From positions 1,638,001 to 1,702,000 of the forward strand of contig OX359199.1 in assembly GCA_947172415.1 (NCBI GenBank): DNA of 64,000 nucleotides, read 5' to 3'. Positions 1-64,000 of this stretch are shown here, in pieces (position 1 is the stretch's first letter; each line of letters opens with the position of its first letter). This DNA comes from Chondrosia reniformis. Lineage: Eukaryota > Porifera > Demospongiae > Chondrillida > Chondrillidae. A program made the position numbers and the translations under genes. The notes below the pieces were generated by a model. The model did not search any database, was not told where the DNA came from, and saw nothing but the letters and a program-made list of their open reading frames with translations.

Positions 1-2323
1 CCTAGTCCTCCATTAACAGAAGATGATACTGTTGGAACACCTCCATCTCAAATAAAGAAGAAACCTCCACCAGCCCCTCCACCCAGAGATGGAAGCCAGC
101 TGACTCATAAACTAGATGCCGAAGCTATTAGACGGGAACCTTCAAACAGTCCCCCAAGGTCCCACCCCACTCAGTTGGCGGATGCACACCAAAGTCCACC
201 CACCCGACCATTATTTAAGAAGCCACCCCCACCAGTGGCGCCTAAAAGAGGACAGCCCTTGGTCACAAACCAAAATGCCTCTTCAATCCAACCTAAACCC
301 AGTAATATTCCTTTGACTCCATCCTCTCAGAGTGTTAAGGTTACTGTAACAAATTCATTGCAGTCTTCACCAACTGCCTCCCAGCCACTAGTATCACAGA
401 CGGATGGAGCATCTTACTTACAGAAAACTGAAAAAATGGAATCTTTTACAAAGTTACCCACAGTGAGTCAAGTTGTACATCCTACCAGGCAAGGCCAGCC
501 TCCAGCTGAACCTATTTTCAGGCAGCCTGAGCCACCATCTAGGCAGCCTGATCCTCCTCTAAGACACCCTGATCCTCCTCCAAGACACCCTGATCCTCCT
601 CCAAGACAACCTGAGCCACCATCTAGGCAGCCTGATCCTCCTCTAAGACAGCCTGATCCACCATCTAGGCAGCCTGATCCAACATTTAGACACCCTGATC
701 CTCCTCCAAGACAGCCTGATCCACCATCTAGGCAGCCTGTTCCTCCTTCAAGACAGCCTGATCCTCCTTCAAGACAGCCTGATCCTCCTTTAAGACAGCC
801 TGTTCCTCCTCCAAGACAGCCTGAGCCACCATCTAGACAGCCTGAGCCACCATCTAGACAGCCTGATCCAACATCTAGACAGCCTGATCCTCCTCCAAGA
901 CAGCCTGATCCTCCTCCAAGACAGCCTGTTCCTCCATCTCGATACCCCAATAATGCTCCCCAGCTTCCCGAGCAGTCACCTAGATTCCCAAATCAGGAAG
1001 TAACTCCTTTAAATCTTCCCTTTGGAGAGGTTCGTAATTCCTCTTCTGTGGTTGGTCATTCCCATGAATTCAGTAACTATCCGTGGTTCCATGGTAAAAT
1101 TTCAAGAGATGAGGCCCAAAAACGACTGGCTGATGTTGGATTAGTGAATGGGTATGTTATCACTACTGTGTAATGTTTTAACTTTAGTGCATCATTCTGA
1201 TTTTGTTGTCATTTCCTCATTTTTCAGGGTATACTTGATTAGAGAGAGCAGTACAGTAATTGGTTCCTATGTTCTTACTATGTTTGCTTATGGTACATTC
1301 AGAAACTTTCAGATTCAAAGAGTAAGTTCGCTACTTTGTTGGCGAATGGATTGTCCATCAGCATCGAGTACCAGTGTTGTTATGACATGCTATAAAACTA
1401 CGTACATACATACGTACATATACTGTAGTAATATCCAGTGGTGTTTATTATTTGCATATACTGTAGTAGAGTGCCATTCTGGTGACTAACATTTAGTTCT
1501 AGCTAACTATTAAGCTTGTTCATAAAATTTTGGCCTAGCATGGCCAGAGAGTTTCCCCTGCCAGAGTAGTCTAGATAACAATTGCACTGAATATATGTAC
1601 GTACATTAAAATACTGCTCCTTCAAGTAGGAATTTACGTATATACTAACTCATTTGAGCCATTTAGTCCCAGGCTGCCATTTTGGCCCCGGGCTGCCATT
1701 TTGGCCCCGGGCTGCCATTTTGTCCCGGGCTGCCATTTTGTCCCAGGCTGCCATTTTGCTCAAGGTTGACATTTTTATTTTGTTGATCACCCCAATTACA
1801 CCACATGGGCTGATGCGTCAAATGCAAGTAATACATAATGAGTCAGTTTCATACAGTTTACTTGACTGTCTTATAACATTTGGAATGATCAAATGAGGCA
1901 CCCTTCCTCAGTTCGGTTTAAGGAACACAGATCAATCTTTTGAAAGGATCATCTTTTGACTTTAGAGCATGCAGTTTTGTTTTCTCTTCTTGGTTGTCAG
2001 TCGTTTCGTCCCCGAGGGTCTTCGTTAGTGTCTGATGTTGGTCTGCAGGTGTCTACTTTTACTATGCTTTTACTACGCTCTAAACGTCGAAAGATGACCC
2101 TTTCCAAAGATAAGTTTGATGCAGTTAGAAGAAATCCTTATTCTATTATATTAATACTGTTCAAATAATTTATTTTCTATAGGGTGTGTTGTCACCTGGT
2201 AATGATGTCTTCTTTATTGATGATGGACCTCGCTTTACTGCAATTAATCTTCTACTAGAGCATTATGCCAAGGATGCTGACAGAATGCCTTGTTCTCTTA
2301 CCAGATGTGCTACTCGACCGTGA
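1..2323 (+). CDS. Proline-rich SH2-domain adaptor-like protein, 3' part
   Basis: The frame is open from base 1, so the gene begins outside the window. Model: exons <1..1151, 1228..1321 and 2183..2323 (donors GTATGT and GTAAGT; acceptors TTTTTCAG and TTCTATAG), giving 461 visible codons. The first ~310 residues are low complexity and Pro-rich, with a KKKPPPAPPPR-type candidate SH3 ligand near the start and then about 22 RQPDPP-like hexapeptides. An SH2 domain follows: YPWFHGKISRDEAQ at the N-edge, YLIRESS (FLVRES equivalent with the phosphotyrosine-binding Arg) in exon 2, and the second half in exon 3 up to a stop 40-odd residues on. SH2 domains bind phosphotyrosine peptides, so a cytosolic adaptor role is inferred. 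It is convergent with RTK-A, but nothing proves that they interact. The exact family is not recognised. Confidence 0.85.
537..945 (+). repeat. Coding minisatellite, 18-bp units (RQPDPP hexapeptide)
   Basis: About 22 in-frame 18-bp units encode RQPDPP, RQPEPP, RHPDPP and RQPVPP variants inside the SH2 gene. The units differ by scattered substitutions, including D/E/V at position 4, and no unit breaks the frame. The reverse strand is also open across the array, which is a by-product of the period being a multiple of three. Confidence 0.95.
1665..1762. repeat. Intronic tandem repeat, ~19-20 bp unit
   Basis: About five copies of a GC-rich unit of the form GTCCCGGGCTGCCATTTTG lie in the last intron of the SH2 gene. 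The unit is much richer in G+C than its surroundings. No function is visible. Confidence 0.85.
1935..2150. mobile_element. Palindromic MITE with GAAAGGGTCATC-type ends
   Basis: The ends form an inverted repeat around GAAAGGATCATCTTTTGAC on the left and its complement on the right, followed by the tail GATAAGTTTGATGCAGTTAGA. The same terminal motif and tail recur near 26262-26330, 28905-29030, 42085-42150 and 44765-44890, so this is a dispersed family. The middle carries, on the minus strand, a hairpin motif CTAACGAAGACCC...GGGGACGAAACG that resembles a broken hammerhead core. Non-autonomous; no ORF. Confidence 0.7.
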
Positions 2324-2987
2324 ACTTATTTACGTATATATATTATACACAAATATAATTCTTTTGCATTTACTATATAGAACAAAGAAAACTTTGTTTG
2401 CTATTGTAAATATGTATTTTGAGACGCCTTATATTATGTTATTAATTAGTACGTATAAAATTATTGCACCTATGTAATTAGTTATTCCTATACTAGCTAC
2501 ATACCTATATAGGATTGCAAGTCCAGACAGCAACTGACTTAAATTAATTATATATTCATGATCAGCTGCTTGGAAGGTGCATGTTATATAATTATTTTTT
2601 AAGCTGTCTTGAATGTGTGCAACTTCTAGAAAGATGGTAAAGGATGGTATACGTAGATGTCAGGGCCAGTGGAACAGAAGAATAAAGAGAGAACTCTTAT
2701 ATCTTCAAGCTCATGCATCCAAAGGCTTCACAGGCTATATGCATATGGTAGATTCAACATTGACATCAGTATATACATAGTATATAGTCTTTTAATTTGT
2801 ATTATTATAGCTTTGACAAATACATACGTATATATAATTGCAGTATTTTCTCTAAATCATACCATTAATTGGCTAATTAATGTGCACTTATAAAGTTAGA
2901 TAATTGTAAATGCAGTATTTCTTCTAAATCATACCATTTGGTTAATTAATGTGCACTTGTAAAGTTAGGTAGAAAATTAATTATCCT
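2324..2987. other. Short intergenic region between convergent genes
   Basis: AT-rich sequence between the stop of the SH2 gene (+) and the stop of RTK-A (-). It contains a short direct repeat (the segment ending TTAATGTGCACTTATAAAGTTAG is repeated about 60 bp on). No conserved gene was seen; both 3' UTRs presumably lie here. Confidence 0.6.
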
Positions 2988-5900
2988 TCACTGAAGCTTC
3001 ATATAAGGATATACTTCATACAGTTGACTTTCTATCAAAGACCGCACAATAGAAAAGGTGGGCCTGTCTTCCCTGTTCAGACTCCAACATTTCAACATCA
3101 GGTTATACCTAAATGTGAAACCAGTATATTATAGTGTACTGCATGATGACTATACAGCCATTGATTATCTCATATTTACAGAGCAGGCTACATAATCCGC
3201 TGCAATCAGTTCAGCCATTTTGGTGGAATATACTAATGTATTTTTATCTATGCATAAGACATTGTTGATGAAAAATGAAGCATTCACATTAGGAAAATGT
3301 AGAAGTTATATATGCATACGACTGAAGTTATCAAATAATGATGGTGGATTAAGTCTTATGAAAACTAGGAATTGACATCAAAAACAATGGTGGATGGCAG
3401 ATTTACATGTGGGAGGATCTTCTATATAGCTTTTTAATACAAGAATGTGTGCCGTTAGGTGGATAAAGTAATGATGGCTATAGGTGGAGTGTCCTGCATA
3501 TTTATAAATTGACCAGTTGAATGATTGAAACAATACATATTTATATGTACGTATGTGCAGGTACATAGTGACTCACAATCTTTCATCACATTGTGTAGGC
3601 ATTTTCAAAAAGTGAGAGGTCTTGACATGATTCAATATTTCAGCATTCTCCAAATCAGGATAGGGAAAATGCCCTTTAAAATATATTAAATTTCCATCAA
3701 TTATACAGTTGCACAATTCACAAAGGTCCTTGACTTATACATATAAGACTACTGGAAATTCTATATTTGTAATGACTACATGCATCACTATACTAACTTG
3801 ACCAACTATTGTATATGTATAGCTTAATTGGGACTAAAATAGAGATATCGATGGAAACAGATTTTTTACATTGAAACCTTTAAAAATGGATGTCCATTTG
3901 GTTAATAGGAACAACATTATAATCATATATACATGCTAGATTTGACCATTTGTGTACCACTAATTTTGACTGACATAAAGCTTGTACGGTATTAATTATC
4001 CCATTGATCATTAGTGTGTAGCTAACAGGCAGGAAAATATGGCAAAGCGTGTTTATTTGTTGCAGTCGGAAAAGGTTAAGTTAGTGTGGTATATAGTTTG
4101 AGTGGCCTGGTCAAATTCATGATCAAGCATCACTAGCAAAGAAGTTTGGCATTTCAAAGTCATGCACTTGAATAAATACAAATTGTGCACGGCAAATTTA
4201 CCACAAATTATGTGCAATAGCTAATTAGCAGTAAAAACAAGTGGGACAGCCAATTAATGGGAATTTCCCCTCTTCTCACACAGCATTATGATTAACAAAA
4301 ATGGCAGCCAGAAGTGGGATGGGAATGAGACTACTTATTAACCAGCTTCTTCTGTATAGCATTTCTCAGTATCAGTTACAATATGCATATATGCGCACAA
4401 ACTATTTACCCATATACTGTATAACATATACATATATATATACATGATTGCCCATTTCTGAGTCTATACTTATATTTCTGGTATACAAACTGCACATATT
4501 GCACTTTATTGATTTACCTTCACTAAATATCTCCCACAAAGTTACACCAAACGACCACCTGCATTAAAATAGAACAAGACTGCTCATTATATACTGTACC
4601 TCTTTCAGTAAGTATAAACTTCATTTGTTACCAGAATAATAATAGTGAAATAAAACTATGCACCCATAATACATATATAAATCATCAAATACACCTATTG
4701 AAAAACTATCCCATCTAGGTGACGCTCGTAACATCTAGGTGACGCTCGTAACATCTAGGTGACGCTCGTAACATCTAGGTGACGCTCGTAACATCTAGGT
4801 GACGCTCGTAACACCTGGGTGATGTTCGTAACACCTGGGTGATGCTCATAACACCTGGGTGATGCTCATAACACCTGGGTGACGCTCATATATAACACCT
4901 GGGTGACGCTCATAACACCTGGGTGACACTCATAACATCTGAGTGATACTTATATAAACTCTCTGAGTTATTATCTTACACATCGGAGGCCTCGCTATAG
5001 GTATCATTCTCAAATGCCTCAGGAGCCATCCATCGGAGTGGCTTAGAGTCAGTGGGAAGTGGTTCAGTCACGTCTTTCTTTCCTTCTTCAAGTTGACAAG
5101 CAAATCCAAAGTCGCATATCTTGACTATGTCAGAGCTGCTCAGCAACAAGTTACGACAAGCTAAATCTCTGTGCAGTACACCATTGGAGATCAGGTATTG
5201 CTGTAAATATATAGAATCATAGTGCCAATGAGACCCATAATTGGTTAACGGTCAACATTATGCAGTCAAGTAAGGAGATGTAGTGGAGATCAGGTATTGC
5301 TTTAAATAGAATTGTAATGTAAACTCACATTTATATTAGTCACAGGTGCATGTGTCATTTACATGATCCTGCCTTACCATTCCTCTAGCAACTTGAAGGG
5401 CGTATTTCAATAACTGACTAGTTTTAATAGCAAATTGAGGTGATATATTTGGATTTCTATTCTCTTCCAATTCCAGTTTCCTCAATCTTACATATGATTC
5501 CTGGATACTTTTAAAATTCAACAGAGTTACTTCTGAATGTTCCTCCTCTTGGAACTGTGAATTTGAAATATTAAAGTAATCACTGGAAATTATTACATTT
5601 AAGTGATATATCAAAATCGTATATGTATATATACATGTAAATATCAGTTTTGTAATAATAGAGGGTGTGAGGAGGCTACAGTTTACACAAATCAGACCGA
5701 GTACTCACAGTGAAAAGACAATTAAGTATATGTGTGTGTAGTTGTCTGTTTCAGCATTAATTACTGATTAAGACTGGTTGGAAGGTACGACGTATATGTT
5801 ATACAGTTGGAAATAAAAGCAGTGTGTTTTGTATTATAGCAAAAATAGGAAGCATGGTGAATGGTAACTCAGAAACAGATGCATGAAAAATCCAGATATC

Positions 5901-7677
5901 ATTTTCCTACATGCTATATGCCTATCCTGTAAAAGAGCCTATAGGGGAACTAAACCTGAAGAGAGCTTTTGGATGAGGATACAGGAGTTTTTTCTTCTCT
6001 CTTTTCCCTTCTTTCATCTTCTTCTCCACTTGGTCAGACAGCCGTTTCTGGGAATTCCACCCTTCATCAGTGATCCTGGGAGTCTTTGTCTTTTCTTTAT
6101 CTTGATCCTCTGTAAATCCTTGGCTGTTACACTGTTGCACATATACTTTGATAGTTGAACGCTTAGCTAGACAAATGGAGTCTAACGAGATATCTTCACA
6201 TATAAAAAGGCAACAGTTAATTCAACTCACTTTTACCTCATCTCCTTCAAACTCCTGTAATAAGATATAATACTAATGATAATCACAATAACATTATAAT
6301 ATAAACTTATCCATTATACAAAGCATTAGTAAAATGTCTAAATAAAGTTTAACAATTAATGTTGATTGCAGCTTACTAGTTCAATAAGCTATCCAGCTAA
6401 GGCATAGAGTCAATCTTGGATGGAACACGTTTGTATTTCCCAAGACAAGAGTTAGTTTGGGAGTATGTTTGTTTGTTACAGTATAAAAAGTACAGATTTA
6501 TAATCTATTTATCATAGTCCTAATGCAATTATTAATTACTTTTAAAAATGAATAAGTCAATTTAACTTACTTTCGCAAAGGCACTTTGCCTAAGAATCTC
6601 AAGAAAGTTTCCGCAGTTTACAAGTTCCATAACTATCATGGCAGGAGCTTTCTCCAATTGAACACCAACAAGATGTACAATATACGGACACAAATCATTG
6701 GATAGGTTCTTCATAACTTTAGCTTCATTTACAAATGAGGCATATTGGTCTTCATCAGCTGCATCTAAAGTTACCGCACATGCATGCATATGAAAATATA
6801 TACCTTATAGCAGGAAAATTAGCGAGGTTTATTGTTCGCGATTTTCACGATTTGACCAAATTTGCGAAATTAAAACCATGAAATGTTCGATTTTGTATGA
6901 AGTGTGGTATAATTAATATATATCACATATGACTTGAATCAATTGTAAAGGTGATGATAAGTAAACATGAGTAGGCCTACTGGTGATATAACATTTATCA
7001 CTAGTTCAAGTGTGAATATAAGGTTTGTAACACCCCAGATATCACCAGGTTGCCCTGGTAACGTGATATATTAGCCATTATCTCATACTTCCACTAAAAT
7101 ATATTTACTCCACTCCACCTCTGCTTTGTATTATATTTTGGCTATAGCGCCTTGCCTCTGGGTTATAACTATATATTACATGTACATTACATATATACGT
7201 ATATACATATGTACATAGTGTGAGTATATATGCTAAATTTGTATACTGTTTTAACTAATACTATGTCCATTTTTCTAATGATAAACCCACCATTCAGCAG
7301 CTTAACTGCAACTCCTTGTTCTGTGTAATTTTTGAAATTAGTTAGTTTTGTTGGAGTAGATAAGGGACACTTTACTGTACAGTAATAAACAGATGAAAAG
7401 TTTCCGCTTCCAAGAAGTTTGAATTTTTGAGAATTAAACAGTTTAAAGGGAATCATCCATCTGTCCACTTCAGGAGGAATCTTAGTTTCCAGATAACTAT
7501 TGTAGCTGTAATTATTAGGATCAAAGAGGTGCTTGGATGTTGTTAAACTCAACTCCTACGAATACAGAGTTTTAAAACATTGTACACTATATTGATGTTA
7601 ATATTTCCTAAAATAGCCCTTATAATATTGTTAACATAAAAATGGATTTGATGAAATGTATGTATGTATGTATGTAT

Positions 7678-7720
<43 letters not shown>

Positions 7721-10700
7721 AGTGCCCATGCATGTACATACATTGAGGTGTAGATAAATGCCAACCAGTTCCGGCTAAGGGGCATAGGGCCCGGGCTATA
7801 CCTGGACACTAATAAATCATTGCCACTTAAGGCTACCAAGCCGTCCGCCCAGGTACATAGCCCGACTGCCTGGGTGCATTAAGCCCTCGCCACTTAAGGC
7901 TACCAGGCCGCACTTCCCAAACAGTCACATACACAAGCACCGTATATATACATACATCTACTGATCACCATTCAATAGGACTTTGGTCTCCCAAACAAGA
8001 TCAGACTTGGGCTATAGATTGGTTGGTCAGGTGTATATAGTAACTCAGTCTCCTGTTGAATATTTCTATCTCATCATAGCCTTTGCAAAGTTACATATAT
8101 ATGAAGTAGTATACTAAGTGACCTTTGGTTCCACCCACTAGCTCATGAAGCTCCTGAGTAGACATGAGTGGGTGGGGAAAATCCAGAGTCCACATTTTAG
8201 GGATATTTGAGTGTAAGATCAGCTTATGATCTTAAAGTCCCCTATTCAAAATACTTGTTCCATATACATATATAGTACTTTTAACTCCCATTTCATATAT
8301 TACTGCACATGTGTATATAATGAAACATTTCTTACAGGATTTGGGTCAGAGCATTTTCTCTTCCACATGACAAGGGCAGCAATCAAAAGGAAGGCCACTA
8401 TTAATATAACAAATAATATTCCTACAACCACAGCTGGTACTATGATAATGATATTGTCATTTCCGGGTTGTTGTTGTTGAGGTGTTTGCCTCGTATAAGC
8501 TACAAAATTAAAACACATACAGAAGCAGTAGACAATTAAGTTATCCAAACAATTTTGGCATATAATATAATATAAACATGCCATACAAAGGTAACCATCT
8601 ATGCAGTTCTAAAGTAATTAGGGGGTTAGAATTATATATACTGTACACTATATGTGTATCTAACCACATACTTACAGTATATACATACATATACTTAGAT
8701 AGGTCATGCCAACATGCAGCACACTTACTATATGTTATAGTAGCTGGTCACATGTGCATGTACATATATCTCCATAATCAATACGTGTATGTTATCCGAT
8801 TTTTGTATGAATATTCAAACCTTCTTCAGAGCAATCCATACATTTTGCTTCTTTGTATCTGCTGAGACTGCATACTTTAAACTTAAAAAACAGTAAATTG
8901 TCTTGGCTTCCATTAAGATACCCAGAAATGTGACTTTTATTCACCAAATACGTGTACATCTGTGGACTTGATTTCTATTGAATTATGAAAATATTATATA
9001 TATATATATATATCCATTAAGATACCCAGAAATGTAACTTTTATTCACCAAATACGTGTACATCTGTGGACTTGATTTCTATTGAATTATGAAAATATTA
9101 TATATATATATATATCAATCATGCAAGGATGAGTGGGATGTACACCAATCGTAGGGATGATAGTTTTAGTGTTATTCAGGATAGTAATGCGAGCAGATTG
9201 AGGTGCTGGAACATAAGAATAATGAGTGGTAGAGAAGAGGAGTTGATCAACAAAACACGATAGATAATCCCCCCATTATCAGCTACTGTGTAACAGTACT
9301 TGCCATGAAAATGGGATATAAACAGATATGACAAAATTTCATTTCTATTGCATGTCAACATGATTTCATATTTATATAGATTATATACAGTGCCATATAT
9401 ATATAATATAATAATAGCAAACGATGTGTCATGAAACTATTGTACATGTGGAATGTTCACTTGAATATTCAGATATAGCACTGCTTAACTTGCTATTGAA
9501 AACAAGCATCATTCAAATTGCATTAAACTGACCATAACTGGAATATTTGCAAGCTTCACAGTCATTTTATTGACAGTTATATCCAGTTTATAAGCTGATA
9601 GCCCAGTATCTGGTATAGGTTTGTCCCAGGTCAAAAGCATTCCTTCCTCATCTTCAGCTATGTTTAAATTTCTTGCTTTAGTAGGACAGTGAACTGAAAA
9701 ATAATTATAAAGTACACAATTCCCTACTGAAGAACTGCATATGCACCCATTATTAAAATATATATCTATATACCATGAAACCTTCCTTATTCAGGACCCA
9801 ATACCAAGGAGTGTCAATAGATTTAAAATTGCCTGTAACTTAGAAATTTTATGCTCCATGATAGTATATACAGTATTTGATTAAATTATTATCATCATCT
9901 AAATCAATGAAATAGCCCAACACTTTCTTTTGCTTTTCATTGTGCTTGGTACCATAATTCTTAAATAAGTTACAAAATTACTTCTTGTAGTTTACACGTT
10001 CGAGAAACCGTTGAATCGAAGGTGCCGTTTTGAGAATTGCTTTACGAAGATGGCAAGTATTTTGAACAAGAAAGCCTTCCTACGAGCAAAGAGACTGGCC
10101 TTGGAGATGTTGCTACGAAAGAAGCAAATGCTGCTGTTGAAAAAGTCCTGGAACAGGAGCGCAACGGAGGCAGAAAGAGAAAGTACATGCACTTCACCTT
10201 GGAGCAGAGAGCAAAGATAGGAAGATATACTGGAAACACAAGTGCATTAAGACATTTCAGCAAAGAATTCCCAAGCCTTGGAGAAAGCACAGTTAGACTT
10301 TTCAAGAAACAGTAACTAGAAGCACACCAGAAGGATGGGTCTTCACATGAACTACCAACAAAGAAACTGCATGGGAAGGCCACTAGCGTTTACAGAGCTG
10401 GATGGGAAGGTACAGCAGTACATATGATCACTTAGAGCAGCTGGGACTCCAGTCACAGCAAGGATTGTCATGGCTTCTGCTGAAGGCATTGTGAGAGCCA
10501 CTGATTGCACATTGCTGCAGGAAAATGGAGACCACATACACTTGACTGAAGCCTGGGCCTATTCACTTCTCTTTTGTGATGCAGAAGGCTTCCACCAAGA
10601 CCAAGACTTCACTCTCACAGGTTGAGATTAAGGTAGCAAAGAAGGCTTATTTGAAGCAGATAAAGAGTGGTAGATGGCAAGATTCCACCAGAACTGTTGA

Positions 10701-13700
10701 TCAATTTTGACCAGGCTAGAGTGAATGTTGTTCCTGGTTCCCAATGGAAACAAGCTGAGAAAGGGTCATCACATGTTGAAATTGCTTGACTTGGAGATGA
10801 GCGTCAAATCACTATCGCTGTGGCTGGAACCCTTAGTGGGAATCTACTGCCTTTCCAAGTCCTTTATGAGGGGAAAACAGAGGGATACCATCCATCAGCA
10901 GATTTCCCAGAGGAATTTGATGTTTGGCACACTCCCAATCATTGGGCCAATGGTGAGACCTGCATAAGATTCATCACCAACATTGTACTCCCATACATCT
11001 GTGCAACAAGGAAGGAACTTGGCCTTGCTGCAGAACATATGGCACTAGTCATTTTTGATAGCTTTAAAGGCCACCAAGGAGAAGAAATGAAGTCACTTCT
11101 ACTGAAGAACAACATTTTATCAGTGGTGGTTCTGAGCAACTGTACAGATCATCTTCAACCTCTTGATTTATCAGTGAACAAGGCACTGAAGGACCATTTA
11201 AGAAGAAGTTTCCAGACCTGGTACTCTGAGTAGGTTTCAAAGCAGCTGAAAGAAGGAAGGAAACCAGATGAGGTCATAGTCGACAATTGACTTTCGTTTA
11301 TGAAGCTACTTGGAGCAAGATGGATGACTTCTGCTTATGATTATCTTCACTCCAACTCTACAATTGTTTGTGGTGGCTTTGTTGAAGCTGGAAGCATTGA
11401 AGCTTTGGAAGAGCAAGTTGAAGATGAAAATACAGATGAAGATGAAGATCCTTTCAAAGACCTTGATTAATAAACATCTGGAAATGCATTGCACAACATT
11501 GCATCATCTATGTATACATTCTAATTAACATACCAGTAGGTGTCTATGTATACTCACGCATGTGTGTATATATGTGTGTCCATATAATATACTTACAAGG
11601 AGCGCTCATATGATCTGTAAGTTTAGATGCTGAGTCTTTAAAACCTCTGCATGTTGTATTATAAGCTCTAGCTATTACCTAATGGTACAGTAAAGATATT
11701 TACTTATATATAATAGAATAAGGATTTCTTCTAACTGCGTTGAACTTATATAATTATCTTTAAGATGGCACAGCACATCTTTCGACTCTATGAGCATCTA
11801 AAAACACAGTTTGTCTTGGTAAATCTTCTGGTCGAACATTTCGACCCTGAGGGTATTCTTCATCGACTGATGGATAGGATTTTTCGGTGGTCTGTTTATA
11901 GATACATTTTTCCGCTTTTTCAGTTCCTGTCACATGATCCACACTTCCTGTCACCCTAATTTCCAACCGGCATTCCTAGAAACGTTTTTATGCTTTCTCT
12001 CCTCTCCTCCTGTTGGAGATCATGTGATAGGAAGTGTGGATCATGTGACAGGAATTGAAAAGGGCAGGAAAAGGTGTCTATAAAAGGACCACTGAAAATC
12101 CTATCCATCAGTCGCTGAAGAAGATCCTCAGGGTCGAAACGTCCGACCAAAAGATTTACCAAGACAAACTGCATTTTTAGACGCTCAAAGAGTCGAAAGA
12201 TGTACCATCTTAATGATATTCACTTATATTTAGAGAAAGACATCAATTACCATCATATTAACATATTTACAGTACAATTTACTACTTGAAGGAGAGAATT
12301 AGACTGAGATTAAAATTAACATTGAATATTAAAAGATTAAATAAAGAAGAAGGGATCACCAGGGGATTATATATCATGTTACCAGGGCAACCGGGTGATA
12401 TCTGGGGTGTTATAAACCTTATACAGTCCTACCTCGATTATCCAGACAGTGTTGGGCAGACGTACTTTCGGAGGATAATTAATATATATCACATATGACT
12501 TGAATCAATTGTAAAGGTGATGGTAAGTAAACATGAGTAGGCCAACTGGTGATATAACATTTATCACTAATTCAAGTGTGAAATATAAGGTTTGTAATAC
12601 CCCATATATCACCCGGTTGCCCTGGTAATGTGATATATAAACATATATACAGGCATATACTTGTGACATATACTTCTAATTATGATGTTTTAGAATACAG
12701 TTCAGTGCATGATGGACGCATGCAAGCAAAGGCAACCATTTATAATTAATTACTTCAAATCTATATCCATTATTCTTTGGAGGAATATCTTCATATATTA
12801 AATTTACAGTTCTACCATTCTAGAGAAATAAGCAGAGAAAAAATTAATAGAAAAATATACAAAATGAATGACTTTTTGCATATCAGATATATGTACAACA
12901 CAATCAAGTTGGGAGAAACGTACTTGAGTGCGATTGGTTTCAAGATTAGCTACTCTATTAAAACCGATGTCGCTAATCCATAAACTACAGACATATCTAT
13001 ATGCTTCATATTTTTGTGGCAACTCAATTTCCAAAGTCAAAGTGTAAGTATCTTTCTCTTCATCATACGTCATGCTTGAATCACTTATATTGAAGTTCAC
13101 CTTGTAATTGATGGGTACTATGGGGTCAGAATGAAGCAATATGACGTACAAAATACACATGATAATATATGCATGTGGAAAAAAGTTAATTGCACAATGC
13201 CTGGACAAAGTTTAGGTTTTATCAAGAAAATACATGAGCAATTGGTAAATATAACAATTCCAGTTACTTTATTACTTACAGGATGATGTAATGCATAATA
13301 TAATTATGAAAGTATATATAGGGTATTTTAAATTATTAACAATTATTATTAACTCTACATATTTAGTTTGAGTATGCAATTACCTGGATACTCTAGCTGA
13401 ATTTTTTCAGAAATATTACATTCATTCACTAACTGCACTTCTGGTGGAGAGTGCCCAATATTGTTCATATCGAGATCATGTAAATCCTAAAAAATCATTG
13501 ACATATATACGTATCATCATCCCAAATGCTGATTGAATTATTGGTATACATAACCCAGTGCATATAGAATTATTAATACATATTTTAATCTATTAATATA
13601 CTTATCTTCAAATTATTTCCTTAAGATGCCATAATAAGTACCAATCACCAAGAATAATAATAATACATTAAAGTCACCATCACGACAATCAATCAAATTG

Positions 13701-16700
13701 CGCCTCAACTGGCTTTAACCACTAATATTCTATGACAATTATCTGACATGATTTTGGATGTAAATAGTTGAGTTTGTCATGCATGACTATCATGTTCTTC
13801 ATGCTTAGACTTAATTGCTACACCTGAAGAAGTATGTGATTCGTAAAAACTTTGTCTATCTTGTATTTATTGACAACTGATTACAATTGATTGATTGATT
13901 ACTGTGAAATTTATTGGGTATGCTATATAGATAATAGAGCGATTCCTTTGGATGATCGAACACAACAACAAGTCACTTTATTAATTTTAAATCAAGGCAA
14001 TGTTTCACCTATCACTTCTTCAGTCAGACGCTTCGTCAGGCACACAAATAAAATTAAAATTAATAAAGTGACTTGTTGGTGTGCTTGATCGTCTAAAGGA
14101 ATCGTTCTATTATGATTGATTGATTGTTCGTGCTCAACTATATTGATTATGTATATCATATCATTTTATATCACAGCCTAACTATTTATGATTAGTTATT
14201 TTCATTTTCATTTCATATATACATCTCAGACATCAAACCCTGCTATACATGGCATGGTCACTAGTAAATTAAACTCCCATTACATACCAACAGCCAAGCA
14301 GAATTCCCAGACGTCAGGATTGCTACTTTATATTCAGACGCAAATCGGTTACATAGATCTATACTTTCCTGATTAACTTTGGGGTTGGTCAAGTTTCTAG
14401 TTTGGTTTTGCCAAATTAGTTGCAAGTTGTCTTGCTTAGAGCAGTTAGTAAATACTCCCATGGCCGGGCATTCAGCATCAGCATTAATCTATAGTAATGC
14501 AAGAATTTAAGCTTTGTTGTGATAAACACAAATTTGTTCACTTTTACCATATAAAAATGAGTGACTGGACTAAAATCACTCTGGAATTGTCTTTTCTGTC
14601 GCATGCAATGCATTTACCAGAGAAGGCACTACAGTATATACCCTATTGTCTTTTCAAGGGAAGCACTTTGTGCCTGGCTTAGATCAGAAAGCAGTAAAAC
14701 TGATCTAACAATCTTTACTGTTCATGTATATAATTCTGTCTTGTGAATCTATTAAAATCAGCATTAAACAGGTAAATTCAGCCCTCTTGGTTTAGGAAAA
14801 TGGTGTTTTGAATTATTCATGTATATGTAATTTAAAATGAGTTTTAAACCCTAAACTTTATGATAACATGCCCATTCTGTTTCTAAGTCCTTTTTTGGAG
14901 CCATATGAATTAACTTGCACTGTATATAAGTATAATTAAAACTGTATCACTCACTTTTTGGCAACAGCTACTCCTACATGTGTCTACATTCAGAACCTAG
15001 AAATTAAACATTAGACATTTTATAAATACTATATATATAATATTATTTTTGGACACATTAAGCTGTATACACATGAGTATTGTAATTTGCATGGCTGGGA
15101 AGGTACCAATGGGCCCGGGGCCTATGCAAAAGGGAACAGCAAACATTATTTTCCACCCTATATTCCCCCCACCCCCATCCCCCCTGTATACTCCCCCAAG
15201 GGACCTGGATGACAGTCAGACATATACTCTCTCCCAAACCCACAAAGCTAAGGGCTATGCAGATGACCTCACGACCCTTTCTGAAGACACAAATGAACAC
15301 ACCTAATACAAGAACATTGTTACAGCTGGATCAGAGGTGCAGTGAGCTGGAATTGACTATTCACTCCGATAAATGTGTCTCAATAACTCTCCAAGAAGGG
15401 AAACCAACCAATAGAACCTACAATCTCTACATGGTAGCAAGGCTATGAACATAATCACAAGGCCTGCTGAGTTCCTTGGAAGTGTTGTGGGTCAAACTCA
15501 AGCCCAAGCAAGGAAAACAGCCAGTGCCAACCTAATATCCATAGACCAATGCATCCCTTAAGGCTAATGACAAGTTACCCATACCTGCATGCATGGTGAG
15601 TTCAAACTGTACGTATGTATATATGTGGAGCCATTTCTTGATAAATTGGATTGCTTTCCTATGGATATTGGATGGCACTTTGGTTGATGGCAGAAGAAAG
15701 CTGAGGGAGGGCTTAGCCTTCCCAAATGTTCCACTCTGACTGCCATTGTCCACCATAGCTTCATCAAAGCTCCACATATCAAGTATATATCACAATGCAA
15801 AGCAAAAATTAAGCTTCAATCAGCATTAGTCAACGTGAGTGACCCATTCATAGCTGAAATATCCCCTGCACTGAATTCAGGTTTGACCCAGGGTCACCTG
15901 GGGAAACCTAGCTTATCTGTTACAGCACTGGACACATCAAGGAAGTCAGTTAACAACCTCAGATGTCTCCAAAGCTGTATTCAAATAACACTTGAAGAGG
16001 AGCTCAACATTCACAACAGCACCCTCACAGTCCAAAACAAAATTGTGGATATAATCCAACTAAAATCATGCACATGGAAAGTATGGCATTGAATACTGCA
16101 GGGTCTCCCATCATATACCAACTGTCCCTTATTCTGATAGCTGGTTGTGACTACCTTCCCCCACCTGGCATGAATCCAAGAAGATGGAGAGTTATAGCGG
16201 AGACTATATGCAACTCTGCCAACTACAGCTGTTGCACTGCATCACTTGAACAAGGCAGAACACCTGGAGACATGACTCCACCTCCTCATGACCATCTCTT
16301 CAAACAAGTTCTATAGTCAGCCCACACATGCAACACATTTGCTGACATTAATATTCCCCTGAATGGAGGGCCTCCAACAACCCACCTTTCAATTATTCCA
16401 CTGTATATACTTTACTGCAGCTCTGTCTAGACCAAATTTGGTATTTATCTCTGATAATGCCATCACCATTTTAGATCTAGAACTAACAATCCCACAGAGC
16501 TCAGTAGAAAGGTTCAGAAATACTAAGCTGAGAAAGTCCTCAAAATATAATCATTATATGACATTATCAAAGAAACTACCCTGATACAGCAATATCCTAG
16601 AATTGGCACCTTGGAACGCTACCTAAAGTCCACCATATCGATGCCATATCCTCAGTTACAGGGTCCACCTGAACGTTTAGGAACAAAGCCGCCAAAACTA

Positions 16701-17328
16701 GAAAAACATGCAGTCAGAGCATATTTGGCTAGATCCAATCAAGCTTTGGCTAACTTCTGAAACCGTTAATAAATCCTGTGTCCTAGGCCAAGAAACTTCT
16801 CTATAACCCTGAATTTAACTTCTCTGTACAACTTCAATTAATTGATATTCCCCCTCCCTACATCGAGCTCAAATCCTTCTTCGAGCACGCCGCACCCTTT
16901 GTTATTAACCGATATATGCAAGTGAATAATTCAACCTTTACAATCACATGCATATGACTTACATTTGCTGGTCTCGCGCAGACCAGACCGCTATCTCGTC
17001 AGTTTACAATTTTAGTGTTAAGGTTAATTCATCGCCTGATCTGTAATGAGCGTCTATATAAAGATTCATTTATTAATATTATTCTGTCGCAAGTTTCGAC
17101 CCAGAAGGTCGCGTCTTTATTCAGTTCGAATAGAGTGTATGAAATACAATAATAAGCGTCGCTTTCCAAAGTGTAAGTGGTGTAGTTCCTTACTAGGCCA
17201 GAGGGCTCTCTACGGCACAAGTGATTGGAGCCTTGATCCGGGGGACACGAAAAGAAGAGTAGGCCATCACTCAGTAGAACATTCACGACGAAGAGACAAA
17301 TCCTTATATTTGACTGCAACGTTGTCAT
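2988..17328 (-). CDS. RTK-A: receptor tyrosine kinase with FN3-like ectodomain
   Basis: Model (high to low): 17328-17194, 14996-14955, 14488-14288, 13486-13384, 13117-12924, 12819-12754, 11678-11597, 9693-9539, 8959-8821, 8499-8336, 7555-7291, 6764-6571, 6254-6231, 5554-5378, 5200-4980, 4558-4518, 3673-3577, 3108-2988. Phases agree throughout and give 806 codons. An extra kinase-insert exon may lie at about 6050-6130, but its splice sites are unclear. Features: signal peptide; Cys-containing N-terminal segment; fibronectin-III-like modules; membrane helix around 389-412; Gly loop GSGNF near 476; VAVK Lys about 512; HRD about 657-659; DFG about 677-679; C-lobe ending YPYMKLQ. Against RTK-B and RTK-C it lacks the equivalents of their exons 5-8, roughly one ectodomain module. 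Predicted active; ligand unknown. The large introns hold transposon remains. Confidence 0.8.
4715..4945. repeat. Intronic tandem repeat, 20-bp unit
   Basis: About twelve copies of a 20-bp unit. The first five are identical (ACATCTAGGTGACGCTCGTA); the rest drift to ACACCTGGGTGATGCTCATA. The array lies in an RTK-A intron and ends just before the converted catalytic-loop exon. Confidence 0.95.
4950..5255. other. Candidate gene-conversion tract in RTK-A
   Basis: This ~305-bp segment holds the 221-bp catalytic-loop exon plus flanking intron. It is almost identical to the RTK-B (21650-21950) and RTK-C (37490-37790) equivalents; I see two substitutions in the exon, one of them changing Arg to Lys. 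Homology stops abruptly on both sides. About 25 bp beyond, at 5283-5310, a diverged relic of the same acceptor and exon edge (GGAGATCAGGTATTGCTTTAA) survives. That suggests the original exon was displaced by an incoming copy. Confidence 0.65.
6908..7076. mobile_element. Partial copy of the ACCAGGGCAACC palindromic MITE
   Basis: This stretch matches the right part of the palindromic element at 12371-12650, from ATATCACATATGACTTGAATC through CACCAGGTTGCCCTGGTAACG. The left terminal inverted repeat is missing here. It lies in an RTK-A intron. Confidence 0.7.
7658..7990. repeat. Microsatellites plus unidentified GC-rich block
   Basis: An (ATGT)n run is followed by an (ATT)n run up to about 7719. 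A relatively GC-rich stretch follows, with a direct repeat of the phrase CCACTTAAGGCTACCA (about 7820 and 7890). Near 7975-8015 is a solitary fragment similar to the end of the hammerhead-bearing palindromic element (AATAGGACTTTGGTC...AGATCAGACTT). No coding potential was seen. Confidence 0.6.
8131..8245. mobile_element. MITE-like palindrome with CCCACTCA/TGAGTGGG ends
   Basis: Contains the inverted pair CACCCACTAGCTCATGA and TCATGAGTGGGTG-like sequence, then AAAATCCAGAGT and GATCAGCTTATGATCTTAAAG. Related copies lie at 29466-29646 and 45333-45515 in introns of the other RTK copies. Non-coding. Confidence 0.55.
8909..9115. repeat. 103-bp tandem duplication including part of an RTK-A exon
   Basis: Two copies with period about 103 bp start at TCCATTAAGATACCCAGAAA (8909 and 9012) and run into an (AT)n tract. 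The unit contains, on the minus strand, the acceptor and first ~45 bp of RTK-A exon 8821-8959. The second copy is therefore a partial extra exon edge with an intact acceptor 103 bp upstream. The RTK-A phase bookkeeping requires the copy nearer the donor. Confidence 0.85.
10037..11475 (+). pseudogene. Degenerate pogo/Tigger-type DDE transposase
   Basis: Fragments in shifting frames read like a pogo-family transposase. The helix-turn-helix part FTLEQRAKIGRYTGNTSALR ends at a stop near 10313. The DDE_1 core follows: INFDQARVN (first Asp), then TPNHWANGE, LVIFDSFKGH (second Asp) and SNCTDHLQPLDL (third Asp) in the frame 10820-11233. An acidic C-terminus ends near 11470. Several stops and frame changes show that it is dead. 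It lies on the plus strand within an RTK-A intron, opposite to the host gene. Terminal repeats were not resolved. Confidence 0.8.
11597..11678 (-). other. RTK-A exon between two transposon remnants
   Basis: This 82-bp exon encodes VIARAYNTTCRGF-like sequence, the counterpart of the RTK-B exon at 26695-26779. Acceptor TACCATTAG, donor GTAAGTAT. It is listed separately because it is isolated between the dead pogo gene and a palindromic element and is easily missed. Its phase (0 to 1) is what the flanking exons require. Confidence 0.7.
11760..12213. mobile_element. Long-TIR palindromic element with hammerhead in the arms
   Basis: Two ~200-bp arms (about 11760-11958 and 12015-12213) are inverted repeats. 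The outer ends read TTAAGATGG...CATCTTTCGACTC and its complement, with a short GC-richer centre. The right arm carries a compact hammerhead motif on the plus strand. The left arm carries the mirror version on the minus strand, where CTGAAGA has become TCGATGA. ORFs here are palindrome artefacts. It lies in the RTK-A intron between exons at 11597-11678 and 12754-12819. Confidence 0.85.
12111..12147 (+). ncRNA. Candidate minimal type I hammerhead ribozyme
   Basis: In order: GTCG (stem I, 5' side), CTGAAGA (conserved core with N=A), one unpaired A, GATCC-TCA-GGGTC (stem II hairpin), GAA, ACGT (stem III, AC/GT with no loop), C12143 at the GTC cleavage site, CGAC (stem I, 3' side). A loopless self-complementary stem III cannot fold well as a monomer but would pair between two copies. 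That recalls the very short stem III of hammerheads known from Penelope-like elements and retrozymes. The extra A before stem II is a deviation. Confidence 0.5.
12371..12650. mobile_element. Palindromic MITE, ACCAGGGCAACC ends
   Basis: Left end TATATCATGTTACCAGGGCA mirrors right end TGCCCTGGTAATGTGATATA, and the inverted similarity continues through GGGTGATATCTGGGGTGTTA. A pogo-like motif (TACAGTCCTACCTCGATTAT) sits just inside the left arm, suggesting a nested insertion. Non-coding. Confidence 0.8.
13932..14112. mobile_element. Palindromic MITE, AATAGAGCGATTCCTTT ends
   Basis: Arms of about 65 bp: AATAGAGCGATTCC...AAGTCACTTTATTAATTTT mirrors AATTAATAAAGTGACTT...GGAATCGTTCTATT, flanked by GATTGATTGATT repeats. 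The central part on the minus strand reads ACTGAAGAAGTGATAGGTGAAAC, another weak hammerhead-like phrase, but its stem II does not pair. RTK-A intron. Confidence 0.75.
15180..16330 (+). pseudogene. Degenerate non-LTR retrotransposon (LINE) RT fragment
   Basis: The phrase GYADDLTTLSEDTNEH is a reverse-transcriptase catalytic motif (YADD). After a frameshift the text continues as LLQLDQRCSELELTIHSDKC and later as PKCSTLTAIVHHSF-like and LKSCTWKVWH-like pieces typical of the C-terminal RT and endonuclease region of LINEs. Frameshifts and stops are frequent, so it is dead. It lies in the intron between the RTK-A exons at 14955-14996 and 17194-17328, antisense to the host gene. The clade cannot be set by eye. 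Confidence 0.65.
17194..17328 (-). other. RTK-A signal-peptide exon
   Basis: ATG at 17328 opens a 45-codon exon beginning MTTLQSNIRICLFVVNVLLS, a plausible signal peptide, followed by a Cys/Arg segment (SC...LCRRE) like that of RTK-B and RTK-C exon 1 (SC...LCRGR). The donor GTAAGGAACT leaves phase 0, as the 42-bp exon 14955-14996 needs. The frame stays open further downstream (to 17029), but that part overlaps a repeat-like GACCTTCTGGGTCGAAAC segment and is probably intron. Confidence 0.65.
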
Positions 17329-17333
17329 CCTGG

Positions 17334-17405
17334 AATAATTAGCCGTATATTTTCCTATATAGATCTTATATAGCTATATACTTTCGTTGCGTGACGTTTA
17401 GTGAC
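17334..17405. repeat. Boundary repeat also present at the duplication junctions
   Basis: Sequence from ATAATTAGCC through CTTTCGTTGCGTGACGTTTA recurs at about 35417-35480. It recurs again split by the CACTA-like insertion: left part at 58062-58086, right part at 63548-63585. It lies next to the ends of the duplicated RTK units and is a candidate recombination site. Confidence 0.75.
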
Positions 17406-20183
17406 GTTTTATTAGATTATTATTAAATTCCAAAGAGTTAAACTAATCTAACACCAGTAATTAGGAATTACTGGGAAGTCGATGACTGTAGAGAGGTAAG
17501 AGGACATCACACTTTACAGCTTTCATGAACACATAAAACGTGAAGTTGTTGATTGTTTAACATCAAATTCTGTAGAGAGGTAAGAGGACATCACACTGTA
17601 CAGCTGTCGTGAACACATACAATGTTATTTTAAAAGTAACAAGGATGTCCCATACATGTGTCTACATAACCTATATATACATGTACATCTACAAAAATTG
17701 TTATTTCCTTATAAATGTATAAATTTGTAATTGTACTCATGATTTTTGTAATTTGTATACTATATATATGTGTTTATATACAGTATGTGTGGGATGACAT
17801 GAAATGTACATACAGTTGGCCCTAGTGCTGATGAGCATGTCGCAAATTAATAATAATTACCCTGATTGAATTTCACATACACATAATATATCATCATGAT
17901 CGCGACAAATAAACCCTATCACTACATGCATGCATAATATAAAGTAGATAAGACACATCACTTCCATGTTTGGGCTCACCATGATGGATAGTGCGCCCAA
18001 ACATGGAGTGATGTGTCTTGTTAAGTCACTGAAATTTGAGGCAGTATATATTCCATTTGTGTATTGTTAGCCTTATTATATGATCATTGTCTTGTTTCAT
18101 TGCTTTTTCTAGATGTGATAGGTACTGTTGCAGGGACTGCCATCCCTACTTCTCATTTCATTTTTTAAATGTTTTTATCTACTTGTATTCCTTCTTTTTT
18201 TATACTTATTAAAACTAGTTTGTAAGTTTTTTTTAGCAATAACTCGAAATAACGTCATAGTCGAAGATAAAGAGGATATGACCAAGAACTCCTAATTAGA
18301 AAATGGCGACAAAAAGGTTCCAATTTTCTTACGCACCACAGAAAACCGTCTTTGCACAAATCGTTTGAAGACAGAAAGGTGCCTATTCCCTAGTTGCTAA
18401 AACTTTTAGACGATATGCCCCTAAGATGTATTAATCTACAAGCGCGTTTATGCACTAGCGTGAAATAAAAGGAAGAATAATAATAAGAAGAAAATGAGGA
18501 AAACCGGAAGTAGGCCTGAAACCGTTTTACATAACTTAGAGCCTTTATGCGCTCTTGAAAACAGCTTCCCTCAATTGAAATCGTACAAAAAAGACACATT
18601 ATGAGTTTAAAAGAGGTAAAAACGCATTCGCTGCCTGCTTATAAGGTGTTAACCCGTAATACATTGAATACGGCATCCATTTTTTTTTCGGGCCATCCCT
18701 ATTTAGAGAGTACTACCGTACTCTCTGATAGTACATAATATTTACCAACTACAAAATTCGTAAGTACAAATTACAAATTGTCCTGATTGCATTCACATAA
18801 TATGTTTATTTGAAATAACAATTGTAACTTGTGTGGGATGACATAAAAGGCTTAAATAAACAAAATGTAAACCACAAAATGCAATATTACAATTAAATTA
18901 GCCAACCAATAAACAAAAGCTCTTCTTTCAACTCATGACAGTTACAGTAAATCATAGCCCCACTGCATGTCTACTGCTTCAAGTCGTTTCCTCATTCTTG
19001 ACATCAAAAAGCTAAATGATTGCACCAGACATTTAGTAGATGTATATACAATTTTTCAAGGTAGAATATATTCACATAATAGTTTACATGTGTCAAATAA
19101 AACTCGTTCATGTCTCATGTAGTTCACATGCAGTTTTTAACATGTCGAAGGTCAAAGGACTGACCCAGGAAAGCTGCGTTATAGTCGAGACTAGTTATTA
19201 GTTGTATATAAAATTTTCAACTAAGTTATCCTATACTGGCCAAACTTCAATTCGCCCCAAAGCGTTTTAGATCGTGTAGGCCTAATCAATCGCCTATTGC
19301 TTGCGTTCCTACGTAAGCTGTAAATTACTTTTAACACGTGCACGTGAATATCTACTTATAATTAGCTTGTTTAGCCTACTTGTGAAATACTTGGACAATT
19401 GGACTATAAAGTCACGAAGCGTATCTCACGTGCATGCGTTCCTACGCAAGACCGTTCCGCATGCTTTAGAAAGTACAGATGATCGTTTTTCGAAGATGAT
19501 CGATCGTTGTGTGTCGGCTTCACAGAGTTTTCGTAGGAACAAAACGCTGTATAAACGAAGTCTGATGCAATCAGACCTTCCCTTATCGACTGTGCATAAG
19601 GTCTGACGACACTCGACCCGATTTCGGTTGCACTATATATAGGGGCGCATTATTCGCCCTATATTAAATTTCCACCTTACCTTGCGGAGGTGTCAATAGA
19701 TACGTTTTGCAATTGCTCAGCAAGGGGAGAAAAAATCTGTATATAGAAGGAGTAATCGATTTTGCGCTATCGCAACTTCGTGTTACAATAGAACTAAAGG
19801 ATAAACAAAGAGAGGCTTTAGTTTTAGCTCTTCAAAAGAGGAATATCTTTGTTAGTCTTCCTATTGCAACAACATAAAGGACTATGCACTTGATGTCCTG
19901 ACCGTTTAATCAAACGAAATAACCGATCGACGGCATTGCATGCTAAACGCCTAGCTAGAATACAAAGCGTATGAAGTCATTAGCTCATTAGCTGACTGAG
20001 CATATATACCTTCTCTAAATATGGAAGGTGATGACCACTAATTGACCGCAGAATTTCTCCAGGAATGTCGAGAACTGCAACAGAAAATCGCACTAGAGTC
20101 CTCAGATACTTTTCTGAAGCGGTGATTGCGCAATGAAAGGGTCTGATTCATCAGCCTAGACCGATGGCAGAGGGAAGGACTAA
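17406..20183. other. Intergenic region between RTK-A and the duplicated block
   Basis: Contains two ~28-bp direct repeats (CTGTAGAGAGGTAAGAGGAC at about 17485 and 17571), the palindromic element 17945-18735, and several hundred bases (18740-20180) where I recognise no gene. A 101-codon ORF at 19301-19606 has no visible domain. Promoter elements for RTK-A should lie just above 17328, but I could not point to a specific one. Confidence 0.5.
17945..18735. mobile_element. Palindrome-ended element, inverted copy of part of 50462-51420
   Basis: The left part is a hairpin around CACATCACTTCCATGTTTGG and CCAAACATGGAGTGATGTG. The remainder, from GATAGGTACTGTTGCAGGGA through GAGAGTACTACCGTACTCTC, is the reverse complement of sequence inside the Helitron-like element at 50413-52176. 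Weak, shifting reading frames only. Confidence 0.7.
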
Positions 20184-20380
20184 AATTGACTGTATATACA
20201 TGTTCATGTGCATGACTGGCACTCAAGAACTTCACAAATGTATTCCTAGTCAAACAGTATCTTCACCAAAAAGTTGAACATTATTATATAATTGATGATT
20301 AATGTAAAAACATTTTCACACCACAAATTCATGATTAAATGTATGATACATGTACATTAAGTTGTTAAAAGACGTAATGA

Positions 20381-23300
20381 TTAAGTTGAATCCTCTCCAG
20401 CTTCTGGGATCTCAAACATCATATAAGGATACAACTCATATAGTTGGCTTTCAATTGTTGCTTGCAAATCATAGAAGGATGGCCTTTCTTCCCTGTCCAA
20501 TTTCCAACAATTCAACATCAGGTCATAACTAAGCAATGGGATTGTACGTATATATAGCATATAGTATATATAGTATATATAATTAATTAGAACAGGTTCA
20601 ATTTCAGTGATTCACTCAATTTTGATTATAAAATGACATTGTGCTAATTAGGTGACTTAACAAAAATAACTGATTAATTAAATTTACTCCTAGACCAAAA
20701 CCTTCAGTATAATACATACAGTTAACATTGCCAAACATTATAGTTATAACCAATAAGGTCTGCAATTAGAGCCACATACAATTGCCGAGTGGCGAGCGTG
20801 AGCGAGGCCAATGAACGCGTTCTATTTGAGATTTTCATATGTATATATAGATATATATATGTCCACACTTCGCGCAAGCTTTCACTTCAATTGCGTTGAG
20901 ATTTGACAATTGGGTAAGCCAATTCGATAGTATCTTGCTCTTGCTTTACTTACCTTGATAAGCTTTCTGCATGGTTAAAAAGTGAGGCATGTGTTTGCGC
21001 ATTGCCTATGCCTAGTAATAATTATGTATTCGTACGTATGTCAGTGACTTGAAAAAAGGATTATGAGCTAAATAAAGTTAAAAACACTTTAACAGACACT
21101 CACACTTTATCTTCACAATTGTCAGGGGCTTCCAAATATTGAGAGGTCTTTACGTTTTGAAGTACTTCTGCATCGGTCATATCAGGGTAAGGAAAACGTC
21201 CTACAAATGCATAAAGGTTATATGTACTCTTGCTATTACAAACCTGGACAGTCTCTAATATATTTTGCTAAAAGCCAACTGTATGCATTGTGTATGTGAC
21301 TTACCTTGACTGAAAATCTCCCAAAGACATATGCCAAATGACCACCTAAAATTCCATGAAACATTAAAAACTTTCATATAAAGGTTCTCAATACAAAGTG
21401 CACTTATAAGTACATACGTATATATAAGAATCCAAAGGTATATAATGGACCGATGCACACCCTTTGTAGGTAGTTAGGTCATTTAGAACTACATATAACA
21501 GGTGCATGTAATTGGATCAGATGTATTGTATCATTCACATTTACTGTAAGAGTGTACATTCCTTAACATTAAGGCTTTAATTGCTTTGTCTAGGCCATCA
21601 CACAGCATATACACACTACCACATATATTTAGTAAACTGTACTTATATAAACTCTCTAAGTTATTATCTTACACATCGGAGGCCTCGCTATAGGTATCAT
21701 TCTCAAATGCCTCAGGAGCCATCCATCGGAGTGGCTTAGAGTCAGTGGGAAGTGGTTCAGTCACGTCTTTCCTTCCTTCTTCAAGTTGACAAGCAAATCC
21801 AAAGTCGCATATCTTGACTATGTCAGAGCTGCTCAGCAACAAGTTACGACAAGCTAAATCTCTATGCAGTACACCATTGGAGATCAGGTATTGCTGTAAA
21901 TATATAGAATCATAGTGCCAATGAGACCCATAATTGGTTAACGGTCAAGTCATGATGTACCTAACTGGCCAGTGATAATATATGTATATATACATACTAT
22001 ATCCATTATAATAGTGAGTAAAAATAAGGGAACAGTCAATGTCAGAAAGTAATGATTTCTTAAAGTAGTGGATTTCTGCACTCCCAGAAATCTCAATATG
22101 CAGTTAAGCTGCTGTAACAAGGGCTAATCTATTTTGTACATTTGGGAGGAGGTGAAGGGCTGAGTAAGTATTAATATGGATTAAGCATTCCTCAGACCAT
22201 TAACTTACCATTCCCCTAGTCACTTGAAGAGCATACTTTAATAGCTGACTTGCTTTGACTGCAATTTTAGGTTGATCACAGGATTCCTCTGGACTTGCTT
22301 CTCTAAGGCTAAAATTTCTTAATTGAACATAGGAGTCAATACTTCCAGCTCTTTCTTTCTGAAACTCTATTAAAGTCATTTCTGTATCAGTTTTCTTCAA
22401 CTACAACAAATGCAATAGTAGTACTATAAATTAGTGCTGTCAATATTCATACTCCATCTATATTGGGTGGAAATACATCTTGTATATAACAGGAAACATA
22501 CCATTTTTTTGGGGTTTACTTTGCCTACAGGTGTCGAGAAGACGATCTCTTCTTTCTCGTTTAACTCCTGATCCTCCTGCAAGTTATGAAATGTTATAAA
22601 TATATACTTTTTTCATAAGTAGCATATAATGCAATTTACTATTAACAAAAGAGCAACTAGTAACTACATATGAAACATACACCCAGCTGAATTTGTATCG
22701 CAATAAAAACAAAATGGCTGATTCACATGTTTTGACTTTTGTTGACTTACATCTGCAAAGGCACTTTGCCTAAGAATCTCAAGAAAATTTCCGCAGTTTA
22801 CAAGCTCCATAACTACCATGGCAGGAGCTTTCTCCAATTGAACACCAACAAGATGTACAATATATGGACAACTGTTGTTAGATAGGATCTTCATGATATT
22901 AACTTCATTCATAAATGAGGTGCACTTGTCTTCGTCAGCTTGTTCTAAAGTTGCATTAATAGACAATCATTTGATAAGATTTCAACTGTCAATGAGTGTA
23001 TATAACACTATAAATACAGGTTACATAATACATGAATCTATCCCAACTCTAAAAATCAGATGATTTAATGGATTACATAATTACTGTCAGATTGATAGAA
23101 ATGTACTATTTTTCTAATATTTGTTCATACTACTGCCACACACAACTTTTGGATTCCCTAAAGGACACAGGAAGAATACTACGTCCATTTTTCTAATGAT
23201 AAACCCACCATTCAGCAGCTTAACTGCTACTCCTTGTTCTGTGTAATTTTTGAAATTAGTTAGTTTTGTTGGAGTAGATAGAGGACACTTTACTGTACAA

Positions 23301-26300
23301 TAATAAACAGATGAAAAGTTTCCGCTTCCAAGAAGTTTGAATTTTTCAGAATTAAAGAGTTGGAGTGGAATCATCCATCTGTCCACTTCAGGAGGAATCT
23401 TGGCACTCAGGTAGTTATTGTAGCTGTAATGATTAGGATCCAAGAGGTGTTTACTCTTCGACTTCCAAAATGTGTTCAATGTCTAACACAACGAACCAAC
23501 ATTGAATTTGATTAAATGGACATATTATGTTTCAAAGTGAATAAAGTTACACATGTATATGACAGATCCCTACATGTTGTACTTTTAATTATTTGTGTAT
23601 GGATTGATAGGAACGGCCTTTGTACGTATTAATTATTAATGTAACCACTGCTAGTCAATTATTAAATAGTGTTCTATATAACTGTGTTAGTCTATATAAT
23701 GGAATGATAACTATATCAACAATAACAATTATTATTGAATATACGTATATACGTATGTATACGTATATATATAGTATATATAAAGTGAGCTGTCTACATT
23801 TTACCTGGTTATTACTGCAGCTTATGTTATGTGCATAGGCTTTTTAAGCATAATGTAGTCTTACCACATCTTTGTAACTCTGCCTCCTCTTCCAAGCAAG
23901 AAAAATAAATATCAACAAGATAGAAATCATAAGCAAAATCAATAAGATAACAACTGGAACTACTATAGCTGCAACATCCCCTCCTTCTGAGCTAGAAACA
24001 GGTTGTATAATTACTAAGCAAAAATAAAATACAAAAGTATAACAACAGTAAAATATTTAGGTACGTAGCTATTTACATAAGTAGTAATGTTTGGTGAAAT
24101 GCTTTAATTTTAGGATATGCAGATTCCTTTGGTTGTTTATTTTAAACATACATAGATAACAATGTTAGATACACATTTACTGGTTGTTTACACTAACACA
24201 GTCATTTTAGTGGTTACTGAGCATGTAATAATTATAACCTGAGGCGAGGACTATAGCTAGGTACGTAATTATTTTTCACAAGAATTGAAGAGGCGATTTA
24301 TACTCCATTGCCTTGGTATTTGGGCAACCCAGCATTAATAAAGAGAAGAAATTTGCTTCAGAGACTAAAGAAGCTACTGGCAAACAATGCATAAGATTTG
24401 CTTCAGATTACTTCTTGAATAAACTTTACATACGTACCTGGCTCTATATGTTTACCTTCCTTATTCAGCTCACACTCTATAATGTACAGTTGAACCCTGT
24501 TAAGATGAAATGGTTGGGACCACTAAAAGATCTCGCCTTAACAGAAAGTTCATCTTAACAGAAATCATAATTTTCATCTTAAGCAGGTTCAAATGTACAT
24601 TATGTCTCCCATTATCACCTCATAGCCATGGCAATGGAGTATATGTACATATGAAGGGCCGGGTCTGGCACAAAATGTTTATAATATTAATTATAAGGAA
24701 ATAATGTTGTTTAAAGTTGGTGGCATACCATGAAACTAAAAAAGTGAATACGCATTTAAAAAAAATATACAAGTAAATAAAGCTCTAGCATGACTACTGT
24801 GTAAACAATAACCAGTAACAGTACTAAGGTTAGCTAAGTGAAAAAATGAAAAGGAGTACTTTCTACTGGACCCTTCAAATATACCATACCTTAATGTACA
24901 CAAAAAATTAATTCGTATATATGGCTCATAGGGAAACATAAAAAAATTAAACTAATTAAGGATTTTTAAAAACATCCTCATGACTATATAGTTCCCAGCT
25001 GACTGAGTATGTATAAAGTTAAATATACATGCAATTGCATATGTATTGTAGAGTAAATGTATGATTAATTGCTATTATTAATCCAACCTTGTCTAAGCTC
25101 CATACACTGTTTAAAATTATTCAAACTGGTTATCTTAACTATTACATGTGAAACTTTGAAATCATCTCCAGTAACTGTTTCAATTTCATTAAAAGTTAAC
25201 AGATATGAAGTTATTTCTCCCTGCGCAAAGAAAACATTTTATTAAAATCATATCAATTTCAAATCAACCAAAATAAGCAAGAGGTTGATTGAAATGAATT
25301 AATAAAGCCTATATAACAAAGGTTTAAATACAGTATACATGTTTAGATCTGCTCTAGGTAAATCAGTGAAATCTTTTATTATATTAAACATCAAATAAAG
25401 GATATATACACAGATGGTTACATAAGTAATAATAAATATATAAATCAATGTTCCTGGCTATATATTACTAAATATGTACGTACATACTATATACGAATGT
25501 TAGACATTAACATTATCTTTAAACTACAACATATTATTAGGAATTCTACAGATATACATAACGTAAGTAAGGTGTAAGGTGAGCATATAGTACTTACTGG
25601 GACTTTCTTGTTAATTAACTCGTTGTTGGCAGTTATCTCCAGTTGATATCCAGTTAGACCATTAGTTTCTAGTGGTTCAGTCCAACTTATATTGAGCCCT
25701 TTTTCAATTTGAGTTACACTAATATTTTGTACTTGAGATGGACAGACAACTAAGAGAAGAGAAATTAAATATATAAATGTATATATAAGTACGTATATCA
25801 CTTAGCAGATCTATATACGTAAACTGAAATTTCAATAATTGTGACTTTGAGATTTATCCTCTTTTGTACTATATATACCTGATCCTCAGAGAATTACAAA
25901 TAGGAATTCACTTACGTACATTCTGTTACATGGCTACACTACAAATTCACATTCTTGTGCTACGAATATGGTTAACTAGAAATATATATCTTTGTAAAGG
26001 TTCATCGACGCAGTTAGAAGAAATCCTTATTCCATTAGAAATATATATTATAGCTAGAATTGTTCAAATTTTTAATTAAAGAATTTTCGATAGAAATTAC
26101 ATATATGCATTTTGAAGCTACATGCGTATATAGTAATTGGGTTAAAGACACATTAAAATAGTGTCATTGAGGTGATAAATAACCATCTGAAAGGCCACTG
26201 AAGAGGGTAAATGTCTGACAACAAAGAAGAGACAAAAAATGTCTTTAGAGACTCCAAAAATAGAAAGATGATCCTTTCAAAAGATAAGTTCAACGCAGTT

Positions 26301-29300
26301 AGAATAAATCCTTATTCTATTAGCGATAAATAGCCATAAGATGTTTTTAAAGAAATAGCTAGAGTATGTTAAAAGCACTTAAAATATGTGTACAGCACAC
26401 TTGAAAAGGCATTTCAACTCTACAGCTATAACCAAGTGAATATACGTACGTAGATACATTTAATACACCCTACATATACGTATGAGGTTATTCAGCTGTA
26501 AATTCTATATAAATATTCTCTAGCTCAAAACTTTCAATGTAACAGATCTAGACTATATAAGAGAAGGCAAATTTGCTCCTGACTGTAGCAGTTCAAGTGA
26601 TACAGCTCCATGACAGAACAAGTTTTTAAATTACTCAAATTACTTATTTGAATGTGGTACCTAATTTAAGATTTCAGTAGTTAATGTAACTTACAAGAAG
26701 CATAGTATGGACCAATTATAGTCTTTTTTATTTTAAAAAAATGCCTAGTTCCAAATGATGGCCCAACAGAAGCTGAAACCTGTGAAAATATAAATGAGTC
26801 AATAATAAATTATATCATAATACAGGAACACATAAATGTTTTTTTTTCATATAAATATATGCAAATAATTCACCACTTGCAGAAATTAAATATATAATGC
26901 CTAAATGAATACATACAAAAAATCTATATTCCTCTTCTGTTGGTGCCAAATCTTCCACTGTCAAAGTATAGTTAATACTTCCATTCTAAAGCATAAAATA
27001 GAGAGAATTTTAACAACCTGTGCAAATGGCCAAGGTCAAGCTTAAGAAGTGCAATGGAAATTTGAATAATAAAAATGATTTGTGGCATATAGTAGACCAC
27101 TTTTTGACCACTTTCCATGATAAACATGTACACTTTGTATTTCTTATGCAAGGATCATGAATACTAAAATATTTGTACATATACATGGATCATATAGCTT
27201 CATATGCACTGGAGAAAAATGTTACAAAAAACTTACAGCCATATATGATTTAATGCTATCTCCAGAATAAGGTATGGCTTTATTCACTGATATTGTGTGA
27301 ATGAATGTGTACGCCTCATAGATCTGAGGCATTCCAGCTTCTAATATCAGAGTATAATTGCCTTTCTCTGGAACATAGACCATATTTCCGCTGTAAACCT
27401 CAATAGTTAGCTCATAGGGTACTATGAAATCAGGAGAGAAGAAATCTCCACTTTAATTTTAACAAAATAGAAGAATCTGACACTGAATTAATATTTCTGT
27501 TGACCATGTATGGTTAGATATACATACAGTAAATTATGCATCAATATTCTTCAAGAGTGTCATCAAAGCAAATGAGATTTAGATTAACTGTTGTAGTAAA
27601 ACCTTAACTGTATTATTATACCTAGCAAAATTATTAGTGATCTGACTTTTGCAAATCTTTAAACAGATGAGTAACGAAGAAAACACAAATTTAAATTATG
27701 AACCATTTTTTACATTTTTTCCTCTATTATTAGACTTTTAAAACATTATTCTACCAATGAAGATGATTAAATGCAATTAAAATGGGTGTGTTGTTTACTG
27801 AGGATGCATTTTAATAATCTAAGTATTACAGTGTATACTTACAATCAATTCTGACAGATGGCGGAAATAAAGTATTCACTTCCTCTCCAGTAAGTCCACA
27901 ACTAAGTGTATAATTCATTGATATCTATCAATGCAAATAAAAAGATATATATAGAAAATTCAATATATGTATCATAGTGAATGAACCTTTAACTGGATTT
28001 ATGAATTATACAGACACAAATTGGACCATCATATGTATAAATGTCCCGATAGCATGGATAGGAATACTTGTTATATACGTATACTACAAATCATACAAAA
28101 TATATACTCATAGTCAGATCATATGTTATATCATGTGAGCCACTCTAAAAATCAATTGAAAAACAAATTTGAATATATGTACAGGTTTGTAAAAAAAGGG
28201 AAATCTTGTGAAGACAAAATACAGATTATAGCTAGTCAATAGAACTGAAAATCACAAAAAGATCATTGCTACAATTGTTCTACATATACAGGTTTTATAA
28301 AAAGTTGCTACGTATATGCATGTCTCTAGTTGCTAAATACAGGTCATGTAAGTATATATGTATAAGATTGCTACATATAGGTCATATATACGTAGTTGTA
28401 TTATACAGGTCTTGTACAGTTGCCATATGCAAACATATATGCTATATCTAAACATAATAGTTTTCTAGGGTGAAATGTTAAGCTGTTTTTAAATTATTAG
28501 ACACTTGATACTTTTTTAGACATTCTTACATTGCTCTAATTTCCATTAACTATTTGAAGTTAGATACTTACTGTAAAACTATACCGGCATAGCCAATTGT
28601 CCCTGTCTCCAATGTAGTTATATATTTGTAAACCCTATGGAGAGAATTTATAAACTACATAAACAAGATACATACGTACGTACTTATAAATATAATTAAT
28701 TAATTAATTTCATGTTTGCATCTACAGAATACACATGTACTGTATACGTACCTTAGACATCTACGTACATCTACAGTACAAGTCAAAAGTCACTTACAGT
28801 TTTACGCAAAATTCCGCACGTATTTTTACGGAATCTCCGCGTACATCCGCACTGCTATCCGCAATTACCCGCACTGCCTCCCGTGGTTACGGGCAGTATA
28901 TACCTTTAGAAAGGGTCATCTTTTGACTTTTAGAAGTTTTTATTGCTTCTTCTTGCTGTGCGACGCTCTAAAAGTCGAAAGATGACCCTTTCTAAAGATA
29001 AGTTCGACGCAGTTAGAAGGAATCCTTACGTACGTACGTACGTACTAGTTGCTTTCGGATTTCTGCGGACGGCTGTGCAGAAATCTGTAAAAGTTCATAT
29101 AAGCAAAAGTGGTTTACAGCATCTGCTGTTTCCAGGAAACTGCAGAAAACTGTAAGTTACTTTTGACTTGTACTGTTATTATACAAATTTAACAATTCAG
29201 AAGCTTAATTAGAATAAAAATATTAATGTTGATTTTTGGAGTAATATACAGTGGATATACAATGTACCTATATACATATATTAATTTTAGGTATTAATTC

Positions 29301-32300
29301 ACTCACTCCAGGGATACTGAAAGTTTCAGAAATATTTGATTTACATCTTTCCAAGGTATCTCCTCTGTCTTGAATACCAATTAATTTAGCTTCAACAGAT
29401 GTGTTAAGCAACTCAGACACTAAAACAATTAACAGAATTGCATAATAATATCATTATCATTAAACTCTGGATATTACCCCTGCCCACTCAAATCCCCTGA
29501 GGAGCACAATGAGCTAATGGGTGGAACTGAAGTTTGCTTGATGGGAACCAGAGTCTCTCCCTAGCAACTCAAAAAGATGGTCGAGCCATAGACAACTATT
29601 TCGCTCCTCAGGGTACATGAGTGGGTAGATAAAATATCCAGAGTTCGTTGATGATAATATCAACGCTTTAAGATCAGCTTTAGATCTTAAAGTTTCCCTA
29701 TTTTTCCCCTAATTACCTTCCTTCCATTCAATGGTAATATTTGGATCAAGTCCTGCACTGCCGATGCCAGTTTGCTTAAAAGGTAACATATCCCTTACTG
29801 CAGAGATTATAAAGGTAATGTTGCAATATACATTTACTTCTGAGGCACTAGGTGTAATTCTAACCTCTATACTGGAGCTGAACAGTCTCAGAAGCACCAC
29901 ATTCATTCACTAGCTGTAGAAATACCTCTGGACACATGTCATCAATTGATACATCTAAAATATTGTCTTTTCCCAAAACCTAAGTATTAAATAAATAGGG
30001 AGGCAAGTTTAAATAAATTTTGTCTAAAGAGTTAGGATACATAGGATCTGCATGTAAAAGCATGGTTACTTTGTTAACGTAGTACATGACTTACAAGTAC
30101 ACACTGACATCATTTCCATAAAGGCTAATCATGGGCAGATCTAGATTATATTTGGGGCGTGCTGGGGTGTGACAGAGAAAGGGTGTGAGGCGATTTGGCT
30201 AGTATTTATGAAATATGGCTATAAACACAAACTCAAATTCAGAGGTTTTAGCAACCAAAGCACCCCCTTCCCTCACCCTAAATCTACCACTGGAATGGCA
30301 TTAATGATTAACCAGACACTGTGCCTGAATACATGAAGACACTTCCTAACTGTGTGTATGGTTTAATGATATAATGACTTGTATGCCTTATGTAGTCATC
30401 AAGCAATGGTGGTACTATAAGTTCTTGGTTACATATTCCAAGCAGTATATCATCTTTGAAGAAGGTTATATTACTATTAGTATTAAGTTGAATGTCATAA
30501 AAGTTGAGGCTTGCACATATAGAAATACAATATAAGTTATGATCAAGGGGTGTACAGTACTAGAAAGGGGTGTATACAGTACTAGAAAGGGGTGTACAGT
30601 ACTAGAAAGGGGTGTACAGTACTAGAAAGGGGTGTACAGTACTAGAAAGGGGTGTACAGTACTAGAAAGGGGTGTACAGTACTAGAAAAGGGGTGTACAG
30701 TACTAGAAAGGGGTGTACAGTACTAGAAAGGGGTGTACAGTACTATATAGAAAGGGGTGTACAGTACTAGAAAGGGGTGTACAGTACTAGAAAGGGGTGT
30801 ACAGTACTAGAAAAAGGTGTACAGTACTAGAAAAGGGTGTACAGTACTAGAAAGGGGTGTATATACAGTACTAGAAAAAGGTGTACAGTACTAGAAAGGG
30901 GTGTACAGTACGAGAAAAAGGTGTACAGTACTAGAAAAGGGTGTACAGTACTAGAAAGGGGTGTATATACAGTACTAGAAAAAGGTGTACAGTACTAGAA
31001 AGGTGTGTAATAGAAACTCACCAATAGCCAAGTAGAATTTCCTGATGTGATGATTGATACATTACTTCTTTGTTTCATTTCTTCACAGAGACTACTGCCT
31101 TCAGAATTGTCAGCCCCCGGATACATCACATGGATAGAATTGTCCTTCCAAATCATGAAGATGTCTTCTGGTTTTTCTGGCAGATTTGAACAATTACTTA
31201 GAGGACAGTTAAATTGCTAAACAATGAAATATAAAGTTGTCAATTAGTAGCAAGTTATGGCTGTATCGTTGACTAAGTGTTTGTATAATACTGTTATTAA
31301 AACAATGCCTTCATTGTACCTTGACAAAATTATAGCCATTTTCAATTACCTAATGTACTTAAAAATCTTTCTTTTATCACTACACATAGTACACATAGTA
31401 TAGAAATCTGGAATCCTTTAAAATTACAGTATAAAAATGCTCATTTATATTGGTAGTACGATATGGATATACTACTGCACAAGGTGAAAGGGGGCTTTCC
31501 TAAACTGAAACAACAGGCCCAAATATAATATCTCATTATGACCTTATTAAACTATTAATATTATCATAAAACTAACATGTTTCATTGACTATTTTCCTGT
31601 ATATAGACAACAATAATAATCAATGTAATGAATATTTAATGCAGATGAAACAACATACAGAAGTATAGGAAATGAGTAATGTTCTAGGTATTTGTGTTTC
31701 TATTTCATTTTTTAAATCTCAGATTTTACTAAGCTCCTGTAACTCAGTTTGCATCATAAAATTTTCTACAGTAAGAATGCCATAAAAGGATGTATGACTC
31801 ATTAGATAAACAAGGAGTTCGAGTTTAAAAAAACTCGTGGGGCGCCAGGCGCCCCTAAGTAAACTCGAACTACTTGGCTGCTTCTCATAGATATCCGGTT
31901 AAACCGATTTCCGATCGACTCTTGTTGGCCGTCAATTTTTCAAGGCCATATCTCGTAGAAAACGTTTTTACGCAAGCTTTACGTTACATAGTATTAGTAA
32001 GGGTGGTTTTTAAGTCCATTTCGTTCGTTCACTGTTCTACGCTAAGGAAGAGAAAGCTAATTTTAAGCTAGAAAACGAAAGCTAGCCGAACGTCCGCCAA
32101 GAAAGGACTTAGAAACAAAATGGGCATATCATCATAAAGTTTAGGGTATAAAACTCATTTTAAATTAAGGGATTTTTAATTTAGGCCTCCGTTTGTTAGA
32201 AAACAGAGGACAAAGTCTGCATATAAAAGGCCATAGGACTATAGAAAACCTATGGGAAATTTATATGCAAACAATGTGTTATATTGATAAAAAATTTCAA

Positions 32301-34127
32301 TTTGTCAGATAACTGTGAAATCAACATATATCATGGTACATGTGTATAAGAAACGTCTGACGAAGTTTTGCTTAATTAAATGAGCAAAATAATCAAGATA
32401 TAATGAAGAATTCAAAGTTACGATTGCGCAAGCTGGTGATGTATGTGATGTTTTTCTAATGCGTCACCAACACCTTCGTATGTCGCTCCGTACACACATT
32501 TTGTGAATCATGTGACGTTGCGTTAACGTCACCGACTCGTTGCTAAAGAAGATCATCCTTCGAGAACGGCTATGACAAGTCGACGCTCTCCTACGAGAAG
32601 GAGCTACCGAACAGGCGAGTTGTAGCGAAGGTTAGATAAAGCGTTTTTGTATACGTTCCCGTCAATTTTGAGGCAGAGCTGTTCCTATATTGATGCGAAA
32701 GACTGGATTCGTTTGGTCGACCGTATTACTTTGGTAATTTAAGCTCTGCCTTCTCTTCTTACGTTATCTGTTAATATTTTTACTTGTCCATGTGTAGGAA
32801 TTAGGAGTGTTTGTTGCGATCATTACGAGAATAAAGCTTTGTTGAGTGTCAGCAACATGAATTTACTAATTTCCTATTTATACTGAATTGTATTCCCACT
32901 CCTCATATATTGCTGATGCATGAAGACCTCTGGGTCGAAACGTCCAGAATTAGTAAATTCATATTGCTGACTTTCAACTAGGCTTTATTCTTATCCATGT
33001 TAGTACGTTTTCCATGTGTACTACATACAGTAACGAAATTGCTTATAGCGAATGTCTATAAGTATAGTGAAATACTTTGTTAGCTAATTACACTCAAGTA
33101 CACTACACAGTGCAAGTTACTAGCAAATATATAAAATATTAAATTACAATCAAGTACTACACAGTACAAGTTACAAATTTAAGAGATCCAAGTGACTATG
33201 TAATATTAAAATTACAATCAAGTACTAGCTACACAGTGCAAGTTACAAATTTAAAGAGATCCAAGTGACCCCTAGGATAATCAGTATTTTAAACAGTACA
33301 AGACTTTAATCACACTAGTACTGTTGCAGGCTTTGAAATCCTCAACTACTGCATAGAGAGTAGTAGTTGATACAGATCATCCAATTGCAAGGTAGAACAC
33401 ATGGCCTACCAATTACCTTTTCACACCTTAGTATAGACTGAAGATGATGCATCTGCTGCCATATATCAACAAAGGCTTCAGTATTAAAGGGGTCTCAGCT
33501 AATAACCACAGCAGATTTGATTTGCCTTGTGAGGGAGCTAAGAACACCGACGGTTGGTTGCATGCATTGGCATAATCAACAGGGTTAGAGACCATTTTGT
33601 AACTTGTACACAAGGGACATCATATACGTATATAAAGGCCTTGGCCTTTTATGTCCCTTGTCTCTTATACAATAGATCTTAGATTATAGTATTCTTCGGA
33701 TAAATCGTTCGACGGACTTTTACATTTTCAATCTTAATAGATCTAGCCTTAGTACGTGATCTATAGATTTCTGAGGTAAATTTTAATGACTGCAACTTCG
33801 ACAATAGGCTCTGTGGTTAAATGATAGACAAAAAGAGTTGAATTGAAAAGGACTTACTTCCCCAGTGCAGCAGTTTGCTACGCAGTCCGATGTATCGGTA
33901 TTCTAGGATAAAGAGAGAATATTACTATAAGTTATAAGTAGTTTAAATATGTCAGAATATCTACGTACGCGTCATATTTAACTACTCACCCGAGACATAC
34001 ATCTTCCTCGGCACAGTAGCTCCGAAGTAGTAACTGTATTAGAACACGAGGTGAGCGGGATACTTCCAATCTGCTGAGGCTTTAAGAATAGCAGAGAGAT
34101 ACTTAAAATAAGCACATAATTCGTCAT
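20381..34127 (-). CDS. RTK-B: receptor tyrosine kinase, 22 exons, 948 aa
   Basis: Exons: 34127-33990, 33902-33858, 31216-31022, 29979-29865, 29797-29717, 29419-29307, 28634-28572, 27924-27843, 27421-27237, 26985-26917, 26779-26695, 25749-25598, 25220-25088, 24013-23865, 23482-23209, 22944-22751, 22576-22502, 22400-22209, 21893-21673, 21345-21305, 21200-21104, 20528-20381. Every junction is phase-consistent (2847 nt). Signal peptide ([15 protein letters not shown]), Cys-rich start, N-glycosylation-rich ectodomain with an FN3 module ([20 protein letters not shown]), membrane helix about 500-525, then WKRR. Kinase: GSGNFSSVY from 587, Lys623, Glu640, HRD 790-792, DFG 810-812, APE 839-841, with a ~90-aa insert. 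There is no Tyr between DFG and APE. Plasma-membrane receptor by inference; ligand unknown. The intron between exons 4 and 5 is only 67 bp. Confidence 0.9.
24490..24605. mobile_element. Short pogo/Tigger-like MITE
   Basis: TACAGTTGAACCCTGTTAAG near the left end and CTTAAGCAGGTTCAAATGTA near the right are inverted, with internal TTGGGACCACTAAAAGATC and repeated CTTAACAGAA. This layout is usual for pogo/Tigger non-autonomous copies. The paralogous copy is at 40330-40445, so the insertion predates the duplication. Confidence 0.7.
26262..26330. mobile_element. Solo end of the GATGACCCTTTC MITE family
   Basis: AGAAAGATGATCCTTTCAAAAGATAAGTTCAACGCAGTTAGAA-type sequence (in overlapping parts) matches the right end of the MITE at 1935-2150 and of the nested MITE at 28905-29030. 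Its partner is in RTK-C at about 42085-42150. A second fragment of the tail is at 25998-26035. Confidence 0.65.
28773..29176. mobile_element. TIR element with a nested second MITE
   Basis: Outer inverted ends ACAGTACAAGTCAAAAGTCA and its complement TTACTTTTGACTTGTACTGT enclose a nested palindrome, 28912-29008, with GAAAGGGTCATCTTTTGAC and CGAAAGATGACCCTTTC ends. The same nested pair occupies 44637-45046 in the second copy, so both insertions predate the RTK duplication. Non-coding. Confidence 0.8.
29466..29646. mobile_element. Palindromic MITE, CTCTGGATATT ends
   Basis: CTCTGGATATTACCC...CCCACTCAAATCCCCTGAGG mirrors CTCAGGGTACATGAGTGGG...ATATCCAGAG. It lies in the intron between exons 29307-29419 and 29717-29797 and is shared with the second copy at 45333-45515. 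Confidence 0.75.
30544..31005. repeat. Intronic minisatellite, 20-bp unit, ~23 copies
   Basis: Unit GGGGTGTACAGTACTAGAAA with occasional insertions (TATA, extra A). The paralogous array at 49385-49550 holds only about nine copies, so the array changed length after the duplication. It ends about 15 bp before the donor of exon 31022-31216. Confidence 0.95.
31810..33652. mobile_element. Insertion private to copy 1, partly related to the core of 46053-49040
   Basis: The RTK-C intron has no counterpart at this point. It starts near a hairpin AGTTCGAGTTT...AAACTCGAACT with a GGGGCGCC-rich loop. It contains 32098-33650, which matches the interior of 46195-47690, and ends at a broken palindrome (AAGGGACATC...GATGTCCCTT-like). 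At 32912 a damaged hammerhead-like phrase (CTGATGCATGAAGACC, GGGTCGAAACGTC) sits inside a ~43-bp imperfect inverted repeat. No intact ORF. Confidence 0.65.
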
Positions 34128-34540
34128 GTTGCCTTGAATTGAACACTTGGATTTAGATCAGAGGTCGGACCAGCATAAATATGAATTTGGACCGGAATTA
34201 ACTAGATATAGTCATGCATTTCCGGTATTTTACCACATGGCTGATGGCTGATCGATGGGCTCCAGCTGAATAATGTCATGCTGTGCATGGACCAAAATTT
34301 ATATCCATTTTGAATTGTATATTTTATAGAGCTAGTCACAATTAACATTAATATGTATATACCACACATTAATAATAATATCAGCAAGCATACAATTCAA
34401 TTCATAAATTCAAAATGAAACAAAGAAATTTATTTGTGTTTGTATATGCATGGAGTAATACATACATGAAATAGGGATCAAAATGTACCTAGTAGTATCA
34501 GTTAACTAGTAAGGACGACATTTATACAAGAAGATAACTC
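34128..34540. other. Short region between RTK-B start and the kinase fragment
   Basis: AT-rich spacer, conserved at 56751-57171 in the second copy. It should hold the RTK-B promoter and 5' UTR as well as the 3' end of the kinase fragment, which is on the same strand. No clear TATA box or other motif can be singled out. Confidence 0.45.
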
Positions 34541-35409
34541 TTAGAAAACTGGCTCATCAATGGAGTTATTGTCCGGCAAGAGACCATTATTGCTGCTTTC
34601 ATCAGAACAGGAACCAGAGGTGGCTGAAACAGGAAGGGTGTGGCATTTTGCATCTTCCTCTCCCTCTTCAGCTGGTTTCATTTGGTAGTATGGCAGAAGG
34701 TCGTCCACATTCAGGTCCACATACGACTCTGTCTGCTGGTTAGCCATCATAATATCAAATGTGGCTCTTAGCTCAGCAAAAGTTGGCCTATCCTCAGACT
34801 CCACTGCCCAACACTTTGTCATGATAGCATAACTATGTATTGTAAAAATAGAAAGGTCCATAAGTAAAGAATGTTCTATTTTATTATAAGTCATTCATTA
34901 GTATCACAAAATAATATCTGAAAACAAACTGACTTAATTGAAACTAAAGTGCTGCCCAGTTACAAGCATTTTATGACATCTTCAACCACACTACACTTAC
35001 ATGTCTTCTCTGAGCAGTTTTTGAGGCTTTTCCAACCTCATTCCTTGAATCAGGTACTGCAACAGTTGCTTTTTACCCACTGATGGATAAGGATGTCCAC
35101 CCAAAGTACAAACCTCCCAAAGTGTCACGCCATAGGACCACCTGAGGTTAACAACCAGTACAAAAGTGATGTGTAAAAGGAAGCTAGCTTTTTGAACTTG
35201 TCAAATGATATTACACATTCTTTTAAAAGGAGAAGTATTGTACTTTGGACATCATTGTACATGTATCATCCTTATCAATGTACACACAAATGATTTTATT
35301 ATGCCATCACTCACACATCAGACTTATGGGTAAAGGTCCTGTCGATAATTGATTGCATGGACTTCACAGTGTGAAACTCTTCAACATAATCATTGCTGCG
35401 AGCTTTGTT
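34541..35409 (-). pseudogene. Truncated kinase C-lobe fragment, copy 1
   Basis: Three splice-consistent exons: 35409-35315, 35141-35001, 34832-34541. The text starts inside the activation segment (SMQSIIDRTFTHKSDV), continues WSYGVTLWEVCTLGGHPYP and TKCWAVESEDRPTF, and ends in a Tyr-containing tail (ESYVDLN, LLPYYQMKP) and an acidic C-terminus. N-lobe, catalytic loop and DFG are absent. Immediately upstream, past an intact acceptor, lies the boundary repeat and hammerhead palindrome. It is a different RTK class from RTK-A/B/C. Two nearby indels replace PQNCSED of copy 2 with PQKLLRED. Called truncated, yet no stop has accumulated. Confidence 0.75.
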
Positions 35410-35439
35410 CTGATTAGATAATTAGCCGTATAATTTCCT

Positions 35440-36001
35440 ATATAGATTTTATATAGCTATATACTTTCGTTGCGTGACGTTTATTGACCGAAGTCTGATC
35501 TTGGCTGGGGGACCGAAGTCCTATTAAGTTGGCAACCAGTGATCGCCTCCCAGTCATCCAAAGATGGAAAAAATTCATCAAAGAACAGTGCAAAGGCTAA
35601 AATGATCAGAAATAATCACAGTGATTATTTCTGATCATTTTAGCCTTTGCACAGGCTTAGTGCAATTAACTCCCTTTGTCATTGTGAGTGCTCAGTCTCA
35701 CTTAGACTGTAGCCTCCATCCTCACTTAAAATGAAACCACAAGTGTTTCACTTGTGGTGGATTTATAAGTGAGGGCAGTCATCCAATTTACAATCATTGA
35801 AGTGTACCACACTGATGAGCCCAAATGAGGGTGAAACAGCTGTCTGTGGTTCTTTGATGAATTTTTTCCATCTTTGGATGACTGGCCATGGGAGGCGATC
35901 ACTGGTTGCCAACTTAATAGGACTTCGGTCCCCCAGCCAAGATCAGACTTCGGTCACTTGGCTGGTATGGCGTAATACGTTCCAGTGATTATTTCTGATC
36001 A
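35440..36001. mobile_element. Palindromic element with embedded hammerhead, at the duplication junction
   Basis: Left arm from GACCGAAGTCTGATCTTGGC to about 35590 mirrors the right arm about 35850-35960 (GTTCTTTGATGAATTTTTTC ... GATCAGACTTCGGTC). A separate perfect ~31-bp hairpin (GTGCAAAGGCTAAAATGATC and complement) is centred at 35621. A nearly identical copy in the same orientation begins at 63548. The element lies exactly between the two duplicated units. The hammerhead sits just inside the right arm. Confidence 0.85.
35806..35850 (+). ncRNA. Type I hammerhead ribozyme
   Basis: Every element is in order and abutting: ACCACA (stem I, 5'), CTGATGA core, GCCC-AAATGA-GGGT (stem II, one G-U closing pair), GAA, ACA-GC-TGT (stem III hairpin with a 2-nt loop, A15.1-U16.1 pair), C35844 completing GTC at the cleavage site, then TGTGGT (stem I, 3'; six pairs). 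This fits the hammerhead consensus exactly; cleavage is predicted after 35844. The tiny stem III resembles hammerheads described in Penelope-like elements and retrozymes (family knowledge). Whether it is transcribed or cleaves is not shown. Confidence 0.8.
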
Positions 36002-36200
36002 AAAATTGACTGTATATACATATTCATGTGCATGACTGTCACTCAAGAACTTCACAAATGTATTCCTAGTCAAACATTATCTTCACCAAAAAGTTGAACA
36101 TTATTATATAATTGATGATTAATGTAAAAACATTTTCACACCACAAATTCATGATTAAATGTATGATACATGTACATTAAGTTGTTAAAAGACGTAATGA

Positions 36201-39200
36201 TTAAGTTGAATCCTCTCCAGCTTCTGGGATCTCAAACATCATATAAGGATACAACTCATACAGTTGGCTTTCAATTGTTGCTTGCAAATCATAGAAGGAT
36301 GGCCTTTCTTCCCTGTCCAACTTCCAACAATTCAACATCAGGTCATAACTAAGCAATGGGAATGTATGTATATATAGCATATAGTATATATAGTATATAT
36401 AATTAATTAGAACAGGTTCAATTTTAGTGATTCACTCAATTTTGATTATAAAATGACATTGTGCTAATTAGGTGACTTAACAAAAATAAATAATTAAATT
36501 TACTCCTAGACCAAAACCTTCAGTATATATTATTATACATACAGTTAACATTGCCAAACATTATAGTTATAACCAATAAGGTCTGCAATTAGAGCCACAC
36601 ACAATTGCCGAGTGGCGAGCGTGAGCGAGCAAAGGGAGGCCAATGAACGCGTTCTATTTGAGATTTTCGTATGTATATATATGTCCGCACTTCGCGCAAG
36701 CTTTCACTTCAATTGTGTAAACGTTCTATTTGAGATTTGACAATTGCGTAAGCCAATTCAATAGTATCTTGCTCATCACCTCTTGCTTTACTTACCTTGA
36801 TAAGCTTTCTGCATGGTTAAGAAGTGAGGCATGTGTTTGCGCATTGCATATGCCTAGTAATAATTATGTATACGTACGTATGTCAGTGACTTGAAAAAAG
36901 GATTATGAGCTAAATAAAGTTAAAAACACTTTAATAGACACTCACACTTTATCTTCACAATTGTCAGGGGCTTGCAAATATTGAGAGGTCTTTACGTTTT
37001 GAAGTACTTCTGCATCGGTCATATCAGGGTAAGGAAAACGTCCTACAAATGCATAAAGGTTATATGTACTCTTGCTATTACAAACCTGGACAGTCTCTAA
37101 TATATTTTGCTAAAAGCCAACTGTATGCATTGTGTATGTGACTTACCTTGACTGAAAATCTCCCAAAGACATATGCCAAATGACCACCTAAAATTCCATG
37201 AAACATTAAAAACTTTCATATAAAGGTTCTCAATACAAAGTGCACTTATAAGTACATACGTATATATAAGAATCCAAAGGTATATAATGGACCGATGCAC
37301 ACCCTTTGTAGGTAGTTAGGTCATTTAGAACTACACATAATAGGTGCATGTAATTGAATCAGATGTATCGTATCATTCACATTTACTGTAAGAGTGTACA
37401 TTCCTTAACATTAAGGCTTTAATTGCTTTGTCTAGGCCATCACACAGCATATACACACTACCACATATATTTAGTAAACTGTACTTATATAAACTCTCTG
37501 AGTTATTATCTTACACATCGGAGGCCTCGCTATAGGTGTCATTCTCAAATGCCTCAGGAGCCATCCATCGGAGTGGCTTAGAGTCAGTGGGAAGTGGTTC
37601 AGTCACGTCTTTCCTTCCTTCTTCAAGTTGACAAGCAAATCCAAAGTCGCATATCTTGACTATGTCAGAGCTGCTCAACAACAAGTTACGACAAGCTAAA
37701 TCTCTATGCAGTACACCATTGGAGATCAGGTATTGCTGTAAATATATAGAATCATAGTGCCAATGAAACCCATAATTGGTTAACGGTCAAGTCATGATGT
37801 ACCTAACTGGCCAGTGAGAATGTACGTATATATACATACTATATCCATTATAATAGTGAGTAAAAATAAGGGAACAGTCAATGTCAGAAAGTAATGATTT
37901 CTTAAAGTAGTGGATTTCTGCACTCCCAGAAATCTCAATATGCAATTAAGCTGCTGTAACAAGGGCTAATCTATTTTGTACATTTGGGAGGAGGTGAAGG
38001 GTTGAATAAGTATTAATATTGATTAAGCATTCCTCAGACCATTAACTTACCATTCCCCTAGTCACTTGAAGAGCATACTTTAAAAGCTGACTTGCTTTGA
38101 CTGCAATTTTAGGTTGATCACAGGATTCCTCTGGACTTGCTTCTCTAAGGCTAAAATTTCTTAATTGAACATAGGAGTCAATACTTCCAGCTCTTTCTTT
38201 CTGAAACTCTATTAAAGTCATTTCTGTATCAGTTTTCTTCAACTACAACAAATGCAATAGTAGCACTATAAATTAGTGCTGTCAATATTCATACTCCATC
38301 TATATTAGGTGGAAATACATCTTGTATATAACAGGAAACATACCATTTTTTTGGGGTGCACTTTGCCTACAGGTGTCGAGAAGACGATCTCTTCTTTCTC
38401 GTTTAACTCCTGATCCTCCTGCAAGTTATGAAATGTTATAAATATACACTTTTGCATAAGTAGCATATTATGCAATTTACTATTAACAAAAGAGCAACTA
38501 GTAACTACATATGAAACATACACCCAGCTGAATTTGTATCGCAATAAAAAAAATGGCTGATTCACATGTTTTGACTTTTGTTGACTTACATCTGCAAAGG
38601 CACTTTGCCTAAGAATCTCAAGAAAGTTTCCGCAGTTTACAAGTTCCATAACTACCATGGCAGGAGCTTTCTCCAATTGAACACCAACAAGATGTACAAT
38701 ATATGGACAACTGTTGTTAGATAGGATCTTCATGATATTAACTTCATTCATAAATGAGGTGCACTTGTCTTCGTCAGCTTGTTCTAAAGTTGCATTAATA
38801 GACAATCATTTGATAAGATTTCAACTGTCAATGAGCTAGATACATGTATATAACACTATAAATACAGGTTACATAATACATGAATCTATCACAACTCTAA
38901 AAATCAGATGATTTAATGGATTACATAATTACTGTCAGATTGATAGAAATGTACTATTTTTCTAATATTTGTCCATACTACTGCCACACACAACTTTTGG
39001 ATTCCCAAAAGGACACAGGAAGAATACTACGTCCATTTTTCTAATGATAAACCCACCATTCAGCAGCTTAACTGCTACTCCTTGTTCTGTGTAATTTTTG
39101 AAATTAGTTAGTTTTGTTGGAGTAGATAGAGGACACTTTACTGTACAGTAATAAACAGATGAAAAGTTTCCGCTTCCAAGAAGTTTGAATTTTTCAGAAT

Positions 39201-42200
39201 TAAAGAGTTGGAGTGGAATCATCCATCTGTCCACTTCAGGAGGAATCTTGGCACTCAGGTAATTATTGTAGCTGTAATGATTAGGATCCAAGAGGTGTTT
39301 ACTCTTCGACTTCCAAAATGTGTTCAATGTCTAACACAACGAACCAACATTGAATTTGATTAAATGGGCATATTATGTTTCAAAGTGAATAAAGTTACAC
39401 ATGTATATGACAGATCCCTACATGTTGTACTTTTAATTATTTGTGTATGGATTGATAGGAATGGCCTTTGTATTAAACCAATAATTATTAATGTAACCAT
39501 TGCTAGTCAATTATTAAATAGTGTTCTATATAATGGAATGATAACTATATCAACAATAACAATTATTATTGAATATACAAATATACGTATGTATACGTAT
39601 ATATAAAGTATATATAAAGTGAGCTGTCTACATTTACCTACATAGTTATTACTGCAGCTTATGTTATGTGCATAGGCTTTAAGCATAATGTAGTCTTACC
39701 ACATCTTTGTAACTCTGCCTCCTCTTCCAAGCAAGAAAAATAAATATCAACAAGATAGAAATCATAAACAAAGTCAATAAGACAACAACTGGAGCTACTA
39801 TAGCTGCAACATCCCCTCCTTCTGTAGAAGCTATTATTGGTCCTTTAATCATAGCTAAGCAAAATAAAATACAAAAGTATAACAGCAGTGAAATATTTAG
39901 GTACGTAGCTATTTACATAAGTAGTAATGTTTGGTGAAATGCTTTAATTTTAGGATATGCAGATTCCTTTGGTTGTTTATTTTAAACATACGTAGATAAC
40001 AATGTTAGATACACATTTACTGGTTGTTTACACTAACAGTCATTTTAGTGGTTACTGAGCATGTAATAATTATAACCTGAGGCGAGGACTATAGCTAGGT
40101 ACGTAATTATTTTTCACAAGAATTGAAAAGGCGATTTATACTCCATTGCCATGGTATTTGGGCAACCCAGCATTAACAAAGAGCAGGAATTTGCTTCAGA
40201 GACTAAAGAAGCTACTGGCAAACAATACATAAGATTTGCTTCAGATTACTTCTTGAATAAACTTTACATATGTACCTGGCTCTATATGTTTACCTTCCTT
40301 ATTCAGCTCACACTCTATAATGTACAGTTGAACCCTGTTAAGATGAAATGGTTGGGACCACTAAAAGATTTCGCCTTAACAGAACGTTCATCTTAACAGA
40401 AATCATAATTTTCATCTTAAGCGGGTTCAAATGTATATTATGTCTCCCATTATCACCTCATAGCCATGGCAATGGAGTATATGTACATATGAAGGGCCGG
40501 GTCTGGCACAAAATGTTTATAATATTAATTATAAGGAAATAATGTTGTTTAAAGTTGGTGGCATACCATGAAACCAAAATAATGAATACACATTTAAAAA
40601 ATATACAAGTAAATAAAGCTCTAGTATGACTACTGTGTTAACAATAACCAGTAACAGTACTTAGGTTAGCTAAGTAAAAAATATGAAAAGGAGTACTTTC
40701 TCAAAAAGTAGAACTTTTTGCTGGACCCTTCAAATATACCATACCTTAATGTACACAAAAAATTAATTCGTATATATGGCTCATAGGGAAACATAAAAAA
40801 CTAAACTAATTAAGGATTTTTAATAAGATCCTCATGACTATATAGTTCCCAGCTGACTGAGTATGTATAAAGTTAAATATACATGCAATTGCATATGTAT
40901 TGTAGAGTAAATGTATGATTAATTGCTATTATTAATCCAACCTTGTCTAAACTCCGTAGACTCCATACACTCTTTAAAGTTATTCAAACTGGTTATCTTA
41001 ACTATTACATGTGAATCCGAAACTTTGAAATCATCTCCAGTAACTGTTTTAATTTCATTAAAAGTTAACAGATATGAAGTTATTTCTCCCTGCGCAAAGA
41101 AAACATTTTATTCAAATCATATCAATTTCAAATCAACCAAAATAAGCAAGAGGTTGATTGAAATGAATTAATAAAGCCTATATAACAAAGGTTTAAATAC
41201 AGTATACATGTTTAGATCTGCTCTAGGTAAATCAGTGAAATCTTTTATTATATATTAAACATCAAATAAAGGATATATACACAGATGGTTACATAAGTAA
41301 TATATAAATATATAAATCAATGTTCCTGGCTATATATTACTAAATATGTACGTACATACTATATACAAATGTTAGACATTCACATTGTCTTTAAACTACA
41401 ACATATTATTAGGAATTCTACAGATATAAGGTGAACATATAGTACTTACTGGGACATTCTTGTTAATTAACTTGGTGTTGGCAGTTATCTCAAGTTGATA
41501 TCCAGTTAGACCATTAGTTTCCAGTGGTTCAGTCCAATTTATACTGAGCCCTTTTTCAATTTGAGTTACATTAATATTTTGTACTTTAGATGGACAGACA
41601 ACTAAGAGAAGAAAAATTAAATATATAAGTGTATATAAGTACGTATATCACTTAGCAGATCTACGTATATACATACACTGTAAACTGAAATTTCAATAAT
41701 TGTGACTTTGAGATTTATCCTCTTTTGTACTATATATACCTGATCCTCAGAGAATTACAAATAGGAATTCACTTACGTACATTCTGTTACATGGCTACAG
41801 TTAGTTAAATTCACATTCTTGTGCTACGAATATGGTTAACTAGAAATATATATAACTCGAATTGTACAAATTTTTAATTAAAGAATTTTTGATAGAAATT
41901 ATATGCATCAATAATTTTGAAGCTACATACGTATATAGTAATTGGCTTAAAGACACATTAAAATAGTGTCCTTGAGGTGATAAATAACCATCTTTTGAAA
42001 GGCCACTGAAGAAGAGGGTAAACATCTGACAACAAAGAAGAGACAAAAAACTTTAAAAACAAAAAACGTCTTTAGAGACTCCAAAAAATAGAAAGATGAT
42101 CCTTTCAAAAGATAAGTTCAACACAGTTAGAATAAATCCTTATTCTATTAGCGATAAATAGCCATAAGATGTTTCTAAAGAAATAGCTAGAGTATGTTAA

Positions 42201-45200
42201 AAGCACTTAAAATATGTGTACAGCACACTTGAAAAGGCATTTCAACTCTACAGCTATAACCAAGTCTATATACGTACGTACGTAGATACATTTAATACAC
42301 CCTACATATACGTACGTATGAGGTTATTCAGCTGTAAATTCCATATAAATATTCTCTAGCTCAAAACATTTAATGTAACAGATCTAGACTATATAAGAGA
42401 AAATAAATTTGCTCCTGACTGTAGCAGTTCAAGTGAAACATCTCCATGACAGAACAAGTTTTTAAATTATTCAAATTACTTGTTTGAATGTGGTACCAAT
42501 TTTAAGATTTCAGTAGTTACTGTAACTTACAAGAAGCATAGTATGGACCAATTTCAGTCATTTGTATTCTAAACAAATGCCTAATTCCAATTAAACGACC
42601 AACAGAAGCTGAAACCTGTGAAAATATAAATGAGTCAATAATAAATTATATCATAATACAGGAACACATAAATGTTTTTTTTTTTATATAAATATATGCA
42701 AATAATTCACCACTTGCAGAAATTAAATATATAATGCCTAAATGAATACATACAAAAAATCTATATTCCTCTTCTGTTGGTGCCAAATCTTCCACTATCA
42801 AAGTATAGTTAATACTTCCATTCTAAAGCATAAAATAGAGAGAATTTTAACAACCTGTGCAAATGGCCAAGGTCAAGCTTAAGAAGTGCAATGTAATTTT
42901 GAATAATAAAAATGATTTGTGGCATATAGTAGACCACTTTTTGACCACTTTCCATGATAAACATGTACACTAGGTATTTCTTATGCAAGGATCATGAAAA
43001 CTAAAATATTTGTACATATACATGGATCATATAGTTTCATATGCACTGGAGAAAAATGTTACAAAAAACTTACAGCCATATATGATTTAATGCTATCTCC
43101 AGGATGAAAAGTATGCAGAAATGGTATGGCTTTATTCACTGATATTGTGTGAATGAATGTGTACGCCTCATAGATCTGAGGCATTCCAGCTTCTAATACC
43201 AGAGTATAATTGCCTTTCTCTGGAACATAGACCATACTTCCACTGTAAACCTCAATAGGTAGATCATAGGGTACTATGAAATCAGGAGAGAAGAAATCTC
43301 CACTTTAATTTTAACAAAATAGAAGAATCTGACACTGAAATTAATATTTCAGTTGACAATGTATGGATGGATATACGTACAGTAAATTATGCATCAATAT
43401 TCTTCAAGAGTTTCATCAATGCAAGTGAGATTTAGATTAACTGTTGTAGTAAAACCTTAACTGTATTATTATACCTAGCAAAATTATTAGTGATCTGACT
43501 TTTGCAAATCTTTAAACAGATGAGTAACGAAGAAAACACAAATTTAAATTATGAACCATTTTTTTACATTTTCCCTCAATTATTAGACCTATAAAACATT
43601 ATGCTACCGATGAAGATGATTAAATGCAATTAAAATGGGTGTGTTGTTTACTGAGGATGCATTTTAATAATCTAAGTATTACAGTGTATACTTACAATCA
43701 ATTCTGACAGGTTGCTCAAATAAAGGATTCACTTCCTCTCCAGTAAGTCCACAACTAAGTGTATAATTCATTGATATCTATCAATGCAAATAAAAGAGAT
43801 ATATAGAAAATTCAATATATGTATCATAGTGAATGAACCTTTAACTGGATTTATGAATTATACAGACACAAATTGGACCATCATATGTATAAATGTCCCG
43901 ATAGCATGGATAGGAATACTTGTTATATACGTATACTACAAATCATACAAAATATATACTCAAAGTCAGATCATATGTTATATCATGTGAGCCACTCTAA
44001 AAATCAATTGAAAAACAAATTTGAATATATGTACAGGTTTGTAAAAAAAGTGAAATCTTGTGAAGACAAAATACAGATTATAGCTAGTCAATAGAACTGA
44101 AAATCACAAAAAGATCATTGCTACAATTGTTCTACATATACAGGTTTTATAAAAAGTTGCTACGTATATGCATGTCTCTAGTTGCTAAATACAGGTCATG
44201 TAAGTATATATGTATAAGATTGCTACATATAGGTCATATATACGTAGTTGTATTATATATACAGGTCTTGTACAGTTGCCATATGCAAACATATATGCTA
44301 TATCTAAACATAATAGTTTTCTAGGGTGAAATGTTAAGCTGTTTTTAAATTATTAGACACTTGATACTTTTTTAGACATTCTTACATTGCTCTAATTTCC
44401 ATTAACTATTTGAAGTTAGATACTTACTGTAAAACTATAACAGCATAGCCAAATGTCCCTGACTCCAATGTAGTTATATATTTGTAAACCCTATGGAGAG
44501 AATTTATAAACTACATAAACAAGATACATACGTGCCTACTTATAAAAATAAATAAATAAATAATTAATTTCATGTTTGCATCTACAGAATACACATGTAC
44601 TGTATACGTACCTTAGACATCTACGTACGTACATCTACAGTACAAGTCAAAAGTAACTTACAGTTTTCCACAAAATTCCGCACGTATTTTTACAGAATCT
44701 CCGTGTACATCTGCACTGCTATCTGCAATTACCCGCACTGCCTCCCATGGTTACGGGCAGTATATACCTTTAGAAAGGGTCATCTTTCGACTTTTAGAAG
44801 TTTTTATTGCTTCTTCTTGCTGTGCGATGCTCTAAAAGTCGAAAGATGACCCTTTCTAAAGATAAGTTCGACGCAGTTTGAAGGAATCCTTACATACGTA
44901 CGTACTAGTTGCTTTCGGACCAGTGCAGATTACTGCGGATGGCTGTGCAGAAATCTGTAAAAGTCCATACAGGCAACTGCGGTTTACAGCATCTGCGGTT
45001 TCCAGGAAACTGCGGAAAACTGTAAGTTACTTTTGACTTGTACTGTATATACAAATTTAATAATTCAGAAGCTTAATTAGAATAAAAATATTAATGTTAA
45101 TTTTTGGAGTAATATACAGTGGATATACAATGTACCTATATACATATATTAATTTTAGGTATTAATTCACTCACTCCAGGGATACTGAAAGTTTCAGAAA

Positions 45201-48200
45201 TATTTGATTTACATCTTTCCAAGGTATCTCCTCTGTCTTGAATACCAATTAATTTAGCTTCAACAGATGTGTTAAGCAACTCAGACACTAAAATAATTAA
45301 CAGAATTGCAATAATAATATCATTATCAATAAACTCTGGGTATTACCCCTGCCCACTCAAATCCCCTGAGGAGCACAATGAGCTAATGGGTGGAACTGAA
45401 GTTTGCTTGATGGGAACCAGAGTCTCTCCCTAGCAACTCAAAAAGATGGTCGATCCATAGACTACTATTTCGCTCCTCAGGGTACATGAGTGGGTAGGTA
45501 AAATATCCAGAGTTCATTGATGATCGGCTTTAGATCTTAAAATTTCCCTATTTTTCCCCTAATTACCTTCTTTCCATTCAATGGTAATATTTGGATCAAG
45601 TCCTGCACTGCTGATGCTAGTTTGCTTAAAAGGTAACATATCCCTTACTGCAGAGATCATAAAGTGTTACTTTGCAATATACATATACTTCTGAGACACT
45701 AGGTGTAATTCTAACCTCTATACTGGAGCTGAACAGTCTCAGAAGCACCACATTCATTCACTAGCTGTAGAGATACCTCTGGACACTTGTCATCAATTGA
45801 TACATCCAAAACATTGTCTTTTCCCAAAACCTAAGTATTATATAAATAGGGAGGCAAGTTTAAATAAACTTTGTCTAAAGAGTTAGGATACATAGGATCT
45901 GCATGTAAAAGCATGGTTACTTTGTTAACGTAGTACATGACTTACAAGTACACACTGATATCGATTAAAGGCTAATCATGGGCAGATCTAGATTATATTT
46001 GGGGTGTGCTGAGGTGTGACAGGGAAAGGGTGTGAGGCGATTTGGCTAGTATTTGGGGCGAGCCTGAGCGAGCCCCACACTGACAAGTTAAACGCCGACC
46101 GCGTCTATATACAGTACAAGTTACAATATACTAAGGTAATCTAATATAATATAATATAATATAATTAATTCATATGGCTCCAAGAAAGGACTTAGAAACA
46201 AAATGGGCATATCATCATAAAGATTAGGATATAAAACTCATTTTAAATTAAGGGATTTTTCATTTAGGTCTCCATTTGGTAGAAAACGGAGGACAAAGTC
46301 TGCCTATAAAATGCCATAGGACTATAGAAAACATATAGAAAATTTATATTGAAACCAAGTGTTATATTAGTAAAAATTTTCAATTTGTCAGATAACTGTG
46401 AAACCGACATATATCATGGTACATGTATATGACAAACGTCTGGCGAAGTTTTGCTTAATTAAATGAGCAAAATAATCAAGATATAATGAAGAATTCAAGG
46501 TTACGATTGCGCAATCTGGTGATGTATTGTGATGTTTCTCTGGTGCGTCACCAACACCTCTCGTATGTCGCTCCGTACACATTTAGTGAATCTTGTGACG
46601 TTGCGAAAACGTCACCGCCTCGTTGCTAAAGAAGATCATCCCTTTGTGAACGGCTATGACAAGTCGACGCTCTCCTACGAGAAGGAGCTAGCGAACAGGC
46701 GAGTTGTAGCGAAGGTTAGATAAAGCGTTTTTGTATACGTCCCCGTCAAGTTTGAGGCAGAGTTTTTCCTATATTGATGCGAAAGACGGAATTCGTTTGG
46801 TCGACCGTATTACTTTGGTAATTGAAGCTCTGTCTTCTCTTCTTACACCTTTTGTTCATATTTTTACTTGTCAATGTGTAGGAATTAGGAGTGTTTGTTG
46901 CGATCATTATGAGAATAAAGCCTTGTTGAGCTTCAGGAACACGAATTTACTAATTTACTACTTGATATTCCCATTCCTGTATTACTGATGAAGACTTCCG
47001 GGTTGAAACGTCCAGAATTAGTAAATTTATGTTACTGATGTTCAACAAGGCTTTATTCTTATCCATGTGTGTACGTTTTCCATGTGTACAGTAGAATCTC
47101 ATAACGAAATTGCTCATAGTGAATGTCTTAAGTATAGTGAGGCTAATTACACTCAAGTACACTACACAGTGAAAGTTACTGGCAATATTAAAATTACAAT
47201 CAAGTACTACACAGTACAAGTTACAAATTTAAGAGGGCCAAGTGACTATACAATATTAAAATTACAATCAATAACTAGCTACACATGCAGTGCAAGTTAC
47301 AAATTTAAAGAGAACCAAGTGACCCCTAGGATAATCAGTATTTTAAACAGTACAAGACTTTAGTCACACTAGTACTGTTGCAGGCTTTGAAATCCTCAAC
47401 TACTGCATAGAGAGTAGTAGTTGATACAGATCATCCAATTGCAAGGTAGAACACATGGCCTACCAATTACCTTTTCACACCTTAGTATAGACTGAAGATG
47501 ATGCATCTGCATGCCATATATCAACAAAGGCTCCAGTATTAAAGGGGTCTCAGCTAATAACCACAGCAGATTTGATTTGTCTTGTGAGGGAGCTAAGAAC
47601 ACCGACGGTTGGTCGCATGCATTCACATAATCAACAGGGTTAGAGACCATTTTGTAACTTGTACACAAGGGACATAAAAGGCCAAGGCCTTTATATACGT
47701 ATGTGATGTCCCTTGTGTACAAGTTACAAAATGGTCTCTAACCCTGTTGATTATGTGAATGCATGCGACCAACCGTCGGTGTTCTTAGCTCCCTCACAAG
47801 ACAAATCAAATCTGCTGTGGTTATTAGCTGAGACCCCTTTAATACTGGAGCCTTTGTTGATATATGGCATGCAGATGCATCATCTTCAGTCTATACTAAG
47901 GTGTGAAAAGGTAATTGGTAGGCCATGTGTTCTACCTTGCAATTGGATGATCTGTATCAACTACTACTCTCTATGCAGTAGTTGAGGATTTCAAAGCCTG
48001 CAACAGTACTAGTGTGACTAAAGTCTTGTACTGTTTAAAATACTGATTATCCTAGGGGTCACTTGGTTCTCTTTAAATTTGTAACTTGCACTGCATGTGT
48101 AGCTAGTTATTGATTGTAATTTTAATATTGTATAGTCACTTGGCCCTCTTAAATTTGTAACTTGTACTGTGTAGTACTTGATTGTAATTTTAATATTGCC

Positions 48201-51200
48201 AGTAACTTTCACTGTGTAGTGTACTTGAGTGTAATTAGCCTCACTATACTTAAGACATTCACTATGAGCAATATATATATATATATATATACGTATATAT
48301 TTGCCGTACGTCTTACCGTATGTTTCTATTACACTCTACAAAAATGGCTCCCGTTCAGCGAACAGCGGAATGTTCGCTGCATGCAGGTTCACATGCCTTC
48401 GTAGCTGTACTAAACGAAGACAAGTTGCCAGTCATTCCTCTATTCAAGGTCCACAGGAACGACACTGAGTTCTGCCACCAAGAGACTTCGCTGCAGCCAA
48501 TTCAGAACCATTTGTTTGCGATCTGTGAATAGGAAATGTCCCAAAATGCAGCCTAACTATCCGAGTTTACGGAAGACCGCCTGGAAAGTGCCCTCCTGCA
48601 GTCAGTGCGCCCCTCCTGTTGTTCTCATGGCTTACTCCTTCCACTTCCGGTATTCGTTTCGCGGCGCCCGCCATGTTTTTATTAGCTACTAGGCAGATGA
48701 AAATTATCACCGGGGACAACTCGCCAACAATCACTCCATGTACAGTGGCTCCCTTTGTCTCGCACACTTCAGACACGTCCATTTCGCTTGATTTCTCAGC
48801 CATTGCCGGGCCAATCCTCTCCACGTCTATCGTTGTACAGCTCACCTTTTGGCATCTTTCACGATTTGCTAACTCTACACCGCGCCGCGCAATGAACACC
48901 CTCCCAGTGGCGATTCAGGGTCACGCAGTCCCGACGCCGTCCTGCCTCCATTTTAATTGCGAAACGTCTGTGCGCTACGGCTACGGCGCACACCTACTAC
49001 TCGCTCAGGCTCGCCCCCACGATGATTATCATCTGCCTAGTTATGAAATATGGCTATAAACACAAACTCAAATTCAGCTAGAGGTTTTAGCAACCAAAGC
49101 ACCCCCTTCCCTCACCCTAAATCCACCACTGGAATGGCATTAATGATTAACCAGACACTGTGCCTGAATACATGAAGACACTTCCTAACTGTGTGTATGG
49201 TTTTAATGATATAATCACTTGTATGCCTTATGTAGTCATCAAGCAATGGTGGTACTATAAGTTCTTGGTTACATAATCCAAGCAGTATATCATCTTTGAA
49301 GAAGGTTATATTACTATTAGTATAAAGTTGAATGTCATAAAAGTTGAGGCTTGCACATATAGAGATACAATATAAGTTATGATCAAGGGGTGTACAGTAC
49401 TAGAAAGGGGTGTACAGTACTAGAAAGGGGTGTACAGTACTAGAAAAGGGTGTACAGTACTAGAAAGGGGTGTATATACAGTACTAGAAAGGGGTGTACA
49501 GTACTAGAAAGGGGTGTATATATATATACAGTACTAGAAAAAGATGCATGTACAATAGAAACTCACCAATAGCCAAGTAGAATTTCCTGATGTGATGATT
49601 GATACATTACTTCTTTGTCTCATTTCTTCACAGAGACTACTGCCTTCAGAATTGTCAGCTCCCGGATACATCACATGGATAGAATTGTCCTTCCAAATCA
49701 TGAAGATGTCTTCTGGTTTTTCTGGCAGATTTGAACAATTACTTAGAGAACAGTTAAATTGCTAAACAATGAAATATAAAGTTGTCAATTAGTAGCAAGT
49801 TATGGCTGTATCGTTGACTAAGTGTTTGTATAATACTGTAATTAAAACAATGCCTTCATTGTACCTTGACAAAATTATAGCCCTTCTCAATTACCTAATG
49901 TACTTAAAAATCTTTCTTTTATCACTACACATAGTACACATACGTAGTATAGAAATCTGGAATCCTTTAAAATTACAGTATAAACATTCTCATTTATATT
50001 GGTAGTACGATATGGATATACTGAAAGGGGGCCTTCCTAAACTGGAACAACAGACTCAAATATAATACCTCATCATGACCTTATTAAACTATTAATATTA
50101 TTATAAAACTAACGTGTTTCATTGACTATTTTCTTGTATATAGACAACAATAATAATCAATGTACTGAATAGTTAATGCAGATGAAACAACATACAGAAG
50201 TATAGGAAATGAGTAATGTTGAGTAAAAGGTATTTGTGTTTCTATTTCATTTTTTAAATCTCAGATTTTACTAAGCTCCTGTAACTCAGTTTGCATCATA
50301 CATATAATTTTCTACAGTAAGAATGCCATAAAAGGATGTATGACTCATTAGATAAAAAATTCCATCATATGTCATAAGACCAGTCCTATAATTACATCCT
50401 GTTTTTATCTTATTGGGGCGAGCCTGAGCGAGCCCCACACTGACGAGTTGAACGCCGACCGCGTCTATATCAGAGAGTACGGTAGTACTCTCTAAGTAGG
50501 GATGGCCCGAAAAAAATGGATGCCGTATTCAATGTATTACGGGTTAACACCTTATAAGTAGGCAGCGAATGCGTTTTTACCTCTTTTAAACTCATAATGT
50601 GTCTTTTTTGTACGATTTTAATTGAGGGAAGCTGTTTTCAAGAGCGCATAAAGGCTCCAAGTTTGTAAAACGGTTTCAGGCCTACTTCCGGTTTTCCTCA
50701 TTTTCTTATTCTTCTTCTTATTATTATTATTCTTCCTTTTATTTCACGCTAGTGCATAAACGCGCTTGTAGATAAATACATTTTAGGGGCATATCGTCTA
50801 AAAGTTTTAGCAACTAGGGAATAGGCACCTTTCTGTCTTCAAACGATTTGTTCAAAGAAGTTTTTCTGTGGCGCGTAAGCAAATTGGAACCTTTTGTCGC
50901 CATTTTCTAATTAGGAGTTCTTGGTCATCTCCTGATTGCCTTCGACTACGACGTTATATTTCGAGTTTTCGCCAAAAAAATTACAAAACTAATTTTAATA
51001 AGTATATATATAACATTACAAGGAATACAAGTAAATAAAAACATTTAAAAAATGAAATGAGAAGTAGGGATGGCAGTCCCTGCAACAGTACCTATCACAT
51101 CTAGAAAAAGTAACAAAACAAGAAAGTGATAATATGGTAAGGCTAACATTGCAGAAGTGGCATACTGAAACTTAACTATACACATCACTTCTATGTTTGG

Positions 51201-54200
51201 GCGCATCATGGATATACTAGAAGTAGGGATCGATGCGCCCAAACATAGAAGTGATGTGTGTAGTTAAGTTTCAGTATGCCACTTCTGCAATGTTAGCCTT
51301 ACCATATGATCACTTTCTTGTTTCGTTACTTTTTCTAGATATGATAGGTACTGTTGCAGGGACTGCCATCCCTACTTCTCATTTCATTTTTTAAATGTTT
51401 TTATTTACTTTATAATATAGGCCTATATTTGCCGTACGTCTTACCGTATGTTTCTATTACACTCTACAAAAATGGCTCCCGTTCAGCGAACAGCGGAATG
51501 TTCGCTGCATGCAGGTTCACATGCCTTCGTAGCTGTACTAAACGAAGACAAGTTACCAGTCATTCCTCTATTCAAGGTCCACAGGAACGACACTGAGTTC
51601 TGCCACCAAGAGGCTTCGCTGCAGCCAATTCAGAACCATTTGTTTGCGATCTGCGAATAGGAAATGTCCCAAAATGCAGCCTAACTATCCGAGTTTACGG
51701 AAGACCGCCTGGAAAGTGCCCTTCTGCAGTCAGCGCGCCCCTCCTGTTGTTCTCATGGCTTACTCCTTCCACTTCCGGTATTCGTTTCGCGGCGCCCGCC
51801 ATGTTTTTATTAGCTACTAGGCAGATGAAAATTATCACCGGGGACAACTCGCCAACAATCACTCCATGTACAGTGGCTCCCTTTGTCTCGCACACTTCAG
51901 ACACGTTCATTTCACTTGATTTCTCAGCCATTGCCGGGCCAATCCTCTCCACGTCTATCGTTGTACAGCTCACACTTCTGTTAACTGGCACCTTTTGGCA
52001 TCTTTCACGATTTCACCGCGCCGCGCAATGAACACCCTCCCAGTGGCGATTCAGGGTCACGCAGTCCCGACGCCGTCCTACCTCCATTTTAATTGCGAAA
52101 CGTCTGTGCGCTACGGCTACGGCGCACACCTACTACTCGCTCAGGCTCGCCCCCACGATGATTATCATCTGCCTAGTATATATATATATTATGGACATAT
52201 AATACATTTTAGAAGGTCAGTCACTGTGTAGGTATATAGGAATTAAACCTAGAGATCTTTCACCGGGAATGTATCACTAATCATTGAAGGATGGTACGCC
52301 CATACAAATACCAAGTGGTGCAGAAGAACAAAGATCCCTAAGTTTAATTTACCGGTCAATCTTATACAATAGACCCGTTGCAGTTGCGCAATATTAATGA
52401 CATAATTTTGACCGTCGGCCATCTTGGAGGACCTCCCACCATAGAGACTCGATAGCAATGTTTGCGCGAAGCATGGCCGAATCGCGAACGACGGTGAACT
52501 CATTACTCCCAGGTTATCTTGCGACGCTGAAAGAGCAGAAGGGGAAGCAGAGATACTTAGAGAAGCTCAAGATCCTTGATGGAGTCGACCCTTACAAGAT
52601 ATCAAAGAGCGATTGGATCGACGATGTCGATCTTTGGCCAGGCGTGACGTACATACACGTCGGGATGTATCTGCTCCTTGGTCCCAGCCCATACTCCAGC
52701 GAAGACCTGCTCAACTACAAGAGTCTTGCGAGCTATGTCAACTTTACCTCTGGATGGGTGAGGCAAATCCTGGTGAAAGTTATTGCTAACAAAAGAGTTG
52801 TCATTGCTAAGGTGAGCAGCTGCCTAACTGGCTAGTTACTTATGCACTGGAGTGTCACAGCTACTCATACACTGCTTTCCTGTTCACAGGTAAACCATTC
52901 AATGAAGATGAGCCAGAAGCCCCTCACACCATGGGTAGTTGCAGAAGAAAATGGAAAAATTGTTGCTGCACATTGTGATTGCATGGCAGGGCTTGGTGAA
53001 AGCTGCACACATGTGGCATCCCTTCTTTGGGCCATTGAGTCTGGAGTACGCATCAGGGACTCCATGACAGTCACTGAGAAGAAGGCCTACTGGGTGATCC
53101 CTAGCGCAGTGAAGGAAGTGCCTTATGCCCCAGTCCGACTAATCAACTTCGAAGGACGGAAAGGGAGTCTTGCCAAGCTTGCATCCCCTCAATGTCAGGC
53201 ACAAAAATCATCAGATTCTGCAAAGGCAACTACGCCCAGCACTGCAGACAAAGCAAAATTTATGCAATCCTTGGCATCATGCCCATCTAAGCCAGCAATT
53301 CTAGCACTCATTGAGCCGCATTCAGGTGATTACATTCCAAAGTCTGCAGCTGAAGCTCTGCCTGTGTGTCTCACCAATCTTTATCAACCAGAGTACCTCA
53401 AACTGAATTACAGTGAACTGCTGCAGAAATCGGCACAGATAAAAATTGCTGTAAGCCCGGAACAAGCACGTCTTGTGGAAAGTAAAACTAGGGATCAAGC
53501 ATCGTCACGGCTATGGTTCAGAATGCGTGCGGGTAGGATAACTGCCTCTCGCTTCAAGAGTGCTTGCTGCACAGATGTTGCATCACCATCACTGAGCCTG
53601 ATTATGGCAATATGCCATCCAGAAACCACCAAGTTCAGGAATATTGCTACCACTTGGGGATGTGAGCACGAAAAGAATGCAAGAATTCAGTACCAGGAGA
53701 TCACTGTAAGCCGCCATGAGAACTGTGATGTGACCAAGTGTGGGTTTTTCATCAACCCGGAATACCCATTTGTGGGTGCATCACCTGATGGTCTGGTCAC
53801 TTGCTCTTGCTGCAGTGAAGGAATCTATGAAATTAAGGTACATACACATGCTCATACATCTATACATGACATTCTACAATGCACAGTGTACATTGCATTC
53901 TTATCTCTTAATTGCTTACACAATTAGTTTGTTTTTCCTTTTGTGCAGTATCCATATTGCCACAGAGATGAATCGATTGGAAGTGCCGCTGAAGATCCTA
54001 CTTTCTGCGTGCAAGTCCTCCCTGATGGAAAGCAACAACTAAGGCGCAATCATCCTTACTATTATCAGGTATGAACATGTATATAGGTGTAAACAGAAAC
54101 TTAATACTGTGGACATTAACACTATATCATGGTCTCTATGTACAATCTCTTGTGCTAACACATGCAGGTACAATGCCAGTTGTTCTGCACAGGACGCACC

Positions 54201-56750
54201 TATTGTGACTTTGTAGTGTGGACAGAGAATGACATTATCATTGAACGACTGTACCCAGACATGGACTTCTGGATAGAAAATGTGGAGAAGTCAAGGCTGT
54301 TGTTTGGGAGAGCAATTTTGCCCGAATTAGTGGGAAGATTTTTCTCTCGCCCATCACCAGTATCTTTGCGTTCATCCTCAGTGCAGGATCAAGATTTAGC
54401 AGATGATTGCACCATGGACTTTGAGTGTCAAGAACCCCGCTACTGCTATTGCCAAGGACCAGATGAGGGAGAAATGATTGGATGCGACAATCCAAGTTGC
54501 CCATTTCAGTGGTTCCATTTGGTGTGTTTGCAGCTTGCTACAGCACCTACATCAAAGACATGGTACTGCCCAGACTGCTGAAAAGTCAAGACACAAAAGG
54601 GAAAGGGAACTAAGCGCAAGTGACATGCATACTTTGTGTTGTTTAATTTCATGCAAGGTACTGGCACCTGTGCTTGCAATGTACATTGATTCATTTTGAC
54701 TGATTATGTGATACCATAATAATAACAGCAGTAATTGGGTGTAAATAAATGTAACAGCAATTATTCAAATGGCACAACAGAGTCACATATGTTGATCAAT
54801 GCACAAGCGACACAAACAATTTTATCCAAGGTGCAAACTGATTCGTCTCCAGTGGTAGTTACAAAATCAATTGGCTGTGTGCCGCTGAGGAGCGAATACT
54901 TCTGACGTATGTTACCTATAACACGTTCAACGTGAATACGAATATTAGCTATCCTCCTGGTCTGCTCTACCTCAATGCCACTTAGTTGCGTTTTCCCCCT
55001 TGTAAATACAGGAAGTTTGAGTTCTGCATAGTAGGAGCCGACTGAATCCCTTATATCAAATCCTCTGTCTGCAAGTACTGTGTCACCTGGAAGCAGGTTG
55101 CGTAGCAGACCACTGTTTTCCGTCAAGTGTTTGTCACTCACTCTGCCTCCCCAACCTTCAGAAATAAAACTGACAGTCCCTTGTGGCGTGATTTCAATTA
55201 AATATTTTACAGTATTGTGGTGTTTATAAGATGAATAGGTTTGCGCTCTAGCAAGGAGGTTAGTTGGACGTTCCAGAAATATCTCAAAACAATCAATAAT
55301 CACCATACAATTTGGGCTATGTTTCCTGAAATCCATAGGCATTGTCTTACGAACAGCATCTCTCTCCGGCCATACAATCAGATGTCTCAGCTTATCATAT
55401 AGCATGTTAATGACAAACAAGAAAGTGCGGCTAACAGTGGACTTGTGCACGCGGAATCGATAAGCAAGGTCTTGCCCTGACAAATTTAGCCGTAGTCTCA
55501 TCAATGTAAGCAGCAATTGCTGAAAAGGTGTCAAGATAGCTCGCTGCATCAAATCATGCTCAACATATTCAAAAAGAACGAACAACAACTGCCAACAACT
55601 CAAACCAGTATAAAACTTTACTTTCTCATCGTTGCCTTTGAAACTATCCTCATGCATAACAAATTCATTCCTCTCACTGCTCAGCTGCTGTACCTCTTTT
55701 TGTAAGCGGCCAACCTCCTTGTCCACTGCATCCTTCATTACCTGCAACTTCCTGAGTTCTTCCTCCAAGGCAGCTATGTCACTATGAGTAAATATAGTCT
55801 GCACTTCTACACCTTGCTGAAGTTCATCTTCGGAGGAGTCGCTGGCAACACTAACTTCCGCACTTGTCCTCTTCATTGCACATCTTCTCTTAGCTCTAGC
55901 ATACCTTTCTTTCCCGTCACTGACTTTCACGCTATGTCCCAAGTTCAACGACGGCGCCCAGTCCTGATTCGTGGTGTCATACAGCAGCGCTGGTTTCCCT
56001 GTTACGAAGTGGTTGGAACAAACCCGAACGTTCCGATAACCCTCCGGCTTCAGGTCTTCCCTGCGAATTCTGGCTATCCATGCGTCCCGACGCCTCTTAC
56101 TCAGCTCGTAATCCTCCTCACCGAGGTGCGTAACAACTGCAGGTAGCCGAAAGAAGCTCCTTCCGTCGCCTTTCTTCGCCTTATTCGCGCAACCGACAAC
56201 CGCACAGAAGTTCACCATTGTTACGGGACGCACTATGGTCCTCCAAGATGGCCGACGGCCGATTTTGACGTCATAACCACGCCTACTGCAACGGGTCTAT
56301 AGATCTTAGATTATAGTATTCTTCAAATAAATCGTTCGACGGACTTTTACATTTTCAATCTTAATCTAGCCTTAGTACGTGATCTATAGATTTCTGAGGT
56401 AAATTTTAATGACTGCAACTTCGACAATAGGCTCTGTGGTTAAATGATAGACAAAAAGAGTTAAATTTAAAAGGACTTACTTCCCCAATGCAGCAGTTTG
56501 CTACGCAGTCCGATGTATCGGTGTTCTAGGATAAAGAGAGAATATTACTATAAGTTATAAGTAGTTTAAATATGTCAGAATATCTACGCACGCGTCATAT
56601 TTAACTACTCACCAGAGACGTACATCTTCCTCGGCACAGTAGCTCCGAAGTAGTAACTGTATTAGAACACGAGGTTATCGGGATACTTCCAATCTGCTGA
56701 GGCTTTAAGAATAGCAGAGAGATACTTAAAATAAGCACATAATTCGTCAT
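36201..56750 (-). CDS. RTK-C: receptor tyrosine kinase, 22 exons, 960 aa
   Basis: Exons: 56750-56613, 56525-56481, 49761-49567, 45830-45716, 45647-45567, 45287-45175, 44490-44428, 43777-43696, 43273-43074, 42822-42754, 42615-42531, 41601-41450, 41089-40942, 39854-39700, 39330-39057, 38783-38590, 38418-38344, 38242-38051, 37735-37515, 37187-37147, 37042-36946, 36348-36201. Same architecture as RTK-B: signal peptide, FN3-type ectodomain, membrane helix, and split kinase with [11 protein letters not shown] and APE. The only coding length changes are +15 (43074-43273), +15 (40942-41089) and +6 (39700-39854), all in frame; the +6 falls just outside the membrane helix. Introns 2 and 3 have grown to 6.7 and 3.7 kb by transposon insertion, but splice sites are intact. 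Predicted functional; no ligand inferred. Confidence 0.88.
40330..40445. mobile_element. Pogo/Tigger-like MITE, duplicated copy
   Basis: Paralogous to 24490-24605, with the same TACAGTTGAACCCTGTTAAG end and a few substitutions. Present before the tandem duplication. Confidence 0.7.
44637..45046. mobile_element. TIR element with nested MITE, duplicated copy
   Basis: Paralogous to 28773-29176, with outer ACAGTACAAGTCAAAAGT ends and inner GAAAGGGTCATCTTTCGAC ends. The inner arms are better matched here than in copy 1. Confidence 0.8.
45333..45515. mobile_element. Palindromic MITE, duplicated copy
   Basis: Paralogous to 29466-29646 in the RTK-C intron. The internal GATGATAATATCAACG stretch downstream in copy 1 is shortened here. 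Confidence 0.7.
46985..47013 (+). other. Hammerhead-like core, probably not complete
   Basis: CTGATGA, one A, a weak hairpin GACTTCCGGGTT, GAA, ACGT, C matches core, stem II, loopless stem III and GTC. No adjacent stem I can be drawn; only a distal inverted repeat (AATTTACTAATT and AATTAGTAAATT) brackets it. Confidence 0.35.
47109..48272. repeat. Near-perfect large palindrome, ~575-bp arms
   Basis: Arms 47109-47688 and 47697-48272 are inverted copies with almost no mismatches. Identical predicted peptides read out on both strands (47396-47722 minus and 47713-47985 plus). The centre is AAAGGCCAAGGCCTTT-like sequence. In copy 1 the related segment 33040-33652 has one arm only, with the loop in the opposite orientation. 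Confidence 0.92.
48344..48532 (+). CDS. 62-codon ORF of unknown function in element alpha
   Basis: ATG at 48344 opens [20 protein letters not shown] and ends in a stop at 48530. The paralogous ORF at 51472-51660 in element beta differs by one residue (Thr to Ala) and two synonymous changes. The region is distinctly richer in G+C than its surroundings. No domain recognised. It may be an exon fragment picked up by the element rather than a gene. Confidence 0.3.
   Translation: MAPVQRTAECSLHAGSHAFVAVLNEDKLPVIPLFKVHRNDTEFCHQETSLQPIQNHLFAICE
49385..49550. repeat. Intronic minisatellite, 20-bp unit, ~9 copies
   Basis: Same unit as 30544-31005 but a much shorter array. It is in RTK-C intron 3, just before exon 49567-49761. 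Confidence 0.9.
51035..51415. repeat. Palindrome with ~175-bp arms
   Basis: AAAACATTTAAAAAATGAAA...CACATCACTTCTATGTTTGG mirrors CCAAACATAGAAGTGATGTG...TTTCATTTTTTAAATGTTTT, with a ~35-bp centre containing CTAGAAGTAGGGATCG. Embedded in element beta. Confidence 0.9.
51472..51660 (+). CDS. 62-codon ORF of unknown function in element beta
   Basis: Same product as 48344-48532 with one amino-acid change. Weak evidence for coding; see that entry. Confidence 0.3.
   Translation: MAPVQRTAECSLHAGSHAFVAVLNEDKLPVIPLFKVHRNDTEFCHQEASLQPIQNHLFAICE
52458..54581 (+). CDS. SWIM / YqaJ-exonuclease / PHD protein of the ISL2EU element
   Basis: Exons 52458-52811, 52890-53837, 53949-54068 and 54168-54581, all phase 0 (611 aa). 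The SWIM zinc motif CDC...CTH is at 147-159 (CxC-x7-CxH). The YqaJ-like nuclease region lies at roughly 325-510, with [45 protein letters not shown] (the EIK codons close exon 2) and the [12 protein letters not shown] helix. Asp in SPDG and the E-x-K pair are the expected metal-binding residues. The C-terminal PHD finger (CYCQ...[16 protein letters not shown]...WYCPDC) spans about 563-611. YqaJ proteins are lambda-exonuclease-like; the role in this transposon class is presumed DNA end processing. The start is the first ATG after the terminal repeat. Confidence 0.88.
54761..56233 (-). CDS. THAP-domain DDE transposase of the ISL2EU element
   Basis: Single 490-codon ORF, no intron. The THAP zinc finger starts at the second Met (residue 6, [10 protein letters not shown]): Cys10, Cys15, Cys72 and His75 form the C2CH set, followed by DWAPSL. 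A coiled coil is likely at about 152-196. The catalytic domain (DDE_Tnp_4 type) shows Asp314 in VIIDCFEIF, Asp389 in LADRGFD and Glu436 in HVERVIG, all present, plus a helix-turn-helix [14 protein letters not shown] before them. It is intact and thus potentially active. Convergent with the YqaJ gene, with 180 bp between stops. Start choice between Met1 and Met6 is open; THAP proteins usually start right before the first Cys pair. Confidence 0.92.
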
Positions 56751-57171
56751 GTTGCCTTGAATTGAACACTTGGATTTAGATCATCAGAGAGGTCGGACCA
56801 GCATAAATATGAATTTGGACCGGAATTAACTGGATATAGTCATGCATTTCCGGTATATGGCTGATGGCTGATCGATTCGCTCCAGCTGAATAATGTCATG
56901 CTGTGCATGGACCAAAATTTATATCCATTTTGTATAATATATATATGTTTATTTTATAGAGCTAGTCACAATTAACATTAATATGTATATACCACACATT
57001 AATAAATAATATCAGCAAGCATACAATTCAATTCATAAATTCAAAATGAAACAAAGAAAGTTATTTGTGTCTGTATATACATGGAGTAATGCATACATGA
57101 AATATGGATCAAAATGTACCTAGTAGTATCAGTTAACTAGTAAGGACGACATTTATACAAGAAGATAACTC

Positions 57172-58043
57172 TTAGAAAACTGGCTCATCAATGGAGTTAT
57201 TGTCCGGCAAGGGACCATTATTGCTGCTTTCATCAGAACAGGATCCAGAGGTGGCTGAAACAGGGAGAGTGTGGTATTTGGTATCTTCCTCTCCCTCTTC
57301 AGCTGGTTTCATTTGGTAGTATGGCAGAAGGTCGTCCACATTCAGGTCCACATACGACTCTGTCTGCTGGTTAGCCATCATAATATCAAATGTGGCTCTT
57401 AGCTCAGCAAAAGTTGGCCTATCCTCAGGCTCCACTGCCCAACACTTTGTCATGATAGCATAACTATGTATTGTAAAAATAGAAAGGTCCATATTAAGTA
57501 AAGAATGTTCTATTTTATTATAAGTCATTCATTAGTATCACAAAATTATATCTGAAAACAAACTGACTTAATTGAAATTAAAGTGCTGCCCAGTTACAAG
57601 CATTTTATGGCATCTTCAACCACACTACACTTACATGTCTTCTGAGCAGTTTTGAGGCTTTTCCAACCTCATTCCTTGAATCAGGTACTGCAACAGTTGC
57701 TTATTACCAACTGATGGATAAGGATGTCCACCCAAAGTACAAACCTCCCAAAGTGTCACGCCATAGGACCAGCTGAGGTTAACAACCAGTACAAAAGTGA
57801 TGTGTAAAAGGAAGCTAGCTTTTTGAACTTGTCAAATGATATTACACATTCTTTTAAAAGAGATTGTGCTAGAAGTATTGTACTTTGGAAATTATTGTGT
57901 CATCCTTATCAATGTACACACAAATGATTTTATTATGCCATCACTCACACATCAGACTTATTGGTAAAGGTCCTGTCGATAATTGATTGCATGGACTTCA
58001 CAGTGTGAAACTCTTCAACATAATCATTGCTGCGAGCTTTGTT
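57172..58043 (-). pseudogene. Truncated kinase C-lobe fragment, copy 2
   Basis: Exons 58043-57949, 57772-57635 and 57463-57172, the counterparts of the copy 1 fragment. It reads THKSDV-WSYGVTLWEV and TKCWAVEPEDRPTF, and keeps PQNCSED, the more usual kinase wording. It ends with the same acidic tail (NNSIDEPVF). The upstream half of the kinase is missing here too; the next upstream sequence is the boundary repeat interrupted by the CACTA-like element. Truncation therefore predates the duplication. Expression unknown. Confidence 0.75.
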
Positions 58044-58181
58044 CTGATTAGATAATTAGCCATATAATTTCCTATATAGATCTTATCACTGCACCAAAAG
58101 TAGAATTTCCTGACTTAGATTTGTACAGGAAAAGTACAGGAAATGTCAACTGCACATTTCCTGTACAATTCCTTTATTGAT

Positions 58182-58640
58182 CCTGTACACAGTACATTTC
58201 ATATACTGGGGATATTTCCTGTATACAGGAATCATCACATGTCCTGTACTGTTCCTGCACAGATCCTGTACACAGTACATTTCATATACTGGGGATATTT
58301 CCTGTATACAGGAATCATCACATGTCCTGTACTGTTCCTGTACAGATCCTGTACACAGTACATTTCATATACTGGGGATATTTCCTGTATACAGGAATCA
58401 TCACATGTCCTGTACTGTTCCTGCACAGATTCTGTAGACAGTACATGTCATATACTGGGGATATTTCCTGTATACAGGAATCATCACATGTCCTGTACTG
58501 TTCCTGCACAGATTCTGTACACAGTACATGTAATATATACTGGGGATATTTCCTTTATACAGGAATATTAATCATCATGTCCTGTACTGCTCCTGCACAG
58601 ATCCTGTACACAGTACATGCCATGTACTGGGGATTTCCTT
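58182..58640. repeat. Subterminal 83-bp tandem repeat of the CACTA-like element
   Basis: About six copies of an ~83-bp unit containing GATCCTGTACACAGTACAT, TATACTGGGGATATTTCCTG, TATACAGGAATCATCACATG and TCCTGTACTGTTCCTGCACA. The short motif TTCCTGTA occurs in both orientations. Subterminal repeats of this kind are transposase binding arrays in CACTA elements (family knowledge). Long ORFs across it (58143-58571, 58322-58819) are artefacts. Confidence 0.9.
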
Positions 58641-59066
58641 TATGTATTCCTAAATGTTTAAATACAACTAGCGCTGCAGTATATACTTACAATATAGAGA
58701 CGTACAAACTGCATGAAGCAATTGCGAGCAATAAAACGCACGCACCATATATCAAAAATGACACATGCAGGTACAATATCAGAATAATGAAAAGCCGAAA
58801 GAGGTTGTCATTCTACTAGAGGTACAACTATAAGAACAGGATCAGCCTCTACGGAGAAGAATTCAACAACATGATTACTGCTTCGAGATAATCATCTAAG
58901 TTATCAGCAGTACAATTCACTAACCCTACCTATACAACACATAATATATACATCAGTATACATATCACTACAAAAGGGGATGAGTACAGACACAGATACA
59001 TATGGCTACTTGCATATGTATTAATATAGATAGTGAAAGTAACCTGAAACTTTACATTTAATATAC

Positions 59067-60050
59067 CTGATTCATTGTCTGAACTGCTGCTGCTCTCTAC
59101 ATCACATACATCAGGACCACAGTTGTCAGGGTCTTGAGTTGTCACAGGCAGGGCAGTAGCTGATGGGTCCTGATGCAACTCAGAAGGAATATCCACAGCA
59201 CCTTGCTCATGGTCACATGCTGAATCCAATGGCAGTTCAGGTGGCACATCATCATCATTATCTGAGATATGGAACATAAAAATAAGTGTGTATCTAAACT
59301 CCATGTTGGATAATGATGCTTATAATTAGAATATAGTATTCAGCAGCCATCCAAACCAACCAGTGGCTTGTGTACACAATCAGCCCACATGGTACCTGGT
59401 GCAAAGTGCTGCTTTTAGTGCATTAACACGACGAAGTGCTGTGGTGGCTAAGAGCAAATAATAGAGTGAAATCTTGCACAGTATGTGCAGAATGGCTAGG
59501 GACCAATGCAGGATAGAGTTCTGAACATTTGATTTGCTGGAAAGAACGGACAACGCCTATAGGTGCCAATAATGCCAGCCCTAACCCTAAGTGTTGTGGC
59601 GGCTTCTTCCATATATTATTGGAAGGCTATTTCCATCAATAAGTGGAACAAGTGGCATGCATGGCTTACTTTTAGGTGAACAGTTGAAGGAAAATCACAA
59701 AAAGTGGCCATAATAGGCGACCTTAAACTAGCTATAGCTGGCTACCCATACAAAGACAATAATTATGCAGTTGTAAGATATCATAGTGCACATGGTTAAG
59801 TAGTGAGAGCATACGAAAATAACGCACCTTCCACAGTGCTGGGACTTCGTGAGACATCAGTAGTTATCCATTTTCCACAAGTTTCGTTGAAGAATATAGC
59901 CTTCGGTGCTTCTTGTACGTCTTCATTGCTAAAAACGCACTACAATGCTCACACAAGACGTGCCTAGGTTTCTTTGTAGGGGAAGATTGTTTTTATACTT
60001 CTTGACTCGATAGAACAGCGTTGGTTGAGACACAGGCACAGCTTCATTGA
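59067..60050 (-). pseudogene. N-terminal stub of an EnSpm-like transposase
   Basis: At about 59827-60050 (minus) the text RHVLCEHCSAFLAMKTYKKH then, after a one-base frame change, FFNETCGKWITTD resembles the C..C...H zinc motif that opens animal EnSpm transposases. A downstream exon, 59261-59067, is acidic (DNDDDVPPELP...SSSSSDNES) as is usual for that family. Nothing corresponding to the catalytic domain follows; the next sequence is the subterminal repeat array. Confidence 0.5.
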
Positions 60051-60200
60051 TTGTCAGCCATTTTGCTACATTACGTCATGAACTATTAAGTTGCGCAACT
60101 TTTAATTGACGTATACGTATACGTAATTAAGCTAGTACGATCGATGGCATCGCAATCGTATGTGCTGCAGCTGCTAGCACTTCAGCTGTCAGCTGCTTAA
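60051..60200. promoter_or_regulatory. Probable bidirectional promoter region
   Basis: About 150 bp separate the divergent start regions of the transposase stub (minus) and the cargo gene (plus). The region has TACGTCATGA and TTGACGTATACGTATACG phrases (CRE-like half sites) and a TGCAGCTGCTAGCACTTCAGC stretch (in overlapping parts) with E-box-like CAGCTG. Function is inferred from position only. Confidence 0.35.
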
Positions 60201-63011
60201 GTGATGGAGAAGGAGAGTCTCAGCGATGACCTCTTTAACCCTCAGTCATCTGGTCCCGAAAGTGACACGGACCCGATCGTGACTGGACCAATATCTTTCT
60301 CAGAATACCAGAGCATTAGCAGGAGCAAATTTGGACGAGTTTCTACGCAGTCATACATCCTACAGACTAGTGATCCAAGCTCTAGTGACGATGAGGATGT
60401 ACCTACAAATTCTATGAAGAAGAGACAGCTTCAGAAATTGAAAGGGAAGTGTCCTGCAAAAAGCAGGAAAGCTTCACCACCAGTGACACCTAAGACAACA
60501 CAGACGAGACCCAAGATGACCCAGACAAGGCCCAAGATGACCCAGGCAAGACCCAAGACAACCCAGGCGAGGCCCAAGACGTCCCAGGTGAGACCCCAGA
60601 CGACCCAGGTGAGACCCAAGACGACCCAGGTGAGACCCCAGACGACCCAGGTGAGACCCCAGACGACCCAGGCGAGGCCCAAGATGACCCCAGCACCCAG
60701 GTCAACCCTAACTCATGTGACCCCCAGTAGCACACCTACTCCAGAGCTGCCCAGTGACACACTTGCTCCAGTGCTGCCCTGTGAAACACTTGCTCCAGTG
60801 CTGCCCTGTGACACACTTGCTCCAGTGCTGCCCTGTGACACACCAGCTCCAGAGCTGCCCAGTGACACACCAGCTCCGGTGCTGCCCTGTGACACACCAG
60901 CTTCAGTGCTGCCCTGTGACACACCAGCTCCAGTGCTGCCCTGTGACATACTTGCTCCAGTGCTGCCCTGTGACACACCAGCTCCGATGCTGCCCTGTGA
61001 CACACCTGCTCCAGTGCTGCCCTGTGAAACACCAGCTCCAGAGCTGCCCAGTGACACACCAGCTCCGGTGCTGCCCTGTGACACACCAGCTTCAGTGCTG
61101 CCCTGTGACACACCAGCTCCGATGCTGCCCTGTGACACACCTGCTCCAGTGCTGCCCTGTGACACACTTGCTCCAGTGCTGCCCTGTGACACGCTTGCTC
61201 CAGTGCTGCCCTGTGAAACACTTGCTCCAGTGCTGCCCTGTGACACACTTGCTCCAGTGCTGCCCTGTGACACACCAGCTCCAGAGCTGCCCAGTGACAC
61301 ACCAGCTCCGGTGCTGCCCTGTGACACACCAGCTTCAGTGCTGCCCTGTGACACACCAGCTCCAGTGCTGCCCTGTGACATACTTGCTCCAGTGCTGCCC
61401 TGTGACACACCTGCTTCAGTGCTGCCCAGTGACACACCAGCTCCGGTGCTGCCCTGTGACACACCTGCTCCAGTGCTGCCCAGTGACACACCTGCTTCAG
61501 TGCTGCCCTGTGACACACCAGCTCCAGTGCTGCCCAGTGACACACCTGCTTCAGTGCTGCCCAGTGACACACCAGCTCCAGTGCTGCCCTGTGACACACC
61601 TGCTCCAGTGCTGCCCTGTGACACACCTGCTCCAGTGCTGCCCTGTGACACACCTGCTTCAGTGCTGCCCTGTGACACACCTGCTTCAGTGCTGCCCTGT
61701 GACACACCTGCTTCAGTGCTGCCCTGTGACACACCTGCTTCAGTGCTGCCCTGTGACACACCTGCTTCAGTGCTGCCCATGACCAGTGACACCCCACAAG
61801 GTTTGCTACAGTAAACATAATACTATAAAACTAGTGCATAAGTGTTGTCTTGCAGCATGAATAGGCCTGCAGTGATTTGTTGCCTTTCACTGAAATGCCT
61901 CTCTATCATTTAGTTCAACTGCGGGGTGACTCATTTGTTCTTCAGGAATTTGTGAAGACTAATCAGCTCCTTGCCAACTTAATGGAAGGTGTGCAGTCAA
62001 TCATTTGTCGTGTGACCGCTTTGGAGGATAACGTTGGTAGCAGCAGCACTAGCAGCAGGGCTCCTCAAACTCAGAAGACTCCTTGGATTAAGGATGTTCC
62101 ACTTGCTGTTAGGGTAAGTACCCTTTTGCAAAGCATGGGTACATGTGACTGGCTAGTGACATCTGAGAAGAACTCCCAGTGATGCAACTTAGCTAGTTGA
62201 ACAGCCCTTTTCAACATGCATGTTGCAAGGACCATTGACTATATACATTTGTATATGGTTTGTATAATATGTCTGTCTATATTATATGTGTGTACATGTG
62301 TCACTCCATTCCTGCAGAGAGAAACAAGAAGAGTCTACAACATGCTACGTACAGAGGATGATGATTTCAATGGCTGGTTGATTGCTCCTGGGTAAGAGTA
62401 CACGTGTTGCATTAAGGACTCCACACCTAAATGTGTAAACCAAATGCTTAAGTCCTTGTATGATCACACTTCAGGATCACGTTTAAAACTGGGGCCAACC
62501 AGACTGTGGCAAATCGTCTGGTGCAGGAGGTGAAAGGGCTCAATTCAGAGTTTTTATCACAACATATCACTGGTAAGAACTCTAAAAGATAGCTATAGTA
62601 TTCCCTGATATATTTTCTTATGTGCTCCCCATGTATGTAGATGCAGTATACAGATTTTATAAAAGTACTTGTGAGCAGATGTCTGTGCAACGACGTGGCA
62701 AACAGCCAATGAAGCAAACACTTCAGAGGAGGCGTGAGCGACTGAATAGGGTACGTAAATGTCACTGCATGTATGTATATTCATAAAAGTACTATATTAT
62801 GGTTATGCTTGCTTAATGTGCAATTTATCTTTGTATACTCTATTGAATTACTTAGAAATTACAGGAACGAAATGCTGCTCTTGACAAAATGACATTTTCA
62901 GAAGAAGGCCAGCGTGAGAGGTGGAAACCGGCAATCCATATAGATATGATGTCTAGTGAGGACAGTGCTATGGAAGGTGATTGCGGTGAAGACTCTGCCA
63001 TGGAGAAGTAA
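60201..63011 (+). CDS. Second ORF (cargo) of the CACTA-like element, repeat-rich, 745 aa
   Basis: Exons 60201-61800, 61914-62113, 62318-62391, 62475-62572, 62641-62750 and 62856-63011; phases 1, 0, 2, 1, 0 match at every junction. Residues 1-90 are acidic/Ser-rich, then ~12 TQxRPK hexapeptides (Lys/Arg-rich), then ~37 nonapeptides DTPAPVLPC. Exon 2 begins VQLRGDSFVLQEFVKTNQLL and looks helical. Later exons are basic (RRRERLNRKLQERN) and may bind nucleic acid. An alternative C-terminus in another frame (to a stop at 63157, ending PAWLFKD) looks coding but could not be joined. Family not recognised. The position suggests an accessory protein of the transposon; no transposase domain is seen. Confidence 0.65.
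60735..61785 (+). repeat. Coding minisatellite, 27-bp units (~37 copies)
   Basis: 27-bp units encode DTPAPVLPC with variants LAPVLPC, PASVLPC, PAPELPS and ILAPVLPC. Higher-order periodicity is visible: blocks containing PAPELPSDTPAPVLPC and then PASVLPC recur three times, showing block duplications. The array is free of stops in several frames on both strands, which generates 340-360 codon shadow ORFs. Confidence 0.95.
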
Positions 63012-63159
63012 TCAGGTCAACCTTATGATGAAACGTCTTGATGACAAAATTAACTTGGAGAAGTCGGCTCAAGCAAAGCGGAGAGTGTTATCAACGTCAG
63101 CTTCTTCTCGTTTAAAGCCAGTATCTGGAACATTTCCAGCTTGGTTATTTAAGGATTAG

Positions 63160-63547
63160 TGATCAGCTACTGACCATGACATAACATATGCATCTTATAT
63201 TTATATATTTTGCAGTTGATGTTAACGTTAGTGGTATGTATTATCTTTTATTCTGAGTTAATTATTAAGTATAATCAATGTAAATGAAATTTACGAGTAT
63301 AGACATCGATGATTTTAAGGTGCATGCATATACAGTACTACTAAAGGAAATGAGCAGGACTTTTCATATTTCCTGCACCACTGGAAATGTACAGGACATG
63401 CCATCTATCCTGTATATAGGAAATTGTATTGTATATGTTGCCCTATGCTGCAGCAGGAAATGTACAGGAAATCTACCAGAAACGTGGCATATCCTGTACA
63501 TTACCTTCACCAATACTGCACCAGAAAATTTGAAATTTCTTCCAGTG
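63160..63547. other. 3' flank of the cargo gene and right subterminal region
   Basis: About 150 bp of plain AT-rich sequence, then from 63360 a cluster of TTTCCTG/CAGGAAA and TCCTGTA motifs in both orientations up to the CAGTG end. No tandem array is seen on this side, unlike the left end. Confidence 0.6.
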
Positions 63548-64000
63548 TATATAGCTATATACTTTCGTTGCGTGACATTTATATAGTGACCGAAGTCTGA
63601 TCTTGGCTGGGGGACCAAAGTCCTATTAAGTTGGCAATCAGTGATCGCCTCCCAGTCATCCAAAGATGGAAAAAATTCATCAAAGAACTGTGCAAAGGCT
63701 AAAATGATCAGAAATAATCACAGTGATTATTTCTGATCATTTTAGCCTTTGCACAGGCTTAGTGCAATTAACTCCCTTTGTCATTGTGAGTGCTCAGTCT
63801 CACTTAGACTGTAGCCTCCATCCTCACTTAAAATGAAACCACAAGTGTTTCACTTGTGGTGGATTTATAAGTGAGGGCAGTCATCCAATTTACCATCATT
63901 GAAGTGTACCACACTGATGAGCCCAAATGAGGGCGAAACAGCTGTCTGTGGTTCTTTGATGAATTTTTTCCATCTTTGGATGACTGGGAGGTGATCACTG
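63548..64000. mobile_element. Hammerhead-bearing palindromic element, second copy, cut by window edge
   Basis: Begins with the right part of the boundary repeat and then matches 35480-35905 with few differences, including the GTGCAAAGGCTAAAATGATC hairpin. The right arm is truncated at base 64000. Confidence 0.85.
63908..63952 (+). ncRNA. Type I hammerhead ribozyme, second copy
   Basis: ACCACA, CTGATGA, GCCC-AAATGA-GGGC, GAA, ACA-GC-TGT, C63946 (cleavage), TGTGGT. It differs from the 35806 copy inside the motif only at the last base of stem II (C instead of T). That turns a G-U pair into G-C, so pairing is kept. Confidence 0.8.

Follow-up and report, generated by a model that had tools for sequence, protein, structure and literature searches.

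Palindromic hammerhead retrozymes of the sponge Chondrosia reniformis: insertion ends suggest mobilisation by Penelope-like elements

The locus and its hammerhead ribozyme

The stretch of DNA analysed (the window) comprises 64,000 nucleotides of the genome of the demosponge Chondrosia reniformis (assembly GCA_947172415.1, contig OX359199.1, positions 1,638,001 to 1,702,000); coordinates are counted from its first letter. Duplicated kinase genes around a palindromic element had been predicted from the letters of the window, and both were recovered: Pfam PF07714 was found on exons at 4979, 21672 and 37514, and inverted arms could be mapped on both sides of the hammerhead. The retrozyme and Penelope-like insertions of the window are given in Table 1. 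Other open frames are a 511-codon frame on the minus strand (54761-56296) with THAP, HTH_Tnp_4 and DDE_Tnp_4 domains, which represents a DNA transposase-like gene, a frame with a YqaJ-like recombinase/exonuclease domain (52836-53927, plus strand) and a long frame consisting largely of short repeats around PVLPCDTPA (60201-61814, plus strand), where long open frames exist also in another frame and on the opposite strand. Perfect or near-perfect inverted repeats at 35588-35652 and 11916-12062 gave weak matches to microRNA families; these were far below the gathering scores and were treated as chance.

Table 1. Retrozyme and Penelope-like features of the window. Unit positions refer to the retrozyme monomer, the base that follows the cleavage point being position 1.
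Feature	Position	Strand	Remarks
Short insertion of Penelope-like family N	5882..6125	-	own hammerhead 6070-6037; 3' end at the usual stop of family N
Family B retrozyme insertion, head-to-head	29450..29711	.	outer ends at unit 141 (site 1) and 200 (site 2)
Left inverted arm	35485..35586	-	unit 107 to 5; outer end at neither usual start site
Inner part of left inverted arm	35588..35619	-	unit 167-136
Right arm	35619..36001	+	just over one lap of the 359-nt unit, from unit 134 via the cleavage point to 152 (start site 1)
Hairpin between start sites	35647..35665	+	TTGCAC-AGGCTTA-GTGCAA, conserved among compared copies
Start site 2 motif TTTGTCA	35675..35681	+	unit 196, internal in copy 1
Extended stem I	35794..35860	+	nine further pairs, TCATTGAAG (35794-35802) with CTTTGATGA (35852-35860)
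Type I hammerhead ribozyme, copy 1	35806..35850	+	predicted cleavage after 35844; G-U pair at the base of stem II
Duplicate of family B insertion, in the next copy of the kinase region	45319..45561	.	
Duplicate of copy 1 insertion	63585..64000	+	runs beyond the window end; hammerhead 63908-63952

Hammerhead structure: The complete type I hammerhead of the original prediction lies exactly where it had been placed, with the same predicted cleavage point. Stem I (ACCACA/TGTGGT, 35806-35811 with 35845-35850) is followed by CTGATGA, stem II and GAAA. Its six pairs are as predicted, but the helix extends past an internal loop (TGT/T) by the nine further pairs of Table 1, two of which are G-U, and this extended helix recurs in the circular fold of one monomer of retrozyme family A (see below). 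For stem III, formerly described as three pairs with a loop of two nucleotides, two pairs capped by an AGCT tetraloop are the better reading. The same form of helix III is found in the axolotl hammerhead HHR_Amex2, which is likened to invertebrate ribozymes in the available text of PMC7229834; the axolotl unit is a different one, and the hammerhead described here is known from sequence alone.

The second copy keeps its pairing, as had been stated, with G-C where copy 1 has G-U in stem II. The Rfam models recognised copy 2, which passes RF00163 (gathering score 34) with 34.6 bits, whereas copy 1 did not reach that score in the Rfam scan. At E ≤ 0.1 the only model reported over copy 1 was RF02275 (35795-35866, 24.8 bits, gathering score 52), one lower-scoring match of the clan being omitted. 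The low score of copy 1 is most likely due to the replacement of C by U in the closing pair of stem II. Among 100 exact matches of family A, this position is C in 88, T in 9 (including copy 1) and A in 3; the U in the G-U pair of copy 1 is probably the derived state.

The core pattern CTGANGAGN{8,16}GAAACAGCTGTC has 311 matches in the 117 Mb genome, compared with none for the reversed control; thus, the hammerhead is not a product of chance. Among the RF00163 matches listed, which do not include the window copies, 51 of 65 exceeded the cut-off, mostly from family B. Three stem pairs are changed on both sides between families A and B. Since the 119 ribozymes count overlapping loci repeatedly, pairing was evaluated with the 26 distinct sequences on one pattern: 94.6% of the stem cells were paired, compared with a mean of 89.5% and a maximum of 91.7% after shuffling. 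These paired changes represent largely one evolutionary split, and one locus (L012) has only part of them. At the level of its sequence, the type I hammerhead motif is real. Eight degenerate hammerheads, identical over 30 matched bases, all on the minus strand and tens of kilobases apart, were noticed at C3:6946126-7242814; this array is perhaps a large tandem segmental duplication.

Retrozyme units and their outer ends

Units: Hammerheads of family A, to which the element in the window belongs, occur head-to-tail at three loci (L039, L040, L041) with monomers of 358-362 nt, and a monomer spacing of 354 nt was found for family B at one locus (L028). The units of the two families align over their whole length at about 61% identity. 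One monomer each was examined: the GC content is 44.3% (A) and 45.2% (B), the longest stop-free runs are 65 and 57 codons, respectively, i.e., the units are non-coding, and the circular folds have z values of about -6.3 against shuffled sequence in both families. The available text of PMC7229834 describes metazoan non-LTR retrozymes with which these elements share a type I hammerhead with intact core (copy 1 itself being below the gathering score of RF00163), head-to-tail repeats of about 170-400 nt (the window copy holds little over one unit), a GC content below 50% (the value in the text there; family B is just above the stricter 45% of the legend to Figure 1), the absence of coding capacity, strongly self-paired RNA (here a predicted fold), target duplications of more than 4 bp (the window element has no clear one) and the coexistence with hammerhead-bearing Penelope-like elements (PLEs). 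Head-to-head palindromes with two favoured ends, as found here, are undescribed there, supplement aside. In contrast to PLEs, which encode a reverse transcriptase and a nuclease (PMC3846280, available text), the retrozyme unit encodes nothing; neither a reverse transcriptase nor a GIY-YIG nuclease was present. The assignment of the host element to the non-autonomous, non-coding retrozymes of metazoan type is well supported by these sequence features.

Mapping of ends: Copies were mapped on their own unit; excluded were elements with fewer than 200 matched bases, those no more than 60 bases from the edge of a locus, and repeats whose flanks were identical, which stem from overlapping loci. Loci had been selected for holding a hammerhead, which at least one arm per element therefore had to pass, and they represent part of the known copies (31 loci of family A, 29 of family B and further matches to family B and to the core pattern stayed outside). 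The 72 mapped elements were reduced to 66 distinct ones by removal of six that were judged duplicates from their flanks; for three of the six this judgement rests on 12 shared words, and they may be independent.

In 48 of the 72 elements both outer ends are RNA 3' ends, i.e., the arms are head-to-head; 24 have one such end, and none has two 5' ends. Outer 3' ends are concentrated in two windows of the unit (144-158 and 188-202 in family A; 136-150 and 190-206 in family B), which contained 95 of 109 outer 3' ends and 6 of 23 outer 5' ends of the distinct elements. The favoured ends are separated by about 44 nt in family A and about 55 nt in family B. A conserved hairpin lies between them; in family B it reads CTTTAAGATC-AGCTTTA-GATCTTAAAG, with a loop similar to that of family A (Table 1) and a different stem. 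The 43 two-sided elements comprise 29 whose ends occupy different windows, 13 with one end outside the windows and a single one with both ends at site 1; a pair of site 2 ends did not occur. Hence one site per arm was found in 29 of the 30 fully classified head-to-head elements (P = 2.8e-8 if the choice were independent). This count is not a blind test, since the windows were fixed after mapping and are wider than the first values for family A (150-157 and 192-197); seven of the 29 mixed elements belong to a diverged subfamily whose site 1 ends lie at 145-148, and are included solely by virtue of the wider window. The loci added later (L074-L093) provide a partial check: their 13 two-sided elements of family A comprised nine mixed ones, four with one end elsewhere and none with both ends at the same site, eight of the nine depending on the wider window. 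The family B insertion in the window, which lies outside the hammerhead selection, ends at both sites as well. Arm lengths range from 31 to 1782 nt, and the junctions differ between elements.

Flanks: Direct repeats of at least 8 bp flank 34 of the 72 elements, compared with 2.2% after the left flank of one element had been paired with the right flank of another; these repeats may include a few element bases, and some are AT-rich simple sequence. With a slightly different scoring of distinct elements, such repeats were present in 23 of 29 mixed two-sided elements versus 4 of 23 one-armed ones. Clear examples are AGTCTAGCAT (L044), ATATCTACAT (L045), CTAATGGCAT (L056) and GACTGCAATT (L058).

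Arms: The 48 two-sided elements, with duplicates counted, gave 82 classified arms. The cleavage point is passed by 60 of these, a number inflated by the choice of loci for holding a hammerhead, and 32 are longer than one unit. The 22 short arms all end more than 5 nt away from the cleavage point. Arms of more than one unit cannot stem from a cleaved linear monomer; a circle or an uncleaved multimer can give them, and, since uncleaved tandem RNA also yields long arms, they do not prove a circular template. Differences between the arms of one element overlap with those between elements, and the two arms may or may not stem from one RNA molecule.

The element in the window: The two copies share about 35 bp of left flank in addition to the right flank, and they are therefore one insertion that was duplicated; two independent insertions are ruled out. 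The right end at 36001 corresponds to site 1, and the right flank matches an element-free stretch from 20182. The left end, at unit 107-109, is not at 196, and the left arm includes a jump; its inner part was presumably reached by a change of template. No clear target duplication was seen at the ends of the element. Since the left flank matches 17335-17405, about 2.8 kb from the start of the right-flank match, the insertion was either accompanied by a deletion or is located at the breakpoint of a duplication. The window element is an untypical member of a clear family. The family B insertion at 29450-29711 is old, with arms of about 91% and 81% identity to the reference and no clear flank duplication at its ends. 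A weak family B match in one orientation (72%, units 52-191) at 8116-8246 is an old fragment.

Penelope-like elements of the genome

Two families, P and N, which we take to be Penelope-like from their domains, their hammerheads and known features of the group, are represented by at least 41 (N) and at least 44 (P) matches among the matches listed. The earlier remark that no reverse transcriptase was in sight holds for the window but not for the genome, which has Penelope-like loci, among them L070 with a frame carrying RVT_1 and GIY-YIG domains. In family N (L061, L071) GIY-YIG stands ahead of the rest of the frame and the hammerhead is fuller; RVT_1 was not matched in the pieces of family N examined. 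A protein search with a PLE frame yielded mostly unnamed matches; the named ones came mostly from animals, and two had the name of a bacterial metagenome.

A signature matching that of the retrozymes is seen in family P. In all four compact head-to-head insertions examined (L068, L095, L096, L097), which had been chosen since both arms appeared in the search outputs, one arm ends at query positions 159-164 and the other at 194, which is the end of the family P query. Flank repeats of 11-12 bp are present in L095, L096 and L068, and L097 has no direct repeat at its ends. In two wider pairs, about 2 kb apart (C13:2947064/2949013 and C6:4755163/4757169), both arms match to the end of the query; here the tail may be internal to a longer copy.

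In 11 of 17 alignments (10 distinct places), copies of family N stop 156-160 nt downstream of the cleavage point, the others being cut at locus edges, diverged or of full length. The head-to-head pair of family N in L045 has its ends at 1069 and 1072, which is the same place; thus, family N does not follow the two-site rule. It is at most a possible helper; its short copies end at one site. The hammerhead of the short family N insertion in the window (Table 1) was absent from the Rfam results at E 0.1.

Sequence kinship of the retrozyme tail with families P or N was looked for, and nothing beyond short matches, e.g., AGTTCCCCTAT, was obtained; one strong match at the edge of L066 resembles an old head-to-head retrozyme fragment. 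An abundant degenerate satellite built on ACTAGTTGTATGT flanks many loci, e.g., L060, L069 and L085, and several retrozyme and PLE insertions sit within it.

Mode of insertion

Two adjacent start sites, with a tail on one arm only, were found in 29 of 30 fully classified two-armed retrozymes and in the four compact insertions of family P, the window element and PLE family N being exceptions. This is regarded as a Penelope-type signature because it matches known PLE reactions and inserts, as far as the available texts of PMC11167929 and PMC3846280 describe them. With a purified PLE protein from Anolis, cleavage and extension of both strands were observed, the starts lying at two neighbouring sites inside the RNA (PMC11167929). 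An inverted pseudo-LTR characterises the typical Penelope insert, which is known from flies and fish as well; one inverted repeat may carry a tail of 31 bp, and target duplications in rotifers are 8-10 bp, with some inserts having none (PMC3846280). The retrozymes resemble these inserts in their head-to-head arms, in duplications of 8-10 bp in several elements and in the extra tail on one arm. With the Anolis Poseidon element in vitro they share cutting and extension of both strands, two adjacent internal starts and a nearby hammerhead; they differ in that mostly one site is used per arm, whereas the start sites were equal between strands in bulk there, where unprocessed RNA was the dominant template (PMC11167929). 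In the titles and abstract openings searched, a coverage that takes in few subscription papers, no description of a two-site signature in retrozymes was found. The original prediction had mentioned retrozymes and Penelope-like elements among known hosts of hammerheads, and this was to the point.

It appears very likely, although short of certain, that the retrozyme is copied via RNA and that the palindrome is the scar of an insertion by Penelope-like machinery, which extended both cut strands. Tandem copies would be transcribed, and the hammerhead would presumably cut the RNA into monomers of about 359 nt, which a host ligase might close into circles. A PLE protein, of a family that could only be named as a candidate, would take the circle as template and cut both strands of the target about 10 bp apart. 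Each 3' end would then be extended from an internal RNA site, site 1 (about unit 152) serving one strand and site 2 (about unit 196) its partner. Both cDNAs would reach variable lengths, frequently exceeding a full lap, and would be joined to give a head-to-head palindrome between short direct repeats.

Movement by a LINE, with palindromes formed by twin priming, is unlikely. Inverted copies do arise by twin priming, and LINEs often have simple repeats as 3' tails, which would agree with the position of site 1 of family B inside a short ATG repeat belonging to the unit. LINEs are also named as possible helpers of retrozymes in the available text of PMC7229834, beside PLEs as a strong candidate. 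However, after twin priming a constant 3' end would be expected opposite an internal end of variable position, whereas both ends are mostly constant here and about 44-55 nt apart, and no added poly(A) was seen at the element ends inspected.

Snap-back self-priming, in which the cDNA folds back and copies itself, was proposed for PLE palindromes (PMC3846280, available text). The arms of L003, L047 and L058 are identical over their overlap (0 mismatches), as self-copying would produce. Matching outer ends would be expected, however, and in 29 of 30 elements they differ by the tail; moreover, the arms of L055 differ by 6.3%, compared with a median of 2.1% between young family A elements, and come probably from different templates. 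This origin of the palindromes is therefore considered very improbable.

A similarly small probability is given to the formation of palindromes from tandem retrozyme arrays that recombined or were duplicated in inverted orientation once inserted. Local duplications are common in the region of the window, and the flanks of the window element match places 2.8 kb apart; on the other hand, 23 of 29 mixed elements have flank repeats on the outer sides of the complete two-armed unit, from which it follows that both arms arrived together.

Hardly credible is, finally, the DNA-MITE architecture of the original prediction, i.e., a transposon with terminal inverted repeats which captured a hammerhead and was moved by a transposase: the window copies are palindromes of one structure with long inverted arms, a DDE transposase-like frame lies in the window and duplications near 10 bp occur in some transposase families, but the two window copies are one duplicated event, related copies lack constant terminal inverted repeats, their arms and junctions vary, tandem arrays and one-armed copies exist, and the outer ends map to two RNA positions instead of a terminal repeat common to both ends.

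Mobilisation of the retrozymes by PLEs is thus probable, as judged from the analysis of insertion ends, with the PLE family as a candidate only. In the available texts, retrozyme repeats are said to show no conserved motif indicating a helper element (PMC7761336), and the helper is likewise left open in PMC11722881. A wider notion, which may be right or wrong with about equal chance, is that animal retrozymes are SINE-like partners of PLEs: in an insertion reaction common to both, the two subunits of a reverse transcriptase dimer would dock on a structured RNA element whose start sites flank the conserved hairpin, each, beginning at its own site, would extend one target strand along circular RNA, and head-to-head palindromes tailed on one arm would be the normal product and not an error.

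The insertion ends together with the duplications, as found in this one genome, provide a concrete fingerprint, which can be sought in the retrozymes of corals, mussels or salamanders and tried with purified enzyme. The insertion ends suggest that the palindromes arise by a paired two-site reaction and not by self-priming.
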